The notes under the pieces: model-generated
What the model was told of the DNA's origin: nothing
The model's database searches: none
The model's input: only the letters and a program-made list of their open reading frames with translations
Shown here: in pieces, positions 1-53,002 of the stretch
Layout of the letters: the number at the start of each line of letters is the position of its first letter
Numbering within the stretch: the stretch's first letter is position 1
Source: a virus
Virus record (IMG/VR): IMGVR_UViG_3300049732_000296
Location: 1 to 53,002 of that record
Reading direction: 5' to 3' (one strand)
DNA: 53,002 nucleotides
Position numbers and translations under genes: made by a program

Positions 1-246
1 AAGCTGCTCGTCAAGAACGCGGACGCCGTCGAGGCGATCCATGTCCTCGCCTACGAGTGCCTACGATCGCCCGGGATGGCCGTCGCTGTTACTCAGATCG
101 CTGACGGTCTTGAGACGGTTCGGATCTCTGCCGCAAGAAAGGCAGAAGGGCTTTCAGAATTACCCGAGCCTCGTCCTCCGGAGACAAGTCCGAGCGGTCC
201 GGAGCGACGCAGGCCGACGCGGAAGACGCGAAAGGAAACGGAATGA
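1..246 (+). CDS. C-terminal part of an unrecognised phage protein (left-truncated by the window)
   Basis: An open frame enters from the left edge and stops at 244-246. It gives 81 residues: a helical part containing AIHVLAYECLRS and VTQIADGLETV, then a basic, proline-rich tail ending RKTRKETE. I do not recognise the family. It sits directly upstream of the accessory cassette, as the gene at 47125-47508 does in the second copy of this region, so it may be the positional equivalent of that putative lysogeny regulator. No sequence similarity between the two is obvious. The start lies outside the window. Confidence 0.55.
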   Translation, partial: KLLVKNADAVEAIHVLAYECLRSPGMAVAVTQIADGLETVRISAARKAEGLSELPEPRPPETSPSGPERRRPTRKTRKETE

Positions 247-375
247 TCTGTCCCACCATCAATCCTACCGGGATCGGCTACCGGGTGCGACTCCCGGCGT
301 CTCGCCGGCCCGAATCGGCGAGTGGAGCCTGTCTCGACGTTGGGCCTCTTATACTCCAGGCGGGATGAGAATGCA
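247..375 (+). promoter_or_regulatory. Conserved intergenic block upstream of accessory cassette (unit A copy)
   Basis: This gene-free stretch matches 47509-47635 upstream of the second cassette. The longest identical run is AGCCTGTCTCGACGTTGGGC at 326-345 (also 47586-47605). It is followed in both by a TATACT/TATACC hexamer (350-355 and 47610-47615) lying 20 bases before the first cassette start codon. A single-base length difference (8 versus 9 bases after GAATCG) breaks any shared reading frame, so conservation is probably at DNA or RNA level. A 7-bp stem CTCGCCG/CGGCGAG (301-307/316-322) lies inside this copy. No good -35 box is seen at standard spacing, so an activated promoter is possible. 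Confidence 0.5.
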
Positions 376-790
376 ATGCCCGCCGTAGCAGGCCAGAAGA
401 ATGACCCGGCCGCTATTGGATGCGTCGTGGTACTTGCCGTTCTTGCCTTCTTTTGCGGGGTCGCGCGCGTGTCGTCCTGCGTCGGTGGCAAGGAAACCAC
501 CCAACAAGCCCAGGCACAGATCGCCGAGAAGGCGGCCATCTACGAGTCGGCCATCCAGCAGTTCCAGACCGCGGGGGTAGTAAAAAAAATACGAGCCCAG
601 GATGAACACCGCGCACGTCGACCCCTTGAAATGGGCGGCCCTCAACGTGGACGAGAAGGAGAAGCTGGCCTTCACGCTGGCCGAGTACTGTGGGACCAAG
701 AATGGGGTATCGGCGCGGGTCGAGATCTACAGCTACCAGAGCGGAAAGAAGCTGGCCGCCTATAGCGCGCTCGGATTCAAGGTCGAATGA
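376..790 (+). pseudogene. Cassette gene 1: small membrane-anchored protein, interrupted by a +1 frameshift at an A8 run
   Basis: The first frame starts at 376 with one hydrophobic segment (residues about 16-30) and a possible lipobox VSSC. It loses similarity to the homologue at 47636-48049 at the eight-A run at 582-589. The matching C-terminal half resumes one frame away, giving NTAHVDPLKWAALNVD and IYSYQSGKKLAAY, and stops at 788-790. Removing one A would restore a protein collinear with the intact homologue. Explanations are a true mutation, an assembly or sequencing error, or transcriptional slippage on A8 that makes some full-length protein. The stop overlaps the next start (ATGA). Function unknown; the topology suggests an inner-membrane anchor with an exported C-terminal domain. 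Confidence 0.7.
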
Positions 791-981
791 GCACGCCCGA
801 GATCACCGCCTGCCCCCACTGTGGCGCGTCGATGCGCTCGAGCTCGCGCGTCTGTTCTCGCTGCCATCTTCCGCGGGAGGTCAAGGCCAGCATCGACTTC
901 GGACTGCGCCGGCACACGCCCAAGAGCCCTGACGTCCAGGATGAACCGAGGCCCGAGGTGGAAGATCTCGAGGTCGAATGA
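787..981 (+). CDS. Cassette gene 2: small zinc-ribbon protein
   Basis: A 64-residue protein with two CxxC knuckles, CPHC (residues 9-12) and CSRC (23-26), the usual ligands of a single zinc ribbon. A conserved segment SIDFGLRR follows, then a variable acidic tail. The homologue at 48046-48222 keeps both knuckles and SIDFGLRR. The start overlaps the preceding stop and its own stop overlaps the next start, so it is translationally coupled in the cassette. Small zinc ribbons often mediate protein or nucleic-acid contacts. The actual role is unknown; conservation beside two different integrases suggests it works with the other cassette products. Confidence 0.8.
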   Translation: MSTPEITACPHCGASMRSSSRVCSRCHLPREVKASIDFGLRRHTPKSPDVQDEPRPEVEDLEVE

Positions 982-1325
982 TGGAGATCAGGGCGTTCAT
1001 CTCGGATGTCCTCAAGGCCGTGGTCGACGGTGTCGTCGACGCTCAGATGGCGACCAAGTCATCGGGGGCAGTGATCAGCCCGGCGCGGTCACGGGAGTTC
1101 AGCATCCCCACCGATTTATCTGGCGCCGGCGGCGACATTCAGACGATCGATTTCGAGATCGCGATCACGGCGACGAAGCCCGAGCGTGGGAAGGGCGAGG
1201 CCCATCCCACCGTCTGGGCCGCGACGTCTGACGAGGTCGGAAGGCCATCCAGCTCACGGGCCCTATCGAGGCTGAAGTTCCGAGTTCCGGTGGCGCTCCC
1301 CGTTCAGCGCTCGCCGAAGAAGTGA
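978..1325 (+). CDS. Cassette gene 3: trypco2-like small protein
   Basis: A 115-residue protein. The N-terminal helix FISDVLKAVVDGVVDAQ is followed by a beta-rich half with IDFEIAITAT, then VWAATSDEVG and SRLKFRVPVALP. This order (a V/I-x-F-x-IA-T strand, a central VW strand, a final S-R-x-KF-x-VPV-x-LP strand) is shared with 48219-48578 and 48575-48895. It resembles a widespread family of small bacterial hypothetical proteins and recalls the TRYPCO2 domain described near conflict-system effectors. That assignment is from memory of the consensus and needs a profile search. The start overlaps the stop of the zinc-ribbon gene; the integrase starts at GTG inside its own stop. Confidence 0.75.
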   Translation: MMEIRAFISDVLKAVVDGVVDAQMATKSSGAVISPARSREFSIPTDLSGAGGDIQTIDFEIAITATKPERGKGEAHPTVWAATSDEVGRPSSSRALSRLKFRVPVALPVQRSPKK

Positions 1326-2383
1326 TCCGCAAGCCCCGCACCGGTCCCCGCCGGCCGAAGGGTACGGGCCGAATCGACCAGCTCCCCTCCGGTGCGTGGC
1401 GGGCGAGGATCACGATCGCCGGAAGGATCTACCAGAAGACCCTGGTGGGGCACGGCGCCAGGACCCGCGTCAGGGCCTGGCTGGAATCGAAGATCGGGGA
1501 GCGGGCGGCCATCGAGTCCGGAACGGGTGACGTCCGCGGCACCCGGCAAGGCGTCACGGTGGAGAGCCTGGCGGACGAGTACCTGGAGGACCTGCGGCAG
1601 ATCGGGCGCACCCCTGACACGCTCCGCGGGTACCGGCGGCACCTGGCCGTGGTGCTGCGGCACTGGAGCCGGGTGCGGCTGCGGGAGCTGACCGGGCCGA
1701 GGCTCGAGCAGATCCGCGCGGAGATGACCGCGTTCAAGTGGTCGCCGTCCACGGTCCGGAACCGGCTCGACAGGCTCACCGGCATGGCCCGGTTCGCCAT
1801 GCGCATGGGCTACATCCCGGCCCGCGTGCTCCCGGTGAGACGGCCGAAGGTGACCATCGCGTCCAGACCCCACCCGTACACCGACGCCGAGGTCGCCGCG
1901 CTGGTGCAGGCCGCGAAGGCTGCGGGGCCGCGCGAGCTGGTCGCGGTCCTGCTCGGCGCCGACGCCGGGCTACGCCGCGGCGAGATCATGCGGGCGAGCA
2001 AGGCCGACTTCGACCCGCACCAGCGACGGCTCCACGTCCCGATGGGCAAGACGGGATCGCGGTGGATCCCCGTAACGCGACGCCTGGCGCGCGCGCTTGA
2101 CCGCTGTGAGCCGTTCTCCACCGGGAAGTACGTCTGCCGCCCGACGTGGACGGACCCGACTCCGCTCGTTGGGTGGCTCCAGGACGTCTGGGCGGCCGCT
2201 GGCATCGATGGCGGCACGAGGCTGCACCGGTTACGGCACTACTGGGCCACGCTGATGGTGCGCAACGGCGCGAAGCTCGATCAGCTCCTCGCGTGGGGCG
2301 GGTGGGCCAATCTCTCCACGGTGCGGCGGTATCTCCACGAGCGGGACGACCTGGACCGTAGCCCGGTGGACCGGATTCGATAG
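1322..2383 (+). CDS. int: Tyrosine-recombinase phage integrase (unit A, tRNA-Cys site)
   Basis: A 353-residue site-specific recombinase expected to integrate and excise phage DNA at a tRNA gene. It has an N-terminal AP2-like arm-binding region (GAWRARITIAGR), a SAM-like core-binding domain (about 80-165) and a catalytic domain. The visible active site comprises R218 in GLRRGE, K243 in MGKTGS, the HRLRH box (H302, R305), W328 in GGWANL and the nucleophile Y337 in RRYLHE. It starts at GTG overlapping the preceding stop. Its stop codon lies in the first 11-bp arm repeat, and the tRNA-Cys core lies 43 bases downstream. It is clearly different from the integrase at 48892-50034, although the genes before both are homologous. 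Confidence 0.95.
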   Translation: MIRKPRTGPRRPKGTGRIDQLPSGAWRARITIAGRIYQKTLVGHGARTRVRAWLESKIGERAAIESGTGDVRGTRQGVTVESLADEYLEDLRQIGRTPDTLRGYRRHLAVVLRHWSRVRLRELTGPRLEQIRAEMTAFKWSPSTVRNRLDRLTGMARFAMRMGYIPARVLPVRRPKVTIASRPHPYTDAEVAALVQAAKAAGPRELVAVLLGADAGLRRGEIMRASKADFDPHQRRLHVPMGKTGSRWIPVTRRLARALDRCEPFSTGKYVCRPTWTDPTPLVGWLQDVWAAAGIDGGTRLHRLRHYWATLMVRNGAKLDQLLAWGGWANLSTVRRYLHERDDLDRSPVDRIR

Positions 2384-2402
2384 TGTCATGGTAGTGTCAC
2401 GG
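2381..2402. repeat. Two tandem 11-bp integrase arm-type sites, TAGTGTCAYGG
   Basis: TAGTGTCATGG (2381-2391) is followed at once by TAGTGTCACGG (2392-2402), between the integrase gene and the tRNA-Cys core. A third copy lies at 2611-2621 on the other side of the core. Short direct repeats flanking a core are typical of integrase arm-binding sites in phage attP regions. The assignment to Int is inferred from placement. Confidence 0.65.
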
Positions 2403-2425
2403 GGACGGGATTTTCACGAAAAAGG

Positions 2426-2471
2426 TGGAGGCGGCGACCGGGATCGAACCGGTGATGAGGGTTTTGCAGAA
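2426..2471 (-). tRNA. 3' fragment of tRNA-Cys(GCA), probable attP core
   Basis: Read on the minus strand this ends ..GGTCGCCGCCTCCA. It contains the T-arm CCGGTTCGATCCCGG and the anticodon-loop sequence CTGCAAA (GCA), matching the 3' half of bacterial tRNA-Cys. Upstream (2472-2504) the match collapses. The anticodon stem has two mismatches and the 5' acceptor candidate GGCGCGG mispairs at two places with CGCCGCC. So this is not a full functional tRNA gene; it is the copied 3' segment that phages carry to rebuild the target tRNA on integration. A D-stem-like CTGG/CCAG remains by chance or descent. Confidence 0.75.
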
Positions 2472-2610
2472 CGCTCTGGCCCCTCGGCCGCCCAGGGCCG
2501 CGCCGGTCCGTTTCGTGGTTAACCGGCTCGTTTCCATGGGCTTACTGGTTTGCCGTGGAATCCGGCCGTGACCACCCTGGACCATGAGAAACCGATGGGT
2601 CCTGCGGGGA

Positions 2611-2621
2611 TAGTGTCACGG
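2611..2621. repeat. Third 11-bp arm-type site on the far side of the core
   Basis: TAGTGTCACGG is identical to the copy at 2392-2402 but lies on the lysis-gene side of the tRNA-Cys core. Arm sites of the same sequence on both sides indicate an unrecombined attP rather than a phage-host junction. Confidence 0.6.
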
Positions 2622-2652
2622 ACGGGCGCTCCCAGAAGGGAAGCAAAAGGGC

Positions 2653-2681
2653 TGGACGCTGCCCGGTGCGGCGCGTATAAC
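2653..2681 (+). promoter_or_regulatory. Sigma70-type promoter for a near-leaderless small ORF
   Basis: A -35 TGGACG (2653-2658), a 17-base spacer and a -10 TATAAC (2676-2681) match the sigma70 consensus at 4/6 and 5/6. The expected start is about 2688-2689, on the ATG of the small frame at 2689, so the transcript would be leaderless or nearly so. Confidence 0.55.
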
Positions 2682-2688
2682 ACCCCCC

Positions 2689-2787
2689 ATGGTGAGAAAG
2701 CCGACCCGGAAGAAGCGGGCGCAGGACCTCGAGGACGAGGACGACGACCGGTGGTACGAGGCGCGTATCGCTTGCGTCTACGGCTGA
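2689..2787 (+). CDS. Possible 32-residue charged small protein, leaderless
   Basis: The frame begins with a basic stretch (RKPTRKKRAQ) and continues with an acidic run (DLEDEDDD), then RWYEARIACVYG. Evidence is the promoter placed to start transcription at its ATG and its location between the attachment site and the convergent lysis genes. It has no counterpart after the tRNA-Ala site at 50245-50367. No family is recognised. It could be a cargo gene or chance. Confidence 0.35.
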   Translation: MVRKPTRKKRAQDLEDEDDDRWYEARIACVYG

Positions 2788-2938
2788 AGACGAGGGCTGC
2801 CGCCATCTGTGCGCCTAGCACTGCGGGAGTATACGTCCCCTTCTCGTAAACTCGACCCCTCGGGCGTAAGTGTGACCCGCTCTTTTTCTTGCGACGGCAC
2901 TACGGTCGGCAGCCCGCTCCCACCAGTTATTGGAACGC

Positions 2939-3655
2939 CTATCGACGGCCGAGCGACAGCTCGGGTCCGCCGGCGATCGCCCACTCGGAGCGGTCGAGGT
3001 CGTAGTCCAGATCGGCCCACCACCCGACGCGCTTCCGGCCGTACCAGCTGAGCCCGGCGCGCAGTCCCGGGTCGCTCGAGATGCCGACCCGGAGTGCCGC
3101 CCGCCAGCTGGCGAGCTGCTCTTCGACCGTCCCGGCCGGTCGGCTCGAGACCGCCTCGGACTCCGTCAGGTCAAGGGGGCCGTCGTACAGCCGGACCCAG
3201 GGGGCGTCGGATCCCATGCGCACGTCGCAGAACAGACGACCGCGCCAGCCGGCAACGACGCGATCGCCCTCCAACCCCTCGACCTTCTGCAGGCCCTCGG
3301 TGCCGGCCACGGCCTCGAGGTCGGTCAGGGCTGGATCCAGGACGACGTACTCCTTGATGGCCTCGCGGGCCTCCGGAGGCACCGGGCGGACCTCGCCGCG
3401 CAGCCGGGCGATCTCGACCGTGCGGGCCTGGACGTCGCCCTCAAGCTCGGCGACCTTGCCCTCCGCAGTGCGCAGCTCGCCGGCGAGCCGATCGAGGGCC
3501 TCCTGGTCGACCACCTTGACCTCGACGACCTCGGGGGGCAGGGGTGGCAGCGGAGGCGGAGGCGGCGGCTCGGGCCCTGTGCACCGGCCCAGCCCGAACG
3601 CCGCGGGGATCGCCACGAGGGCCAGGGCAAAGGCGATCAGGCGGAGGCGGGTCAT
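2939..3655 (-). CDS. Membrane-anchored, proline-rich coiled-coil lysis-cassette protein (spanin-like)
   Basis: A 238-residue protein starting MTRLRLIAFALALVAIP. One N-terminal hydrophobic segment (about 5-20) is followed by a proline run, a predicted coiled coil (VDQEALDRLAGELRTAEG onward, to about residue 85) and a C-terminal beta-rich part ending in aromatic strands. An anchor plus periplasmic coil at the end of a lysis operon fits an inner-membrane spanin or similar envelope-spanning protein, but no family match is certain. C27 lies in GLGRC, not a standard lipobox. The homologue at 50368-51078 shares most residues throughout. Confidence 0.7.
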   Translation of the reverse strand: MTRLRLIAFALALVAIPAAFGLGRCTGPEPPPPPPLPPLPPEVVEVKVVDQEALDRLAGELRTAEGKVAELEGDVQARTVEIARLRGEVRPVPPEAREAIKEYVVLDPALTDLEAVAGTEGLQKVEGLEGDRVVAGWRGRLFCDVRMGSDAPWVRLYDGPLDLTESEAVSSRPAGTVEEQLASWRAALRVGISSDPGLRAGLSWYGRKRVGWWADLDYDLDRSEWAIAGGPELSLGRR

Positions 3656-3657
3656 GC

Positions 3658-3816
3658 TTACCCCCGCCGGCGACGCGTCCGACGCACCACCACCCAGACG
3701 GCGTGGAGCGGCAGCGAGGTGACGAGGACGCCGACGTAGGTGGTCGAGCACTTCGAGGCAACCACGCCCAGCAGGATCAGCGCGTGCGCGAACACGTGCA
3801 TCCCGATGGTGCTCAC
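3658..3816 (-). CDS. Small membrane protein of the lysis cassette
   Basis: A 52-residue protein starting at GTG, with one long or two short hydrophobic segments (HALILLGVVA and TYVGVLVTSLPLHAVWVVV) and a basic tail RRTRRRRG. The GTG overlaps the stop of the holin-like gene and the stop lies just before the next ATG. The counterpart at 51463-51606 shares the ALxLLG..xSKC pattern and a basic end. Role unknown; small size and basic tail fit a holin accessory or antiholin. Confidence 0.65.
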   Translation of the reverse strand: MSTIGMHVFAHALILLGVVASKCSTTYVGVLVTSLPLHAVWVVVRRTRRRRG

Positions 3817-4148
3817 GAGTCACCTCCACCGTCCGAAACGTTCGGTGCCGTCAGCTTCTTCGACGCCCACACGACGCCGTAGCTGCCGACGACGGTTGCG
3901 ACCGACATGAGCGCGATCCCGGCGAGCGACGCTTCCCAGCCCTCACCCGGGAGCGCCAGGAAGCCGGCCCGCCAGCCGACGATCCCGAGGAGGAACGAGT
4001 ACAGGAGCGCGTTGTACCGCTTCCGGTTGCCCTTGTTGGGGTCGGGGCTCGTGCGCCCGATGGGCAGCGTCGCCCATTCCGAGAGCCCCATCGCACTTCC
4101 ACCGATGGTCACGAACTGCACCAGGTAGCGGGCGAGCATGTCGTCCAT
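3813..4148 (-). CDS. Putative holin (two to three membrane segments)
   Basis: A 111-residue protein with hydrophobic segments near residues 8-25, 47-65 and 72-95 and a short polar C-terminus TAPNVSDGGGDS. A central conserved stretch (EWATLPIGRTSP then NKGNRKRYNA) is shared with 51603-51941. Size, topology and position just after the endolysin gene fit a holin that would open the inner membrane. No signature motif defines the class, so the call rests on topology and context. It overlaps both neighbours by four bases. Confidence 0.65.
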   Translation of the reverse strand: MDDMLARYLVQFVTIGGSAMGLSEWATLPIGRTSPDPNKGNRKRYNALLYSFLLGIVGWRAGFLALPGEGWEASLAGIALMSVATVVGSYGVVWASKKLTAPNVSDGGGDS

Positions 4149-4603
4149 CAGCGTCTCTCCTTCAGCAGCTCACCGAGCTGTGTCTTGACCTCTGCGATCT
4201 GACCGCCGACGTGCCCGAGAGCTCCGTGAAATCCGGCGATCGTGGCGTCGAACGTGGCCTTGGCGACGAGATCCTGGTAGAGCCGTTGCTTCTGATTCTC
4301 GGCCCACTCCATGTGCGATTCCTGCCAGGCATGGAGCGCGGCGATCTTTTCCTTGTTCTCCTCGTGCATCCGATTCGCTTCTTCCTTGCGCGCGCTTTCT
4401 CTCTCTGACCTGGCCGACTCGTTCGCCTCCATCGTCGCGCTCAGGGCTCGGAACGCCCCGAACAGTCGAATGAGGGCACCGACGGCGGAGCCGAGCAGGA
4501 CGCCCATCGCCGCCACGAGGACGCGCATCACGATGTCGCCGGTCGTGGTCTGCGGAGCATCGTGCGAGGCGAGCTGGGCCAGCACGGCGAGGAGCACGCT
4601 CAT
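4148..4603 (-). CDS. Lysis-cassette membrane protein with long coiled coil
   Basis: A 151-residue protein. The start is ATG 4603, which overlaps the endolysin stop. It has hydrophobic stretches at about 1-12 and 27-48 (MRVLVAAMGVLLGSAVGALI), then a long charged coiled coil with ARSERESARKEEANRMHEE, and an amphipathic end. The homologue is 51941-52429. Holin-like or Rz-type roles are possible and family assignment is uncertain. A start further upstream is open, but it would overlap the endolysin gene extensively and gives no recognisable protein. Confidence 0.7.
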   Translation of the reverse strand: MSVLLAVLAQLASHDAPQTTTGDIVMRVLVAAMGVLLGSAVGALIRLFGAFRALSATMEANESARSERESARKEEANRMHEENKEKIAALHAWQESHMEWAENQKQRLYQDLVAKATFDATIAGFHGALGHVGGQIAEVKTQLGELLKERR

Positions 4604-5076
4604 GGCACCTCCGGCAGCGGGTCGACCAATCCTCGGAGCCACAGCAGCGGGTGGATCGGCGTGTCGTTGATCCGCACTTCCCAGTGGAGGTGGGGCGGGA
4701 TCCCTGGGCGGTCGGCGTTGCCGGTCTTCCCTGTTCGGCCGAGCTGGTCGCCGGCTTTCAGCACGTCGCCGATGGCGCACGAGCGCGACTTCAGGTGGGC
4801 GTACCTCGTCTCGAGCCCGTCCGGCCCGGCCAAGTAGACGACCTCGCCGTAGGTGGTCGAGACGCCCGAGCGCGTCACCATGCCGTCGTGGGCCGCATGG
4901 CACGGCCAGTCCTGCACGCACAGCTCGTCGACTCCCTTGTGGGCCTGCGGCTTGCCCTGCTCGTTGGTCCTGGTCCAGCCGAAGTCGCCGATGGAAGGGT
5001 TAGCGGTTGAGGTACGCATCGGCGGGAGACCGTCGTCACCGGGCAGGCGACCGAGGAGCGGGTGGACGCGGATCAT
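4600..5076 (-). CDS. M23-family (LytM-type) peptidase, probable endolysin
   Basis: A 158-residue zinc endopeptidase. Visible metal ligands are H and D in HKGVDE (about residues 47-52) and the HxH motif HLHWEV (about 129-134), the M23 signature. AHDGMVTRSG and YAHL also match the fold. It would cut peptide cross-links in peptidoglycan. No signal peptide is seen, so release by the downstream holin-like protein is expected. The equivalent position in the other unit (52429-52806) carries an unrelated M15-type enzyme, so the endolysin gene has been swapped while its neighbours were kept. Confidence 0.88.
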   Translation of the reverse strand: MIRVHPLLGRLPGDDGLPPMRTSTANPSIGDFGWTRTNEQGKPQAHKGVDELCVQDWPCHAAHDGMVTRSGVSTTYGEVVYLAGPDGLETRYAHLKSRSCAIGDVLKAGDQLGRTGKTGNADRPGIPPHLHWEVRINDTPIHPLLWLRGLVDPLPEVP

Positions 5077-5420
5077 CGCGCCGCCCTGTGCTCAGCCTGG
5101 ATGCGTCTCCGGCGCCGCTGCTCCTCCTGGATCTCGCTATAGAGCCCCTTGCGTAGACCCAGGCGTTTCACCTGGTAGCACATGACGCGATTCGAGACCC
5201 CGAGAAACTCCCCCGCTCGCTTCTGCGTCGAGAAGCGATCCATGGCGCCCTTGTAGGCCAGTCGCTCCAGAGCCTCGAGTACCGTCTCGTTCGGGCGGCG
5301 CCGCAGGTCCACCGCGTCGAGCAGGCTCATCAGGAGTCGGGCGAGCGGCTCCTCCCCGAGATCCTCGATGCGCTTACGCGCGACGTGCAGCTCGTGGGTC
5401 TCCGTCAGCGTCAGGCTCAC
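5073..5420 (-). CDS. Fis-type helix-turn-helix regulator in the lysis cassette
   Basis: A 115-residue protein starting at GTG 5420, overlapping the upstream stop. The C-terminal half contains RAGEFLGVSNRVMCYQVKRL, close to the Fis/NtrC C-terminal helix-turn-helix pattern (A..LG.sr.t..y.lkrLgL). A basic tail follows. The N-terminal half is helical and could dimerise. The homologue at 52803-53002 preserves the motif. A DNA-binding protein translated between the secreted tail proteins and the endolysin suggests local control of late or lysis transcription, but its targets are unknown. Confidence 0.75.
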   Translation of the reverse strand: MSLTLTETHELHVARKRIEDLGEEPLARLLMSLLDAVDLRRRPNETVLEALERLAYKGAMDRFSTQKRAGEFLGVSNRVMCYQVKRLGLRKGLYSEIQEEQRRRRRIQAEHRAAR

Positions 5421-6508
5421 GGAACCCTCGTGAACCGCACCGCGTCGGCCACGACGCTCGCCGTGCCGGCCGAAGCCTTGCGAACGGTCACACTCGCCTG
5501 CCCGGTGACGAACTGGTGTGTTCCGAGCGCGGAGGCCGATGTCCACTGCCCGCTGATCCTCTGGTCGCGCGTCACCGAGGCGAGCAGAGCAGACCCGTCG
5601 CGGATCTCGTAGACCGTGGCCGGGTCGCGCGTGCTCGTGCTCGTCCAGTAGGCCTCGACCGCGAGGCGGCCCGCTATCCCAGCGCGCCACGTCCAGGTCG
5701 ATCCCGTGGCAGTTGTCACGTGCGCGGTCCCGCTGCCGCCAGGCGGATATCGGGTCGACGCGGGGGCGGTCTCCGACCATGATCCGCTCGAAGAGACTGA
5801 CGCGGAGTCCACGTTGTCCACGACCACGAGGTCAGGTCCGGGCGCTGGACCCGTCGACACAAGGTCCGAGCGCGTGAGGTTCTGGACCGTTCCAGGGATG
5901 ACCACGGCCGTGATCGTCGCGGGAACGTCCAGGTACGTGTTGTCCGGGTTCGTGATCGTAAGCGTCACAGTCTGCGGCGCCGTCGGAGACGAGACCACCG
6001 CCACGGTGAACGTCATCGACGTGCAGCTCGCCCACTGGACGGCCGACACCATCACGTCCTGGGAGTTGTCGGTCACCTGGAGCCCGCTCCTCAGATTCGT
6101 GCCGGTTACCGTTACCTGGACGGTTTGTCCCGCGAACCACTGCGCCGGGGCAATGCTCGAGACGGTGATCCGTGGCCAGCCGCTGATCTCGTTCGAGAAC
6201 TGCGCCGAGGGCGTGACCGTCCCGCCGACCGTGCAGGTTGCCTTGACGGCGACGAAGCTGGTCGTGCAGTCCGGAGCGGTGAGGTTGAACGCGGTGACGT
6301 TGCCCGTGGGAGTGACGGTCGAGTACGTCCCACTGGCCGTACCGCGGTGGACGGTGTACCCCTTCGTGTCACACCCAGTCGTCGGGAAGGCGACTGGGTC
6401 CCACCGGGCCGGGATCTCTCCGGCGAAGACCCGACACGCGGTCCACCCGCAGATGACCAACGAGATGACGATCGCCGCCAGCAGGCCCAAGAACCGTGCT
6501 CGCTTCAT
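5417..6508 (-). CDS. Secreted multidomain protein: FN3-like, IPT/TIG and golvesin-type C-terminal domains
   Basis: A 363-residue protein starting at MKRARFLG with a good ribosome site (GGAGGACAGACC). It has an N-terminal Sec signal peptide with probable cleavage after FAG near residue 34. A fibronectin-III-like segment follows (YTVHRGTASGTYS), then an IPT/TIG immunoglobulin-like domain (ITVSSIAPAQWFAGQTVQV). The C-terminal domain resembles the golvesin/xanthan-lyase ligand-binding type, with VVDNVDSASVSSSGSW, VEAYWT, GQWTSASALGTHQF and VVADAVRFTRV. It lies immediately downstream of the spike gene. The architecture suggests carbohydrate or surface binding. A signal peptide is unexpected in a phage structural protein. 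Confidence 0.8.
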   Translation of the reverse strand: MKRARFLGLLAAIVISLVICGWTACRVFAGEIPARWDPVAFPTTGCDTKGYTVHRGTASGTYSTVTPTGNVTAFNLTAPDCTTSFVAVKATCTVGGTVTPSAQFSNEISGWPRITVSSIAPAQWFAGQTVQVTVTGTNLRSGLQVTDNSQDVMVSAVQWASCTSMTFTVAVVSSPTAPQTVTLTITNPDNTYLDVPATITAVVIPGTVQNLTRSDLVSTGPAPGPDLVVVDNVDSASVSSSGSWSETAPASTRYPPGGSGTAHVTTATGSTWTWRAGIAGRLAVEAYWTSTSTRDPATVYEIRDGSALLASVTRDQRISGQWTSASALGTHQFVTGQASVTVRKASAGTASVVADAVRFTRVP

Positions 6509-6519
6509 GGTCTGTCCTC

Positions 6520-9500
6520 CTAGGGGCTCATACAAAACGAAACCAGCATCGTGCCCGCCGCAGCTACGGAAGCGCTGCCGACGACCTTGATATCAACCTT
6601 CCGGGAAGCAGCGATCGCGGGGACGTGCGTCAGGTCTGTGCACGTCGTGGCCGATCCGGTGATCGTGCAGGTAAGACTCGTCGCGGAGGTATTGTCCATA
6701 AGAGTGACAACCCAGGTCTCGCTGCCGGTGGGCGCAGCATCAACCTCGACGCGAAGCTGGTGGGCTTCCAGCGCCGCTGGCGTCAACGACTGCGCGTTGG
6801 TCTCGACCGCGAAGAGCGTTGCACTCCCGTTGATGGAGACGTACCTGGTGGCGTTCTCGGCTGGGTCGAAGTGCCCAGGGAACCAAGTCGTGCATGGCCG
6901 CGGTGCCGGATCGTTGGCGGAAACAACGACCGTCCCGCTGAGGTCTGGAAGGTAGGCGTTACGGTCGGCCGTGGGAAGACGCGTCAGCATGCAGATCTCG
7001 TCGTTGTCGGTGATCTCCGTGTAGCCGCCGGTCGCGCCGTCCGGCTCGACTCCCTTGAAGCAGATGCGCTGGCCGGCGCCGTCGTCCTCGTCGTAGGATC
7101 CGAGCCAAAGCGTCGAGTCGGCCTGGAATGAAAAGCTCTTGCGGACCTGGACGTCCTCCCCGGGCAGGTAATCCCAAAACACACACGGAGCCCCGCGCGT
7201 GGGGCAAAAACTCTTGTCGTAGATTTCGAGCAGTGGGGACTGCGCGAAGGCACCGGCGTTACTGGAGCCGAAGATCCCGATGGCCGGGTCAGTCGACCCG
7301 ACGTCGTGATGCGCGGCAAGCTGAAACGCCGGGTATCGGTGCGAGCCCCGAGGGTGCGGCCAGGCCAGCTTGTTCCCGAACATCGACCCGCCGTCGGTGT
7401 AGATCCCGCCATCCCACGGGACGAGGAACACCGGACGGTTCCAACCGAATTGGGTCATGTCGTTGGGCTGCCCCGCGAAGATCGTGAGCGCCGAGCCGTA
7501 GGTGAATGTGTTCACCGGCGGGGTGAGCGGCTCGTAAATCGCGACGCCGCCCATGTGAACGCCGAAGATGGGCCGGTCCCGTGTCTCGCCCGCCGTGCCG
7601 GTGCTCGAATCGGTCTCAACCCCAACGGCGTCAATCAGCGGCCCGGAGCAAACGGTCTGCGCAAAGAAGCACGGGCCATCAGCACCGCAGTCACCATCCA
7701 CCAAGCACCGCTTGGACCCGTCGCCGCTACAGAAGCTCTCTCCGATGTTGCACCCACCGCCGACGATCCATGAGTTATCGCCAGCGGCGTCCTTCCCGCC
7801 CTTGTAGTGTGACCCGCCGATATTCGGCATGTTCTTGTATTCGTCGAGTCGGTCCCAGGCCGCGGTGCATGAGCCCCCGGAAACGGGGCACCGGACACAC
7901 GATTCGCCCGCCGGGCATTGCACCGCGGTCTTGCACCGGGTCGCGGTGGTCGTCGAGCAGTACCCGACGACGCATTTCTCGCTGGGGCAATCCCCGTCGG
8001 CGTTGCAGGCGGTGCTCGTCGTCGTCTCGCATGAACCGATGTCCTGGAAGGCCGACCACTCCCCGATCGCGCCCCCGTCGAGGGTGCCGTCCGTGTCGCT
8101 GTCGCTGTAGGCCTTGGTCGGATCATCGAGCCGGACCCAGCGCTGGAATGGAACCTGGGCCATCGTGCAGTTGTTCCCGCTTCCACAGTGCGGTTGGTCG
8201 GCCGAGGAGAGCACGCGGTTCTTGCCGTCGCGCATGTCGGCCACGAGGGCATCCTGCTTCCCTGTCGAAGCTGTTGCCGGATTTGTGTCAACAAATGCCG
8301 TGGTGTCGTTCTCGTCGGAATCCACGCGGAGCAGACCATCCGTGCTGGGGAGATCAGCGAGGGCCGTGGCGATGTCCGTATAACCGTCGCTGCGGCGTTC
8401 CTGATTGATCCAGTCGACGAAGACGCCGGTGAAGAACGTCGTGGCGCGGCCCAGCGAGGTGGTGCCTACGGAATGCGTGGACGCGCTGGTCGAGTCGTCG
8501 AAGTTGACCACGTTGACCGGGGTCGCCTGTTCGTAGTTGTTCCAGATGTTGAAGTCGCGCGCGCCGTCCATGCCGCTGTCGTTGATGAGGCCCCACTCGT
8601 TCGTGCCGGCAGCGTTGCCCGTGGCGATGCCGCGGAACTGGTTGGCGGCGTTCAGTTCCAGGATGCCGCCGTCATAGCGCGTCCTGTTCGTCGCCGGGTT
8701 CCACGTCCAGCACGGGTCAGTGAGGTTGTCGTCGTCGAAGCAGATGGCCGTCGCTTCACTCGCGCTTGCGTACCCGAACTTGATGGTGGGGATACCCATC
8801 GTCACCTGCCCCCGCCGGTCCCCGGCCCCATCCCTCGCCCAGCGCATGACCTCCGTCGCGTTCCCTCCCGAGTTGTCGTAGGACGTCAACGTCAGGTCCG
8901 CGGTCGCGTTGTTGTCCCGCTCGAGCGTCCACAGCAGACGATCCCCTCCCGTGGTGGACATGAAGCGCATCCCGCACGAGAACCCGTCGCCGGTCTGGCA
9001 ACGGAACCAGTGGCTGGCCGCGGTCGATCGCAGGTTGACGTTCGAGTCCCATACGGTGTTGTCGGAGGCCGCGATCCTGGTCTTCTCGGCATCGCCGATG
9101 TAGGTACGCACCTCGCCGGTGGAGGTCGTCACGCGCTCGATGACCGTGCCGCGCACATAGGAGTCGCCTGTCTGGAACTTCGGGTCGTAGACAGTCACGA
9201 CGGTCGATGACGCGGCCTCGGCCTCGACGTAGCAGCGAGTATTGCCGCCCTGGACGAACGGCGAGTACACGGAAGCCTGGACCGCGCCGTCGAAGTAGAG
9301 CCCACAGTCGCCGGACGTGTCGTAGTCCTGCACACATCCGGTTCCGGCACCGGTGCAGCAGTCGTAGGGGTTGTCGAGCCCGAGGCATTCCGCGCTCGCG
9401 TTCTGCGCGGTCATCGCGTAGGACACGTCGATCAGCGTGACGCCGTTGACCCCGTCCTGACCCACGGGAAGCGTGGTGCCGCCAGGACCTATGAAGGCCA

Positions 9501-10527
9501 TGTCGGCCCGCTGCGCCGGGGTCCCGATGTGGGTGTTCAGAATCGTGATGTCCCGGCCGCCGGTCGCGTAGACGTGGTAGAGCGGCTCGGGGTACGGCGC
9601 CCCCGTGCACGTCCCGGTGCCGACCCCCGTGCAACACGGGAGCGGGGCTCCTGACCCGGTGCATGACGTGTTGTCGCGGCGTTCGCGCTCGAGGACGCCA
9701 CCGATGATGATGTTCCCGGTCTGCTGGTCGCCCCCGGTGGCCTCGAACGTGATGCAGTACTTCGTGACGTGCTCGCAGTCGATGGCCTGGATCAGGTTGA
9801 GGGAGCTGGTCCCTCGAATCCGCATCCCGATCTCTTGGTCGGCAACCTGAATCTTGGAGATGAGCGCGTTCTGAGCGTTGACCAGGTCGAGCCCCGTGCT
9901 ACCCGCCAGCGGCCCGTTGAAGATGTTCAGGTTCGAGATCTCCAGCTTGGCGCCGGCGGCGACCTGGAACCCGGTGGTGGCGATATCGTTCATGTTGAGG
10001 CTGCAGCCGGTGACAGCCTTCGCTCGTGCGCCCACACCGCCCGCAGGCGCGTAGGTCAGAAGCGTTCCGGACACGTTAGCCTTGAACCCGCTGCCGTCCC
10101 CGAAGCACTTGACCGTCACGCCGTCAGGGATCGTGAGCGGGTTGACCGTGTACATCCCTCGGACGTGGAGCTCGCGCTCGGGTCCCGAGGCCGCAGCGTC
10201 GAGCGCCGCTTGGATCGCGGTCGTGTTCTGCGCGACGGTCCGAGCATCGTGCGCGCCGCTCTGCCATTGCATGTGGCGCACGTCCCAGGGGTCCGAACAA
10301 TAGGTCCACTTCAGCGTGGTCGGGTCGCAGCAATACGTCTCTCCGGCTCCATCGCCGCTCGCGACCTGGAGCGCATACTTCGAGTTGCCGCATCCGAGTT
10401 GACACGGTGCGGTGCCGCACTTGGTATCCGGGGAGTCGATGACCGAGACGACCGGGCCCGTCCCTTGGGCCCTGGCCGGTAGCGCGAGCCATGCGAGTAC
10501 CGTGAGGAGCAAGACAGCGCGCCGCAT
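6520..10527 (-). CDS. Giant cysteine-rich tail spike/fibre with Sec-type signal peptide
   Basis: A 1335-residue protein starting at MRRAVLLLTVLAWLALPARA, a classic signal peptide with AxA cleavage before Q21. The start overlaps the upstream stop (TGATG). After about residue 95, TTAIQAALDAAA and LTIPDGVTVKCFGDG introduce a pectate-lyase-type beta-helix fold, typical of receptor-binding or depolymerase spikes. The middle and C-terminal parts carry many cysteines, including repeats such as ACNADGDCPSEKC and RCLVDGDCGADGPC, which look like disulfide-bonded surface modules. It is the largest late gene. The signal peptide and disulfide pattern are unusual for a virion protein assembled in the cytoplasm. 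Confidence 0.8.
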   Translation of the reverse strand: MRRAVLLLTVLAWLALPARAQGTGPVVSVIDSPDTKCGTAPCQLGCGNSKYALQVASGDGAGETYCCDPTTLKWTYCSDPWDVRHMQWQSGAHDARTVAQNTTAIQAALDAAASGPERELHVRGMYTVNPLTIPDGVTVKCFGDGSGFKANVSGTLLTYAPAGGVGARAKAVTGCSLNMNDIATTGFQVAAGAKLEISNLNIFNGPLAGSTGLDLVNAQNALISKIQVADQEIGMRIRGTSSLNLIQAIDCEHVTKYCITFEATGGDQQTGNIIIGGVLERERRDNTSCTGSGAPLPCCTGVGTGTCTGAPYPEPLYHVYATGGRDITILNTHIGTPAQRADMAFIGPGGTTLPVGQDGVNGVTLIDVSYAMTAQNASAECLGLDNPYDCCTGAGTGCVQDYDTSGDCGLYFDGAVQASVYSPFVQGGNTRCYVEAEAASSTVVTVYDPKFQTGDSYVRGTVIERVTTSTGEVRTYIGDAEKTRIAASDNTVWDSNVNLRSTAASHWFRCQTGDGFSCGMRFMSTTGGDRLLWTLERDNNATADLTLTSYDNSGGNATEVMRWARDGAGDRRGQVTMGIPTIKFGYASASEATAICFDDDNLTDPCWTWNPATNRTRYDGGILELNAANQFRGIATGNAAGTNEWGLINDSGMDGARDFNIWNNYEQATPVNVVNFDDSTSASTHSVGTTSLGRATTFFTGVFVDWINQERRSDGYTDIATALADLPSTDGLLRVDSDENDTTAFVDTNPATASTGKQDALVADMRDGKNRVLSSADQPHCGSGNNCTMAQVPFQRWVRLDDPTKAYSDSDTDGTLDGGAIGEWSAFQDIGSCETTTSTACNADGDCPSEKCVVGYCSTTTATRCKTAVQCPAGESCVRCPVSGGSCTAAWDRLDEYKNMPNIGGSHYKGGKDAAGDNSWIVGGGCNIGESFCSGDGSKRCLVDGDCGADGPCFFAQTVCSGPLIDAVGVETDSSTGTAGETRDRPIFGVHMGGVAIYEPLTPPVNTFTYGSALTIFAGQPNDMTQFGWNRPVFLVPWDGGIYTDGGSMFGNKLAWPHPRGSHRYPAFQLAAHHDVGSTDPAIGIFGSSNAGAFAQSPLLEIYDKSFCPTRGAPCVFWDYLPGEDVQVRKSFSFQADSTLWLGSYDEDDGAGQRICFKGVEPDGATGGYTEITDNDEICMLTRLPTADRNAYLPDLSGTVVVSANDPAPRPCTTWFPGHFDPAENATRYVSINGSATLFAVETNAQSLTPAALEAHQLRVEVDAAPTGSETWVVTLMDNTSATSLTCTITGSATTCTDLTHVPAIAASRKVDIKVVGSASVAAAGTMLVSFCMSP

Positions 10528-11321
10528 CAGAAGGGCCCTCCGCCGACCAAGAACGGCTGCCAGCGGTACACGTCGTCGTAGCCCCTCAGGCACTTCCGCT
10601 GTTCACCTTGACGGCCGCTCCCCTCAGGCGGGCGAATGATGGCGAGTGCATCCCGCCACAAGTAGCTGGGGGCGGGGAGCTCGTCCTCGTGGCTCACGAT
10701 GAGGACAGCCGCCTCGGGAGCCGCACCGGGCGGGGGCGCTTGCATCGGCGGTACCGGAGGGGCCGCGAGCGTTGCCCAGCGCCAGGCGCGCCGCGGGACC
10801 GTGATGGCGGTCGCCGCCGTACGAATATGCAGGCGCGCGACGCTGATGTTCATCCGCGATTGGAAACTGAGCCACTTGTACTGGCCGCGCCACGCGCGCA
10901 CGTCCTGCACGATCTCGACCGGACGATCGGCGGGCTTGGTCGTCCCGACCCCGGTCTCGCCGACGACGTAACCCGCTTCGCTGTTCGTGTCGTTGATCAG
11001 GAGCCTGGTGTCGTGCAGATAGCCGAAGATCGGACCGACCTGGAAGTCGTTGAGAATCGCTTCGATCGAGTGCAGCAGGCGAATCCAGAGGACATCGGCC
11101 CAGGGCGGTATCCAGTACTCGAACCAGCTGTCGCCAACGACCGTTTCCTCCGGCCGATACCAGGTGTCTGGAACGGGGTTCTCGACGAGAAGGTCGATCT
11201 CCGGTGTCACGGCTGGACGGTTGCGCAGCTCGCTTTGGCGCTGGAGGACGACCTGCCACCAGCGCGGATCCATTTCCGTGCCCGGGCGGCGGTGCTGCTT
11301 CTTCCACTCGACCCAGGTCAT
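10527..11321 (-). CDS. Tail-tip region protein of unknown function
   Basis: A 264-residue protein. ATG 11321 (MTWVEWKKQH) overlaps the preceding stop; longer upstream frames are low-complexity shadow. It is rich in Trp, Arg and Pro, with EYWIPPWADVLWIRLLHSIE and a proline-rich spacer (APPVPPMQAPPPG). No domain is recognised. Its position between the tail hub genes and the spike suggests a baseplate or spike-attachment role. It has no signal peptide, unlike the two genes that follow. Confidence 0.7.
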   Translation of the reverse strand: MTWVEWKKQHRRPGTEMDPRWWQVVLQRQSELRNRPAVTPEIDLLVENPVPDTWYRPEETVVGDSWFEYWIPPWADVLWIRLLHSIEAILNDFQVGPIFGYLHDTRLLINDTNSEAGYVVGETGVGTTKPADRPVEIVQDVRAWRGQYKWLSFQSRMNISVARLHIRTAATAITVPRRAWRWATLAAPPVPPMQAPPPGAAPEAAVLIVSHEDELPAPSYLWRDALAIIRPPEGSGRQGEQRKCLRGYDDVYRWQPFLVGGGPF

Positions 11322-11803
11322 GCTTCCCGCCTGAGCTGTGTGGCGCCGCCGTTGTAGCGCACGTGGAGAGTTCCGCCTCCACTGACCATCTTCAGTTGTG
11401 TCTCGAGGCTCGAGAGTCCGATCGCAGCCTTGACATGCGCGTCCGGGATGATCACCGAAATGGTCGTGCCAGGAGCCGCCACGACGATGTCTATGGATTC
11501 GACGTACGCCCCTGATCCGAGTCGGACCTGGACCTTCCCCGTCCCGCCACCGGTCACCCAGGCCTCGAAGCGGACCTCGAGCAGGACCTCTCCCTGGAGC
11601 GTGGCGACCGCGGGCGGTATCGGAGCCTCCTGGTTGACCTTCGTGACGTAGGCCGCCCCGGCCTCCGTGACCTCGGCGAAGTTGTAGGCGAGCTGCTGGG
11701 TGATCAGCGCCTCCTGGTTGTTGTGCAGGTCGTCGAGGTAGGCCTCGATCACTGGGTTGTTGCCGACGAGCGCCGCGAGGTCGACCCACGGGAGGGCGCT
11801 CAT
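11318..11803 (-). CDS. Small tail-tip protein, function unknown
   Basis: A 161-residue protein. The N-terminal helical part (NPVIEAYLDDLHNNQEAL) is followed by a beta-rich half (TLQGEVLLEVRFEAWVTG through ISVIIPDAH). It overlaps both neighbours by four bases. A helical stalk followed by a compact beta domain is common in short phage appendage proteins, but no family is recognised. Confidence 0.7.
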   Translation of the reverse strand: MSALPWVDLAALVGNNPVIEAYLDDLHNNQEALITQQLAYNFAEVTEAGAAYVTKVNQEAPIPPAVATLQGEVLLEVRFEAWVTGGGTGKVQVRLGSGAYVESIDIVVAAPGTTISVIIPDAHVKAAIGLSSLETQLKMVSGGGTLHVRYNGGATQLRREA

Positions 11804-14064
11804 GGCGGCACCGTGTAGGGCAGGGACCCGTCAGCGAAGCCGCTCTCGTCCGGTGCAACGAAACAGAACTCGCGTTGCCCTTCGGTCGCCGTGTCGTAGG
11901 TGACGCCCGCCAGGCTATTCGGTCCGACGATCGCCGGTCTGTTGAGCGTGCGGCGCTCGCGGATACGAAGTCGAACCACGCCGCGCGCCAGGTCCTGGGC
12001 GACCCGGACCATGTGGAATGTTCGCGGCGTGGTCTGCCTGGTTCCAGCTTGCAGGTCGGGGATGCTCCTGATGAGCACCGTGACCGTGTTGAGCAGGGAT
12101 ACGTCTTTGTACTTCAGAAACGCATCGATCTCGATCGGCGTCGAGGGGTTGGCGAGCTCCAGGAGGATGCGAGTCGCCGCCTTGCGGGCGATGGTCTCTC
12201 CGTTCAGGTCAGGGAAGCCGAGCCGGCCGGTTCGCAGCCCACGCGTCTCGAGCTTGATCGGCTCCGACTTCCCGAAGGCGTCGACGCTATCGTCGTCCAC
12301 AGCCGCCGGCAGCTGCCGGTCGTATTCGTTCTCCGCCGCGTTCCAGTCCGAGCCGAAGGTGACGCTGTTCACGGCGTCCGCGAACGAGCGCGACCACTTC
12401 GGCCGGTAGTCCTGGGAGACCCACTCCTCACCGATTGCGATGTTGGTCGGCGGCACCCGGAACAGCTTGTCGAGGCTCCACCGGCCCAACGAATCGACCA
12501 CCGGACGGAGTCCGAACGATCGCAAGAGCTCCTCGACCCACTCCCGGACGTTGTCGATCGAGTCCGACTCCACGAACAACGCGGCATCGCCGGACGTAGC
12601 GCGGCCAGCGTTGTCGAAGGCCGGATGGGGCCAATACGCCGCGAGAATGTTCTCGGCGTGGTCGATGTTCATGAAGTCGACGTCGATCCCGAGACCATCA
12701 CCGTCGCCGGCGTCGTAGGGACCGTTCGGCGCGGAGTCGAATGGACCCTCGAGGATCGGCCCGGGGCCCGCGTCGACCCAGACCGTGCTCGCCGTGCCTC
12801 CGGTGTTGTTGTGGATCTGGACCGAGAGCCCGTCGCCGCCGGGGAATCCTGGATCCCAGCGGAAGACGATTGTCGCGCGTCGGACGTCGACCCCGAGGTC
12901 GAAAGCATGGAGCGTCGCGCTTCCTGTCCAGACGGTCCCCGTCCCGTCGTCGTCTAGGTGCACATTCTGGGTCGAGTTGCTAACGAGAATCCCGAGGCCA
13001 TCGGCGAACGTAGCTCCGGCCTTCGCGAGCACGGTGAGCCGATACCACTTGCCCGGCGTCAAGACCGCCCCGAAGGCGCGGGAGATGCTGAGAGTCCCGG
13101 CGACCGTGCGGACCATCTTCACCGCCGAGAAGCCGCAAACGTGCTCGATGTCCTCGCGCGCGATCGTGCCCGCTCCGATGTTCTCCACCCAGCCGTCAAG
13201 GTTCGTGTCCGAGATCCAGTCCTCGAGGAAGGGGTTGCTGCCGACCGCGGCCGGCGTCGACGCCCCGGCTGCGTCTGTCGTAGTGAGCGTCCGCAGCGCG
13301 AGCTCGCCGACCCCGCCGCGCAGGACCCACACCGCCGTGATGCTCGTGTTGCCCGTCACCGGGAAGACATATGGGGACTGGCCCACCCCGAAGACGCGCC
13401 GCTCGACGCCCGTCAGGGCCCACTTCTCTCCGACGATCGCCTTGGCCCCATACCTGACGATCTCCTGGAGTTTCGCGTCCGTGTCCGAGAGGAGCGCGTA
13501 ACCGCTCGCCGGCCAGTCCGATGGATCTCCGGAGAGAACGATCGTCGTCGCCAGGACGTCAAGGCCGGAGGGTTGGGTCTCCGTGTCGAGGCTCAAGCTT
13601 CCGCCGGAGACGGATTCGAACAATCCAGCGGACATCGCCGCGAGCACGTTCCCGAGGACGAATCGGTAGCCGCCGCCGTGCCGGCCCTGGACCTCGTAGT
13701 CCTCGAGCACCAGCTGTTGGCCCGGCCACTCAGCCTCGGGCGTTCCCCGGAATCCGGCGCGCATGACCACGGTGGCCCGCGCCAGGCCCGCGCTGTCGTG
13801 GTCCTTGAGCCAGGCCGTCACCGTCTCGTCGAGATCCGGGGCCCAGAACGACTGCCCACCCACCTGCAGCCGCCCGGTCTTCGCGTCGTAGGTAGAGCCG
13901 TCCTCGGCTTCCGGCATAGCTCCGGAGAACACGGTCCAGCCGGGAGGATGCGAGAGCCCCGCTGCGCTCCGGTCCGTGACGAATCGGGTCTCGAGGTTCG
14001 GGAAGTCGTACGCGACGACGACGTCCTTGCCCGTGAGCTTGTCGCGCTGGGTGAGGTAGCTCAT
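11800..14064 (-). CDS. Large tail hub / tip protein
   Basis: A 754-residue protein. The N-terminal part (about 1-180; KDVVVAYDFPNLETRF, YEVQGRHGGGYRFVLGN) and the C-terminal part (about 500-754; DNVREWVEELLRSFGLRP, QDLARGVVRLRIRERR) flank an inserted beta-sandwich-like region (about 290-440; TLTPGKWYRL-type strands). The insert resembles a carbohydrate-binding module. The split hub with an insert recalls siphovirus tail-tip proteins that connect the tube to receptor-binding proteins. The call rests mainly on position two genes after the tape measure and on this layout. Confidence 0.6.
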   Translation of the reverse strand: MSYLTQRDKLTGKDVVVAYDFPNLETRFVTDRSAAGLSHPPGWTVFSGAMPEAEDGSTYDAKTGRLQVGGQSFWAPDLDETVTAWLKDHDSAGLARATVVMRAGFRGTPEAEWPGQQLVLEDYEVQGRHGGGYRFVLGNVLAAMSAGLFESVSGGSLSLDTETQPSGLDVLATTIVLSGDPSDWPASGYALLSDTDAKLQEIVRYGAKAIVGEKWALTGVERRVFGVGQSPYVFPVTGNTSITAVWVLRGGVGELALRTLTTTDAAGASTPAAVGSNPFLEDWISDTNLDGWVENIGAGTIAREDIEHVCGFSAVKMVRTVAGTLSISRAFGAVLTPGKWYRLTVLAKAGATFADGLGILVSNSTQNVHLDDDGTGTVWTGSATLHAFDLGVDVRRATIVFRWDPGFPGGDGLSVQIHNNTGGTASTVWVDAGPGPILEGPFDSAPNGPYDAGDGDGLGIDVDFMNIDHAENILAAYWPHPAFDNAGRATSGDAALFVESDSIDNVREWVEELLRSFGLRPVVDSLGRWSLDKLFRVPPTNIAIGEEWVSQDYRPKWSRSFADAVNSVTFGSDWNAAENEYDRQLPAAVDDDSVDAFGKSEPIKLETRGLRTGRLGFPDLNGETIARKAATRILLELANPSTPIEIDAFLKYKDVSLLNTVTVLIRSIPDLQAGTRQTTPRTFHMVRVAQDLARGVVRLRIRERRTLNRPAIVGPNSLAGVTYDTATEGQREFCFVAPDESGFADGSLPYTVPP

Positions 14065-15011
14065 GGCACCTCACCGTTGACGTTGAACCGGTAGTCATAG
14101 TGCCGGTACTCGACTCCGGGCCGGATGTCGACGCGCAGCTGGTCGTCGTGGAAGGCGTGGGTGTAGTGGTGTGCGTCGTTGGTCGAGCGGTCACGATCGA
14201 CCCAGAGGACGACTCGACCAACGTACGGGCTCCCGAGCCACGCCGAGAAGCGCTTCGCGCCGGGGTCGATCGTGCCGTGGTTCACGAGCACGTTCCGCAG
14301 GCTCAGATCGAGCCTCGTCTGCGCGGCGGTGAACCTCACGACCTCCGCTACCTTGTTGCCCATGTTGACCGCGACGCCGGTCTGCACCCGGTCGCTGACC
14401 TCACGGAAGCCCTTGTCCACCAGGTCGAAGACCGCACCGACGTAGACGCGGTCCCAGTAGGCGTTCGAGGCGGCGTTATAGCCCGCCACGGCGATGTCGT
14501 AGGTCAGGATGACGTCCACCCAGGCCGCGGAGGCATGGATCGTCTCGGCAGCGACCCGGAGGTACCAGGGGCCCGCGCCGGCGACGATCGAACGGCTGGC
14601 CGCAGGGGCGAGCAAGACGCCGCTTCCTGGAGCCGACGTCCCGCCGGAATACTGCTCGATTGCGATCGACGCGTTGTCGAGCGCGCGCTGGTCCACGCCC
14701 TTGAGGAGCGCGGCCGCCGCGATCTCTCCGCTCCCGTAGAGCTTCAGGAATCCAACCGCATCGGCGGCGGCCGTGCGCTGACGCAACACCGCCTTGCTCC
14801 CGCCCGCGCCGCTGAGGGTGTTCTGCCGGACGGATTGAGTCGATGGGAACCCGATCCCAGGGCTGTGGAACTCTGCGGTAGTGACCTCGAGGATCTCATT
14901 CGAGCCGAGCGAGTCGTCCCATCCCGTGGGCACGAAGGGACCCGGGGCATCGTCCTCGAAGCTGTGGTTGTCCAGCTCCTCGACGCCGTACAGGATGAGC
15001 GGCCGCCCCAT
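14061..15011 (-). CDS. Probable distal-tail / tail-tip protein
   Basis: A 316-residue protein starting at ATG 15011, sharing one base with the tape-measure stop (TGATG). It is beta-rich. The N-terminal part (NHSFEDDAPGPFVPTGWDDS) looks like a carbohydrate-binding-like sandwich start, as in other tail-tip proteins of high-GC phages, and the C-terminal half ends VEYRHYDYRFNVNGEVP. Distal tail protein is the expected product directly after a tape measure, but no diagnostic motif is visible. Confidence 0.6.
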   Translation of the reverse strand: MGRPLILYGVEELDNHSFEDDAPGPFVPTGWDDSLGSNEILEVTTAEFHSPGIGFPSTQSVRQNTLSGAGGSKAVLRQRTAAADAVGFLKLYGSGEIAAAALLKGVDQRALDNASIAIEQYSGGTSAPGSGVLLAPAASRSIVAGAGPWYLRVAAETIHASAAWVDVILTYDIAVAGYNAASNAYWDRVYVGAVFDLVDKGFREVSDRVQTGVAVNMGNKVAEVVRFTAAQTRLDLSLRNVLVNHGTIDPGAKRFSAWLGSPYVGRVVLWVDRDRSTNDAHHYTHAFHDDQLRVDIRPGVEYRHYDYRFNVNGEVP

Positions 15012-18000
15012 CAGCTCCTCCCGGAGAACGGCGCGATGCGGCCGCGACGGATGAGCGCCTCGAGCTCCTCGGCGATCGCCTCGATGAACCGGCGCGGGAT
15101 CTCCTCCGAGAGCACCGGGGCGGCATTGGTGAACGAGATCGCGACCTCGGGGCCGCGGTTCACCAGCGTCTCGATGGCGCGTACGATCGCGCGCTGTGAC
15201 TCGACGCTCTCGCGGCCCGGACCGCCGGTGATCGTCAGGACCTCCGGAACTGGCGCGGCGACCGTCGCCCGCAAGCGGGAGATCTCGTCGCTGAAGTCCG
15301 GCGCCGACGGCGGCTCGAACCGTGAGCTGAGGTCAGCCAGGACGTCCTGGATATCGGTGAGTCCGAGGGTGCTCGCGACGTGGTCAGCAGCCGGCCCCTC
15401 CAGCGGCAGCACGGCCTCCTGGCGATCGTCCTCGCTGAGGTGGAACAGCCCCTCACGCCTGGTCAGCCCGCCCTCGCGCAGGCCGATTGCTCCACCACCG
15501 AGCGCGGCTCCGAAACCCGCGCCGGCGGCCGCAGCTCCTGGCGTGCCGGCGGAGACGAGGCCGAGGTGTGCCGCCGCGACCGCCGGGGCCGTCAGGTTGA
15601 TCGGGAACGGCGCCGCGGACATCGAGGCGAACGTGTTCGCGAACGTGAGCCCGAAGGCCTTGCCGAACTCCGCGGTGGCCTCGCTCGCGACGGTGGCGGC
15701 CGTCAGCTTGCCGACAACGAGCCGCCGCAGCCCCCACTCCAGGAGCAGGGCGATCGACTGTGCGGCGACGCCCTTGATGAGTCGGCCGAAGGATCCGGCA
15801 GCTTCCTGTCCGAAGACCACGGCCTGGCCCGCCCAATGGGACAGCGAGCTGATCCCCTGGTTGGCCAGGTCGCCGAAGTGCTCGCCGATCGTCTCGACGA
15901 AGAACTCGGAGTAGCCGATCAGCTCGTCGAAGAAGTCCTGCCACTGGTCCGTGGCCGGCGGCTCGGCGGCTTCCTGGGCGAGCCCGTTGAACCTCTCGAA
16001 GGCCTCCAGGTCGAAATCCGGCGTCGTCGGCGCCTCGAACTCCCCTCCTTCGAAGCCCGGGATCGCGAGCGGCTCGAAATCCTCTCTCAGCGCCTTGAGA
16101 ATGGTGACCCGGTCGATGAGCTTCTGGAGTCCCTCGCCGGCGGTACCGCCTGCGGTAGCGACCGCGTCGCCCATCGCGAGGATGTCGGGGCCGAGCGCCT
16201 CGAGAATCGACGACAGGTCCACGCCTTGCGCCACCGCGAGCTCGACCTGCGCGGTGAGATCTCTGGCGAACCGCTCCCCCATCGCCTCCGTTGCCAGGCC
16301 GAGCGATGCGAGGATCTTTTCGAGGTCCGCCTGGCCCTCGACGGCCTGCTGCGTGGCGGAGGCGAATCGCCTCTCCTCGTCGGCCGTCGATGCGATCGCG
16401 GCCTTGAGCTTCGCGAGCTGCTGTTCGGTCGTCCCGCCCGCCGCGACGATCTCCGCCGCCAGCTCGGGGAACTGCGCGGTCAGCGACTGCAGCTCCTTGT
16501 CCGGGTCGACGAGCGCGACGGCCTTCTTGAGCCTTTCGAGCTGCTCGACCGTCGTCCCGCCAGCGGCAACAGACGTGGCGGCGAGCTCGGGGAACCGCTG
16601 GGAGAGAGCACGCAATTCGTTCTGGGCATGCAGTAGAGGCGCGGCGAAGGACTCAACCGCTTGTCGAGCTGCCTCAGCGGCATCCCGAACTTCCTTGGGC
16701 AAAAGGTCAGCGCCAGATGCAAAGGTTGGCGGCGTGCGAAGACCGGATGGGATCACGACCGTCTTGGTGCTCGCTTCCGCGATCCTCTTGAGCAACCCTT
16801 CGGCGGCCTCGAGCGCTAGAACCTGCTCGTTGGTGATGACCACCAAGCCCTTGTCCACAGCCTTGCGGAGGCTGGCGACCGATACCTCCAGCGAGTTGAT
16901 CGAGCTGGGAAGCGGTGCCTTCTGTAGATCGCGCTCGAACATCTTCTCCAATGCGGCATCGATGCCCGAGAGCTGGGAGAACAGCCGACCGAGTCCGAAA
17001 CTCAGCGCCCCGACAGTCGCGACGAGCCCCACCATGCCGGCCTTCTGCGCGAGCGTGGCCGACGTCCAAACCGTCGTGAGGCTCGTGGTCCTGGCCATCG
17101 CAACCGCGGCTGTGTCGTTCATCAGGGCGAGACGGAGCAGCGCAGCACTGAACGTTCCGGTGGCGGCGGAGGCCTGGCCGAAGAGCCTAATGGTCGTCCC
17201 GGTAACGATGAGCAGCGGGCCCGTTGCGGCCACGACGGCGCCGACGCCGATGACGACATCCCTGGTGCCCTCGTCCATCTCGCCAAAGGCCTGGGCGAAG
17301 TCCGCCCCGAGATTGGCGACGCGCAGCAGTACCGGGGCGAGCTGCCCCCCCAGGTCGATCGCGACGTCGTTGATGCGTTGCCGAGCCAGCTGCAATTGGG
17401 CGGCGTTGGTCTCCGCGCGTTTCCCGAACTCGGTCTGGAGCGCCGTAGCCTCGGACCATGCGTCCGAGCCCTGCTGGAGCGCGGCGGTCATCTGGTCCGC
17501 CGCGGCGCTCGAGCGGAGGAGAGCGTCACGGACGCGCACGTTCTCGAGCCCGAGCTGCTCGAGGACACCGAAGACGTTGCCTCCGCGTTCCTCGAGGGTG
17601 CCGAGACCCTCGATGAAGCGGCGCACGGCCTCTGCGGCGTCCTCCTCGAACAGGGTCCGGAACTCCTCGACCGAGAGCCCAGCGGTCTCCGCGAAGGTCC
17701 GGAGCCGCTCGTCCCCGGTCCGGACCGACTTGGCGATCTCGATGAACGTGCGGCTGACCGCGGTCCCGCCCGCCTCGGCCTCGACCCCGACGCTCGCGAG
17801 CGCGGCCGCGTAGGCCAGGACGTCGGCCTCGCTCAGGTTCAGCTGGCGGCCGGCACCGGCGATCCGGAGGCCCATCTCGAGGATCTCGCCTTCCGTCGCG
17901 GCGAACTTGTTCCCCAGCTCGACGATGGTCGACGCCAGGCGCTCACTATCGGAGATGGACGTCCCCATGATGTTCGAGAAGCGCGCCAGCCCGACCGCGC

Positions 18001-18520
18001 CCTGCTCGCCGGCGAGGTTCGTCGTGGCTCCGAGCTTGGCGATGGTCGCGGTGAACCCGACGAGCTCTGGGGCCTTCACGCCGATCTGGCCGGCGATCTC
18101 CGCGATGCGGTTCAGTTCGTTGACTTCGATGGGGATGGCGTTGGGACCCGCGGCGAGATCTCGGATCCCCTGTCGAATCTGGCCCAGCTCTTCGTCCGTG
18201 GCATCGATCGTCTTCCGGACTCCGGCGAAGCTGCTCTCAAAGTCGAGTGCGGCTTTCGTCGATGCTGCACCGATCGCGAGAACGGGGGCCGAGGCGAGCA
18301 AGGAGAAGTCGGTGCCGAAGGTCCGGATCCGGCTGCCGACGCGGTCGAGATCTCGGGAGACGTCGTCGAAGCTCCGGCGCGTGGCGGCCGCGGATCGGCT
18401 CGCGGCCTGCTCGACGCCGGTCGAGATCCCCGTCAGCTTCTGTTCCGTGACCCGGGCGAATCGATCGACAACGACGGTGCCGTCGTCCCGTACGGTCAGG
18501 ACCAGCTGGACGTTCGCCAT
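15011..18520 (-). CDS. Tail tape measure protein
   Basis: A 1169-residue protein that sets tail length and is ejected with the DNA. The N-terminal coil (VEQAASRSAAATRRSFDDVS) is followed by a TP901-type core with ALDFESSFAGVRKTIDAT, GFTATIAKLGATTNLAGEQG and EMGLRIAGAGRQLNLSEADV. Hydrophobic helices follow (about 420-500) and long charged helices. About 35 residues are repeated around 16405-16640 (RFPELAATSVAAGGTT and QFPELAAEIVAAGGTT). At roughly 0.15 nm per residue the tail would be about 175 nm, so a siphovirus is expected. It follows the frameshifted chaperone gene with no gap. Confidence 0.92.
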   Translation of the reverse strand: MANVQLVLTVRDDGTVVVDRFARVTEQKLTGISTGVEQAASRSAAATRRSFDDVSRDLDRVGSRIRTFGTDFSLLASAPVLAIGAASTKAALDFESSFAGVRKTIDATDEELGQIRQGIRDLAAGPNAIPIEVNELNRIAEIAGQIGVKAPELVGFTATIAKLGATTNLAGEQGAVGLARFSNIMGTSISDSERLASTIVELGNKFAATEGEILEMGLRIAGAGRQLNLSEADVLAYAAALASVGVEAEAGGTAVSRTFIEIAKSVRTGDERLRTFAETAGLSVEEFRTLFEEDAAEAVRRFIEGLGTLEERGGNVFGVLEQLGLENVRVRDALLRSSAAADQMTAALQQGSDAWSEATALQTEFGKRAETNAAQLQLARQRINDVAIDLGGQLAPVLLRVANLGADFAQAFGEMDEGTRDVVIGVGAVVAATGPLLIVTGTTIRLFGQASAATGTFSAALLRLALMNDTAAVAMARTTSLTTVWTSATLAQKAGMVGLVATVGALSFGLGRLFSQLSGIDAALEKMFERDLQKAPLPSSINSLEVSVASLRKAVDKGLVVITNEQVLALEAAEGLLKRIAEASTKTVVIPSGLRTPPTFASGADLLPKEVRDAAEAARQAVESFAAPLLHAQNELRALSQRFPELAATSVAAGGTTVEQLERLKKAVALVDPDKELQSLTAQFPELAAEIVAAGGTTEQQLAKLKAAIASTADEERRFASATQQAVEGQADLEKILASLGLATEAMGERFARDLTAQVELAVAQGVDLSSILEALGPDILAMGDAVATAGGTAGEGLQKLIDRVTILKALREDFEPLAIPGFEGGEFEAPTTPDFDLEAFERFNGLAQEAAEPPATDQWQDFFDELIGYSEFFVETIGEHFGDLANQGISSLSHWAGQAVVFGQEAAGSFGRLIKGVAAQSIALLLEWGLRRLVVGKLTAATVASEATAEFGKAFGLTFANTFASMSAAPFPINLTAPAVAAAHLGLVSAGTPGAAAAGAGFGAALGGGAIGLREGGLTRREGLFHLSEDDRQEAVLPLEGPAADHVASTLGLTDIQDVLADLSSRFEPPSAPDFSDEISRLRATVAAPVPEVLTITGGPGRESVESQRAIVRAIETLVNRGPEVAISFTNAAPVLSEEIPRRFIEAIAEELEALIRRGRIAPFSGRS

Positions 18521-19302
18521 CTACGTGCCCTTCGCAGCTCTCAGGTCCGCCAGTCCGGCATCGATCTCGTCGAGCTCGGCGACGAAGTCCAGGAAGTCAC
18601 GCCCGGTCATCGCGCCCGCCGTGGCCTCGATGACCTCCCGCTGCAGGCCGAATCTCCGGACGGACGGGCGGCTGAGGCCCATGAACGCCGTCCACGCCCT
18701 GCCCGAGCCCTCCGGCATGCGGTTCTCCTTGGAGTGCCAGTACAGCGGGCACCGCTGGCAATCCGCGTCCGACGCCAGTTCTAGGCCGGCCTCGGCTCGC
18801 TGTTCAGCGCATGCGCCGCAGGACCTGGGGCCGCGGTAGCTCTCCCAGAAGCCGGCCTCGGTGGCCGCGAAGTCCCGGAAGGCCCCAGCGCGGCCCCGTG
18901 TCCGTTTCCCCGTCCGGCTCCGTGCCGGTTCATCAGGTGGATCAGGATCGCGCCGACGACCCCGGGGTTGATGACACCGTTCGTGAGGTACTCGGGGTCG
19001 AACTCCACGGGGAGGTAGCGCGGCGGATCGCTGCCGTCGACCCATGCCACGACGTTCTCCCAGCCGACGATCTTCTTCGCGCCGCGCTCCCGGATGAAGG
19101 CCATCCAGCGCTGCCGGCCCTCGCCCTCGCGGTTCTGCCCGATCGGCATTGCGTAGGTGTCGTCGAAGTCCCACGGCGTGCACAGGAAGACCGTGTCGTT
19201 CGGGTCGGGCGGGGCCTCGCCGGGAGCGAGCTCCTTCCCGACCAGGCCGTGCTCGTCGATCACGAGCCTGATGCGGCCCCCCGAGGGATGGATGATCAGC
19301 AT
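18521..19302 (-). CDS. Tail assembly chaperone, frameshifted long form (G-T type)
   Basis: Ribosomes reading from ATG 19302 can slip -1 at GGGAAAC (18904-18910), after about 130 codons. They then continue in a second frame (RTRGRAGAFRDFAATEAGFW ... LRAAKGT) to the stop at 18521-18523. The extension carries CGAC and CQRC cysteines and helical segments. This is the classic arrangement for siphovirus tail chaperones, located between tail tube and tape measure genes. Both forms help assemble the tape measure and tail tube. The extension frame has no sensible start of its own. Confidence 0.85.
18781..19302 (-). CDS. Tail assembly chaperone, short form (G type)
   Basis: A 173-residue zero-frame product starting MLIIHPSGGRIRLVIDEHG, with GVINPGVVGAILIHLMNRHG just before the slippery site. 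After GGGAAAC it continues with a Gly/Pro/Ala-rich tail of low complexity, as typical for the non-shifted product. The start lies 26 bases after the tail-tube stop. Confidence 0.8.
   Translation of the reverse strand: MLIIHPSGGRIRLVIDEHGLVGKELAPGEAPPDPNDTVFLCTPWDFDDTYAMPIGQNREGEGRQRWMAFIRERGAKKIVGWENVVAWVDGSDPPRYLPVEFDPEYLTNGVINPGVVGAILIHLMNRHGAGRGNGHGAALGPSGTSRPPRPASGRATAAPGPAAHALNSEPRPA
18904..18910 (-). promoter_or_regulatory. Slippery heptamer GGGAAAC for -1 frameshift
   Basis: In the zero frame the codons are G GGA AAC, an exact X XXY YYZ heptamer. Both tRNAs can re-pair after a one-base backward slip. It sits at the junction between the two tail-chaperone frames. Confidence 0.85.
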
Positions 19303-19328
19303 GCTGTACCTCCCTGGCGATCCTGGTC

Positions 19329-20444
19329 CTAGCCGCCCTGCGCGATGCCAGCGGTCTGCTCGCTGTTCTGGAGCCGCGCGCGGAACGGATCCGCGCCGGC
19401 GACGACCCACGCCCAGTCGGAGCCGTTGACGGCCTCCTGGGGCGTCTTGATGTTGAACGGGATGGTCACCGGGATCTTCTGACCGGGACCCGGAACGTTG
19501 ATCGTGAAGTCCTCGGGGATGATGAGGTGCGGGAAGTCCCAGGCGAGCCGGTACTTCTTTGCCGTCGCGGTCCCCGGAATGCTCCGGCCGGTCCAGATGA
19601 CCTGGGCCTTGTACTTCGCCGGCTCGCGGTCGGCGTTCTGGGCCTGAGCGAGCTGCGCGATGTCGTCGTTCTGGTCCTTGTATCGCGCCATCGTGAGGAT
19701 GAGCTTCGCCTCGGGGAACCCGTTGTTCGTCGGCTCTCCGGTACGCCCCGCGTTGCTGCCGGACTCGTAGTCCCCGGTCTGCTTCCGATCGAGCGTGATC
19801 TGGGCGTTCGTGACGAGAAACTCGTCGCCAGGCGCGAGGTTCCCCTCGGCGCCAGTGATCTGCTTCAGCAGGACCTGCACCTGCTGGAAGATCGCCATGA
19901 GCGCGCGAGAGGGCGCGGTCGCCGCATCGAGGTTCGTCTGGTCGTTGGCGGCCGACGCGCCGCGCAGGACCTGGTCGAAGACCGTCCCCCACCCGGCCAT
20001 GAGCTTGCTCTCCTCGTGGTTGAGGTCGAGCTTCGTGAGCTTCAGCGAAGGCCGCTCCCAGATGCGCGCGCCCCCGAGGCCACCGTCGTTGATCATCGTG
20101 CCGTAGTAGCCGTCGTTCGTCGGCTTGAACGGCATGACATGTTCGTACGCGATGCCGGCCTCGGTCTCCGTGACGGCGTCGGCACCCATGAACAGGGCGA
20201 GCAGGCGCTCGAACCCGAGATAGCGCACGGTCTGCTTGAAGTCGCCCTGCGCGACGACGTTCCCCTGCATCGACCCTTGCGACAGCGAGTCCCCGACGTT
20301 CTCGTCGGCGATGTCCTCGGGGACGCCGCCGCTCAGGTTCTCGCTGGAGATCAGGATCTCGTCCTCGGCGGCGATCTGGACGGCGGTCCCCCACGCGGTC
20401 CCACGCCGGAATGCCCATTTCTGGTCGGCTGCTGTGCCACTCAT
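19329..20444 (-). CDS. Major tail tube protein
   Basis: A 371-residue protein starting at MSGTAADQKWAFRRG after a good ribosome site (TAGGAGGTTCG). It contains AYEHVMPFKPTNDGYYGTMI, TGRSIPGTATAKKYRLAWDF and a C-terminal strand-rich region (IPEDFTINVPGPGQKIPV). Size, beta-rich composition and position between the neck genes and the frameshifted chaperones match siphovirus tail tube proteins. It would polymerise around the tape measure. Confidence 0.8.
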   Translation of the reverse strand: MSGTAADQKWAFRRGTAWGTAVQIAAEDEILISSENLSGGVPEDIADENVGDSLSQGSMQGNVVAQGDFKQTVRYLGFERLLALFMGADAVTETEAGIAYEHVMPFKPTNDGYYGTMINDGGLGGARIWERPSLKLTKLDLNHEESKLMAGWGTVFDQVLRGASAANDQTNLDAATAPSRALMAIFQQVQVLLKQITGAEGNLAPGDEFLVTNAQITLDRKQTGDYESGSNAGRTGEPTNNGFPEAKLILTMARYKDQNDDIAQLAQAQNADREPAKYKAQVIWTGRSIPGTATAKKYRLAWDFPHLIIPEDFTINVPGPGQKIPVTIPFNIKTPQEAVNGSDWAWVVAGADPFRARLQNSEQTAGIAQGG

Positions 20445-20494
20445 CGTCCGAACCTCCTATCTGGGCGTTTCCGGCGCCCGTTATCTCGAGCTGC

Positions 20495-21544
20495 TCAGTG
20501 CGGTACTTCCTCGTGGAACACGACATCGATCTGGACCAGGTGGCCCTTCAACCCGATGCCCTTGATCTCCCCGGCTTCGACCGGCGTCGCCCACCGCGGC
20601 CGGTCGGCGAGGTAGCCCATGTAGTTCGGGCCCGTGCACAGGTCCCCGAACTCCGTTGTCTTGCGCGACAGGGCCCCGAGGATCTCCGTGGCGGCATGGC
20701 GCAGCGCCGCGGCTTGCGTGTCGCCCTTCTCCCACTGGTAGAACCCGATCAGGCGTACGCGTGCGCGCCACTCGTCCGAGCCGTTCGTGAGCGGCAGCGT
20801 GGTGATCTCGGGCTGCATGAGCCAGAACCGCGTGACGTTCTGCCCGAGACGCGTCGGGTCATCGAACAGCCCGGGGACGTCGAGCTGCAGGACGCCGTTC
20901 TCCTCGAGGACCTTGGCAGACTGCCAGAACTTCTCTTCGGTGTAGACCTTGCCGACGTTGACGTCCACGGCTTCGATGATCGGCTTCAGCTTCGCCAGGA
21001 AGGCTTCGACGTCGGCGCCCGTGATCTCCTCCATCTGCACAAGATCCAGGAGCCACGTGCGCTGGGAGAAGTTCGGCAGGCCACCCGCGTAGTGGGTCTC
21101 GAAGCCGAACTTGTAGGCCGCCGAGGTCGCGAGGAACGGCGCCGTGATGATCCGGTGCCAGTCGTTCGTCGGGACGTCCGCCTCGGTCAGCGTGCGGTGG
21201 ATGCCCCATGAGCCCCCGAGGTCGTAGGGGTGAAGCACGATCCTCAGAGGCATGCCGGCCGGGCCATTGGGACCGTTCAACGCTTCGTTGCGGTGCGCCC
21301 AGAGCATCGGGCGGTAGCGCCGGTCCCGCTCGGTCGGGATGACGTAATCGTCTCGCCACAAGATCACGCCCGAGACATGGTTTTGGACGTTCAGCTCGCC
21401 GCGCACGAAGAACTTCCAGGTGCCTTCCTTCGCGAGGTAGGCGCCCGCACCGTTCGCCTCGCGGCCGCTGTTGCCGGGGAACTCCGGAGGTAGGCCGGCC
21501 GTCTCCGCGTTGCCGTTCAAGGCCGCCATGGCGTCGGGGCCCAT
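20495..21544 (-). CDS. Probable tail terminator / completion protein (long form)
   Basis: A 349-residue protein starting at ATG 21544, sharing a base with the upstream stop. The C-terminal third (VRLIGFYQWEKGDTQAAALR ... GHLVQIDVVFHEEVPH) resembles tail terminator ends, where a final strand reads roughly V.ievvf.E. The N-terminal two-thirds (ELNVQNHVSGVILWRDDYVI) is extra compared with the usual 120-160 residues. Position just upstream of the tail tube gene fits a terminator that caps the tail for head joining. Function is inferred from gene order. Confidence 0.55.
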   Translation of the reverse strand: MGPDAMAALNGNAETAGLPPEFPGNSGREANGAGAYLAKEGTWKFFVRGELNVQNHVSGVILWRDDYVIPTERDRRYRPMLWAHRNEALNGPNGPAGMPLRIVLHPYDLGGSWGIHRTLTEADVPTNDWHRIITAPFLATSAAYKFGFETHYAGGLPNFSQRTWLLDLVQMEEITGADVEAFLAKLKPIIEAVDVNVGKVYTEEKFWQSAKVLEENGVLQLDVPGLFDDPTRLGQNVTRFWLMQPEITTLPLTNGSDEWRARVRLIGFYQWEKGDTQAAALRHAATEILGALSRKTTEFGDLCTGPNYMGYLADRPRWATPVEAGEIKGIGLKGHLVQIDVVFHEEVPH

Positions 21545-22125
21545 CAGAACCTCTGCGCCCAGGCGTCCACGGTGCGCCGGATGCGAGCCTCGAGCACGGG
21601 CTTGTACTTCGTCTCGGCACCTTCGAAAATCTTGCGGCCCGGCATGCCGCGTCGGCCGATGGCGCGAGCGATCACGAACGCTACCGACCTGATCACCGAG
21701 GCCTTGCGCCGGCGGCTCGCGATCCGGAGGTCGGCGTCGAGATCGAACTGCCCGCGGCGAATCTTCAACTCCACCCAGCGTTCGATGACCCTGAGTGGCG
21801 GAGCTGTGCGTCCCGGTCGTCGGCCGAGCTCGATCACCGGCCAATGGCTCGCGGTGGCGACGACCGAACCGGTGACTTCGAGGCTGCCGGAGGACGTCCG
21901 GACCTGCGGCTCGCTGCTGTGGACGCTTCCGACCGCCTCGCCCATGAAAACCGGGGTGCCGGTCTTGATGAATCCCTCGGCGTCGATCTGCGTCCGCGCG
22001 ACGTCGCGCTCGAGCTTCGTATGGAGAGCGCTCGACTGCCGCGCGGCATAGGCCGGCAGCCTCGTCGCATGGCTCGCATCGATCGTCGCTCTCAGCATCT
22101 CAGAACCATCCCGCGCCGCGGCCAT
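21544..22125 (-). CDS. Neck protein, HK97 gp10-like
   Basis: A 193-residue basic protein ending in a helix (YKPVLEARIRRTVDAWAQRF), with IELGRRPGRTAPP in the middle. These features are common in HK97-gp10-like neck or tail-completion proteins, which also contain a VEYG/ELGR-like turn. ATG 22125 overlaps the preceding gene by 26 bases; ATG 22098 would overlap nothing and is an equally good start (184 residues). The role is in head-tail joining. Confidence 0.6.
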   Translation of the reverse strand: MAAARDGSEMLRATIDASHATRLPAYAARQSSALHTKLERDVARTQIDAEGFIKTGTPVFMGEAVGSVHSSEPQVRTSSGSLEVTGSVVATASHWPVIELGRRPGRTAPPLRVIERWVELKIRRGQFDLDADLRIASRRRKASVIRSVAFVIARAIGRRGMPGRKIFEGAETKYKPVLEARIRRTVDAWAQRF

Positions 22126-22837
22126 GACCGATGTACCGGGAGTCCCCGAGCTCGGAGTCGGGCTCCCACTCGATCGCTCCGCCGGCGCCGGCGACGTCTT
22201 GCGTGCGCGGCTTCAGAACCTCGTCGGCGGCCGCGCGGAGCTCCTCGGCGCGCTTAGCCCAGCGCTTGGCGATCCCGCCCAGGTCGATCTGATCGGCGCC
22301 CAGGCTCGCGTCCTCCTGATCCGATGCGGTGCGCGCGACCCACGCGGCCAGCTTGCTCGCGATCAGGCTGATGAACCCCTCGTCCAGGGTGTTCGCAATC
22401 GTGGTGTCATCCGCGTTGTCGTCGTCGATCACCCACGGCGTCCGGTAGTGGATCCGCAGGGTTCGATCGCCTACCGGGCTCGACAGCCGGAGGACGTCCT
22501 CGTCGTCTGTGCTCTTCTCCTGGCGCCAGTTCTCCTCGGGAACCGGCGTCGTCAGCTCCTCGTCGGTCCCCGGATCGGTGACCAGCTCGAGCCGCATGAT
22601 CTGCTCGGTGCCGTTGCTCCAGCTGGCGATCTCGTCCTCGAGGACCCACCGGCGCTTGACGTTGTCGCCGACGATCTCGTGGATCCGCACGTGTGGATGG
22701 AGGCGGTCGAGTGTGTCCTTCGCGTCGGCCAGCGCGTCGTCTTGCGCCGCGTCCGGAGGCCGGAGCTTGGACGACGACTCCAGGTTCCCGAGCCGGGTCA
22801 CCGCCTGCGCCTTGTATTCCGTGCTGGTCTTCGCCAT
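22100..22837 (-). CDS. Head-tail adaptor protein
   Basis: A 245-residue protein with a helical N-terminus (STEYKAQAVTRLGNLESSSK), a beta-rich centre (RTLRIHYRTPWVIDDDN) and a helical C-terminal part (EGFISLIASKLAAWVARTAS, AKRWAKRAEELRAAADEVL). The helix pattern and position after the capsid gene resemble gp6-type connector proteins that bind the portal ring. ATG 22837 follows TAGGAACCG, a modest ribosome site. Confidence 0.6.
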   Translation of the reverse strand: MAKTSTEYKAQAVTRLGNLESSSKLRPPDAAQDDALADAKDTLDRLHPHVRIHEIVGDNVKRRWVLEDEIASWSNGTEQIMRLELVTDPGTDEELTTPVPEENWRQEKSTDDEDVLRLSSPVGDRTLRIHYRTPWVIDDDNADDTTIANTLDEGFISLIASKLAAWVARTASDQEDASLGADQIDLGGIAKRWAKRAEELRAAADEVLKPRTQDVAGAGGAIEWEPDSELGDSRYIGHGRGAGWF

Positions 22838-22849
22838 CGGTTCCTATGG

Positions 22850-22883
22850 GGGGCGGGCCCACCGTGATTGGCGAGCCCGCCCC
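22850..22883 (-). terminator. GC-rich stem-loop after the capsid gene (attenuator or processing site)
   Basis: GGGGCGGGC (22850-22858) and GCCCGCCCC (22875-22883) form a perfect 9-bp stem with a 16-base loop, between the capsid stop and the adaptor start. No U run follows on the minus strand, so it is not a textbook terminator. It may reduce read-through or stabilise the capsid mRNA. Confidence 0.4.
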
Positions 22884-22909
22884 AGGGGGGTTTGGCCGTC
22901 AGTCAGCGA

Positions 22910-25399
22910 TCAAGGAATCGCGCGCTGCAGACCTCGGAAGTCCACGCACTCGGCGTCCCAGATGTGCCGCACCTTGAGCGTGATCTTCTCGTTCGTGAAG
23001 AAGGAGCCCACGTTCTGCATGTCCTGCACGAACAGGCTCGGCGTCTGGTTGCCGTTGAGGAAGCCGACCGAGACCGTCTCGGCCTCGTCCGGGGACGCGG
23101 CCATGATGTAGGTGTCCGCGTCGACGTCGTCGAAGTACAGCACCTCGTGGAGCTGCAGGCCGTAATCGCCCCGGACGATGTTCGGGACGTTCTGGTTGTC
23201 GAAGGTCAGCGACTTCGCCGTCCCGGCCGCCTGGTTGGAATCCGTGCCGACCAGCACCGGCTTGCGGTCCGACATGATCAGCTCGTAGGCGGCGTCGTAG
23301 ATCGTCGAACCCACGAACACGTTGCGCGGCACGACGCGTCCCGCCTCGCGATCGTCGATGTCCTTCTGCTGGACCATCTCCCGACGCATGGTCTTCAGGT
23401 TGTTCAGCGAGAGGGCCGTGGTCACCAGATTGTTGTGGGTCGCGTGGAAGATCGCGGTCGCGTCGACCTGATAGTTGCCGTTGTTGAGGAGGACGTCCCA
23501 CACGTCCTCGTTCAGGGTGCGCGCCGCCGCCCGGGCGAGCTTGCCGGGGATGCGCTGGAAGGCCCGGGTGTCGTCGTTGACGATCATCTCCCAGGTGTAG
23601 ATGTAGAGCCCGCCGCGCTTGACGATCTTGAGCGTGATCTCTTCCTCGGTCGGCTCGTTGGCGCCGCCGATGTCGAGGTACGCCCCGCCTTCCGCGACGT
23701 TCGCGAAGTTCCCGAACTCGCCGAGCTTCAGGATTCGCCAGTTCTTGAAGTCCGTGACGTTCTCCGGGCTCGCGATCAGCCGCCACGTCATGGGCTGCTC
23801 GGCGTACTCCCGGGCCAGCCGCTTGTGCTGGTACTCGGAGAGGATCGCCACGAAGTCCGTGGTGTTCTGTTCCTCGGTGACCCCCGCGGCCCTGTTCCTG
23901 AGCATCCACCGCACCTGGGGGTGGTGACAGACGTCCAGCAGGTCGAGCGACTCGAGGGCGCCGGGGAGCCGTTCGCGCCTGGGCCGGATGTAGAACTCCA
24001 GGCCCTCGCACTGATGGTCGCCCGTGAGGACGCTGTACGCGTGCCGGATGCCGCGGAACGCGTCGACGTGGGCGACGACCTTGCCATCCTTGTCGAGGAT
24101 CGCGCCGCGCGGCTTCCCCTCGAGAAGCGCTTCGAGGGCCGCGAGCGCGTGGTGCCCCTTCGTGTACTGGGGCGAGGTGAGCCGGAGGGCCGCCTCGCGG
24201 CCGCTCTCGAGCAGCCCGCCGCCGGCGCCGGCGCTCTGGCCTTCGCCGAGCCCCTTCTTCAGGTCCGCGACGAATGCCGAGGCCTCCTCTTCCGTGATGT
24301 GCCCCATGGCCTCGAGGCGCGCGGTCAGCTTCCCGCGCAGGAACTCCTGTAGGCCCTTGGGCAGCGTCGCGGCCGCGGTCTTGAGGACCGACTCGATCAG
24401 CGACTTGCCGTTGGCCTTCAGGATCTTCTTCACGGACTCGTCGAGTCCGTCGATGCGCTTGGCGAGGCCCTCGGTGGCCGCGCTCCCGGCGCCTCCACCG
24501 CTGCCCGCGCTCGCACCCGCCCCGGCGTCGCCACCGCCGCCGTTGCCCGAGCCCGCGCCGGAACCCTGCCCCGCGCCCTGACCCTGACCGGGGTCACCCG
24601 CCGGCGCCGGGTCGCTCTCGGGCGCCGTCCTGTACAGCGCCTCGAGCACCGCCCCTCTCGTGGCGGCCTCTGCCTTGACCGACAGCGCCTCGAAGAGCTG
24701 CGTCACCCACTCGCCGTGCCCTTCCACGAGCGCGGCGATCGTGAGGTCTTCGCCCTTCGGGGCCTTCCCTTCGAGCGCCGTGCGCTTGGCCTTGTCGCGC
24801 ACGAGCCGGAGGAGCCTCGATACGAGTCCCTTCATCGTTGCCTCCTTGAGCGCTTCCAGTACCGACTCGAAGGCACCTCCGGCGCTCGGAAATGACACCA
24901 CGTCCCAACCGACGATCCGCGTGACTTCCTGCACGTCCACGCCGCCGCCCTTGATCTGCACGGACTTGATGCCGTCAGCGGGGACGTGAATGCTCAGGCC
25001 GACGCGACGAGCCACGGCTCGCGCGCGCTCGAGGAGACCGCGGAACCAGCCTGCGTTGGTCCCGGGCATGATCTTCGCCCTGACGAATGCACCCTCGGCA
25101 TCGGTGTCGACCCAGGCCTCGGCGATCCTTCCGATCTCCGCCTCGGCGATCCGCTCCGGGAGGAACCGATTGAGTCCCGGGAATCGGCGCAGCAGCGAGG
25201 CCCAGTGGCCCGTGAAGCTGCCGTCGCCGGACTCGCTCATGTCGTAGAAGTGGATCGGCAATCCCTTCGCCAGCTTCGCGATCTGGTCGAGGATCGGGCG
25301 GCTCCAGCGGTTGCCGTTCTTCGACACGCCCTCACGAATCAGGATCGCTTGGAGCGACCCGTCTTCCTCGAGGAGGATGGATCCTTCGTCAGGGAACAC
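22910..25399 (-). CDS. Fused prohead protease - scaffold - major capsid protein
   Basis: An 829-residue protein starting at GTG 25399. Residues about 15-190 resemble a prohead serine protease (LIREGVSKNGNRWSR, GLPIHF, and ARRVGLSIHVPADG with candidate Ser). About 270-310 is a Gly/Ala/Ser linker, followed by a helical scaffold-like part (EGLAKRIDGLDESVKKILKA). From about 440 it is a Mu gpT-like major capsid protein (RRGL-type strands, NVFVGSTIYDAAYELIMSDR, FDDVDADTYIMAASPDEAE). Protease, scaffold and capsid are normally separate genes or two genes. Here one frame encodes all, implying self-processing. Catalytic residues need confirmation. Confidence 0.85.
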   Translation of the reverse strand: MFPDEGSILLEEDGSLQAILIREGVSKNGNRWSRPILDQIAKLAKGLPIHFYDMSESGDGSFTGHWASLLRRFPGLNRFLPERIAEAEIGRIAEAWVDTDAEGAFVRAKIMPGTNAGWFRGLLERARAVARRVGLSIHVPADGIKSVQIKGGGVDVQEVTRIVGWDVVSFPSAGGAFESVLEALKEATMKGLVSRLLRLVRDKAKRTALEGKAPKGEDLTIAALVEGHGEWVTQLFEALSVKAEAATRGAVLEALYRTAPESDPAPAGDPGQGQGAGQGSGAGSGNGGGGDAGAGASAGSGGGAGSAATEGLAKRIDGLDESVKKILKANGKSLIESVLKTAAATLPKGLQEFLRGKLTARLEAMGHITEEEASAFVADLKKGLGEGQSAGAGGGLLESGREAALRLTSPQYTKGHHALAALEALLEGKPRGAILDKDGKVVAHVDAFRGIRHAYSVLTGDHQCEGLEFYIRPRRERLPGALESLDLLDVCHHPQVRWMLRNRAAGVTEEQNTTDFVAILSEYQHKRLAREYAEQPMTWRLIASPENVTDFKNWRILKLGEFGNFANVAEGGAYLDIGGANEPTEEEITLKIVKRGGLYIYTWEMIVNDDTRAFQRIPGKLARAAARTLNEDVWDVLLNNGNYQVDATAIFHATHNNLVTTALSLNNLKTMRREMVQQKDIDDREAGRVVPRNVFVGSTIYDAAYELIMSDRKPVLVGTDSNQAAGTAKSLTFDNQNVPNIVRGDYGLQLHEVLYFDDVDADTYIMAASPDEAETVSVGFLNGNQTPSLFVQDMQNVGSFFTNEKITLKVRHIWDAECVDFRGLQRAIP

Positions 25400-25402
25400 C
25401 TG

Positions 25403-25882
25403 CTACTCCGTGCCTTCTCCCGCCTCGGCGGTCTTCTTCGAGCTGTCGAGAGGGAGATCGACCTGCGAACCGTCCTTGAACACGACGTGCAGGTAGGGCT
25501 CGATCGGCTTCATCGTGTCGTGGTCCACGGTGCGGCCGAGGTCGTCGCGCGTCTCGATCTTCGCCGTGAGGACGTGCTCCAGGCCTGCCTTGATCTCCTC
25601 GCGGCTCTGCACGCTCCTCCGGCGCGGGTTCTCTGGGTCTCGCCCGATGACGGTGTGCACGTACTTCCTGGTGATCGCGACGCCGAGGGTTCCGTGCCCG
25701 TCCTTGCCGCGCGGGCCGTTGCCCCGAACGCGGATCGGCTTCTGTCGTCCCGCGAGGAAGCGGGAGATCACGTCGCCGACGTGCTTGACGACTTTCTCAT
25801 CGGTGCACAGCACCTCGCTGATCCGGGTGTCGAGATCGACGCCGCGCCTGACCTCCACGTACTGTTTCTCGGTCACGAGCAT
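25403..25882 (-). CDS. Head-region protein of unknown function
   Basis: A 159-residue protein starting MLVTEKQYVEVRRG, between the minor head protein and the capsid fusion. It has a mixed alpha/beta pattern with many charged residues (TAKIETRDDLGRTVDHDT, YLHVVFKDGSQVDLPL) and ends in an acidic tail. No family is recognised. Conserved placement next to head genes suggests a structural or assembly role. Confidence 0.65.
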   Translation of the reverse strand: MLVTEKQYVEVRRGVDLDTRISEVLCTDEKVVKHVGDVISRFLAGRQKPIRVRGNGPRGKDGHGTLGVAITRKYVHTVIGRDPENPRRRSVQSREEIKAGLEHVLTAKIETRDDLGRTVDHDTMKPIEPYLHVVFKDGSQVDLPLDSSKKTAEAGEGTE

Positions 25883-25891
25883 CTCTGACTC

Positions 25892-26770
25892 CTATGCCGC
25901 CGCGCGCGCATCGCCGGCGGCGACTGTTTGATCCAGCGCCTTCGGGACCACGAAGCACCCGCAATTGACGGTCGCGGCCGCCGGCGCTTCCCCGTCGCGC
26001 GGGTACAACATCGAGACCGTTCCCCCGCTGGGGAGCGGGACCTTGAACCTGCCGTTGGCCGGCACGGTCTGTCCGTCGATCCTCGCGTGCTCGACGCGCG
26101 AGATCCCCGACCACATCCACGCCTTCCCGGTCGGCGTGATCTCGTTCAGGCGCTTGATCCCCGCGTCGCTCACGATGCTGTGGATCCGCAACGTCTCGGT
26201 CCGATAGATCCGCTCGGCCTGCCACAACCACGGGCGCTGCTTCCCCAGGGCCCGATGGATCGCGTCGATGGCGCTCATCCGCCCCTGGCCGCCAAGCGCC
26301 GCGAGACGGAGCTCGCGATTCACCTTGGAGAGCATCTGCGCGCCGAGGCCGCCCTGGCGCAGGCCGACGAGCTCGGCCGAGAACTGCGCCGCGGTGTTCA
26401 GGAGCGTGAGGTCGGCGCCGACGATCGGGATCCCCGCGCCCTCCGGCAGGAACGTGGCGACGTAGGCACGCATCGTCGCGTCGGCGACCGCGACCTCGCG
26501 ACGCATGCCGTCCGTGATCACCTGGAACATGCCCGCGCTGAGGTCGGCCACGCGCTCCTGCAGGGCCGCCAGAACCTGCGCGCCCGTCCGTTGCGTGAGC
26601 TCGAACTGCCCGGGAGCGACCACGGCCAGGTCCTGGAAGAACGTCGCGAGCAACCGGCGGATACGCACCAAGTCCGTCTGCTGGATTCGGAGAGACTCGC
26701 GCTCCAGGCGCCGGAGCTCGGCCGCGTACCGCCGCTGCTTCTGCCGCACGAGCTGGGCGCTACGCGGCAT
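25892..26770 (-). CDS. Minor head protein, Mu gpF-like
   Basis: A 292-residue protein. ATG 26770 (MPRSAQLVRQKQ) overlaps the portal stop by 11 bases. The C-terminal domain shows the gpF signature: RIYRTETLRIHS, then RVEHARIDGQTVP, and the closing YPRDGEAPAAATVNCGC. The N-terminal helices may contact the portal. This family acts in capsid morphogenesis or DNA injection. Next to portal and terminase it completes a Mu/PBSX-like head module. Confidence 0.88.
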   Translation of the reverse strand: MPRSAQLVRQKQRRYAAELRRLERESLRIQQTDLVRIRRLLATFFQDLAVVAPGQFELTQRTGAQVLAALQERVADLSAGMFQVITDGMRREVAVADATMRAYVATFLPEGAGIPIVGADLTLLNTAAQFSAELVGLRQGGLGAQMLSKVNRELRLAALGGQGRMSAIDAIHRALGKQRPWLWQAERIYRTETLRIHSIVSDAGIKRLNEITPTGKAWMWSGISRVEHARIDGQTVPANGRFKVPLPSGGTVSMLYPRDGEAPAAATVNCGCFVVPKALDQTVAAGDARAAA

Positions 26771-28412
26771 CGCGCGCCCCCCTGATTCTCGGCTCGGGCT
26801 CGTCATCCGCGTCCTTGCCGAGCGCCGCGGCGCGCTGCCGCAGGAGCTCCAGCTGGTCCATGGCGTTGGTCTGCTCGGGGAGGCCCTCGACGTCGCTGTC
26901 GAGATCGAAGCCCGCCTCCCGGGCCGCCTGGATGATCATCGTGTTGGCGGCCTCGGGCTGCATCACGTTGTCCGTCACGGCCTGGGTGACCGCCAGGACG
27001 ACGTCCTTCAGCACCTCTGTGCCGCGCTTGCGGTCCTTGCCACCGACCTCCGAATGGTTCATCTCGTATCGGTCGGCGTAGTCCTCGGGGATGTTCTTGG
27101 TGGACGAGGCCCGCGTGCGCAACGCGATCTGGATGTCCACCATGCGCTTGAAGGCGTCGACGACGACGCGCTGCTTTCGGCGCATGCGCTTCATCGGGAC
27201 GATTTCCATCGCCTGGGCGGTCGCGAGGTTCGCCCGGCTCCCGGCGCCCCTCCAGTGTTCGGGGAAGGCCTTCGAGCCGTAGATGTTCAGCGCCAGCGTC
27301 TCCTCGAGGCGCGCGATGCTCTGATCGCCGTCGACCTTGGCGGACAGCAGCTGCAGCTCCACCTGCTCGTTGTGGATCTGGACCCGCGGCCGGTGCGGCA
27401 TGCTGAGGAGCTTCAGCTCGCGAAGCTTCTGGGTCTCCTGGCCGGGCTGTAGCCCGTTGTACTTCACGTCCAGAACCAGGGTCTTCAGCAGCTTGACGCG
27501 CTCGACCTCGCTCCACAGCAGCTGGTCGTGAATGTCGATGTAGTCCAGGATCTCCGTGAGCTCGGAGCGCCCGCGTGTCGCCCCCTCGGGCCGATTGATG
27601 AACCAGGCGAAGACGAGCCCTTCCACCTGGATCGAGGAACTCTGAACGATTCCGGCCGGGTCGGTGGACCGCTCCACGATCGTGTACTTCGCGTTCGGAT
27701 CCGACGCGGCCAGATTCGGAACGATCTCGATGTCTTCGTTGAGGCTGTCCAGGACGAAGAAGCGGAGGTTGTCGTGGCCACCGGGAGCGAGCTCGGTGAT
27801 CCGCGCGAAGACGTCGCGCCCCAGGCGGTCCTTGTCGACCCCGACGACCTGCTCAACGGGCATGTAGCCGATCTCGAGCTGCCCGGACTGGAGGCTCAGG
27901 TTCGCGCGCCCGAAGCGCTCGCCCTCGAGAATCAGGCTGCGAACCATCTGCTCGTGATCGCGCTTGAGGTTGTTGCGGGGATCCGCCCAGATCTCGTCCA
28001 GGAGCTTGGCCAGGTCCTTGTCGTCGTCGTCCTTGACCTTCGGCTCGAGCCCGTCGCCGACGATGAAGTCCACGTAGAGCTCGGCGATGTTGTGGGCCGA
28101 GCCGCGGAGCGCGTACGTCCGGTGGGCCATCTTGAGGACTTCGAGCCGCTTCGCCTCGTCGAAGTCGCGGCCGCCGGACCCGCCCATGAGGGTCCGGAAG
28201 AGCCTGGGGTCCTGCGTGCCGGTCAGCTCGCCGTCAGGATCTCGGCCGAGCGATAGCAGGCCCTCCTCCAGGGAATCGAGTCTGGTCGCCAGGTCGTTGA
28301 CCTGCGCCCGGTAGGTGTCGCGCTCGGTGCGAGCTTCGGTCAACTCGCGGTGGAGCCGCGCGGTACCGAGGCCAAGTCGATCGCGCAGGTTCAGCCGGTC
28401 GAACAGGCTCAC
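26760..28412 (-). CDS. Portal protein
   Basis: A 550-residue protein starting at GTG 28412, overlapping the terminase stop. It has an N-terminal coiled segment (LHRELTEARTERDTYRAQVN), then KMAHRTYALRGSAHNIAELY, HIHDQLLWSEV-type helices (DYIDIHDQLLWSEVERVKLL) and EDYADRYEMNHSEVGG. These fit the stem, wing and crown of phage portals of the PBSX/large type. It forms the ring through which DNA is packaged and ejected. Confidence 0.85.
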   Translation of the reverse strand: MSLFDRLNLRDRLGLGTARLHRELTEARTERDTYRAQVNDLATRLDSLEEGLLSLGRDPDGELTGTQDPRLFRTLMGGSGGRDFDEAKRLEVLKMAHRTYALRGSAHNIAELYVDFIVGDGLEPKVKDDDDKDLAKLLDEIWADPRNNLKRDHEQMVRSLILEGERFGRANLSLQSGQLEIGYMPVEQVVGVDKDRLGRDVFARITELAPGGHDNLRFFVLDSLNEDIEIVPNLAASDPNAKYTIVERSTDPAGIVQSSSIQVEGLVFAWFINRPEGATRGRSELTEILDYIDIHDQLLWSEVERVKLLKTLVLDVKYNGLQPGQETQKLRELKLLSMPHRPRVQIHNEQVELQLLSAKVDGDQSIARLEETLALNIYGSKAFPEHWRGAGSRANLATAQAMEIVPMKRMRRKQRVVVDAFKRMVDIQIALRTRASSTKNIPEDYADRYEMNHSEVGGKDRKRGTEVLKDVVLAVTQAVTDNVMQPEAANTMIIQAAREAGFDLDSDVEGLPEQTNAMDQLELLRQRAAALGKDADDEPEPRIRGARDAA

Positions 28413-29857
28413 GCGCGCCTCTTCCAGAGTCCGCCGCCCGCGTCCTCGTCGCTCGCTTCTTCGAGCATCCGATCGAGCGCATCCCTCTCGGCCGCGCTCA
28501 GTTGGCTGGTGTCGGGGTCCTTGCCCTGAAGGATCTTGGAGGCGAGCGACCTGATCCTCTGCCGGTCGACCTCCTCCTCGCGATCCTCATCGTCGTGCCC
28601 TGACTCGAACGGAGAGAGCGTCCCGCGTGTCATCGGAGCCTCCAGCGACGAGCCGCCGGCCCCGGGCCCGTAGAGCGTGAGCATGCGGACGACGTAGCGC
28701 AGCACGTCCGGGCCGTGGTCGTCGACCTTGAGCGGCTCGTCCTTCCCGCGCGCCTGCGCCTTGGCGTCCCAGATGTAGCCTTGGACCTCGTCGATCAGCC
28801 CGGTGCAGCTGCGGTGGATGAACAGCTGCCGTGCGCTCAGGAGATTCGCGACCCCGCGAATCCCGTCGATGACCTCGTTGTCGGCGCCGACCGCGTAGAC
28901 GCCGTCCCTTGTCAGCTGAACGATGAACGACGCGGCCGAGGGATCGACGTAGTGGCACACCGGCGCGATCGACTTGGCCTGGATCCACTTCCGGATCTCC
29001 GCGCTGTACTCCGCGTCGGAGAGCTGTCGACCCTGCCGCTGACTCTCCCAGCGCCACTCGGCGCACACGTAGTAACGCCCGGTCGCCTCGTGCAGGCCAA
29101 TCAGGAGGGCCACGAACGGGTTGACCGTGCCGTAGTCCACCCCGACCCAGTAGCGGTCGCAGCGCGGGACCTCGTCGACGACGTGGACCTTGTCGTCGAA
29201 CATGTCCCAGATCGAACCCTCGGCGACCACCCACAGGCCGTCGATGAACCGCTTCTTCCAGAGGCCCGTGTACTCCGTCGATAGCGAGGCGACGAAGGCC
29301 TCGTCGAGGTGCGGGTTGTCCCGCAGCGTGAAGTGGAACGCCTTCAGGTCCAGCTCAGCCTTGCGATCGAGCCAGTCGCGCTTCAACCAGTGCCGCGGCG
29401 TGTCGGGGTTCGTGGTGCCGAAGAACTTGGCGCCGGGGAGCGACATGCGCGACAGCGCCATCTTGAAGAACGACTCAGGCCATAGCGTCAGCTCGTCGCC
29501 GTAGACGCCGGCGGTCGTCAGTCCCCGGATCTTCTGCTCGGCACGCTCGTCCGCGGCGCCGACCAGGTAGATCTTCCGGCCCCAGAGGGTGGCCTCGCCC
29601 GTGCCCCAGGAGGGCTTCAGCTCGCCGGCGCCGAGGAGCGCCTGGATGGGGTCGATGATGTTCCGCCGCAGCGTCCGCTCGGTCTTCCCGACCATGAGCA
29701 GGTCGCCGTCGGGCCCGCGGTCGGCATAGTCGAGCCACCGCACGATCGACCCGATCGTCTTGCCCGAGCGCACACTGCCGTGCCAGATGTTGATCCGAGC
29801 ATCGCTCTCGACGATGCTCCGCGCCTGCCGCTCGGACGGCTCACTGATCTGAAGCAT
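28409..29857 (-). CDS. terL: Terminase large subunit
   Basis: A 482-residue packaging ATPase/nuclease starting at ATG 29857. The Walker A motif is GSVRSGKT (27-34), Walker B GVYGDEL with D121/E122, and the coupling region FFGTTNP. Nuclease acidic residues include D241 in VGVDYGTVNP, D305 in YVDPSAAS and an aspartate in DDHGPDVLRY. The motif set resembles PBSX-type large terminases. A long acidic, charged C-terminal tail follows. The upstream open frame to 30442 is a shadow of the small terminase gene. Confidence 0.93.
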   Translation of the reverse strand: MLQISEPSERQARSIVESDARINIWHGSVRSGKTIGSIVRWLDYADRGPDGDLLMVGKTERTLRRNIIDPIQALLGAGELKPSWGTGEATLWGRKIYLVGAADERAEQKIRGLTTAGVYGDELTLWPESFFKMALSRMSLPGAKFFGTTNPDTPRHWLKRDWLDRKAELDLKAFHFTLRDNPHLDEAFVASLSTEYTGLWKKRFIDGLWVVAEGSIWDMFDDKVHVVDEVPRCDRYWVGVDYGTVNPFVALLIGLHEATGRYYVCAEWRWESQRQGRQLSDAEYSAEIRKWIQAKSIAPVCHYVDPSAASFIVQLTRDGVYAVGADNEVIDGIRGVANLLSARQLFIHRSCTGLIDEVQGYIWDAKAQARGKDEPLKVDDHGPDVLRYVVRMLTLYGPGAGGSSLEAPMTRGTLSPFESGHDDEDREEEVDRQRIRSLASKILQGKDPDTSQLSAAERDALDRMLEEASDEDAGGGLWKRRA

Positions 29858-30449
29858 CGCCGACGATCTTGCGGACCCGGTCCATGAAGCCGCGCAATGC
29901 GCCGCGGCTGTCGTCACCGCCGGCGCCATGCTTGAGGGCCTCGCGGGAGAGCTCCAGGCGGCGGATGCGATCGATGAGATCAGCGACGATGTCAGAATAG
30001 AAACGCATGCGAACGCGAACAGTGCCGCCTTCCGTGTTCTTCGCCACGGAGATGGCCTCACCGCCGGCGGGGTTCTCCTGGTGCCGCTCGATCGCCCACG
30101 TGAGGTAGGCTCGAGCGACTTTGATCTCGTCGTCGAGGGATCCGATGACCGCCTGGGCGTCGTCGTAGGCGAGCCGCATCCCTTCACGGAGGTACTTCGA
30201 GTAGTACCCGGTGATCGGCGGTCGGCCTCCTCGAACGGGATCGCCTGGCTCTGCGCGCTCGTTCTTTCCGCCGTGCATCGTGCAGTGTCTGGTCCGTCCG
30301 TTCTTCGTGCGGACGCCCCAGTTGGCGCATGCCTTGCGTGTTCCGCCGCATGGCTGACCACCGACGAGCTCCTGACATGGTTCTCGCAGCAGCCGCGCGC
30401 CGCATCGGTCGCACCGCCTGGTCTTCGCGCCACACCGTTCATCCGGCAT
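29841..30449 (-). CDS. Probable terminase small subunit
   Basis: A 202-residue protein. The N-terminal zinc-finger-like region has CGAKTRRCDRCG, CGGTRKAC and CTMHGGKN, typical of small terminases with an HGG box. Helices follow, with RMRFYSDIVADLIDRIRRLE near the C-terminus. It overlaps the large subunit start by 17 bases. It would recognise phage DNA for packaging. An in-frame upstream start at 30512 with a better ribosome site ends at TAG after eight codons. Confidence 0.8.
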   Translation of the reverse strand: MPDERCGAKTRRCDRCGARLLREPCQELVGGQPCGGTRKACANWGVRTKNGRTRHCTMHGGKNERAEPGDPVRGGRPPITGYYSKYLREGMRLAYDDAQAVIGSLDDEIKVARAYLTWAIERHQENPAGGEAISVAKNTEGGTVRVRMRFYSDIVADLIDRIRRLELSREALKHGAGGDDSRGALRGFMDRVRKIVGDASDQ

Positions 30450-30570
30450 GCCCTCGTCCTTGGCGAAGCCGGGGCGATGCCGTTGCTAATTCCTCGACAT
30501 TCGCCTTTTCATCTGCTCCTTTCTCGCGCGATCGGAGGCATGAATGGTGGCGACGAAAGGAGACGAGACC
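30450..30570. promoter_or_regulatory. Divergent intergenic region with an eight-codon minus-strand leader frame
   Basis: This separates leftward packaging genes from the rightward pair. On the minus strand AAAGGAG precedes an ATG at 30512 and an eight-residue frame MKRRMSRN that ends with TAG (30486-30488), in the same frame as the terminase small subunit. It may be a leader peptide or a remnant of a longer N-terminus. No clear sigma70 promoter is visible. Confidence 0.35.
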
Positions 30571-30813
30571 ATGACCCGAAACAGAACCAAGCAGGTCCCC
30601 GGCTACCGCGTGCAGCCCATGCTGCCGATCAGCATCAGCTGGTTCGGCGCGGTCTGCGAGGACGCTGTGTTCACGACCTACGACGGCCGAGTCGACGGCC
30701 ACCCGTGCGTCGAGGCGGTGATGCGGCTCGGGATCGACCAGAAGCGCCACACGCTGGTGCTGAGCTACGAGCAGGCGCTCGAAGCCGACATCGTCGAGCG
30801 CACGGAGCGGTGA
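30571..30813 (+). CDS. Small protein of unknown function
   Basis: An 80-residue protein. ATG 30571 follows a strong ribosome site (AAAGGAGACGAGACC), preferred over an upstream ATG at 30544. It contains WFGAVCEDAVFTTYDGR and LVLSYEQALEADIVERTER. It is the first of two rightward genes within leftward late genes and is followed three bases later by 30817. No family is recognised. Confidence 0.7.
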   Translation: MTRNRTKQVPGYRVQPMLPISISWFGAVCEDAVFTTYDGRVDGHPCVEAVMRLGIDQKRHTLVLSYEQALEADIVERTER

Positions 30814-30816
30814 CCG

Positions 30817-31344
30817 ATGGTCCCCGGCCTGCTCGATCCCGGATCCCGCATCCGTTGGCGCGACCCCGACACCGGCTTGTTTCGCTGGGGCCGGATCGTC
30901 GACGCGACCGCCACGACGATCGATGTCGACGTGGTGGAGAGCGGCCGTGAGCCGATCCGCATCCGCAAGAACCTGGTCCACGGGTTCGCGTACGGCTTCC
31001 CCGGCCCGTTCCGTCGCTACCAGATCCCGCCCGACAACGTCCGAAGCTTGAAACCGTTTGAACACGCCGTCCAGGACGGCGAGGAGGTTCCGATGGCCGA
31101 GAAGAAGAAGGCAGCCAAGAAGGCACGCGGTCCGAAGGCAGCGGCTCCCAAGGACACGGGGCCCAAGCCCAACCGCACGTTTGCCGTGCGCATCACGACC
31201 GAGGAGCTCGACGCGATCCACAAGGCCGCCGGCCCGCGCGGCGCCACGCGGTACGCGCGTCAGCTGCTCGCGGCGTTCGCGGCGGGCAGCGTTGACCAGT
31301 TCAAGGGCGTGCTCGAGGAAGCGGCAGCCAATCAGAAGGCGTAG
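30817..31344 (+). CDS. SH3-like plus ribbon-helix-helix-type protein
   Basis: A 175-residue protein. The N-terminal 60 residues form a small beta domain (RIRWRDPDTGLFRWGRIVDA). A Lys/Ala/Pro-rich linker follows (AEKKKAAKKARGPKAA), then a C-terminal segment with strand RTFAVRITTEEL and helices DAIHKAAG and ATRYARQLLAAF, a ribbon-helix-helix pattern of DNA-binding regulators. An internal ATG at 31093 could give a short form beginning at the linker. It is likely a DNA-binding protein with unknown targets. Confidence 0.65.
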   Translation: MVPGLLDPGSRIRWRDPDTGLFRWGRIVDATATTIDVDVVESGREPIRIRKNLVHGFAYGFPGPFRRYQIPPDNVRSLKPFEHAVQDGEEVPMAEKKKAAKKARGPKAAAPKDTGPKPNRTFAVRITTEELDAIHKAAGPRGATRYARQLLAAFAAGSVDQFKGVLEEAAANQKA

Positions 31345-31349
31345 CCGCG

Positions 31350-32777
31350 TCATCGCGCCGCTCCAACCGCCTCCGGGCGCTTCGCGCTCGGGGGCGTTCT
31401 TTTCTTCGCGTTCCCGCGCCAGCCATCGGCACGCTTCCCGGTGAAGTCCTGCCAGCGCTGGACAATGACGTCACAGTAGGCTGGGTCGAGCTCCATCAGG
31501 AACGCGCGGCGGTTCATGCGCTCGGCCGCGATCAGCGTCGATCCGCTCCCGCCGAACAGATCGAGCACGTTCTCGCCCTTGCGCGAGGAGTACTCCATCG
31601 CGAGCTCGGCGAGCCGGACCGGTTTCTCCGTGAGGTGCACCATCGACGCGGGGTTGACCTTCTTCACGTTCCACACGTCGGTGGCGTTGTGGAGGCCGGG
31701 CGCGAAGTAGTGCGCGGCGCCCGCGCGCCAGCCGTAGAAGCACCACTCGTGGTTGCCCATGAAGTCCTTGCGAGTGAGGACCGGGTGCTCCTTGACCCAG
31801 ATGATCGCCTGCGAGAAGTACAGCCCCGCGGCCTCCAGGGCCGCCGGGTAGTTCCGGATGTTCGAGTAGCCGCCCCAGATGTAGAACGCTCGTCCGGGAA
31901 GCAGAGCGCCGGCCAGGTATTGGAACCACGTCCCGAGCAGACGCGCGAATTCTTCGTCCGGCAGGAAGTCGTTCTCGAGCACGCGGTCGCGCGCGCGCAT
32001 CTTGCCGGTCGGCTTCGCCTTCTCCGGGTGTCGCGCAAGGTCGAGCTGCTGGTGGTGCGTCTTGGCGCGCTTTCGCTGCTGGGACGGGACGTTGCCCTTC
32101 GTGTTCTTGAGCCCACTCGCGATCGCGTTGTTCGACCGCGGTTCTACCCGGACGTTGTAGGGCGGATCGGTGTTTACCAGGTGGATCCGCGCGCCGTCCA
32201 AGAGCCTTGAGAGCGCCACCGGGTCCGCGCTGTCGCCGCACTTCAGGCGGTGGTTCCCGAGAACGATCAGGTCCCCGAGCTGCGTGTGGGGCTCATCGGG
32301 CGGCTCGGGGACCGCATCGGGGTCTGTGAGCCCGTCGCTGGCCATCTGAACCGACCGCAAGAACGCATCGACCTCGTCGGGCGTGAAGCCCGTCACCTCG
32401 AGGCCAATCCCGCCGCGCTCGAGCTCCGCGAGCAACGACGCTACTGCCGCGGTGTCGAACTCTCCGCCGATTCGATTGAGCGCGAGGTTGAGCTGCTTCT
32501 CCGCTGGCTCGTCCAGGTCGACGTAGACCACCGGCAAGCGCTCGATGCCCTCGGCTTGCGCCGCCTTGACCCGTTGGTGGCCACCAACGATGCGACCCGT
32601 GCGTCGGTTCACCACGACGGGGACCACGGTGCCGAACTGCCGGAGCGATCTGCGCAACGCCGCGAGATCGTGGTCCGAGATCAGGCGCGGGTTCCCCTGC
32701 CATCCCATAGTGGCGAGCTGGGCGGTAGGAAGGTCTACGAGCTCAATGCTCGCATGGGGGTTTGCGGACAACGGCAC
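31350..32777 (-). CDS. ParB-N domain fused to DNA methyltransferase
   Basis: A 475-residue protein starting at GTG 32777. Residues about 10-110 are a ParB-like domain with GGHQRVKAAQAEGIERLPVV. The rest is a beta-class DNA methyltransferase with catalytic NTDPPY (202-207) and SAM motif DLFGGSGST near residue 410, plus EWCFYGW. Such fusions are common orphan methyltransferases of phages that modify phage DNA against restriction. The target base is probably adenine or N4-cytosine in view of DPPY. No restriction partner is encoded nearby. A strong promoter and inverted repeat precede it. Confidence 0.9.
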   Translation of the reverse strand: MPLSANPHASIELVDLPTAQLATMGWQGNPRLISDHDLAALRRSLRQFGTVVPVVVNRRTGRIVGGHQRVKAAQAEGIERLPVVYVDLDEPAEKQLNLALNRIGGEFDTAAVASLLAELERGGIGLEVTGFTPDEVDAFLRSVQMASDGLTDPDAVPEPPDEPHTQLGDLIVLGNHRLKCGDSADPVALSRLLDGARIHLVNTDPPYNVRVEPRSNNAIASGLKNTKGNVPSQQRKRAKTHHQQLDLARHPEKAKPTGKMRARDRVLENDFLPDEEFARLLGTWFQYLAGALLPGRAFYIWGGYSNIRNYPAALEAAGLYFSQAIIWVKEHPVLTRKDFMGNHEWCFYGWRAGAAHYFAPGLHNATDVWNVKKVNPASMVHLTEKPVRLAELAMEYSSRKGENVLDLFGGSGSTLIAAERMNRRAFLMELDPAYCDVIVQRWQDFTGKRADGWRGNAKKRTPPSAKRPEAVGAAR

Positions 32778-32792
32778 CTCTGTCCGGTGCGC

Positions 32793-32843
32793 GTTATCCG
32801 CGCGTGATGCCGTCGTGTCAAGAAAAGTGGTACGTGCGTACCA
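32793..32843 (-). promoter_or_regulatory. Strong promoter plus inverted-repeat operator for the ParB-methyltransferase
   Basis: On the minus strand the -35 is a perfect TTGACA (32821-32816), the spacer 17 bases and the -10 GATAAC (32798-32793). The transcript would start near 32786, just upstream of GTG 32777. Immediately upstream of the -35 lies the inverted repeat TGGTACG-TG-CGTACCA (32828-32843), a likely regulator site. Confidence 0.7.
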
Positions 32844-32849
32844 TTTAAT

Positions 32850-33116
32850 TCACGAGGTCCCGCCGACCTTGAAGCAATCGAACCCGTGATTCAGCACCAG
32901 CAGACACCGCCACTGCCGTTCAGCCCCCTTCATCGCGTCCTTCCGCTGTTCGTCGGTCTCGTATTGGTGGCGCTCGAGGATCGCCGAACACGAGGCGCAT
33001 ACGGGTCTGGAGTCGCATGCCACATCGAGCGAAGGCCGGCCCGAACCTCGTAAGCGTGGCCATCTGTCCCTGGTCCCGAGGCGGCTGCAGATCGCGCAGC
33101 GGTCAGTCCTGGACAT
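32850..33116 (-). CDS. Small zinc-finger protein
   Basis: An 88-residue protein starting MSRTDRCAICSRLG. CAIC (7-10) and CASC (about 40-43) are likely zinc ligands; RWPRLRGSGRPSLDVACDSR lies between them. It resembles small phage zinc-binding proteins encoded near replication genes. It lies between the putative origin and the ParB-methyltransferase promoter. Function unknown. Confidence 0.6.
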   Translation of the reverse strand: MSRTDRCAICSRLGTRDRWPRLRGSGRPSLDVACDSRPVCASCSAILERHQYETDEQRKDAMKGAERQWRCLLVLNHGFDCFKVGGTS

Positions 33117-33152
33117 CGTGACCGCCTGGAACCCGACCGCCGGTCCGCACTA

Positions 33153-33299
33153 GACCTTTTGGACCTTTGAGACCTTTTCCTACTACTCTATATCTCATTC
33201 TCTTTCTTATATTTTCTATTCCTCTATTCACCTTACACGTAGCCGGAAAAGGTCTCTGAGGTCTCGAAGGTCTATCCTCTATGTAGACCTAATAGACCT
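33153..33299. repeat. Putative replication origin: GACCT iterons at exact 9-bp spacing around an AT-rich core
   Basis: GACCT occurs at 33153, 33162 and 33171. Its complement AGGTC occurs at 33250, 33259 and 33268, and GACCT again at 33286 and 33295. Spacing within each group is exactly 9 bp. The first two groups form a symmetrical pair with a 12-bp inverted repeat GAGACCTTTTCC/GGAAAAGGTCTC. Between them is a 60-base AT-rich segment (33181-33240), unusual in this GC-rich DNA. The last copy overlaps the stop codon of the DnaB-N/ATPase gene. Iterons plus an unwinding element beside replication genes indicate an origin; the binding protein is unknown. Confidence 0.7.
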
Positions 33300-35232
33300 A
33301 TTGGGGTGCTTCCAGCCTGTATGTTTTTCGTGGCGCCCCTCCTTCGGCGCGGATGATCCAGTCACCGACCGGGGTGTCGGAGTGCTTGCGCAGCACCGAC
33401 ATCGAGAACGCTGTCTGTCTCCCGCGCTCCGTCGTGGCCTTCAACTCGTACTGGAAGACGCCAATCTCCTCGGCGAGCGCGACGAGCTGCGCGGCCGTCA
33501 AGCTCTCGTCCGGATACTTCGTCGCCCAGGCCTCTACAAACGCGCGCAGGTCCTCGCCGTGGGGGTCGGCCTGGCGGGACCACTCCCTCTCGTTCGAGCG
33601 CCACTTGAGGAAGAGATTGGCGTTGAGGATTCCGCCGACGACCTGGGACCAGCGTTCGAATCCGCCCTTGAGTACGAGGTGACTCTTCCTGCCGTTGTCC
33701 CGCCAGCGGACCACCATCCCGATCAGCGAGCCGAGCACGTCGCGCCTGAGGGCTACGACGTGCGCCGGAAGGTCGGGGTGCTTGAAGTCCGCCCTGTCCT
33801 CCGGATGGTCGGTCTCCGGCTGCAGCTGGATCGGCACCGTGCGCTTCACGAGCTCGCCGGTGGCCCGCACGTTGTTCCCGCTGGCCACGATCGTCGTGTG
33901 GTTGGGCAGCTCGACGATCTTCGACTCGCCCAACGGGCGGCCGGAGTAGTAGCTCGAGGTGATCAGGGATGAGAGCGCCGCGGAGTCCAGGTACTCCCGA
34001 ACGTTGTCCAGGTGAACGACCGTGTCGCCACGGAGGAGTAGCGCCAGGATGCGCTTGTCGCGCTCCTCGTCGTTGCCCGTGAGTTGCATCGCCGGCGTCG
34101 GGCGGCCGAGTATGATCCCGCCGAGGACCTGTTCGGCCAGCTTGGTCTTCCCCGTGCGCTCGAGCGGGCTCAGGAGTAGGTGCATCGGCACGTTGCCGCC
34201 GAGCGCGGGGCGCAGGATCGGGCTCAGGAGGAGGCCGTAGAAGTTCTGCCTGGAGGCCTGATCCTTGAAGGGGAAGTCTTCGGTGAGCTGCTGCAGGACC
34301 TCATGCGCGCGTTCGTCGGTGATCGCTGGCAGGTCCTCGAGGCCCGGCGGCTCGTCGTAGTACACTCCGCCGCTGTTCCAGCCCCCACGGGCGAGCTCGA
34401 AGGACTCGAGGAAGCACGGATACGGGACCAGCAGGCGGAGGTTTCGCACCGTGGGATGGATGCCCGCGGCGTCGAGCAGGATCGACCCGTGGTCGCGGCT
34501 GCAGTTGACGTACACCTTGACCGGGTCGGGGTCGGTGCGCTTCTTCTGCCAGCGGACCAGGCGCACGTGTTGGTCGACCAGGACGCGCAGCCGGCTGTTG
34601 GTCAGCATGCGGAAGTGGCGATCGCCCTGAGGGCCGACGATCTCGCCGGCGATGTCGCCACGGCGATAAAGGACGCCAGGTGGTATGGCCCGCAGGACCT
34701 GGTCGGCGAACTCGTGCTGCCCGATCTCCAGGTAGTTGTTCGCGTCGTCCATATGCGCGCCCGGGGTGAGGACCTCTGGCAGCGCGCGGGAGCCGACGTC
34801 CTGCTGCATGAGAAGGCCGGCGTAGTACTCGACGTGCGAGCTTTTGTACGACCCGTCGAGCAGCTCGCCCAGGTACGCCGGACCTCCGACCATCAGCAGG
34901 CGATCGCCGAGGGCTCGCCGGACGGTTACGAGATCGATCGGCGCCCGGTCGGCATGGACCGACGCGATCGCCTCGTAGATCAGCTGGTGGCGGTGGCGGC
35001 GGAAGTGGGAGGAGACCAGACCGTCGGGGACGGGAGCGCCGAGCAGGATCGAGGCCAGGACCGCGCGTTCAGTGTTGTCGTCCGCTTTGGGGGTGTTGTC
35101 AGCTCTGGGCGTGTCGTCCGCGACGCAGACTGGCTCCTCGGTCCTGGCCGCCGGCGCCGCGGGCGTGGTAGCCGGCTCGGAGATCTCAGGCGGGGGGAGC
35201 TCGAGATCGTCTGGATCGAGGTCGTCGTGCAT
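33298..35232 (-). CDS. Replication protein: DnaB N-terminal-like domain fused to a phage-type ATPase
   Basis: A 644-residue protein starting at ATG 35232 (TGATG overlap). After an acidic Pro/Ala-rich start, residues about 55-110 match the DnaB N-terminal helical domain (ERAVLASILLGAPVPDGL, LIYEAIASVHADRAPIDL). The central and C-terminal part holds a P-loop-type ATPase with SPLERTGKTKLAEQVLGG and TVVHLDNVREYLDS, of the type found with D5/SF3-like helicases. It likely loads at or unwinds the adjacent iteron origin. The partnership of a DnaB-N domain with a non-DnaB motor is uncommon. Confidence 0.7.
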   Translation of the reverse strand: MHDDLDPDDLELPPPEISEPATTPAAPAARTEEPVCVADDTPRADNTPKADDNTERAVLASILLGAPVPDGLVSSHFRRHRHQLIYEAIASVHADRAPIDLVTVRRALGDRLLMVGGPAYLGELLDGSYKSSHVEYYAGLLMQQDVGSRALPEVLTPGAHMDDANNYLEIGQHEFADQVLRAIPPGVLYRRGDIAGEIVGPQGDRHFRMLTNSRLRVLVDQHVRLVRWQKKRTDPDPVKVYVNCSRDHGSILLDAAGIHPTVRNLRLLVPYPCFLESFELARGGWNSGGVYYDEPPGLEDLPAITDERAHEVLQQLTEDFPFKDQASRQNFYGLLLSPILRPALGGNVPMHLLLSPLERTGKTKLAEQVLGGIILGRPTPAMQLTGNDEERDKRILALLLRGDTVVHLDNVREYLDSAALSSLITSSYYSGRPLGESKIVELPNHTTIVASGNNVRATGELVKRTVPIQLQPETDHPEDRADFKHPDLPAHVVALRRDVLGSLIGMVVRWRDNGRKSHLVLKGGFERWSQVVGGILNANLFLKWRSNEREWSRQADPHGEDLRAFVEAWATKYPDESLTAAQLVALAEEIGVFQYELKATTERGRQTAFSMSVLRKHSDTPVGDWIIRAEGGAPRKTYRLEAPQ

Positions 35233-35555
35233 CACATGTACCCGCGGGCCCGTAGCTCGCACGCGACGTCGTCGACGGAGCGCGCCAGGATGTAGACCCC
35301 GTTGAAACGCTCGATCATCCGGGCGAACGCACCCTGCTGCCCAGTGGCCCGGCCGGTGGCGGACTTGACCTCGATCTCCAGCCGCTTGCCGTCCGGGAGG
35401 ATGCCCGTGAGGTCCGCGGACCCTGGTAGGCCGTAGCGGACCACCTGCGCGCCGTCGGGCGTGATAGCCACGCCGGTATTGTTCCTCCAGAGGCGCATGT
35501 CGCTCCGCGTGGCGAAGGCCTTGAGGATGGAGTTCTGGATCTGCTTCTCGGTCAC
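35232..35555 (-). CDS. VRR-NUC-type nuclease
   Basis: A 107-residue protein starting at GTG 35555. It shows the PD-(D/E)xK core: GLPGSADLTGILPDGKR, then EIEVKSATGRATGQQ, with D, E and K in the expected order. The family includes small phage Holliday-junction-type or structure-specific nucleases. It lies between the helicase and the replication ATPase, so a role in replication or recombination intermediates is likely. Confidence 0.88.
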   Translation of the reverse strand: MTEKQIQNSILKAFATRSDMRLWRNNTGVAITPDGAQVVRYGLPGSADLTGILPDGKRLEIEVKSATGRATGQQGAFARMIERFNGVYILARSVDDVACELRARGYM

Positions 35556-35728
35556 CGCTCGTCGCTCTCGAAAAGACGGTCCGTTCTCGGGGCGGGATCG
35601 AGCTCTCTGTCGACTCGCCGCTCGTAGTCTCGTGCGGCCCGCAACAGCTCGGGCCGTCGGTGCTGGAAGTAGTCCCGCTGGGCGCGACGCATGTCGCGGA
35701 CGAGGTGGCGGAAGTCCTGATCGGTCAC
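35552..35728 (-). CDS. Small phage protein, conserved in replication modules
   Basis: A 58-residue protein starting at GTG 35728 with FRHLVRDMRRAQRDYFQHRR and ARDYERRVDREL. The pattern F..LV..MR.AQ..YF..R is familiar from many small phage hypothetical proteins near helicase and nuclease genes. It is coupled to both neighbours by GTGA overlaps. Function unknown; entirely helical. Confidence 0.75.
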   Translation of the reverse strand: MTDQDFRHLVRDMRRAQRDYFQHRRPELLRAARDYERRVDRELDPAPRTDRLFESDER

Positions 35729-37269
35729 GCACTCCTCTCCCGCCGGGCGAACCGCGGCCACTGACCGAACATGGCCTTGAACTGGTAACCGGCCCAGCCT
35801 GGCTTGTAGCCCTTCGACTCAGCGACGAAGAGCAGCTGCTCGTAGGCGCGGCGCTTCTGGTCTGGCGTCGCCGTCGAGGCCTCGACGAGCTGGCTATCGA
35901 CCACCAGAGGCTTGAAGCCGAACATCGCGACGAACCTATGGAACGACCACCCCTCCCGGTAGCCGAAGCGCTTCCGACGCCACTCCAGGCTCTCCCACGC
36001 CGCGCGCTGCGCCTCAATCGACGGCCTCAGACGCGCGGCATCGGAGAACGCAACGAGCTCGCCCGGGCGTTCCTCCGGGAGCGATGGCTTGAATTGGTGG
36101 CCGCACTCCGGGCACTCCGGCGTGCCCGGGTCGACGAGCAGATAGCAGTCCGGGCACCGCCGCCCGGGCGAGGCCTCGGGGTCCTTGTCGCGCGCCTTGG
36201 GGTGGACGTCGTCCTCGAGGGAATAGTCCAGGCGCTGGATGACTGTTCCGTGCCGGAGGTGGTTCCCCGCGTGGTCGAGGACGATCGCTCCCAGCTTCTC
36301 GGGCGCAGAGCGCATGACGCGCCCGAGCATCTGCAGGTGGAGGCAGAGCGACGCCGTCGGCCGAGCGATGATCGCTACCTCGAGCGCCGGCAGGTCCCAC
36401 CCCTCGGTGAGGACCATGCACTGGCTGACGACGTGGGTGTATCCGATCTTCAGCCGGTGGAGGATCGCGTCGCGCATGGTCCTGCAAGTGCCGCCATCCA
36501 GGTGCTCTGCCCTGACGCCAGCCTCCTTGAAGGCCTCGACGATCTTGTTGGAGTGCGCGACGTTGACCGCGAAGCACACCGTCCTTTTGGCCGTGCCACC
36601 GGAGCAGCCGCGCTGAAACCAGGTCTTCACGATGTCCCCGGTGATCTTGGTCTTCGACATCGCGGCGAAGACGTCGCCCTCGCGGAACTCGCCGTGGACG
36701 ACCTTGACGCCGGAGAGGTCCGGGGTCGCCGGCGCGTACACGATCGGCTCGACGAGGGTCCCGTCCTGGCAGAGCTCGTCGGGGTAGCAAGCGACCACGA
36801 TCGATCCGAAGATGTCGCCGAGGCCCTTGCCGTCGAGCCGGAAGGGTGTCGCGGTCAGGCCCACCACGGGCCGGCCCTGGTAGTGATCGAGGACCTGGCG
36901 GTAGGTCGACGCACGCGCGTGGTGACACTCGTCCATCACCACCAGGTCGACGTCCGGAAGTGTGCGGCGCGCGAGCGTCTGGATCGATGCGACCTGCACA
37001 TGTGCCTTACGGTCGGCAGCCTGGCCCGCCATGATGATCCCGCACCGGAGGCCGTTGTCACGTAGAGAGCGCGCGGCCTGCTGGATCAACTCCCTGCGGT
37101 GCGCGAGCCACAGCGTGCGGAGCTGGAGCTCGCGCACCAGCGCGGCGGCTGTAACCGTTTTTCCGGCGCCGGTGGGCATCGTGAGGATCGGCCGCTCGTG
37201 GAGCTTGCCCGTGAGCTGCGCGATTGCCTCAGCCTGGTAGGGCCGCAGCGTCGGGAGAGCAGGTGTCAC
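35725..37269 (-). CDS. DEAD/DECH-box superfamily 2 helicase
   Basis: A 514-residue helicase starting at GTG 37269 (VTPALPTLRPYQAEA). Motif I is MPTGAGKT (31-38), motif II DECHH (113-117), motif III GLTATP (137-142) and motif VI-like QMLGRVMRS. The C-terminal part has a zinc ribbon CPDC ... CPECG and a charged domain. Phage SF2 helicases of this type act in replication, recombination or transcription. It is coupled to the ParB-like gene before it. Confidence 0.92.
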   Translation of the reverse strand: MTPALPTLRPYQAEAIAQLTGKLHERPILTMPTGAGKTVTAAALVRELQLRTLWLAHRRELIQQAARSLRDNGLRCGIIMAGQAADRKAHVQVASIQTLARRTLPDVDLVVMDECHHARASTYRQVLDHYQGRPVVGLTATPFRLDGKGLGDIFGSIVVACYPDELCQDGTLVEPIVYAPATPDLSGVKVVHGEFREGDVFAAMSKTKITGDIVKTWFQRGCSGGTAKRTVCFAVNVAHSNKIVEAFKEAGVRAEHLDGGTCRTMRDAILHRLKIGYTHVVSQCMVLTEGWDLPALEVAIIARPTASLCLHLQMLGRVMRSAPEKLGAIVLDHAGNHLRHGTVIQRLDYSLEDDVHPKARDKDPEASPGRRCPDCYLLVDPGTPECPECGHQFKPSLPEERPGELVAFSDAARLRPSIEAQRAAWESLEWRRKRFGYREGWSFHRFVAMFGFKPLVVDSQLVEASTATPDQKRRAYEQLLFVAESKGYKPGWAGYQFKAMFGQWPRFARRERSA

Positions 37270-38801
37270 TTGGATGCCTTGGCCTTCTTTCGCTTCCGGA
37301 CGTTCTTGGCCTTCTCCCCGGACCCCGAGTTCGGCGGGGAGGCTTTCGGGGCCTCGACGGGCGCGGCGGCGTTGAGGATCTTCTCGACGTCGACGTTGAA
37401 GGCCTTCGCCTGCTTCGGGAAGTGCTGATATGCGCCGTAGAACGTCGCGTCGCGGTGCAGGACCGCGAAGGCGAGGTGCCGGACCAGCTCCTCGGCCGTC
37501 GTGCCGCGCGGGAAGAGCTTCTTCATGGCGACCGAGTCGGTGCGATTCATCACCCCTTCGACGAGGGTCTTCTCGATCAGGCTGCCGGGCCCCACGGGAG
37601 CCTTGGCGACCGCTTCCGAGACGGCCTCGAGGATCGCCGGCCGCGCCTTGACCCAGCGTTTCCGCTCTACCTCCTCCTGCTCCCGTGCCGCCGCGCGCTT
37701 GGCCTCCTCCCGCTCCCAACGCTGCTGTTCGTTGCCGCCGCCGTTCTTGGCGCGCCTCGCCTTCTCCTTCTGCTCCTTGCCCCAGTGCGTGGTGCACTTC
37801 TCCTTCGCCACGCAGACCCTGAAGGCCTCGCCGCGCTCAGGGCCCACGACGACGACCCCGACGACCGAGTGATTGCAGGCCTTCGACCCGTGCTTACCGT
37901 CGGCGCGCTTCCACGACCGCGGCCCGTAGGTGTGTCCGTCGCGCGTTTCGGGCGCGATGTAGTGGTCGTGGGTGATGGGGACGATCTTCTCGGCCTTCTC
38001 GGTCGCGGCGCCGAGCGTGGCCACGGTCTCGGGGAACAGGACCGGGTCCGGCGCCTTCTCGAAGCGGACGTTCTTGTCGATCCAGGCCTGAAACTCCCGG
38101 ACGGTCACGGCCTTGACGGGCTCCTCGGGGCCGTCTTCGGCCTCGCCGTCGTTGTTCGGATTCCACAGCAGCTGCTCGGGCGAGAGCAGCGCGCCGATCT
38201 GCATCGCGCGCTCCTGGTCCTTCTTCGAGAGCCTGGCGAGTGGGATCGCGTGCCCGACGGCGATCGTGCCGTCCAGGAACAGCTTCCGCGCCGCCGGCGA
38301 CAGCCCGAGCAGCGCGACGCGGTCGTAGACGTACCGCGCGGGCCGGCCGATCCGCTCCCCGATGCGCTCCGCGGTGTAGCCGTGCTTCTTCGACATGAGC
38401 GCCCGGTAGCCCTCCGCCTCCTCGAGGGGGTGGACGTCGGCGCGCTGCAGGTTCTCGATGACCTGGACCTCGAGGACCTCGACGTCGCTCAGCTCGCGGA
38501 CGACGACGGGGATCTCCTCGAGGCCGGCGGCCTGGGCCGCGCGGAGGCGCCGCTGACCGCAGACGAGCTCGTAGGCTCCGTTCTGGGTGCCCACGCCTAC
38601 TGGGACAGGGCGCACCAGCACGGGCTGCAGGACGCCCTTCGTCCGTACCGACGCGGTCAGCTCCTCGAGGAGCTTCTCGTCGAGATGCTTCCTCGGGTTA
38701 GATTTCGAGATCGAGATGCGATGCAGCGGCAGCGCTGAAGGCGACCCGCCCTGAGAGACGGCGGGCGATGGGTCTGTCGTCGGGATCGAACTCCTCGTCA
38801 T
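37266..38801 (-). CDS. ParB/RepB-like DNA-binding protein
   Basis: A 511-residue protein. ATG 38801 has a good ribosome site (AAGGAGGAATTTCAGG). Residues about 25-120 are the ParB nuclease-fold domain with VCGQRRLRAAQAAGLEEIPV and ENLQRADVHPLEEAEG; KorB-like helices follow (AERIGERIGRPARYVYDRVA). The C-terminal half has a Cys-containing part and a long charged coil, ending KNVRKRKKAKASK. No ParA is present, so a role in replication, regulation or DNA protection is more likely than partition alone. The start overlaps the next gene by 104 bases. Confidence 0.85.
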   Translation of the reverse strand: MTRSSIPTTDPSPAVSQGGSPSALPLHRISISKSNPRKHLDEKLLEELTASVRTKGVLQPVLVRPVPVGVGTQNGAYELVCGQRRLRAAQAAGLEEIPVVVRELSDVEVLEVQVIENLQRADVHPLEEAEGYRALMSKKHGYTAERIGERIGRPARYVYDRVALLGLSPAARKLFLDGTIAVGHAIPLARLSKKDQERAMQIGALLSPEQLLWNPNNDGEAEDGPEEPVKAVTVREFQAWIDKNVRFEKAPDPVLFPETVATLGAATEKAEKIVPITHDHYIAPETRDGHTYGPRSWKRADGKHGSKACNHSVVGVVVVGPERGEAFRVCVAKEKCTTHWGKEQKEKARRAKNGGGNEQQRWEREEAKRAAAREQEEVERKRWVKARPAILEAVSEAVAKAPVGPGSLIEKTLVEGVMNRTDSVAMKKLFPRGTTAEELVRHLAFAVLHRDATFYGAYQHFPKQAKAFNVDVEKILNAAAPVEAPKASPPNSGSGEKAKNVRKRKKAKASK

Positions 38802-38946
38802 CCTGAAATTCCTCCTTCGCGCGACGGTAAAGGTCCTCGGCCGCCGTGGCGCATGAGCTGCAGAGCTCGGGCCCGACCCAGAAGCACGGGCCATCGGGCG
38901 TCGCGCAAGCCCGATCGTCCGTGCATCCGCAGCCGACGCAGGTCAT
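38698..38946 (-). CDS. Small cysteine-rich phage protein (CGCTD type)
   Basis: An 82-residue protein starting MTCVGCGCTDDRACATPDG, then CFWVGPELCSSC. This CxCGCTD...GC.WV....CS.C pattern is common in small phage proteins of replication regions. It probably binds zinc or iron. It ends within the coding start of the ParB-like gene (about 104-base overlap), which is long for this genome. ATG 38946 overlaps the J-domain protein stop. Confidence 0.8.
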   Translation of the reverse strand: MTCVGCGCTDDRACATPDGPCFWVGPELCSSCATAAEDLYRRAKEEFQDDEEFDPDDRPIARRLSGRVAFSAAAASHLDLEI

Positions 38947-39533
38947 TGGGATAGCGCCTGCCAGGCGCGCTGCACCGCGACGAACAGGTCGTGGGAGCCT
39001 CCGGTGTCGGGATGAGCCTTGTGCTGCGCCTCCCGGAGTGCCCGCTTGGCGACGTCCGGGTCCGTGAGAATCTCGCCCGCCGAGAACTCGGTCATCTGCG
39101 ACAGGATGCGGGCCGCCTCCTCGCGCCCGGTCGCGGGCTCGGGGAGTTGCTTCCATCCCGTGTACTGCTCGCCGTAGCGGTCCAGCGTGCGGAGGTGGTT
39201 AAGTCCGAGGGCCACGGCCCGGATGTTGTCCGCGTAGTTGTCGAAGGTGTCGCACGGGAATTTCAGCGTGCCGTACTTCTTGGTTTGGATCACGAGCACG
39301 ATGCCGGGATGTTCCGGCCGTGCCGATGCGCGCGGCCGCCCGCTGAGTGTGATATCGGCCTCAGAGATCGCCATGAGCAAGAGCACGTCGTCGGTGCCGG
39401 CGCCGAGGTGGCGCAGTTCGCTCTCGAGTAGTTCCATGGTCGAGCCCCATTGGGCCTTGAACCGCGCGCGCTGGCGCTTCTGGGGCGGCGTGATCTTCCC
39501 CGGCCACTTGTCGATCGGTCGAGTTGTCAGCAT
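38943..39533 (-). CDS. DnaJ-domain protein
   Basis: A 196-residue protein whose last 35 residues form a J-domain-like helix-loop-helix with the HPD tripeptide in AHPDTGGSHDLFVAVQRAW. The N-terminal part (MLTTRPIDKWPGKITPPQKR) and the centre (VLVIQTKKYGTLKFPCDTF) are a separate domain. The HPD would let it stimulate the host Hsp70 (DnaK). It may recruit the chaperone to phage replication complexes, as lambda does with host DnaJ. Confidence 0.75.
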   Translation of the reverse strand: MLTTRPIDKWPGKITPPQKRQRARFKAQWGSTMELLESELRHLGAGTDDVLLLMAISEADITLSGRPRASARPEHPGIVLVIQTKKYGTLKFPCDTFDNYADNIRAVALGLNHLRTLDRYGEQYTGWKQLPEPATGREEAARILSQMTEFSAGEILTDPDVAKRALREAQHKAHPDTGGSHDLFVAVQRAWQALSQ

Positions 39534-39542
39534 GGTTGCTTT

Positions 39543-41945
39543 CTATGCCACTACGCCCGCCTCGACGGAGACACGCCCGCCTTCGACGAGCAGCCTGACG
39601 TCGGCGGCCTCCTGGACTTCCTTCTGGTGCGACACGAACAGGACCTGCGCGAACCCTCCGAGCTCGCGCGCGCGCCGGAGCATGGAGACGTAGGCGCTCG
39701 CGTTGTCCGGATCGAGGGCTCCGGCCGTCTCGTCCCGCCACATCGTCCGGTAGCGGATGCCCGACTTGCGCGCGTTGAAGATCGCGATCGCCAGACCGAG
39801 GGCCTCGCCCACAATGACGCGCTCCCCTCCCGACAGCGCCTCGACCTGCCGCTCGGCGCCGCCGTCGTAGACGCGCACGTCGAAGGCTTCGGAGTACTCG
39901 CCCGGCGAGCTCTTCTTCTCCCGCAGGGTTTCGAACGTCAGGGAGAACCGCGGGCCGTAGCACGCGGCGAGCAGCTCGTTCGTGAGCCGCGCGACCTCCG
40001 GGCCCGCGGCGTCGATCTCGAGCGCCTGCACGCCGTCTCGGCCGAGAGCCGTGGCCAGGAGGTTCCAGTCCCCGAGCCCGGTCTCGTGGGCCTGGATCGC
40101 TCGCCTGTGGTCGGTGAGAGCGTTCTCCTTCTCGCGCAGCGCTGTGATGCGCGTCAGGACCTCGGTGGCGGATCGGTCGGCGGTGCGGAGGGTCGCCTCC
40201 GCGGTCTCGCGCGTCGTCCTCGCCTTGGTGACGCGAGTCTCCGCGATGGAGACGTCCTCGATATCGGCCCGGGCCTTCAGCAGCTCGGCCTGGGCCTCGG
40301 TGTGCCGGTGTGCCGCGACCTCGCGGGCGACCCGCGCGCTGCTGATCTGCTCGTCGACGTCGAGCATCTCGCCGGCGAGATGCTCGGAGATCTGGGCACG
40401 GGCGTGCTCGGCTGCCTGGCGCTCGTTCGCGATCGTGGAACGGTCGTGATCGAGGTCCTGCTGGAGCCTGGCCTCCTCGCCGGCGAGCGCGGCGAGTTGC
40501 TCGCGGGCCTGGCTCGCGGCGCGAGCGTTGGCGACGGTCTCGCGGAGGGCGGGGAGCCGGAGCCTCCCGGCCTCGATCTCTTTCCGCCTCGCCAGGGGTC
40601 CGGCATCGGGCATGTCGAGGACGAGGACCCCGAGAGTCCCGAGCGTATCCAGTTGCGCGGCCGCGGCGTTGGCGTCGGCGAGCAAGGGGCACTTCGCCGC
40701 GAGATGTCTCACCGCCAACGGAGCGGGCGGCATGCAGGGAGGATCGTCCGGGTTGTCTCCGGGATCGAGAGGCGACCATTCCTGGGCTTCGGTGCACGGC
40801 ACCTTCCCGCGCAGCTCCGCGGCGCGGCGCAGCCGGTTCTCCTCTTGGCGCCGCTGTTCGATTGCGAGCGCCATGGCCTCCGCTTCCCGCTCTGCGGCTC
40901 TCAGGGCTTCGAGCTCGGCCTCGATCGCGTCGATCTCCTCCTGGGCGGCGTCGGCGTCGCCGGCCTTCGCGATCGCGGCCTCAAGGTTCCGCCGGCGGGT
41001 AGCGAGCCCATCGCGCGCCATGGAGTGTCGGCTCGTGAGGTCCCGGAGTCGCCGATCCAGGGCCCCGAGGTCGTACGCCTTCAGCTGATCGTCCGCGGCA
41101 CGCCTCAGCTTCCCTGGCCTGGCCTCCGTGTCGGCGACGTGAGCGCTGGCCTGGGTCAACGAGAGTCGAGCCGCCTGCTCGGCCTGGACGAGCGCGGCGA
41201 TCCGCTCCTCCGCGCCTCTGGCGCGCGCGAGGGCCTCGGTTGCCGCCGTCTCCTCCATGCGGGCCTTGTCGAGGGCGCCCGCGGCCGTGTCGAGCGCCAT
41301 CTGGGCGTCTCGTAGACGAGCCTCCAGCCCGGGGAGCGCCTGCAGCTCGTTCTCGACCGCCGCGGCGAGAGCCCGCTCCCGGTCGAGGCCCCTCTCTTCC
41401 ATGCCAGCCTGTTGCTTCGCGCTCTCGTGTAGGACCTGCAGCCGCGAGAGCCCGAGCAGCTCCACGAAGAGCGCCTTGCGCTCTGTGGCCTTCATCTGGA
41501 GGAACGATCCGCGCTTGCTCTGGCAGGCGAAGACACTCGACAGGAACAGTTCGAGCGAGCCGAAGCGCTTCGAGATCTCGGCGTCGAACTCGGCCGCCCG
41601 GCCGCTTGTGACCGCGTGCATCTCTCCGGGGACGCCGACGAAAACGTACGACTCCAGGGTTCTCTTCTCGGCGTCAATCTGCAGGCGGACCGTGACTTGC
41701 TGGCCCTGGTCGTCCCATGTGGTCTCGACGTAGGAGCCTCGGCCGGTGCAGTGTTCGTACAAGCTCCCGGGCCTGGTGGGGAGCGTCTTGTAGAGGCTCG
41801 CCGGCGCGGACTCGAAAAGAGTCGTCTTGCCCGCGCCGTTGGGACCCACGACGGCGATGAGGCCATCGCCGAGGCCCTCGAAGTCGACCTCGACGGGGTC
41901 GGTGAAGCGGGTCAGGCCGCGGAAGCGGAGGGAGGTCAGTTGCAC
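39543..41945 (-). CDS. sbcC: SbcC/Rad50-like ATPase
   Basis: An 800-residue SMC-like ATPase starting at GTG 41945. Walker A is VVGPNGAGKTT (32-42), followed by a long coiled coil. The ABC signature is ALSGGERV (near 704) and the Walker B region WRDETAGALD. At the coil apex C384, C404 and C419 are present, but the usual CxxC zinc hook is not obvious. Together with the SbcD-like protein at 42441-43622 it should form a nuclease complex processing DNA ends in phage recombination or replication. Confidence 0.92.
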   Translation of the reverse strand: MQLTSLRFRGLTRFTDPVEVDFEGLGDGLIAVVGPNGAGKTTLFESAPASLYKTLPTRPGSLYEHCTGRGSYVETTWDDQGQQVTVRLQIDAEKRTLESYVFVGVPGEMHAVTSGRAAEFDAEISKRFGSLELFLSSVFACQSKRGSFLQMKATERKALFVELLGLSRLQVLHESAKQQAGMEERGLDRERALAAAVENELQALPGLEARLRDAQMALDTAAGALDKARMEETAATEALARARGAEERIAALVQAEQAARLSLTQASAHVADTEARPGKLRRAADDQLKAYDLGALDRRLRDLTSRHSMARDGLATRRRNLEAAIAKAGDADAAQEEIDAIEAELEALRAAEREAEAMALAIEQRRQEENRLRRAAELRGKVPCTEAQEWSPLDPGDNPDDPPCMPPAPLAVRHLAAKCPLLADANAAAAQLDTLGTLGVLVLDMPDAGPLARRKEIEAGRLRLPALRETVANARAASQAREQLAALAGEEARLQQDLDHDRSTIANERQAAEHARAQISEHLAGEMLDVDEQISSARVAREVAAHRHTEAQAELLKARADIEDVSIAETRVTKARTTRETAEATLRTADRSATEVLTRITALREKENALTDHRRAIQAHETGLGDWNLLATALGRDGVQALEIDAAGPEVARLTNELLAACYGPRFSLTFETLREKKSSPGEYSEAFDVRVYDGGAERQVEALSGGERVIVGEALGLAIAIFNARKSGIRYRTMWRDETAGALDPDNASAYVSMLRRARELGGFAQVLFVSHQKEVQEAADVRLLVEGGRVSVEAGVVA

Positions 41946-42217
41946 AGCTCGCTCCCCCGCCCGACTCTCGTAGCGCACGCGCGGCATTCCGGGTGCCCCT
42001 GCTTGGTGCGGTCGTCCTCGGACACCGGGAGGCCGCAGCTCGTGGAGGCGAAGAACACCGGGCGGCCGGCGAAGGTGCTGCCTTGCGAGACTCCCTGTGA
42101 GCCCCCGGTCGCCAGGGCGTGCCACACGCCGTGGTGGCGGACGATCCGGACGGGCCGCGACTCGGCGGCGTCCATGCGTTCGCGGAGACGGAAGGCTCCG
42201 CCGCGGTTGCCGGTCAT
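41936..42217 (-). CDS. Small zinc-binding protein between sbcC and sbcD
   Basis: A 93-residue protein starting MTGNRGGAFRLRERMDAAES and ending with CRACATRVGRGSELCN. The cysteine pattern C...HPECRAC suggests zinc binding. It overlaps the sbcC start by 10 bases and is coupled to 42214. No family is recognised. Confidence 0.6.
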   Translation of the reverse strand: MTGNRGGAFRLRERMDAAESRPVRIVRHHGVWHALATGGSQGVSQGSTFAGRPVFFASTSCGLPVSEDDRTKQGHPECRACATRVGRGSELCN

Positions 42218-42441
42218 CTCCGCCTCGTCTTGGTCTTCGGCGTCCCAACGTCCTGAACAGTGAAGGTTCTCGGATGGAAGTCGGAGTCGTTCCAGATCGC
42301 CTCCATCAGGGCGCAGCGAACGGCGTTGGAGTCGAGAGCGTCGACGAGAGCGCGATCGAACCTCTTGCCCCCAGCCTCCGTCTCGATGCCGTGGGGGCCG
42401 AAGTCGAACAGGTACATCACGGCCACGGCTCGCTTACCCAT
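42214..42441 (-). CDS. Small protein of unknown function
   Basis: A 75-residue protein starting at ATG 42441 (TAATG overlap with sbcD). It contains MYLFDFGPHGIETEAGGKR and ALVDALDSNAVRCALMEAI, and ends in a basic tail TPKTKTRRR. No family is recognised. Location between the two nuclease-complex genes suggests an accessory role. Confidence 0.6.
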   Translation of the reverse strand: MGKRAVAVMYLFDFGPHGIETEAGGKRFDRALVDALDSNAVRCALMEAIWNDSDFHPRTFTVQDVGTPKTKTRRR

Positions 42442-43622
42442 TACGCCCCTACCTCCACGCCTTCCGGCTGTTCGATTCGCGCGAGCTTGTCCCGCACGCG
42501 GTCTTTCTCGGCGTCGGAGAGCGAGATGCCCTTCGCGGTCCAGTAGGCCTGGACCTTCTCCCACGTCGCTTGCGCGCTCACGATCTCCGTGGACCGGACG
42601 CGCGCCTCGTGGACGAGCACGGCTTCGAGCTTGACCTCATGGGCGCCGTTCTCGACAAATATGAACCTGTGGTAGTCCTCGTCCACCAGGTGGAGGTCCC
42701 CGGGACGAATGCGGTAGCGGAACCGTACAAGGGCGCCGGCGACGTCCTCGCTCTTGAGGGAGTCCGCGGACGTGACGGAGATGGACCAGTCCCGCTCCAG
42801 TAGCACGATCCTCCTCGCCGGCAACTCCACGAACTCGACGGAGGCGAGCTTCCCATCCTGGAGAGTGACGAGGTTCCACCCCTTGGCCTCGGGCTCACCG
42901 AAGTTGTTCCGCTGCGTGCTCCCCGAGTACGCGACCCTCCCCCCGAGCCACGACTGCGGCTTGTGGATGTGCCCGAGCGCGACGTATTCGCACCCGACGT
43001 CCGCGAGATCCGAAGGCGACAGCTCCACGGTCGTCCCGATCAGCGTCTGCCCGGTCGAGACCTCCGAGCCCGCCACGAGGACATGGGCCGCCAGGAGCGG
43101 TATGCCGCCCTCGGCACGCACGCGGTGCGCCTCCGCGCGTAGCGCCGTCAGCATGGTCCTGGCGGCCTGGATGGTGAGCTCCGTGGTCTGTGTGGTCGGT
43201 GTGGAAGCATCGAGGGAGGCGCAGAGGTGGGCTTTGGTGAACCAGGGGAGGGCGAGGACCGCGATGGGCGCGGGCCCGATCAGGACGGCGCCCTGTGGCT
43301 CCACCGTCGGTCGATCGAGAATCGTGACCGGGTGCGCCGTGTCGAGCATCGAGAAAACTTCGAGGTCCCCCGGTGCGTCGTGGTTGCCGCGCACGCCGAA
43401 CACCGGCGCGATCTCCGAGGCCGCGAGCAGGAAGTCCGCGAGCACGTTGCGCTCCGCGGGCGTCGAGCGCCGCTCGAAGAAATCGCCGGCATGGATGATG
43501 AGATCTGCCCCGCGCTCGCGAGCGCCAGCGAGGAACGCATTCAGGCATCCGACGTTGTCCGCGAGGCGGTTGCGCTCGTCGAGATGTGAGTCCGCCAGGT
43601 GGGCGATCCGTATGGTGGTCAT
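42441..43622 (-). CDS. sbcD: SbcD/Mre11-like nuclease
   Basis: A 393-residue metallophosphoesterase starting at ATG 43622. Motifs: HLADSHLDE (D11, H13), IIHAGDFFER, VFGVRGNHDAPG, LLAAHVLVAG and VALGHIHKPQ, a complete Mre11-type metal site. The C-terminal part (RFIFVENGAHEVKLEAVL) would bind the SbcC coil. It is the nuclease partner of the protein at 39543-41945. Confidence 0.93.
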   Translation of the reverse strand: MTTIRIAHLADSHLDERNRLADNVGCLNAFLAGARERGADLIIHAGDFFERRSTPAERNVLADFLLAASEIAPVFGVRGNHDAPGDLEVFSMLDTAHPVTILDRPTVEPQGAVLIGPAPIAVLALPWFTKAHLCASLDASTPTTQTTELTIQAARTMLTALRAEAHRVRAEGGIPLLAAHVLVAGSEVSTGQTLIGTTVELSPSDLADVGCEYVALGHIHKPQSWLGGRVAYSGSTQRNNFGEPEAKGWNLVTLQDGKLASVEFVELPARRIVLLERDWSISVTSADSLKSEDVAGALVRFRYRIRPGDLHLVDEDYHRFIFVENGAHEVKLEAVLVHEARVRSTEIVSAQATWEKVQAYWTAKGISLSDAEKDRVRDKLARIEQPEGVEVGA

Positions 43623-44122
43623 GTGATCGCCGGTACGCCGCGGGGCGCGCGCTTCACGGGCGCGGGAGCCTCGCGTTCGACGAGCGACCACTCGTTGTCG
43701 TTCTGCTCGATGATCTTCTTGATCTTCAGTGCGTAGAGCGCGTTCGCCACGTCTTTTCGCCCGGCGTCGATGCCTTCGGTCCGGAGGTGGGCTCTGATGT
43801 CCTTCGTCGTCAGGGAGACTTCCTCCTTGATGATCCTGACGATGGCGGACCGCAGACCGGTAGCGTCGGTCGACTTCCCGGGGCCCGCTGTCTCGGCCTT
43901 GGGCGGTAGGCTTGCCGTCGGGACCGGGGCCTCTCTCTCGGGCTTCCGAGGGGCCTTCGGAGTCTCCGGCAACGGCGGCATCGAAGCCCACATCTTGGTC
44001 GCTTCCGGAGACAGCCCTTCGAGGACCACCGCAAGCGCCTCGATCTTTCCGTCGAGCCGCGCGCGCTCGATCTTGAGCGCGTAGATGGTCTCCCGGAGCT
44101 GCTCTCTCTGGTCGGTGGTCAT
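43619..44122 (-). CDS. Coiled coil plus winged-helix-like protein
   Basis: A 167-residue protein. An N-terminal coil (REQLRETIYALKIERARLDG) leads to a Pro/Lys-rich linker and then a C-terminal helical domain (SLTTKDIRAHLRTEGIDAGR, then DVANALYALKIKKIIEQND). The last resembles a winged-helix DNA-binding module. It is coupled to SbcD by an ATGA overlap. It may be a DNA-binding cofactor of recombination. Confidence 0.65.
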   Translation of the reverse strand: MTTDQREQLRETIYALKIERARLDGKIEALAVVLEGLSPEATKMWASMPPLPETPKAPRKPEREAPVPTASLPPKAETAGPGKSTDATGLRSAIVRIIKEEVSLTTKDIRAHLRTEGIDAGRKDVANALYALKIKKIIEQNDNEWSLVEREAPAPVKRAPRGVPAIT

Positions 44123-44147
44123 TCGCTTCCCCCCTGGATCGAGGCGC

Positions 44148-45188
44148 CTACGCCGCGCCCCTCCACTTCTTGAGCGTCTCGACGGTCATCTCCGGCCGGC
44201 TCGGGATCTTGAGGTTGAGCGCCAGGTCCGCGTGGCGCTTGAAATCGAACCGTTTGCCCGGGTAGCAGTCCTTGCAGCGCACGGTGCCGATGGCCTTCTC
44301 GCACGCGCTCAGGGCCTCGGCCGTCTCGACGCGTGCGGTGCAGCCGCACGGGCAGGTGCAGGGCTTGCCTTGATGGGTCGGCTCCTCGGGCGGCATCTCG
44401 AAGTCGTCATCGTCGAGCAGCTCGCCGTCAACGACCTCTCCGCTCCGCCGATCGACCACGACCGTCTCGGGCTGCGCAGCCGGGAGCGCCTGTCGCTCTC
44501 GTTGGCCGTACAGCTCGCCCACGACCCCGAGCGCGTGCGCCGCGACGAGTCGCCGGATCTGCACGTCGCTCGTGTCGAGCATCGGGAGCAAGACCGGGAT
44601 GATGAACGGGCGTTCGAGCTGCTGCAGCGTGTACTTCTGCTTGAGATTCATCGCCTGGCGTACCGCACGGTTGTGCGCCTTCCCCTCGGCGAAGGTCCCA
44701 ATCATCTGCCGGTTGTGCGCGAGCTGCTTGTCCGTCATCCGCTCGACCTGCGGCGAGCCGGGGCGCAGGTCGACCTCCTTCTGCTTGATCGTCTGGACCT
44801 CGCGGCCGTCGATGCTCTTGAGCGCGACCGCGACCTCGTACGTCCGGACGTGCTCGTCGTTGTCGTCGACGCGCTTGCTGTAGACGTCACGCCCGGCCGC
44901 GGTGCGCCACAGCTTCAGGAGCCCCTGTCGACTCGGGGCGCGCTCGTTCTCCTGGCAGAACTGCTGGCCACGGTAGACGTCGCCCTCGTCGAGGAAGACG
45001 TAGCGGAAAGACACCGCGTGCATCTGCGGGATGGTGTCGACCGCGCTGACCGGCGACAGCAAGTTGCCGAGCTGGTCGGCCAATGCGAGCGCTCGATTCA
45101 GCTCCGCGATGTCGGTGATGGGATGGTTCGGGAGCGCGTCGAAGATCTCCTTGAGGATCTCCGGGCGGTTCGTGGTTGCTGTGGTCAT
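44148..45188 (-). CDS. Probable DNA recombination accessory protein with C-terminal zinc site
   Basis: A 346-residue protein starting at ATG 45188 after AAAGGAGCAAACC. It contains QLAHNRQMIGTFAEGKAHNR, AVRQAMNLKQKYTLQQLERP and FIIPVLLPMLDTSDVQIRRL, then VAAHALGVVGELYG, a pattern seen in phage hypothetical proteins near recombinases. The C-terminal part has CTCPCGCTARV and CKDCYPG, likely zinc-binding. It lies at the head of the SbcCD cluster. A single-strand annealing role is possible but unproven. Confidence 0.6.
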   Translation of the reverse strand: MTTATTNRPEILKEIFDALPNHPITDIAELNRALALADQLGNLLSPVSAVDTIPQMHAVSFRYVFLDEGDVYRGQQFCQENERAPSRQGLLKLWRTAAGRDVYSKRVDDNDEHVRTYEVAVALKSIDGREVQTIKQKEVDLRPGSPQVERMTDKQLAHNRQMIGTFAEGKAHNRAVRQAMNLKQKYTLQQLERPFIIPVLLPMLDTSDVQIRRLVAAHALGVVGELYGQRERQALPAAQPETVVVDRRSGEVVDGELLDDDDFEMPPEEPTHQGKPCTCPCGCTARVETAEALSACEKAIGTVRCKDCYPGKRFDFKRHADLALNLKIPSRPEMTVETLKKWRGAA

Positions 45189-45202
45189 GGTTTGCTCCTT
45201 TG

Positions 45203-45367
45203 TTAGGGCGCTACAGTCGCCCACGAGAGAACGATCACGGCCAGGGCGCCGCACGCGACGCCGAAGATGAACCACGCGATGCGGGTGTCGCGCACGAACG
45301 GCTTGCGGTTGATGGCGTCGATCGTTGGGTCGTTCCACCAGTCGGGGCGGTGGCGGTAGGTGGTCAT
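45203..45367 (-). CDS. Small single-pass membrane protein
   Basis: A 54-residue protein starting MTTYRHRPDWWNDPTIDAIN, with one C-terminal membrane helix (IAWFIFGVACGALAVIVLSW). ATG 45367 overlaps the preceding gene stop. Function unknown; an early membrane protein could alter host metabolism or exclusion. Confidence 0.65.
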   Translation of the reverse strand: MTTYRHRPDWWNDPTIDAINRKPFVRDTRIAWFIFGVACGALAVIVLSWATVAP

Positions 45368-45606
45368 GACGCCCTCCGTCTGTACGCCGGATCGAGCCGC
45401 AGGCGCATCGCGTGGACGTTCTTGCTGCGCGCCTCGGGCACCGCTCCGAGCGTGTCGAGCAGTCGCGAGAACTCGCGCGGCCATCCGTGCTTGCTTTTTC
45501 GCCTGCTCGCTCGCCGTGCCGCTTCTGGCTTGCTCGGCAGAATGGTGCTGCCCAACCGAATGATGGCGGCCTTGTAGCTGCACGGCCCGAGCCACTTCCT
45601 GGTCAT
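45364..45606 (-). CDS. Small basic protein
   Basis: An 80-residue protein starting MTRKWLGPCSYKAAIIRLGS, very rich in Arg and Lys (KPEAARRASRRKSKHGWPRE). It is coupled to neighbours by ATGA overlaps. No family is recognised. Strong basic charge suggests nucleic-acid binding. Confidence 0.6.
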   Translation of the reverse strand: MTRKWLGPCSYKAAIIRLGSTILPSKPEAARRASRRKSKHGWPREFSRLLDTLGAVPEARSKNVHAMRLRLDPAYRRRAS

Positions 45607-45833
45607 GCCCTCCTCCGTTCCGGTTCTGTCCGCACGTCCAGGGCGCGGCGCTCCATCTCGGCGGGGTCGACAGCGCGGCCGTCAGCGTCCCGGTAGGTGT
45701 TGCAGCTCCCGCAGTACCAGAGGGCGCGGCGGCGACCGACGAGGCAGTACTCGGACAGCGGCGGGTCCATCGTCAGGCCGCAGCAGAGGAGATCGCTTGC
45801 GCTCGCTACTCGCACGGCCCGCACTCCAGGCAT
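45603..45833 (-). CDS. Small zinc-ribbon-like protein
   Basis: A 76-residue protein with LLCCGLTMDPPLSEYC and LWYCGSCNTYRDADGRAVD. Cysteines at about 18, 19, 30, 41 and 44 could form a zinc ribbon. A shorter form could start at the internal ATG (45770). It overlaps the upstream gene by 28 bases. Function unknown. Confidence 0.6.
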   Translation of the reverse strand: MPGVRAVRVASASDLLCCGLTMDPPLSEYCLVGRRRALWYCGSCNTYRDADGRAVDPAEMERRALDVRTEPERRRA

Positions 45834-45991
45834 TCATCGAGCCACGTTCCGCCGCCGGCCTCGCGACACGCCGTGTCCGCGCAGCCGATGAACCGACAGC
45901 CGCAGCCGCGAGCGCGCCCATGGGTCTCGTCGAGATCTCCGCCGCACTCGGAGCACGGAGGGAGGGACCAGTGGGGAAGCCGAGACGGCAA
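45806..45991 (-). CDS. Small cysteine-rich protein downstream of a terminator
   Basis: The frame from about TTG 45991 gives 61 residues with CSECGGDLDETHGRARGCGC, IGCADTAC and CLECGPCE, a clear multi-knuckle zinc protein. The upstream extension to 46192 reads like an out-of-frame shadow over the 46039-46107 frame. The start lies within the U tract of the terminator at 45989-46033, so translation would need read-through. Start position is uncertain. Confidence 0.5.
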   Translation of the reverse strand: MPSRLPHWSLPPCSECGGDLDETHGRARGCGCRFIGCADTACREAGGGTWLDECLECGPCE

Positions 45992-46033
45992 AGAAGGCGG
46001 GGCCGGCGCCTCCTCGTGAATACCGGCCCCGCC
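45989..46033 (-). terminator. Rho-independent terminator in the early leftward operon
   Basis: GGCGGGGCCGG (45996-46006) pairs perfectly with CCGGCCCCGCC (46023-46033) to give an 11-bp stem with a 16-base loop. On the minus strand it is followed by TTCTTT (45995-45990). It would end leftward transcription after the first early genes unless antitermination occurs. On the plus strand there is no U run. Confidence 0.75.
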
Positions 46034-46038
46034 GCGAC

Positions 46039-46107
46039 TCAGAACGGCGCCCCGTCGTCCAGGATCACACCCAGGACGATGAGCACCAGCAGGCCGAGCG
46101 GGATCAT
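46039..46107 (-). CDS. Tiny membrane peptide (22 residues)
   Basis: The frame MIPLGLLVLIVLGVILDDG, ending APF, starts at 46107 with a strong ribosome site (GGAGGGGCGAGCG). It is a single hydrophobic helix. Tiny membrane peptides in early phage operons can modulate host membrane functions. The strong ribosome site and position just before the terminator support it, but the length leaves some doubt. Confidence 0.5.
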   Translation of the reverse strand: MIPLGLLVLIVLGVILDDGAPF

Positions 46108-46188
46108 CGCTCGCCCCTCCATGCCCGACGTAGCGCGGCACGTCATTGCACCGGCACTCGCCGAGCAGTTGCTGACAGGGAAGGTGGA

Positions 46189-46431
46189 TCACGCCCGCCT
46201 CCTGACCCGCGTTCGCGCCAGGAAGTCGAGCACCGACTGCTCGGACACGCGGATCGACAATCGCCTGGCGCCCTTGCTGCGGCTCGGGATGCGGAAGGCT
46301 TCGATCTGACCGGTCGCGACCAGCTCGTAGAGCTTGCTCCGGCCGATGCCCGTGATCTCGTCCACCTGGGGGACGGTGAGCAATCGCGGGATGCGCGAAC
46401 CGGAGGGAAGCGGCTTCGGCGTGGTCGTCAT
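46189..46431 (-). CDS. AlpA/excisionase-like helix-turn-helix protein
   Basis: An 80-residue protein starting at ATG 46431 (TGATG overlap), ending ARTRVRRRA. RLLTVPQVDEITGIGRSKLY and ELVATGQIEAFRI match the MerR-like excisionase/AlpA HTH with its IP/ARR-type wing (RRLSIRVSEQSVLDF). It could be the excisionase for one of the integrases or an early regulator. Confidence 0.8.
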   Translation of the reverse strand: MTTTPKPLPSGSRIPRLLTVPQVDEITGIGRSKLYELVATGQIEAFRIPSRSKGARRLSIRVSEQSVLDFLARTRVRRRA

Positions 46432-46805
46432 CACCTGCCCCACCGGCCGGGTGAGATCTCGTTGATCACCAGCAACGCCCGTCCCGCCGCGTGCCGGCGC
46501 ATCGCCTGCGTCGAGATCTCGGCCATGAGATGCCCGGCCACGCGGGCGAGAAACTCGGGGTCAGGGTCGAACGTCGCGAGGACCAGCAGGGCCGCGACCG
46601 GGACGTGTTCCGGGTGCGCGGCCCATGCGTAGATCGTGGAGCGGGAACGGTCGACTGCCCCGCCGACCGTCTCGGCCTTGTGGAGCCGGAGGACGCGCTC
46701 CAGTGAAGCGCCGATCTCGTGGACGAGCGAAGGCGAAAGTCCGTCCGGCGGCTGTCCAGCGGGGTCCGCGGCCGACGGGATTCCTTTCGCCTTGCCGGTG
46801 GACAT
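46431..46805 (-). CDS. Early regulator with HTH (CII-like position)
   Basis: A 124-residue protein with LVHEIGASLERVLRLHKAET and VGGAVDRSRSTIYAWAAHPE, which reads as a helix-turn-helix followed by PVAALLVLATFDPDP. It is the second gene of the leftward early operon, after the XRE gene. By position it might be a CII- or Cro-like regulator. Confidence 0.65.
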   Translation of the reverse strand: MSTGKAKGIPSAADPAGQPPDGLSPSLVHEIGASLERVLRLHKAETVGGAVDRSRSTIYAWAAHPEHVPVAALLVLATFDPDPEFLARVAGHLMAEISTQAMRRHAAGRALLVINEISPGRWGR

Positions 46806-46807
46806 GG

Positions 46808-47026
46808 TTAGGCCGCACCTTCGAAGAAGAAGCGGATCGGCTTCCCCAGGGTGGTCGCGAGGATGGCGAGCTTTCCGGCATCGGGCTCGGTCGAACCGGA
46901 TTCCCAGTTGGCGATCGTGCGGACCGAGACGCCGGCGGCGAGGGCGACCTCTTCGATGGCGCGATCGCCGCGAGCCTCACGGAGCCGCGAGCCGCTGAAT
47001 TGGAGAGGTGCAGAGTTCTTTGACAT
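46808..47026 (-). CDS. XRE-family HTH regulator, first gene of the leftward operon (Cro-like?)
   Basis: A 72-residue protein starting at ATG 47026 (MSKNSAPLQFSGSRLREARG), with the XRE helix-turn-helix EEVALAAGVSVRTIANWES and GKLAILATTLGKPI. The promoter ends three bases before the ATG, so the mRNA is nearly leaderless. Being the first lytic-direction gene, it may be the Cro-type regulator; alternatively it is the repressor, since both genes beside the operators bind DNA. Confidence 0.85.
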   Translation of the reverse strand: MSKNSAPLQFSGSRLREARGDRAIEEVALAAGVSVRTIANWESGSTEPDAGKLAILATTLGKPIRFFFEGAA

Positions 47027-47035
47027 CGTGGCTAT

Positions 47036-47098
47036 ACGATACGCTTTGTCGGACAATTGCGTCAAGGTATTTCTGCAACAATCTGCGTTGTCTGACAA
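47036..47098 (-). promoter_or_regulatory. Early promoter and paired operators TTGTC-N-GACAA
   Basis: Two perfect palindromes TTGTCGGACAA (47046-47056) and TTGTCTGACAA (47088-47098) are centred 42 bp apart, four helical turns. The minus-strand promoter has -35 TTGACG (47065-47060), an 18-base spacer and -10 TATCGT (47041-47036). The first operator lies between the -35 and -10, so binding would block the leftward promoter. CAAC/GTTG inverted half sites lie between the operators. Confidence 0.75.
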
Positions 47099-47124
47099 CT
47101 AGCGTCCGTGCAAAGGTTTACGGC

Positions 47125-47508
47125 ATGGCGCGCGAGGACCGAATCTCGTTCGAGGTCACTCGCGATCTCCGTAAGTGGCTCGAAGATGCCGCGGCCGTTC
47201 TACCAGAGCAACCCGGGAAGCCTGGTCGGAAGGGGAAGCTCTCCGAGTACCTCCGGATCGTGCTGGAGGCCCACAAGGCTGGCGCGAAGCCGGTGATTCC
47301 GCAGCCGGACCCGGATGTCAGGGAAGCTGGGGACTGGTTCGTCGGTCTCCCGGTCCCGGCTCAGCGCGCCCTTCTGAGCGCGGCGCTCGCCTGGGAGCGC
47401 CCCGAGTGGGTCGAGGCGCTACGGAAGCGGCTTCTCTCCGGTCGATCGCGTCGAACAGCGAGGCGTACAGGGCGAGGCGGTCGTTCTCCCTCGAAGGGAA
47501 GCGGATGA
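47125..47508 (+). CDS. Putative lysogeny regulator, ribbon-helix-helix-like
   Basis: A 127-residue protein starting MAREDRISFEVTRDLRKWLE; helix KLSEYLRIVLEAHK follows. A strand RISFEV and two helices suggest a ribbon-helix-helix DNA-binding domain. The C-terminal tail is basic (GRSRRTARRTGRGGRSPSKG). It is divergent from the XRE gene across the operators and in the lysogenic direction with the cassette and integrase, so it may act as repressor or co-repressor. Confidence 0.65.
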   Translation: MAREDRISFEVTRDLRKWLEDAAAVLPEQPGKPGRKGKLSEYLRIVLEAHKAGAKPVIPQPDPDVREAGDWFVGLPVPAQRALLSAALAWERPEWVEALRKRLLSGRSRRTARRTGRGGRSPSKGSG

Positions 47509-47635
47509 TGTCCCCCATCTACAATCCTGACGGGATCGGCTCGTGGCGTTGCCGCGGTCCGCACCGGCCCGAATCGATGCGATGTAGCCTGTCTCGACGT
47601 TGGGCTCCTTATACCCCGGCGGAGCTGAGAATGCA
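47509..47635 (+). promoter_or_regulatory. Conserved intergenic block upstream of the second cassette
   Basis: This matches 247-375. It contains AGCCTGTCTCGACGTTGGGC (47586-47605), TATACC (47610-47615) and GGAG before the ATG at 47636. A 49-residue frame (47507-47656) is open here but is not conserved in unit A because of an indel. It likely carries the cassette promoter or a regulator site. Confidence 0.5.
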
Positions 47636-48049
47636 ATGCCCAACAGAGAGCTGACAATCCCGCCCTCTGGGGCCCGTCCGATCTTCTGGTGGCTCTTGGT
47701 TCTGTTGCCCGCCTCGCTCGTCGCCTTGGCGATGTGTGCCGGGGGCAACGATGAATCGACGCAACGTCCCGAAGGCCCAACCGCCGAACAGATCGCGCTT
47801 TACGACTCGGTCGTCAAGGAGTTCCAGGCCTCTGGGCTCGTCAGGAAGCTCCAGCCCAATCTGAACACCGCCCACGTCGACCCTGTTATCTGGGCCGCTC
47901 TCAACGTAGACCAGAAGGAAAAGCTGGCCTTCGCGCTCGCTCAATACTGTGGGATCAAGAAGCACGGTCCGCCGTGGGTCGACATCTACAGCTATCAAAG
48001 CGGGAAAAAGCTCGCCGGGTATGGCCCCATGGGGCTCAAGGTCGAATGA
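47636..48049 (+). CDS. Cassette gene 1 (intact): membrane-anchored small protein
   Basis: A 137-residue protein starting MPNRELTIPPSGARP, then a membrane segment (WWLLVLLPASLVALAMCAGG). An exported C-terminal domain carries LNTAHVDPVIWAALNVDQKE and VDIYSYQSGKKLAGYG, ending GLKVE. C34 could be lipidated (LAMC), although the lipobox is imperfect. It is the intact homologue of the broken gene at 376-790. Role unknown; by location it could act at the envelope in lysogens. Confidence 0.8.
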   Translation: MPNRELTIPPSGARPIFWWLLVLLPASLVALAMCAGGNDESTQRPEGPTAEQIALYDSVVKEFQASGLVRKLQPNLNTAHVDPVIWAALNVDQKEKLAFALAQYCGIKKHGPPWVDIYSYQSGKKLAGYGPMGLKVE

Positions 48050-48222
48050 CAGACATCACCTCCTGCCCCCATTGTTCGGCATCGATGCGCGCGAGCTCGA
48101 GCGTCTGTCCGAGGTGCCACCTCCCGCGGAGGATCACCGCGAGCATCGACTTCGGATTGCGCCGAGCGTCAGCCGCGGAGGATGACGCCATGCCCAGCAC
48201 GACCCGTCCCGAGAGCGAATGA
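48046..48222 (+). CDS. Cassette gene 2: zinc-ribbon protein
   Basis: A 58-residue protein with CPHC and CPRC and the conserved SIDFGLRR. The start overlaps the preceding stop (ATGA). It is homologous to 787-981, with a different short acidic tail. Confidence 0.8.
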   Translation: MTDITSCPHCSASMRASSSVCPRCHLPRRITASIDFGLRRASAAEDDAMPSTTRPESE

Positions 48223-48578
48223 TGGAGCTTCGGGCGTTCATCTCCGAGGTCCTGCGGGCTGTCGTCGACGGCGTTGCCGACGCGCAGCAGGCAACGGACC
48301 CATCGAAGGCCTTGATCAGCCCGGAGCGGGCACGGGAGTTCAGCGTCCCCCGAGAGTTCGCAGGCGTGGGCGGCGACGTCCAGGCGATCGAGCTCGATCT
48401 CGCCATCACCGCGACGAAGCCTGGAGGTGGGAAAGGCACGGCCCACCCGATAGTCTGGGCAGCGACATCGGCGGAGATCGGCAGGGCCGCGAGCTCGGGT
48501 GCACTCTCCAGGCTCCGGTTCAGAGTCCCGGTTGCGCTCCCCGTGCAGCGGACACCGCGTCAGGGAGCGAGATCATGA
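48219..48578 (+). CDS. Cassette gene 3: trypco2-like protein
   Basis: A 119-residue protein starting MMELRAFISEVLRAVVDGVA, closest in length and sequence to 978-1325: AIELDLAITATKPGGGKGTA, VWAATSAEIG and LSRLRFRVPVALPVQR. It overlaps both neighbours by ATGA. The central strand and final RxRFxVPVxLP strand are as in the other family members here. Function unknown; see the finding on the cassette. Confidence 0.8.
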   Translation: MMELRAFISEVLRAVVDGVADAQQATDPSKALISPERAREFSVPREFAGVGGDVQAIELDLAITATKPGGGKGTAHPIVWAATSAEIGRAASSGALSRLRFRVPVALPVQRTPRQGARS

Positions 48579-48895
48579 ACGTACGTGAGTTCGTCAGCCA
48601 GGTCCTGCAGGACATCGTTCGCGGCCTGATGGATGCCCAGGAGCGGACGAACGACACGCGGGCCTTCATCGTCCCATCCGGTCACGGCTCCGACTTCACA
48701 ACCAGATCCGTGGAGTTCGACATTGCTCTTACCACAACCGAATCGAAGGGCTCAGAGGCCGAGGCCAAGGTGGCCGTGTGGTCGATCGGCGCGGGTGCCG
48801 GCGGTCGTTCGGAGAGTAGCGATACGAGCGTGAGCCGGGTGAAGTTCGTTGTCCCCGTCTCGCTGCCCTGGCACCAGAAGCCGAAGAAGGAATGA
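48575..48895 (+). CDS. Cassette gene 4: second, diverged trypco2-like protein
   Basis: A 106-residue protein starting MNVREFVSQVLQDIVRGLMD, with SVEFDIALTTTESKGSEAEA, VAVWSIGAGAGG and SRVKFVVPVSLPWHQ. It shares the family layout but is diverged from its neighbour and absent from unit A, so either a tandem duplication here or a loss there occurred. It is coupled to int by ATGA. Confidence 0.8.
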   Translation: MNVREFVSQVLQDIVRGLMDAQERTNDTRAFIVPSGHGSDFTTRSVEFDIALTTTESKGSEAEAKVAVWSIGAGAGGRSESSDTSVSRVKFVVPVSLPWHQKPKKE

Positions 48896-50034
48896 AGCGC
48901 CACACCTCCGCCGTCAATGGAGTGTTCTCCTACCTCGTGAAGCGCAAGGGCTGGACGAAGCACCGCCGATACTGGGGCGTTCAGTACCGTGACCCGGTCA
49001 CCTGGAAGATGCGCATCCGGCGCGGGTTCAAGCTCCAGGCCGAGGCCCTCGACTTCCGAACCTCCACCGACCGCCAGCACGCCGGTCTCGATGAGGCGAC
49101 GTCGGACGGGTTGACCTTCGCCGACGCCCTGGACCGCTACCGGAAGCACTGGAAGGCCCTCGGACGCCGCGACAGCTCGTACGAGTACCTAGACCGCGTG
49201 TGGCTCCCGGCGTTCGGGAAGCGGCCGATTGCCGAGATCCGGAGCGAAGACGTCGAGGAGCTGCTCGAGGCGTGGCACACGGAGAAGGGCTGGTCGCCCC
49301 AGACCAGGAACACGGTCCTGAACCAACTCTCGGGCCTACTCTCGCACGCCTACGGCCGGCGCTGGATCCACCACCACCCGATCGAGCGCGGGCGCGTCCA
49401 CAAGGTCCCGGTGCACAACGCGCGACAGCGCTGGCTCCGGCCCGACGAGATCTCGAGCATCCGCGCTGGGGCTCCGCCCTGGCTCCAGGACATCATCACC
49501 TTGGCCGCGGCGACGGGGCTACGGCTCGAGGTCGTGTGCGCCGCGAAGAAGGCGGACCTCCAGGAAGACGCCGCGGGGAACCTCTACCTGTTCGTCCAGC
49601 GCGACAAGAACGGACAGCCGCTGTACAAGATGCTCGAGGGCCCGATCGCCGCCCTGGCGAGACGGCACTCCGAGGCGGCCCAGTTCCCTGGGAGCTCCCT
49701 GTTCCCGGGCCCGGGCGGAGGGAACGCGCGGACCTCGATCCGACGGTTCCTGCCGGTCGCCGTGCGGGCGGCCGGCCTCCGGTGGGGCCGGAAGCACGCG
49801 GACGGCGTGACGTTCCACACCCTACGTCACTCGATGGCCTCGATCGCGCTGAACGTCGCCAAGGTCCCCGAGCACATGGTGCGCCGCATGGGGGCCTGGC
49901 AGGACGCCCGCATGGTCGGGCGGTACGGGCACCTGGCGGACGAGGAGCTGCGCAAGGCCGAGCTCGCCGTGGCCAGGATCGTGGCCGGCCCGCCCGCAAA
50001 GGCCGCCAAGCGGCGCCCCCGCGCTCGCGCCTGA
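48892..50034 (+). CDS. int: Tyrosine-recombinase phage integrase (second type, tRNA-Ala site)
   Basis: A 380-residue recombinase. The N-terminal arm-type domain (YWGVQYRDPVTWKMRIRRG) is followed by a core-binding domain and the catalytic domain: R211 in ATGLRLEV, H309 and R312/H313 in FHTLRHS, W336 in GAWQDAR and Y345 in VGRYGHL. The first box reads GLRLEV instead of the common GLRRGE. The start overlaps the preceding stop. It is a different subfamily from the integrase at 1322-2383 and is next to a tRNA-Ala core. Confidence 0.95.
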   Translation: MKRHTSAVNGVFSYLVKRKGWTKHRRYWGVQYRDPVTWKMRIRRGFKLQAEALDFRTSTDRQHAGLDEATSDGLTFADALDRYRKHWKALGRRDSSYEYLDRVWLPAFGKRPIAEIRSEDVEELLEAWHTEKGWSPQTRNTVLNQLSGLLSHAYGRRWIHHHPIERGRVHKVPVHNARQRWLRPDEISSIRAGAPPWLQDIITLAAATGLRLEVVCAAKKADLQEDAAGNLYLFVQRDKNGQPLYKMLEGPIAALARRHSEAAQFPGSSLFPGPGGGNARTSIRRFLPVAVRAAGLRWGRKHADGVTFHTLRHSMASIALNVAKVPEHMVRRMGAWQDARMVGRYGHLADEELRKAELAVARIVAGPPAKAAKRRPRARA

Positions 50035-50113
50035 GGACGTCCAATCCCTCTGCCCGCCCCGAGATCGTCGATCCTGGGCCAACGTCGCGAGCTGGCGCCG
50101 CTTTCCGGCGGCA

Positions 50114-50135
50114 TGGAACTCTTGTGGAACACTTA
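50114..50135. repeat. Two tandem 11-bp arm-type sites, TGGAACWCTTR
   Basis: TGGAACTCTTG (50114-50124) and TGGAACACTTA (50125-50135) lie between int and the tRNA-Ala core, in the same arrangement as the unrelated repeats at 2381-2402. A degenerate copy, TGGAACCGATG, is at 50339-50349 on the other side (8 of 11 match). They are probable arm sites of this integrase. Confidence 0.5.
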
Positions 50136-50199
50136 TCCGTTTGGCTTCCTCGGGCCGATTTGGGCCGAGAGCCAAGCCTAGCGCTATCACCAAGTTACG

Positions 50200-50244
50200 T
50201 GGTGGAGCTGAGGGGGATCGAACCCCTGACCTCGTGACTGCCAG
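50200..50244 (-). tRNA. 3' fragment of tRNA-Ala(GGC), probable attachment core
   Basis: On the minus strand the segment ends ..CAGCTCCACCA, with T-arm AGGGGTTCGATCCCCCT and anticodon-loop CTGGCAG (GGC). Further 5' (50245 on) the anticodon stem fails to pair and no D-arm is found. Hence it is only the 3' half of a tRNA-Ala gene carried by the phage as its attachment core, beside the second integrase. Confidence 0.72.
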
Positions 50245-50367
50245 GCAGAGAAGAAGGGGCGGCGTGGCGACCGAAAGCGGCGGGGCGTGGCTTTTTGCTG
50301 TCCTCGGAGTCCACGGAGGGTGCCCCGTCCTGGCCGCGTGGAACCGATGTTGGAGCGGTTGGGGGAG

Positions 50368-51078
50368 CTACCGCCGCCCGATCGTGAGTGCCGGGCCGCC
50401 CGCGACCGCCCACGGATCCCCGTCGTCGAGCCGATAGTCCACGTCCGCCCACCAGCCGAGCCGCCGCCGGCCGTACCAGGACGCTCCGGCCACGAGCCCC
50501 GGCGCGCTCGACAGGCCCAGCCGCAACTCCGCGCGCCACCGGGCGGTCTGCTCCTCGACCGTCCCGGCCGGGCGGCTCGATTCGGCCGTGGACTCCGTGA
50601 GGTCCAGCGGCCCGTCGTACAGCCGGACCCATGGGGCCTCGGGGCCCAGGCGGACGTCGCAGAAGATCCTGCCACGCCATCCCGCCCGGACCTTCCCGCC
50701 CTCGAGCCCCTCGACCTTCACCGCGTCCGTCCCGCCACGGGCCTCCAGCTTGGCGAGCGTCGGGTCGATGAACACGTACTCCTTGATCGCCTCGCGGGCC
50801 TCCGGGGGCACCGGACGAACCTCCCCCCGGAGCCGGGCGATCTCGACCACCCGGGCGGCGAGCTCGCCCTCCAGACGCTCGGCGCGCCCGGCCTCGACCT
50901 CCAGCTCTCGCGCCAGGGCGTCCACCGCCTCCTGGTCGACGACCTTGACCGTCACGACGTCGGGTGGCAGGGGCGGGAGCGGGGGCGGTGGGTCCGGCCC
51001 GGTGCACCGGCCGAGACCGAAGGCCGCGGGGATCGCGACGAGCGCCAGGGCGACGGCGATCAGCCGGAGGCGGGTCAT
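50368..51078 (-). CDS. Membrane-anchored coiled-coil lysis protein (homologue of 2939-3655)
   Basis: A 236-residue protein starting MTRLRLIAVALALVAIP, with the same layout: anchor, proline run, coiled coil (VDQEAVDALARELEVEAGRA), and aromatic beta-rich end (WYGRRRLGWWADVDY). Very similar to the unit-B protein along its length, so the lysis modules diverged recently relative to the endolysins. Confidence 0.7.
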   Translation of the reverse strand: MTRLRLIAVALALVAIPAAFGLGRCTGPDPPPPLPPLPPDVVTVKVVDQEAVDALARELEVEAGRAERLEGELAARVVEIARLRGEVRPVPPEAREAIKEYVFIDPTLAKLEARGGTDAVKVEGLEGGKVRAGWRGRIFCDVRLGPEAPWVRLYDGPLDLTESTAESSRPAGTVEEQTARWRAELRLGLSSAPGLVAGASWYGRRRLGWWADVDYRLDDGDPWAVAGGPALTIGRR

Positions 51079-51386
51079 GCCGGGACCCACTTCCCTTGCC
51101 GGATGAAGCCGTGGTCTCCGCAGCGGCGGCACAAGACGCTCGGTGAGATCGTGAGCGGCTCCCACGACTCCACCGTCCAGCGACCACGGTTTGGTTCGAG
51201 GCGACGCTGCACATCACCGTCGAAAATCACCGCTGCTTCGCAGTCGCCATGCTTGATCGACGCCCCGTAACGCTCGACATCGGGGACCCCCTCGTACTGA
51301 GGATTCAGGTCGCGGTCTGGTGCCCACCCGAAGTACGACAGGTGATGATCATTCCCGAGATCGACCCAACGGCGACCGTCGGTCAT
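51075..51386 (-). CDS. Protein of unknown function in the unit C lysis cassette
   Basis: A 103-residue protein starting at ATG 51386 (MTDGRRWVDLGNDHHLSYFG), with DLNPQYEGVPDVERYG and C-terminal CRRCGDHGFIRQGKW, a possible zinc knuckle. It has no counterpart in the other unit. It is coupled by ATGA to the preceding tiny gene and overlaps the spanin-like gene start. Confidence 0.6.
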   Translation of the reverse strand: MTDGRRWVDLGNDHHLSYFGWAPDRDLNPQYEGVPDVERYGASIKHGDCEAAVIFDGDVQRRLEPNRGRWTVESWEPLTISPSVLCRRCGDHGFIRQGKWVPA

Positions 51387-51466
51387 CGCTGCTCGTCTTT
51401 GTCGGCCCATCGCCACGCGAGCCACAGGCACAGCGCCCCGATGACCAGGAACAGGAGGGCGATCAC
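51383..51466 (-). CDS. 27-residue membrane peptide
   Basis: The frame starts at GTG 51466 (MIALLFLVIGALCLWLAWRW), ends DKDEQR, and is coupled to both neighbours (GTGA and ATGA). One hydrophobic helix with a charged end. Likely real because of the coupling. A regulator of holin function is possible. Confidence 0.5.
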   Translation of the reverse strand: MIALLFLVIGALCLWLAWRWADKDEQR

Positions 51467-51606
51467 CGCCTGCTTCTCCAGACCGTGACCCAGACCCACG
51501 GCATCGAGAGCACCAGGGCCGCGACCGCCACGGGGTGGCACTTCGACCCCGCGGTCCCGAGCAGGAGCAGCGCACCGTGCAGGGCGTAGACCGCGCTCAG
51601 ATTCAT
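51463..51606 (-). CDS. Small membrane protein of the lysis cassette (homologue of 3658-3816)
   Basis: A 47-residue protein starting MNLSAVYALHGALLLLGTAG, with a second hydrophobic stretch ALVLSMPWVWVTV and a basic end RSRR. It shares the position and SKC motif with the other unit. It overlaps the holin-like gene by four bases. Confidence 0.6.
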   Translation of the reverse strand: MNLSAVYALHGALLLLGTAGSKCHPVAVAALVLSMPWVWVTVWRSRR

Positions 51607-51941
51607 GCGTCACCTCCACCACCGTTCGAGACGTTCGGGGCCGTCAGCTTCTTCTTGGCCGCCACGACCACGCCGGAGACGCCGACGGTCACCACAGACA
51701 TGAGAGCGACGCCGGCGAGCGCGGTCTGCCACGTCGTCCCGGGCATCTCCACGAGATCCGCGTACCAACCGAGGGCGCCGAGAACGAACGCGTAGATGAA
51801 CGCGTTGTACCTCTTGCGGTTGCCCCTGTTGGGTTCCGGGCTCGTGCGACCGATCGGCAGCGTGGCCCACTCCGAGAGCCCCATCGCGACGGCGCCGATG
51901 GTCACGAACTGAACCATGTAGGACAGCACCAAGTCATCCAT
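51603..51941 (-). CDS. Putative holin (homologue of 3813-4148)
   Basis: A 112-residue protein starting MDDLVLSYMVQFVTIGAVAM, with the same conserved EWATLPIGRTSP and NRGNRKRYNA and three hydrophobic segments. It carries the same C-terminus TAPNVSNGGGGDA. Holin role inferred from topology and position. Confidence 0.65.
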   Translation of the reverse strand: MDDLVLSYMVQFVTIGAVAMGLSEWATLPIGRTSPEPNRGNRKRYNAFIYAFVLGALGWYADLVEMPGTTWQTALAGVALMSVVTVGVSGVVVAAKKKLTAPNVSNGGGGDA

Positions 51942-52429
51942 CAGCGTCTCTCCCTGAGCAGCTCCGCGAGCTGCGACTTGATCTCCCCGATCTGGCCGGA
52001 CACGTTTCCGATGGCACCGTGCACACCGGCGAGGTTCGCCTGGAACTCAGCCTTGCCGACGAGGTCCTGGTACAGGCGCGCCTTCTGGTCCTCCGCCCAC
52101 TCCAGGTGCCGGTCCTGCCACGACACGACGGACGTCATGGAGTCGCGGTGCTGGGATGCAATGATCGCGAGCGCCTCCTTGTTCTCGGCGTGCAGGCGCT
52201 TCATCTCCTCGCGTCGCTCTTCCTCGCGCTCCGCCCTGGCCTTCTCGTTTGCCTCGATCGTCGCGTTGAGCTCCCGCCACGCGCCGTATTGCTTGATGGC
52301 GGCGGCCACGGCGCCGGCGACGAGGATGGTGAGCGCGCCCATCATGACCCGCATGAGGATGTCGCCCGTGGTCACGCTCTCGTGGGACGGAGCGGCCATC
52401 TGAGCCAAGGCAACGACGAGAAAGAACAT
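51941..52429 (-). CDS. Membrane coiled-coil lysis protein (homologue of 4148-4603)
   Basis: A 162-residue protein starting MFFLVVALAQMAAPSHESV, with segments MRVMMGALTILVAGAVAAAI and a long coiled coil (ANEKARAEREEERREEMKRL). The C-terminal part matches the other unit (QKARLYQDLVGKA, GQIGEIKSQLAELLRERR). It starts one base after the endolysin stop. Confidence 0.7.
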   Translation of the reverse strand: MFFLVVALAQMAAPSHESVTTGDILMRVMMGALTILVAGAVAAAIKQYGAWRELNATIEANEKARAEREEERREEMKRLHAENKEALAIIASQHRDSMTSVVSWQDRHLEWAEDQKARLYQDLVGKAEFQANLAGVHGAIGNVSGQIGEIKSQLAELLRERR

Positions 52430-52806
52430 CACTTGACCCCCTCGTGCTCCACCGAAAAGTGGTACGGATCCGGCTTCGGCGTGCCGTCCGCGCGCTTGAA
52501 CCGACCGCCCCAGCGGCACAGGTCGTGTTGCGCCTCCCACCACTCTCCGAGCCCCTTGTAGGTGTCGGGCACCCACATCTCGCTGGCCCCGGGCACCGAC
52601 GGGTCATCGACGAACAGGTCGACGGCCAGCTTGATGCAGTGCAGGCTTTTCGTGATCCCGAGACCCTTCTTCGCGTAGATCGCGGCCATCTCCGGCGGGC
52701 GGTAGACCTCGCCGACGCGCACGCCGAGCCCACGCGTGACGCACGCCTCGGTCAGCAGACGACCGAGTAGCAGCGCGAACAGCTCCTGCTTCTGCCCGAG
52801 GGTCAC
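52429..52806 (-). CDS. M15-type D,D/L,D-carboxypeptidase-like endolysin
   Basis: A 125-residue protein starting at GTG 52806. Zinc ligand pattern: SLHCIKLAVDLFV (SxH...AxD) and the closing HFSVEH, typical of M15 peptidases such as phage L-alanyl-D-glutamate endopeptidases. The VYRPPEM segment fits too. It occupies the slot where the other unit has an M23 enzyme. No signal peptide is seen. Confidence 0.85.
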   Translation of the reverse strand: MTLGQKQELFALLLGRLLTEACVTRGLGVRVGEVYRPPEMAAIYAKKGLGITKSLHCIKLAVDLFVDDPSVPGASEMWVPDTYKGLGEWWEAQHDLCRWGGRFKRADGTPKPDPYHFSVEHEGVK

Positions 52807-53002
52807 GCCCCCCTCGCTTCCTGCTGGATCGCGCGCCGGCGCCGAGCTTCCTCCTGGATCTCGGTGTAGAGCCCCTTCCGTAGACCGAGCCGCTTCACCT
52901 GGTAGCAGACGACTCTCGTCGTCACCCCGAGGAACTCCGCGGCTCGCTTCTGCGTCGCAAAGCGGTCCATCGCCCCCTGGTAGGCCAGACGCTCAAGAGC
53001 CT
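52803..53002 (-). CDS. Fis-type HTH regulator, N-terminus beyond window (homologue of 5073-5420)
   Basis: The reading frame runs from the window edge to the stop at 52803-52805, with the motif RAAEFLGVTTRVVCYQVKRL and the basic end RRRRAIQQEARGA. It is the homologue of the unit-B gene, so the whole lysis order is shared. The start lies outside. Confidence 0.75.
   Translation of the reverse strand, partial: ALERLAYQGAMDRFATQKRAAEFLGVTTRVVCYQVKRLGLRKGLYTEIQEEARRRRAIQQEARGA

Follow-up and report, generated by a model that had tools for sequence, protein, structure and literature searches.

A partly symmetrical 9-bp GACCT iteron array beside a D5-like helicase gene as the probable replication origin of an unstudied phage

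Eight copies of the pentamer GACCT are clustered at positions 33153-33299 of a viral DNA, next to a gene for a replication ATPase. Their regular layout raises the question of what this array does and which protein recognizes it. The window analysed here is the whole stretch of 53,002 nucleotides of IMG/VR record IMGVR_UViG_3300049732_000296, a single viral contig carrying terminase-, portal- and tail-like genes, most of them on the minus strand. The two ends of the record, 229-5275 and 47492-53002, match collinearly with 73-83% DNA identity, and their integrases are 24% identical. On sequence comparison, one phage and the beginning of a second, related one seem to lie one after the other on the contig, as in tandem prophages, with an apparent exchange of the integrase between conserved neighbour genes.

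The array is made of three groups. GACCT starts on the plus strand at 33153, 33162 and 33171, its inverted form AGGTC at 33250, 33259 and 33268, and GACCT on the plus strand again at 33286 and 33295. Steps inside each group are 9 bp without exception, and all coordinates agree with the eight copies (3 direct, 3 inverted, 2 direct) described in the earlier note. The first two groups belong to two arms, at 33151-33180 (plus strand) and 33245-33274 (minus strand), which form an imperfect inverted repeat of 30 bp with 25/30 matches, centred at 33212.5. All five mismatches between the arms are located in spacers and none in pentamers. The third group (33286-33299, plus strand) has no mirror image, so the symmetry first described holds for the two 3-copy arms and not for the array as a whole. 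A detector of inverted arms sharing one period (periods 7-22, at least 5 copies) returned this array as its single match in the 53,002-bp record, and in 30 dinucleotide shuffles of the full record a single place showed 6 or more copies by chance, with all periods from 6 to 24 allowed. GACCT itself is abundant far beyond the array, with 210 occurrences in the whole record versus 123 expected from dinucleotide shuffles (sd 12); this excess probably reflects codon use.

The pentamers of the two arms enclose a core of 74 bp (33176-33249), and not 60 bp as previously estimated, which we propose as the melting site. With 66% AT against a record mean of 33%, it is the most AT-rich stretch of the 53-kb record; elsewhere, the highest AT fraction of a 74-mer stays below 0.58. 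Over 62 bp (33176-33237), 81% of the plus-strand bases are pyrimidines, a content equalled in the record only near 4344, whereas the cores of the other origins that we examined are AT-rich without this pyrimidine bias. GC skew had been put forward as a check for replication initiation at this locus, and it gave a divided answer. The detrended cumulative skew reaches its minimum at 33,745, about 0.5 kb from the array, and permutation tests of the skew range gave p values of 0.017 for the phage body taken as 4.2-47 kb and 0.036 for a second choice of its limits, but 0.26 for the whole record. Because the whole-record test fails, GC skew alone is weak evidence: its minimum agrees with an origin near the array, and no more.

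The gene adjoining the array (33298-35262, minus strand) encodes a D5-like ATPase of 654 residues, the putative initiator helicase, which matches PHROG families 10537, 19930 and 29234. As the earlier note had it, the array lies beside this gene: it abuts the stop codon at 33298 and, since its last iteron overlaps this codon, it sits at the 3' end of the gene. Pfam identifies a DnaB N-terminal domain (PF00772, 6.9e-15) at residues 61-151 (34810-35082, minus strand). The ATPase core lies at about residues 311-525 (33688-34332, minus strand), and a predicted C-terminal winged helix, the proposed reader of the iterons, occupies residues 567-654 (33301-33564, minus strand). The AlphaFold model was built with 38 relatives and is good only in parts (mean pLDDT 59); a single-sequence model (pLDDT 35) was of no use. 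With relatives, confidence is high in parts of the ATPase and in the last 90 residues (pLDDT about 79-94), whose succession helix-helix-helix-strand-strand is that of a predicted winged helix. When the model was compared with the PDB using Foldseek, SaPI5 PriRep1 with dsDNA came first (E 5.5e-7), followed by other D5-like primase-helicases; these matches are evidence of the fold class only, because their TM-scores are low (0.2-0.4). Fold search and model thus describe a D5/SaPI-Rep-like helicase with a predicted C-terminal DNA-binding domain. No close relatives of this ATPase were present in the collections searched; among more distant relatives, the array does occur.

Around this gene, the next one downstream (32850-33116, minus strand) encodes a cysteine-rich protein of 88 residues, without family match in Pfam or PHROG. 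A ParB N-terminal domain fused to a DNA methyltransferase is encoded at 31350-32777, and a second ParB-like protein, with an HTH_ParB domain, at 37266-38894. The replication cluster contains a pair of SbcC-like and SbcD-like genes at 39543-43991. No ParA/ParM family member was found in the ORFs scanned, and no primase family in the replication-cluster ORFs scanned with Pfam and PHROGs, the small ORFs having been scanned in part.

We compared this locus with known origins of similar layout. RepA of plasmid pWTY27 is homologous to the window ATPase (28.7% identity, E 1e-23 by tblastn), and PHROG families 10537, 19930 and 29234 are common to both. It binds in vitro just 3' of its own gene, with DNaseI footprints at 405-447 and 462-509 (PMC3583192). 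We found that the footprinted sequence (IR2) contains inverted arms at 486-502 and 405-420, each holding GTGGGAA twice at a 9-bp distance. Like the window, pWTY27 has a homologous ATPase gene with iterons just 3' of it and inverted 9-bp pairs around a core, and the footprints lie over the pWTY27 arms. The two loci differ in the iteron, GTGGGAA instead of GACCT, and in copy number, 2+2 instead of 3+3+2. Moreover, pWTY27 encodes a separate prim-pol, RepB, and its RepA is without a DnaB-N domain, whereas the scanned ORFs of the window's replication cluster contain no such partner primase/polymerase and the DnaB-N domain is present instead. In pMNOD06, GGGGGG pairs 9 bp apart surround an AT core directly after the homologous gene.

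Origins of PICIs are located immediately 3' of rep, where two iteron sets flank an AT-rich region (PMC6092414), and the SaPI and Cch2 helicases use their C-terminal domain to bind iterons that lie downstream of the helicase gene (PMC7581432). The window resembles them in layout: the array is immediately 3' of a gene for a D5-like helicase with a predicted C-terminal DNA-binding domain, and its 3+3 inverted copies surround the AT-richest 74 bp of the record. The functional origin of EcCICFT073 has TCTACC pairs 9 bp apart ahead of its AT core, and 9 bp is the commonest same-strand spacing in 12 dereplicated relatives (22 cases, followed by 11 bp with 17, 8 bp with 9 and 12 bp with 3). The SaPI/PICI origins are unlike the window in their GGTAGA iterons, in their more numerous and less regular groups, and in belonging to satellite islands rather than to a full phage. 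In P4 crr, the annotated type I repeats at 4314, 4323, 4366, 4384 and 4398 are 9 and 18 bp apart. This region also lies immediately 3' of a primase-helicase gene, that of alpha, with its repeats in the same order, direct, inverted, direct; it is distinguished by a duplicated 120-bp unit, the repeat TGTTCAC and a second site (ori) elsewhere in P4. Since the 9-bp pitch is found in P4 crr, EcCICFT073, pWTY27 and pMNOD06, it is the norm for this class of origins, and the view that such a phase is unusual for iterons does not hold. A classical iteron plasmid origin (RepE/Rep_3, iterons of about 17-22 bp) does not fit the 9-bp steps, and a Pfam scan gave no Rep_3 match near the array.

Viral contigs were also scanned with the array pattern alone. 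The pattern of three GACCT plus AGGTC mostly retrieved collagen-like Gly-Pro coding repeats, which have a 9-bp period as well; after exclusion of GGACCT codons, 14 loci were left, while about one chance match was expected (reckoned by hand). Arrays were found at the 3' end of genes for VapE-like (L021), D5_N/DUF5906 (L052, L123) and phrog_10537 (L027) helicases. The last of these matches phrog_10537 at 2e-96 and belongs to the same ATPase family as that of the window. Loci L112, L124, L125, L127, L129 and L131 resemble matches due to coding sequence or chance. Clear 3+3 inverted 9-bp GACCT arrays occur near terminase genes in L083 (4821-4911) and L104 (12691-12794), with no helicase gene identified beside the array in the DNA examined. 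Searches started from the pWTY27 RepA and pMNOD06 proteins yielded no relative among viruses or genomes.

We collected 146 relatives of the L027 ATPase, which were dereplicated to 78 loci. An inverted array of at least 5 copies is present near the ATPase stop in 59 of them; in the other 19 the detector found none, the array being diverged, truncated or elsewhere. Among the periods tested, from 6 to 24, period 9 was found in 59/59 arrays and period 12 in 2. No period-9 array was seen in 680 control windows of the same loci or in 1,560 shuffles. The core measures 56-75 bp in 58 of the 59 loci. The letters of the iterons vary widely among these relatives (GGGGACCT, GGGAACCT, TGTGAACCT, TGTGAGCCT, CGTGAACGT and others), in contrast to pitch, orientation and position, which are conserved. 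Several large phages (L133, L135, L141 and L142) encode a homologous ATPase and have no array 3' of the gene. In an alphaproteobacterial clade (L146-L225), the ATPase gene contains the complete origin within its 3' coding end, and the tail of the protein therefore changes with the iterons. A coding origin, i.e. a step of three codons, was rejected as the general cause of the 9-bp period: the arrays of the window, P4, PICIs and pWTY27 are non-coding, and periods of 6, 12, 15 and 18 hardly occur.

Were the ATPase the reader of the iterons, their letters would be expected to follow its DNA-binding domain. Covariation was measured in the alphaproteobacterial relatives, which are 25-30% identical to the window ATPase and have the array inside the 3' coding end. 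With overall similarity removed, iteron similarity follows ATPase identity at residues 460-521 (partial rho 0.44-0.52); the relation is absent or negative for the first 440 aligned residues and about 0 for the downstream flank. For iteron base 3 (G or T), the full 0.99 bits of information are present at residue 515 and likewise at residue 518 (0.90 and 0.93 after subtraction of the permutation mean); among residues before 440, the highest value is 0.20 bits (0.155 adjusted). In 59/59 relatives with an array, iteron base 3 is correctly predicted from wing residue 518. When the iteron state was followed along an ATPase-core tree, at least 11 changes fell on well-supported branches; in 11/11 independent pairs, the wing residue switched together with the iteron (p 0.001). 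Within G-type iterons, HKTT goes with GACC in 8/8 cases and HKA or HQA with AAC in 18/18. Near-identical sisters (L215/L255, L175/L177, L152/L154) differ chiefly in the wing segment and the iteron. The wing of the window ATPase (RKT) could be taken for an HKT-GACC match, which we do not rely on, the alignment being ambiguous there.

The covariation signal is highest at the wing, lower between wing and array, and disappears on the far side of the array. Linked exchange adds to it, because only a few hundred bp separate the wing from the array; a cassette in which the two stay paired is, however, what a reading protein and its target would require. The earlier note had found the protein that reads the array not obvious. 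The comparison of relatives, in which the iteron letters track only the winged helix of the ATPase, largely answers this point: it indicates that the neighbouring ATPase, rather than the ParB-like or small zinc proteins, reads the iterons through its C-terminal winged helix.

Could the array instead be recognized as a structure, the two arms forming a hairpin or cruciform with a 30-bp stem and a loop of about 70 nt, in which the 9-bp repeats would be secondary? In pRN1, a 100-bp stem-loop located 3' of the primase-helicase gene is needed (PMC4234260); at high temperature it has a 21-nt stem and a 58-nt loop. The window shares with it the inverted arms around an unpaired interior (about 58 nt in pRN1) and the position 3' of such a gene; the pRN1 element is described as a hairpin, and 9-bp iterons are not reported for it. 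A stem-loop was also proposed for RepA by the pWTY27 authors (PMC3583192). As single-stranded DNA the window arms fold well (-21.0 kcal/mol, z -7.7), and in the 37 relatives with a 3+3 layout 84% of the spacer bases agree with their mirror partner, versus 67% between non-mirrored copies, showing that dyad symmetry is kept beyond the iterons. However, a hairpin alone needs no direct 9-bp repetition within its arms, which is yet kept in 59/78 relatives. In addition, the restriction of the arm mismatches to spacers, the extra iteron pair that would be left unpaired and the covariation of iteron base identity with the wing residue all speak against it, and we consider this reading unlikely; hairpin formation may still contribute to the origin.

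Two further functions appear very improbable. A partition (centromere-like) site for one of the two ParB-like proteins would be in keeping with the proximity of their genes and with some plasmid centromeres, which consist of short direct repeats around a core; yet in unrelated elements the array is found together with a D5-like ATPase, and its letters vary with the wing of this ATPase. ParB sites are usually separate palindromes, and one of the ParB proteins here is a fusion with a methyltransferase. Equally improbable is an operator that controls transcription of the downstream genes. The array does lie within a 181-bp intergenic gap upstream of the 88-residue gene, but no sigma-70-like promoter or terminator was detected in 33050-33400, in relatives the array occupies the coding end of the ATPase gene or has other downstream surroundings, and an AT-rich core between opposed arms fits a melting site. 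Autoregulation in addition to an origin function is possible.

We thus consider it very likely that the array is a phage replication origin of the SaPI/P4-crr/pWTY27 type. The adjacent helicase would bind it through its wing, load on the opposed arms and melt the core. The suggestion of an iteron-type origin next to the ATPase is upheld by the match to known systems, the adjacent helicase and the relatives, with weak support from the skew. The array, its core, the gene order, the prediction of a winged helix, the conservation of the 9-bp pitch in relatives and the covariation of wing and iterons are all read from sequence, and from them we infer how replication might start. The initiator helicase, of D5/SaPI-Rep type and encoded immediately upstream of the array, would bind the GACCT iterons in this phage through its C-terminal winged helix. 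The 9-bp copies and the opposed arms would seat two oppositely facing helicase assemblies, one on each side of the core, in a double-hexamer loading. ATP hydrolysis would then open the AT-rich core, and the two helicases would begin bidirectional replication. In DnaB, the N-terminal domain contacts primase. The scanned ORFs of the replication cluster yielded no primase, so that host primase may be recruited by the DnaB-like N-terminal domain; this last point is a guess.

This type of origin is already known from satellite phages and plasmids, and the unstudied phage is a new case of it. The covariation of wing and iterons appears to be new in the open-access literature searched, a scope that makes the missing earlier description weak evidence of novelty. 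Members of phrog_10537, a widespread phage family annotated as unknown, gain a likely function, since the comparisons point to origin-binding initiator helicase as their probable role. Prophage origins can be looked for by screening the 3' ends of D5-like ATPase genes for inverted 9-bp arrays. With at least 11 independent switches and near-identical sisters, the covariation amounts to a natural domain-swap experiment, which makes the specificity of this class of initiators directly testable. If the proposed recognition is true, origins and their specificity would be predictable, and swappable, across many phages and plasmids.
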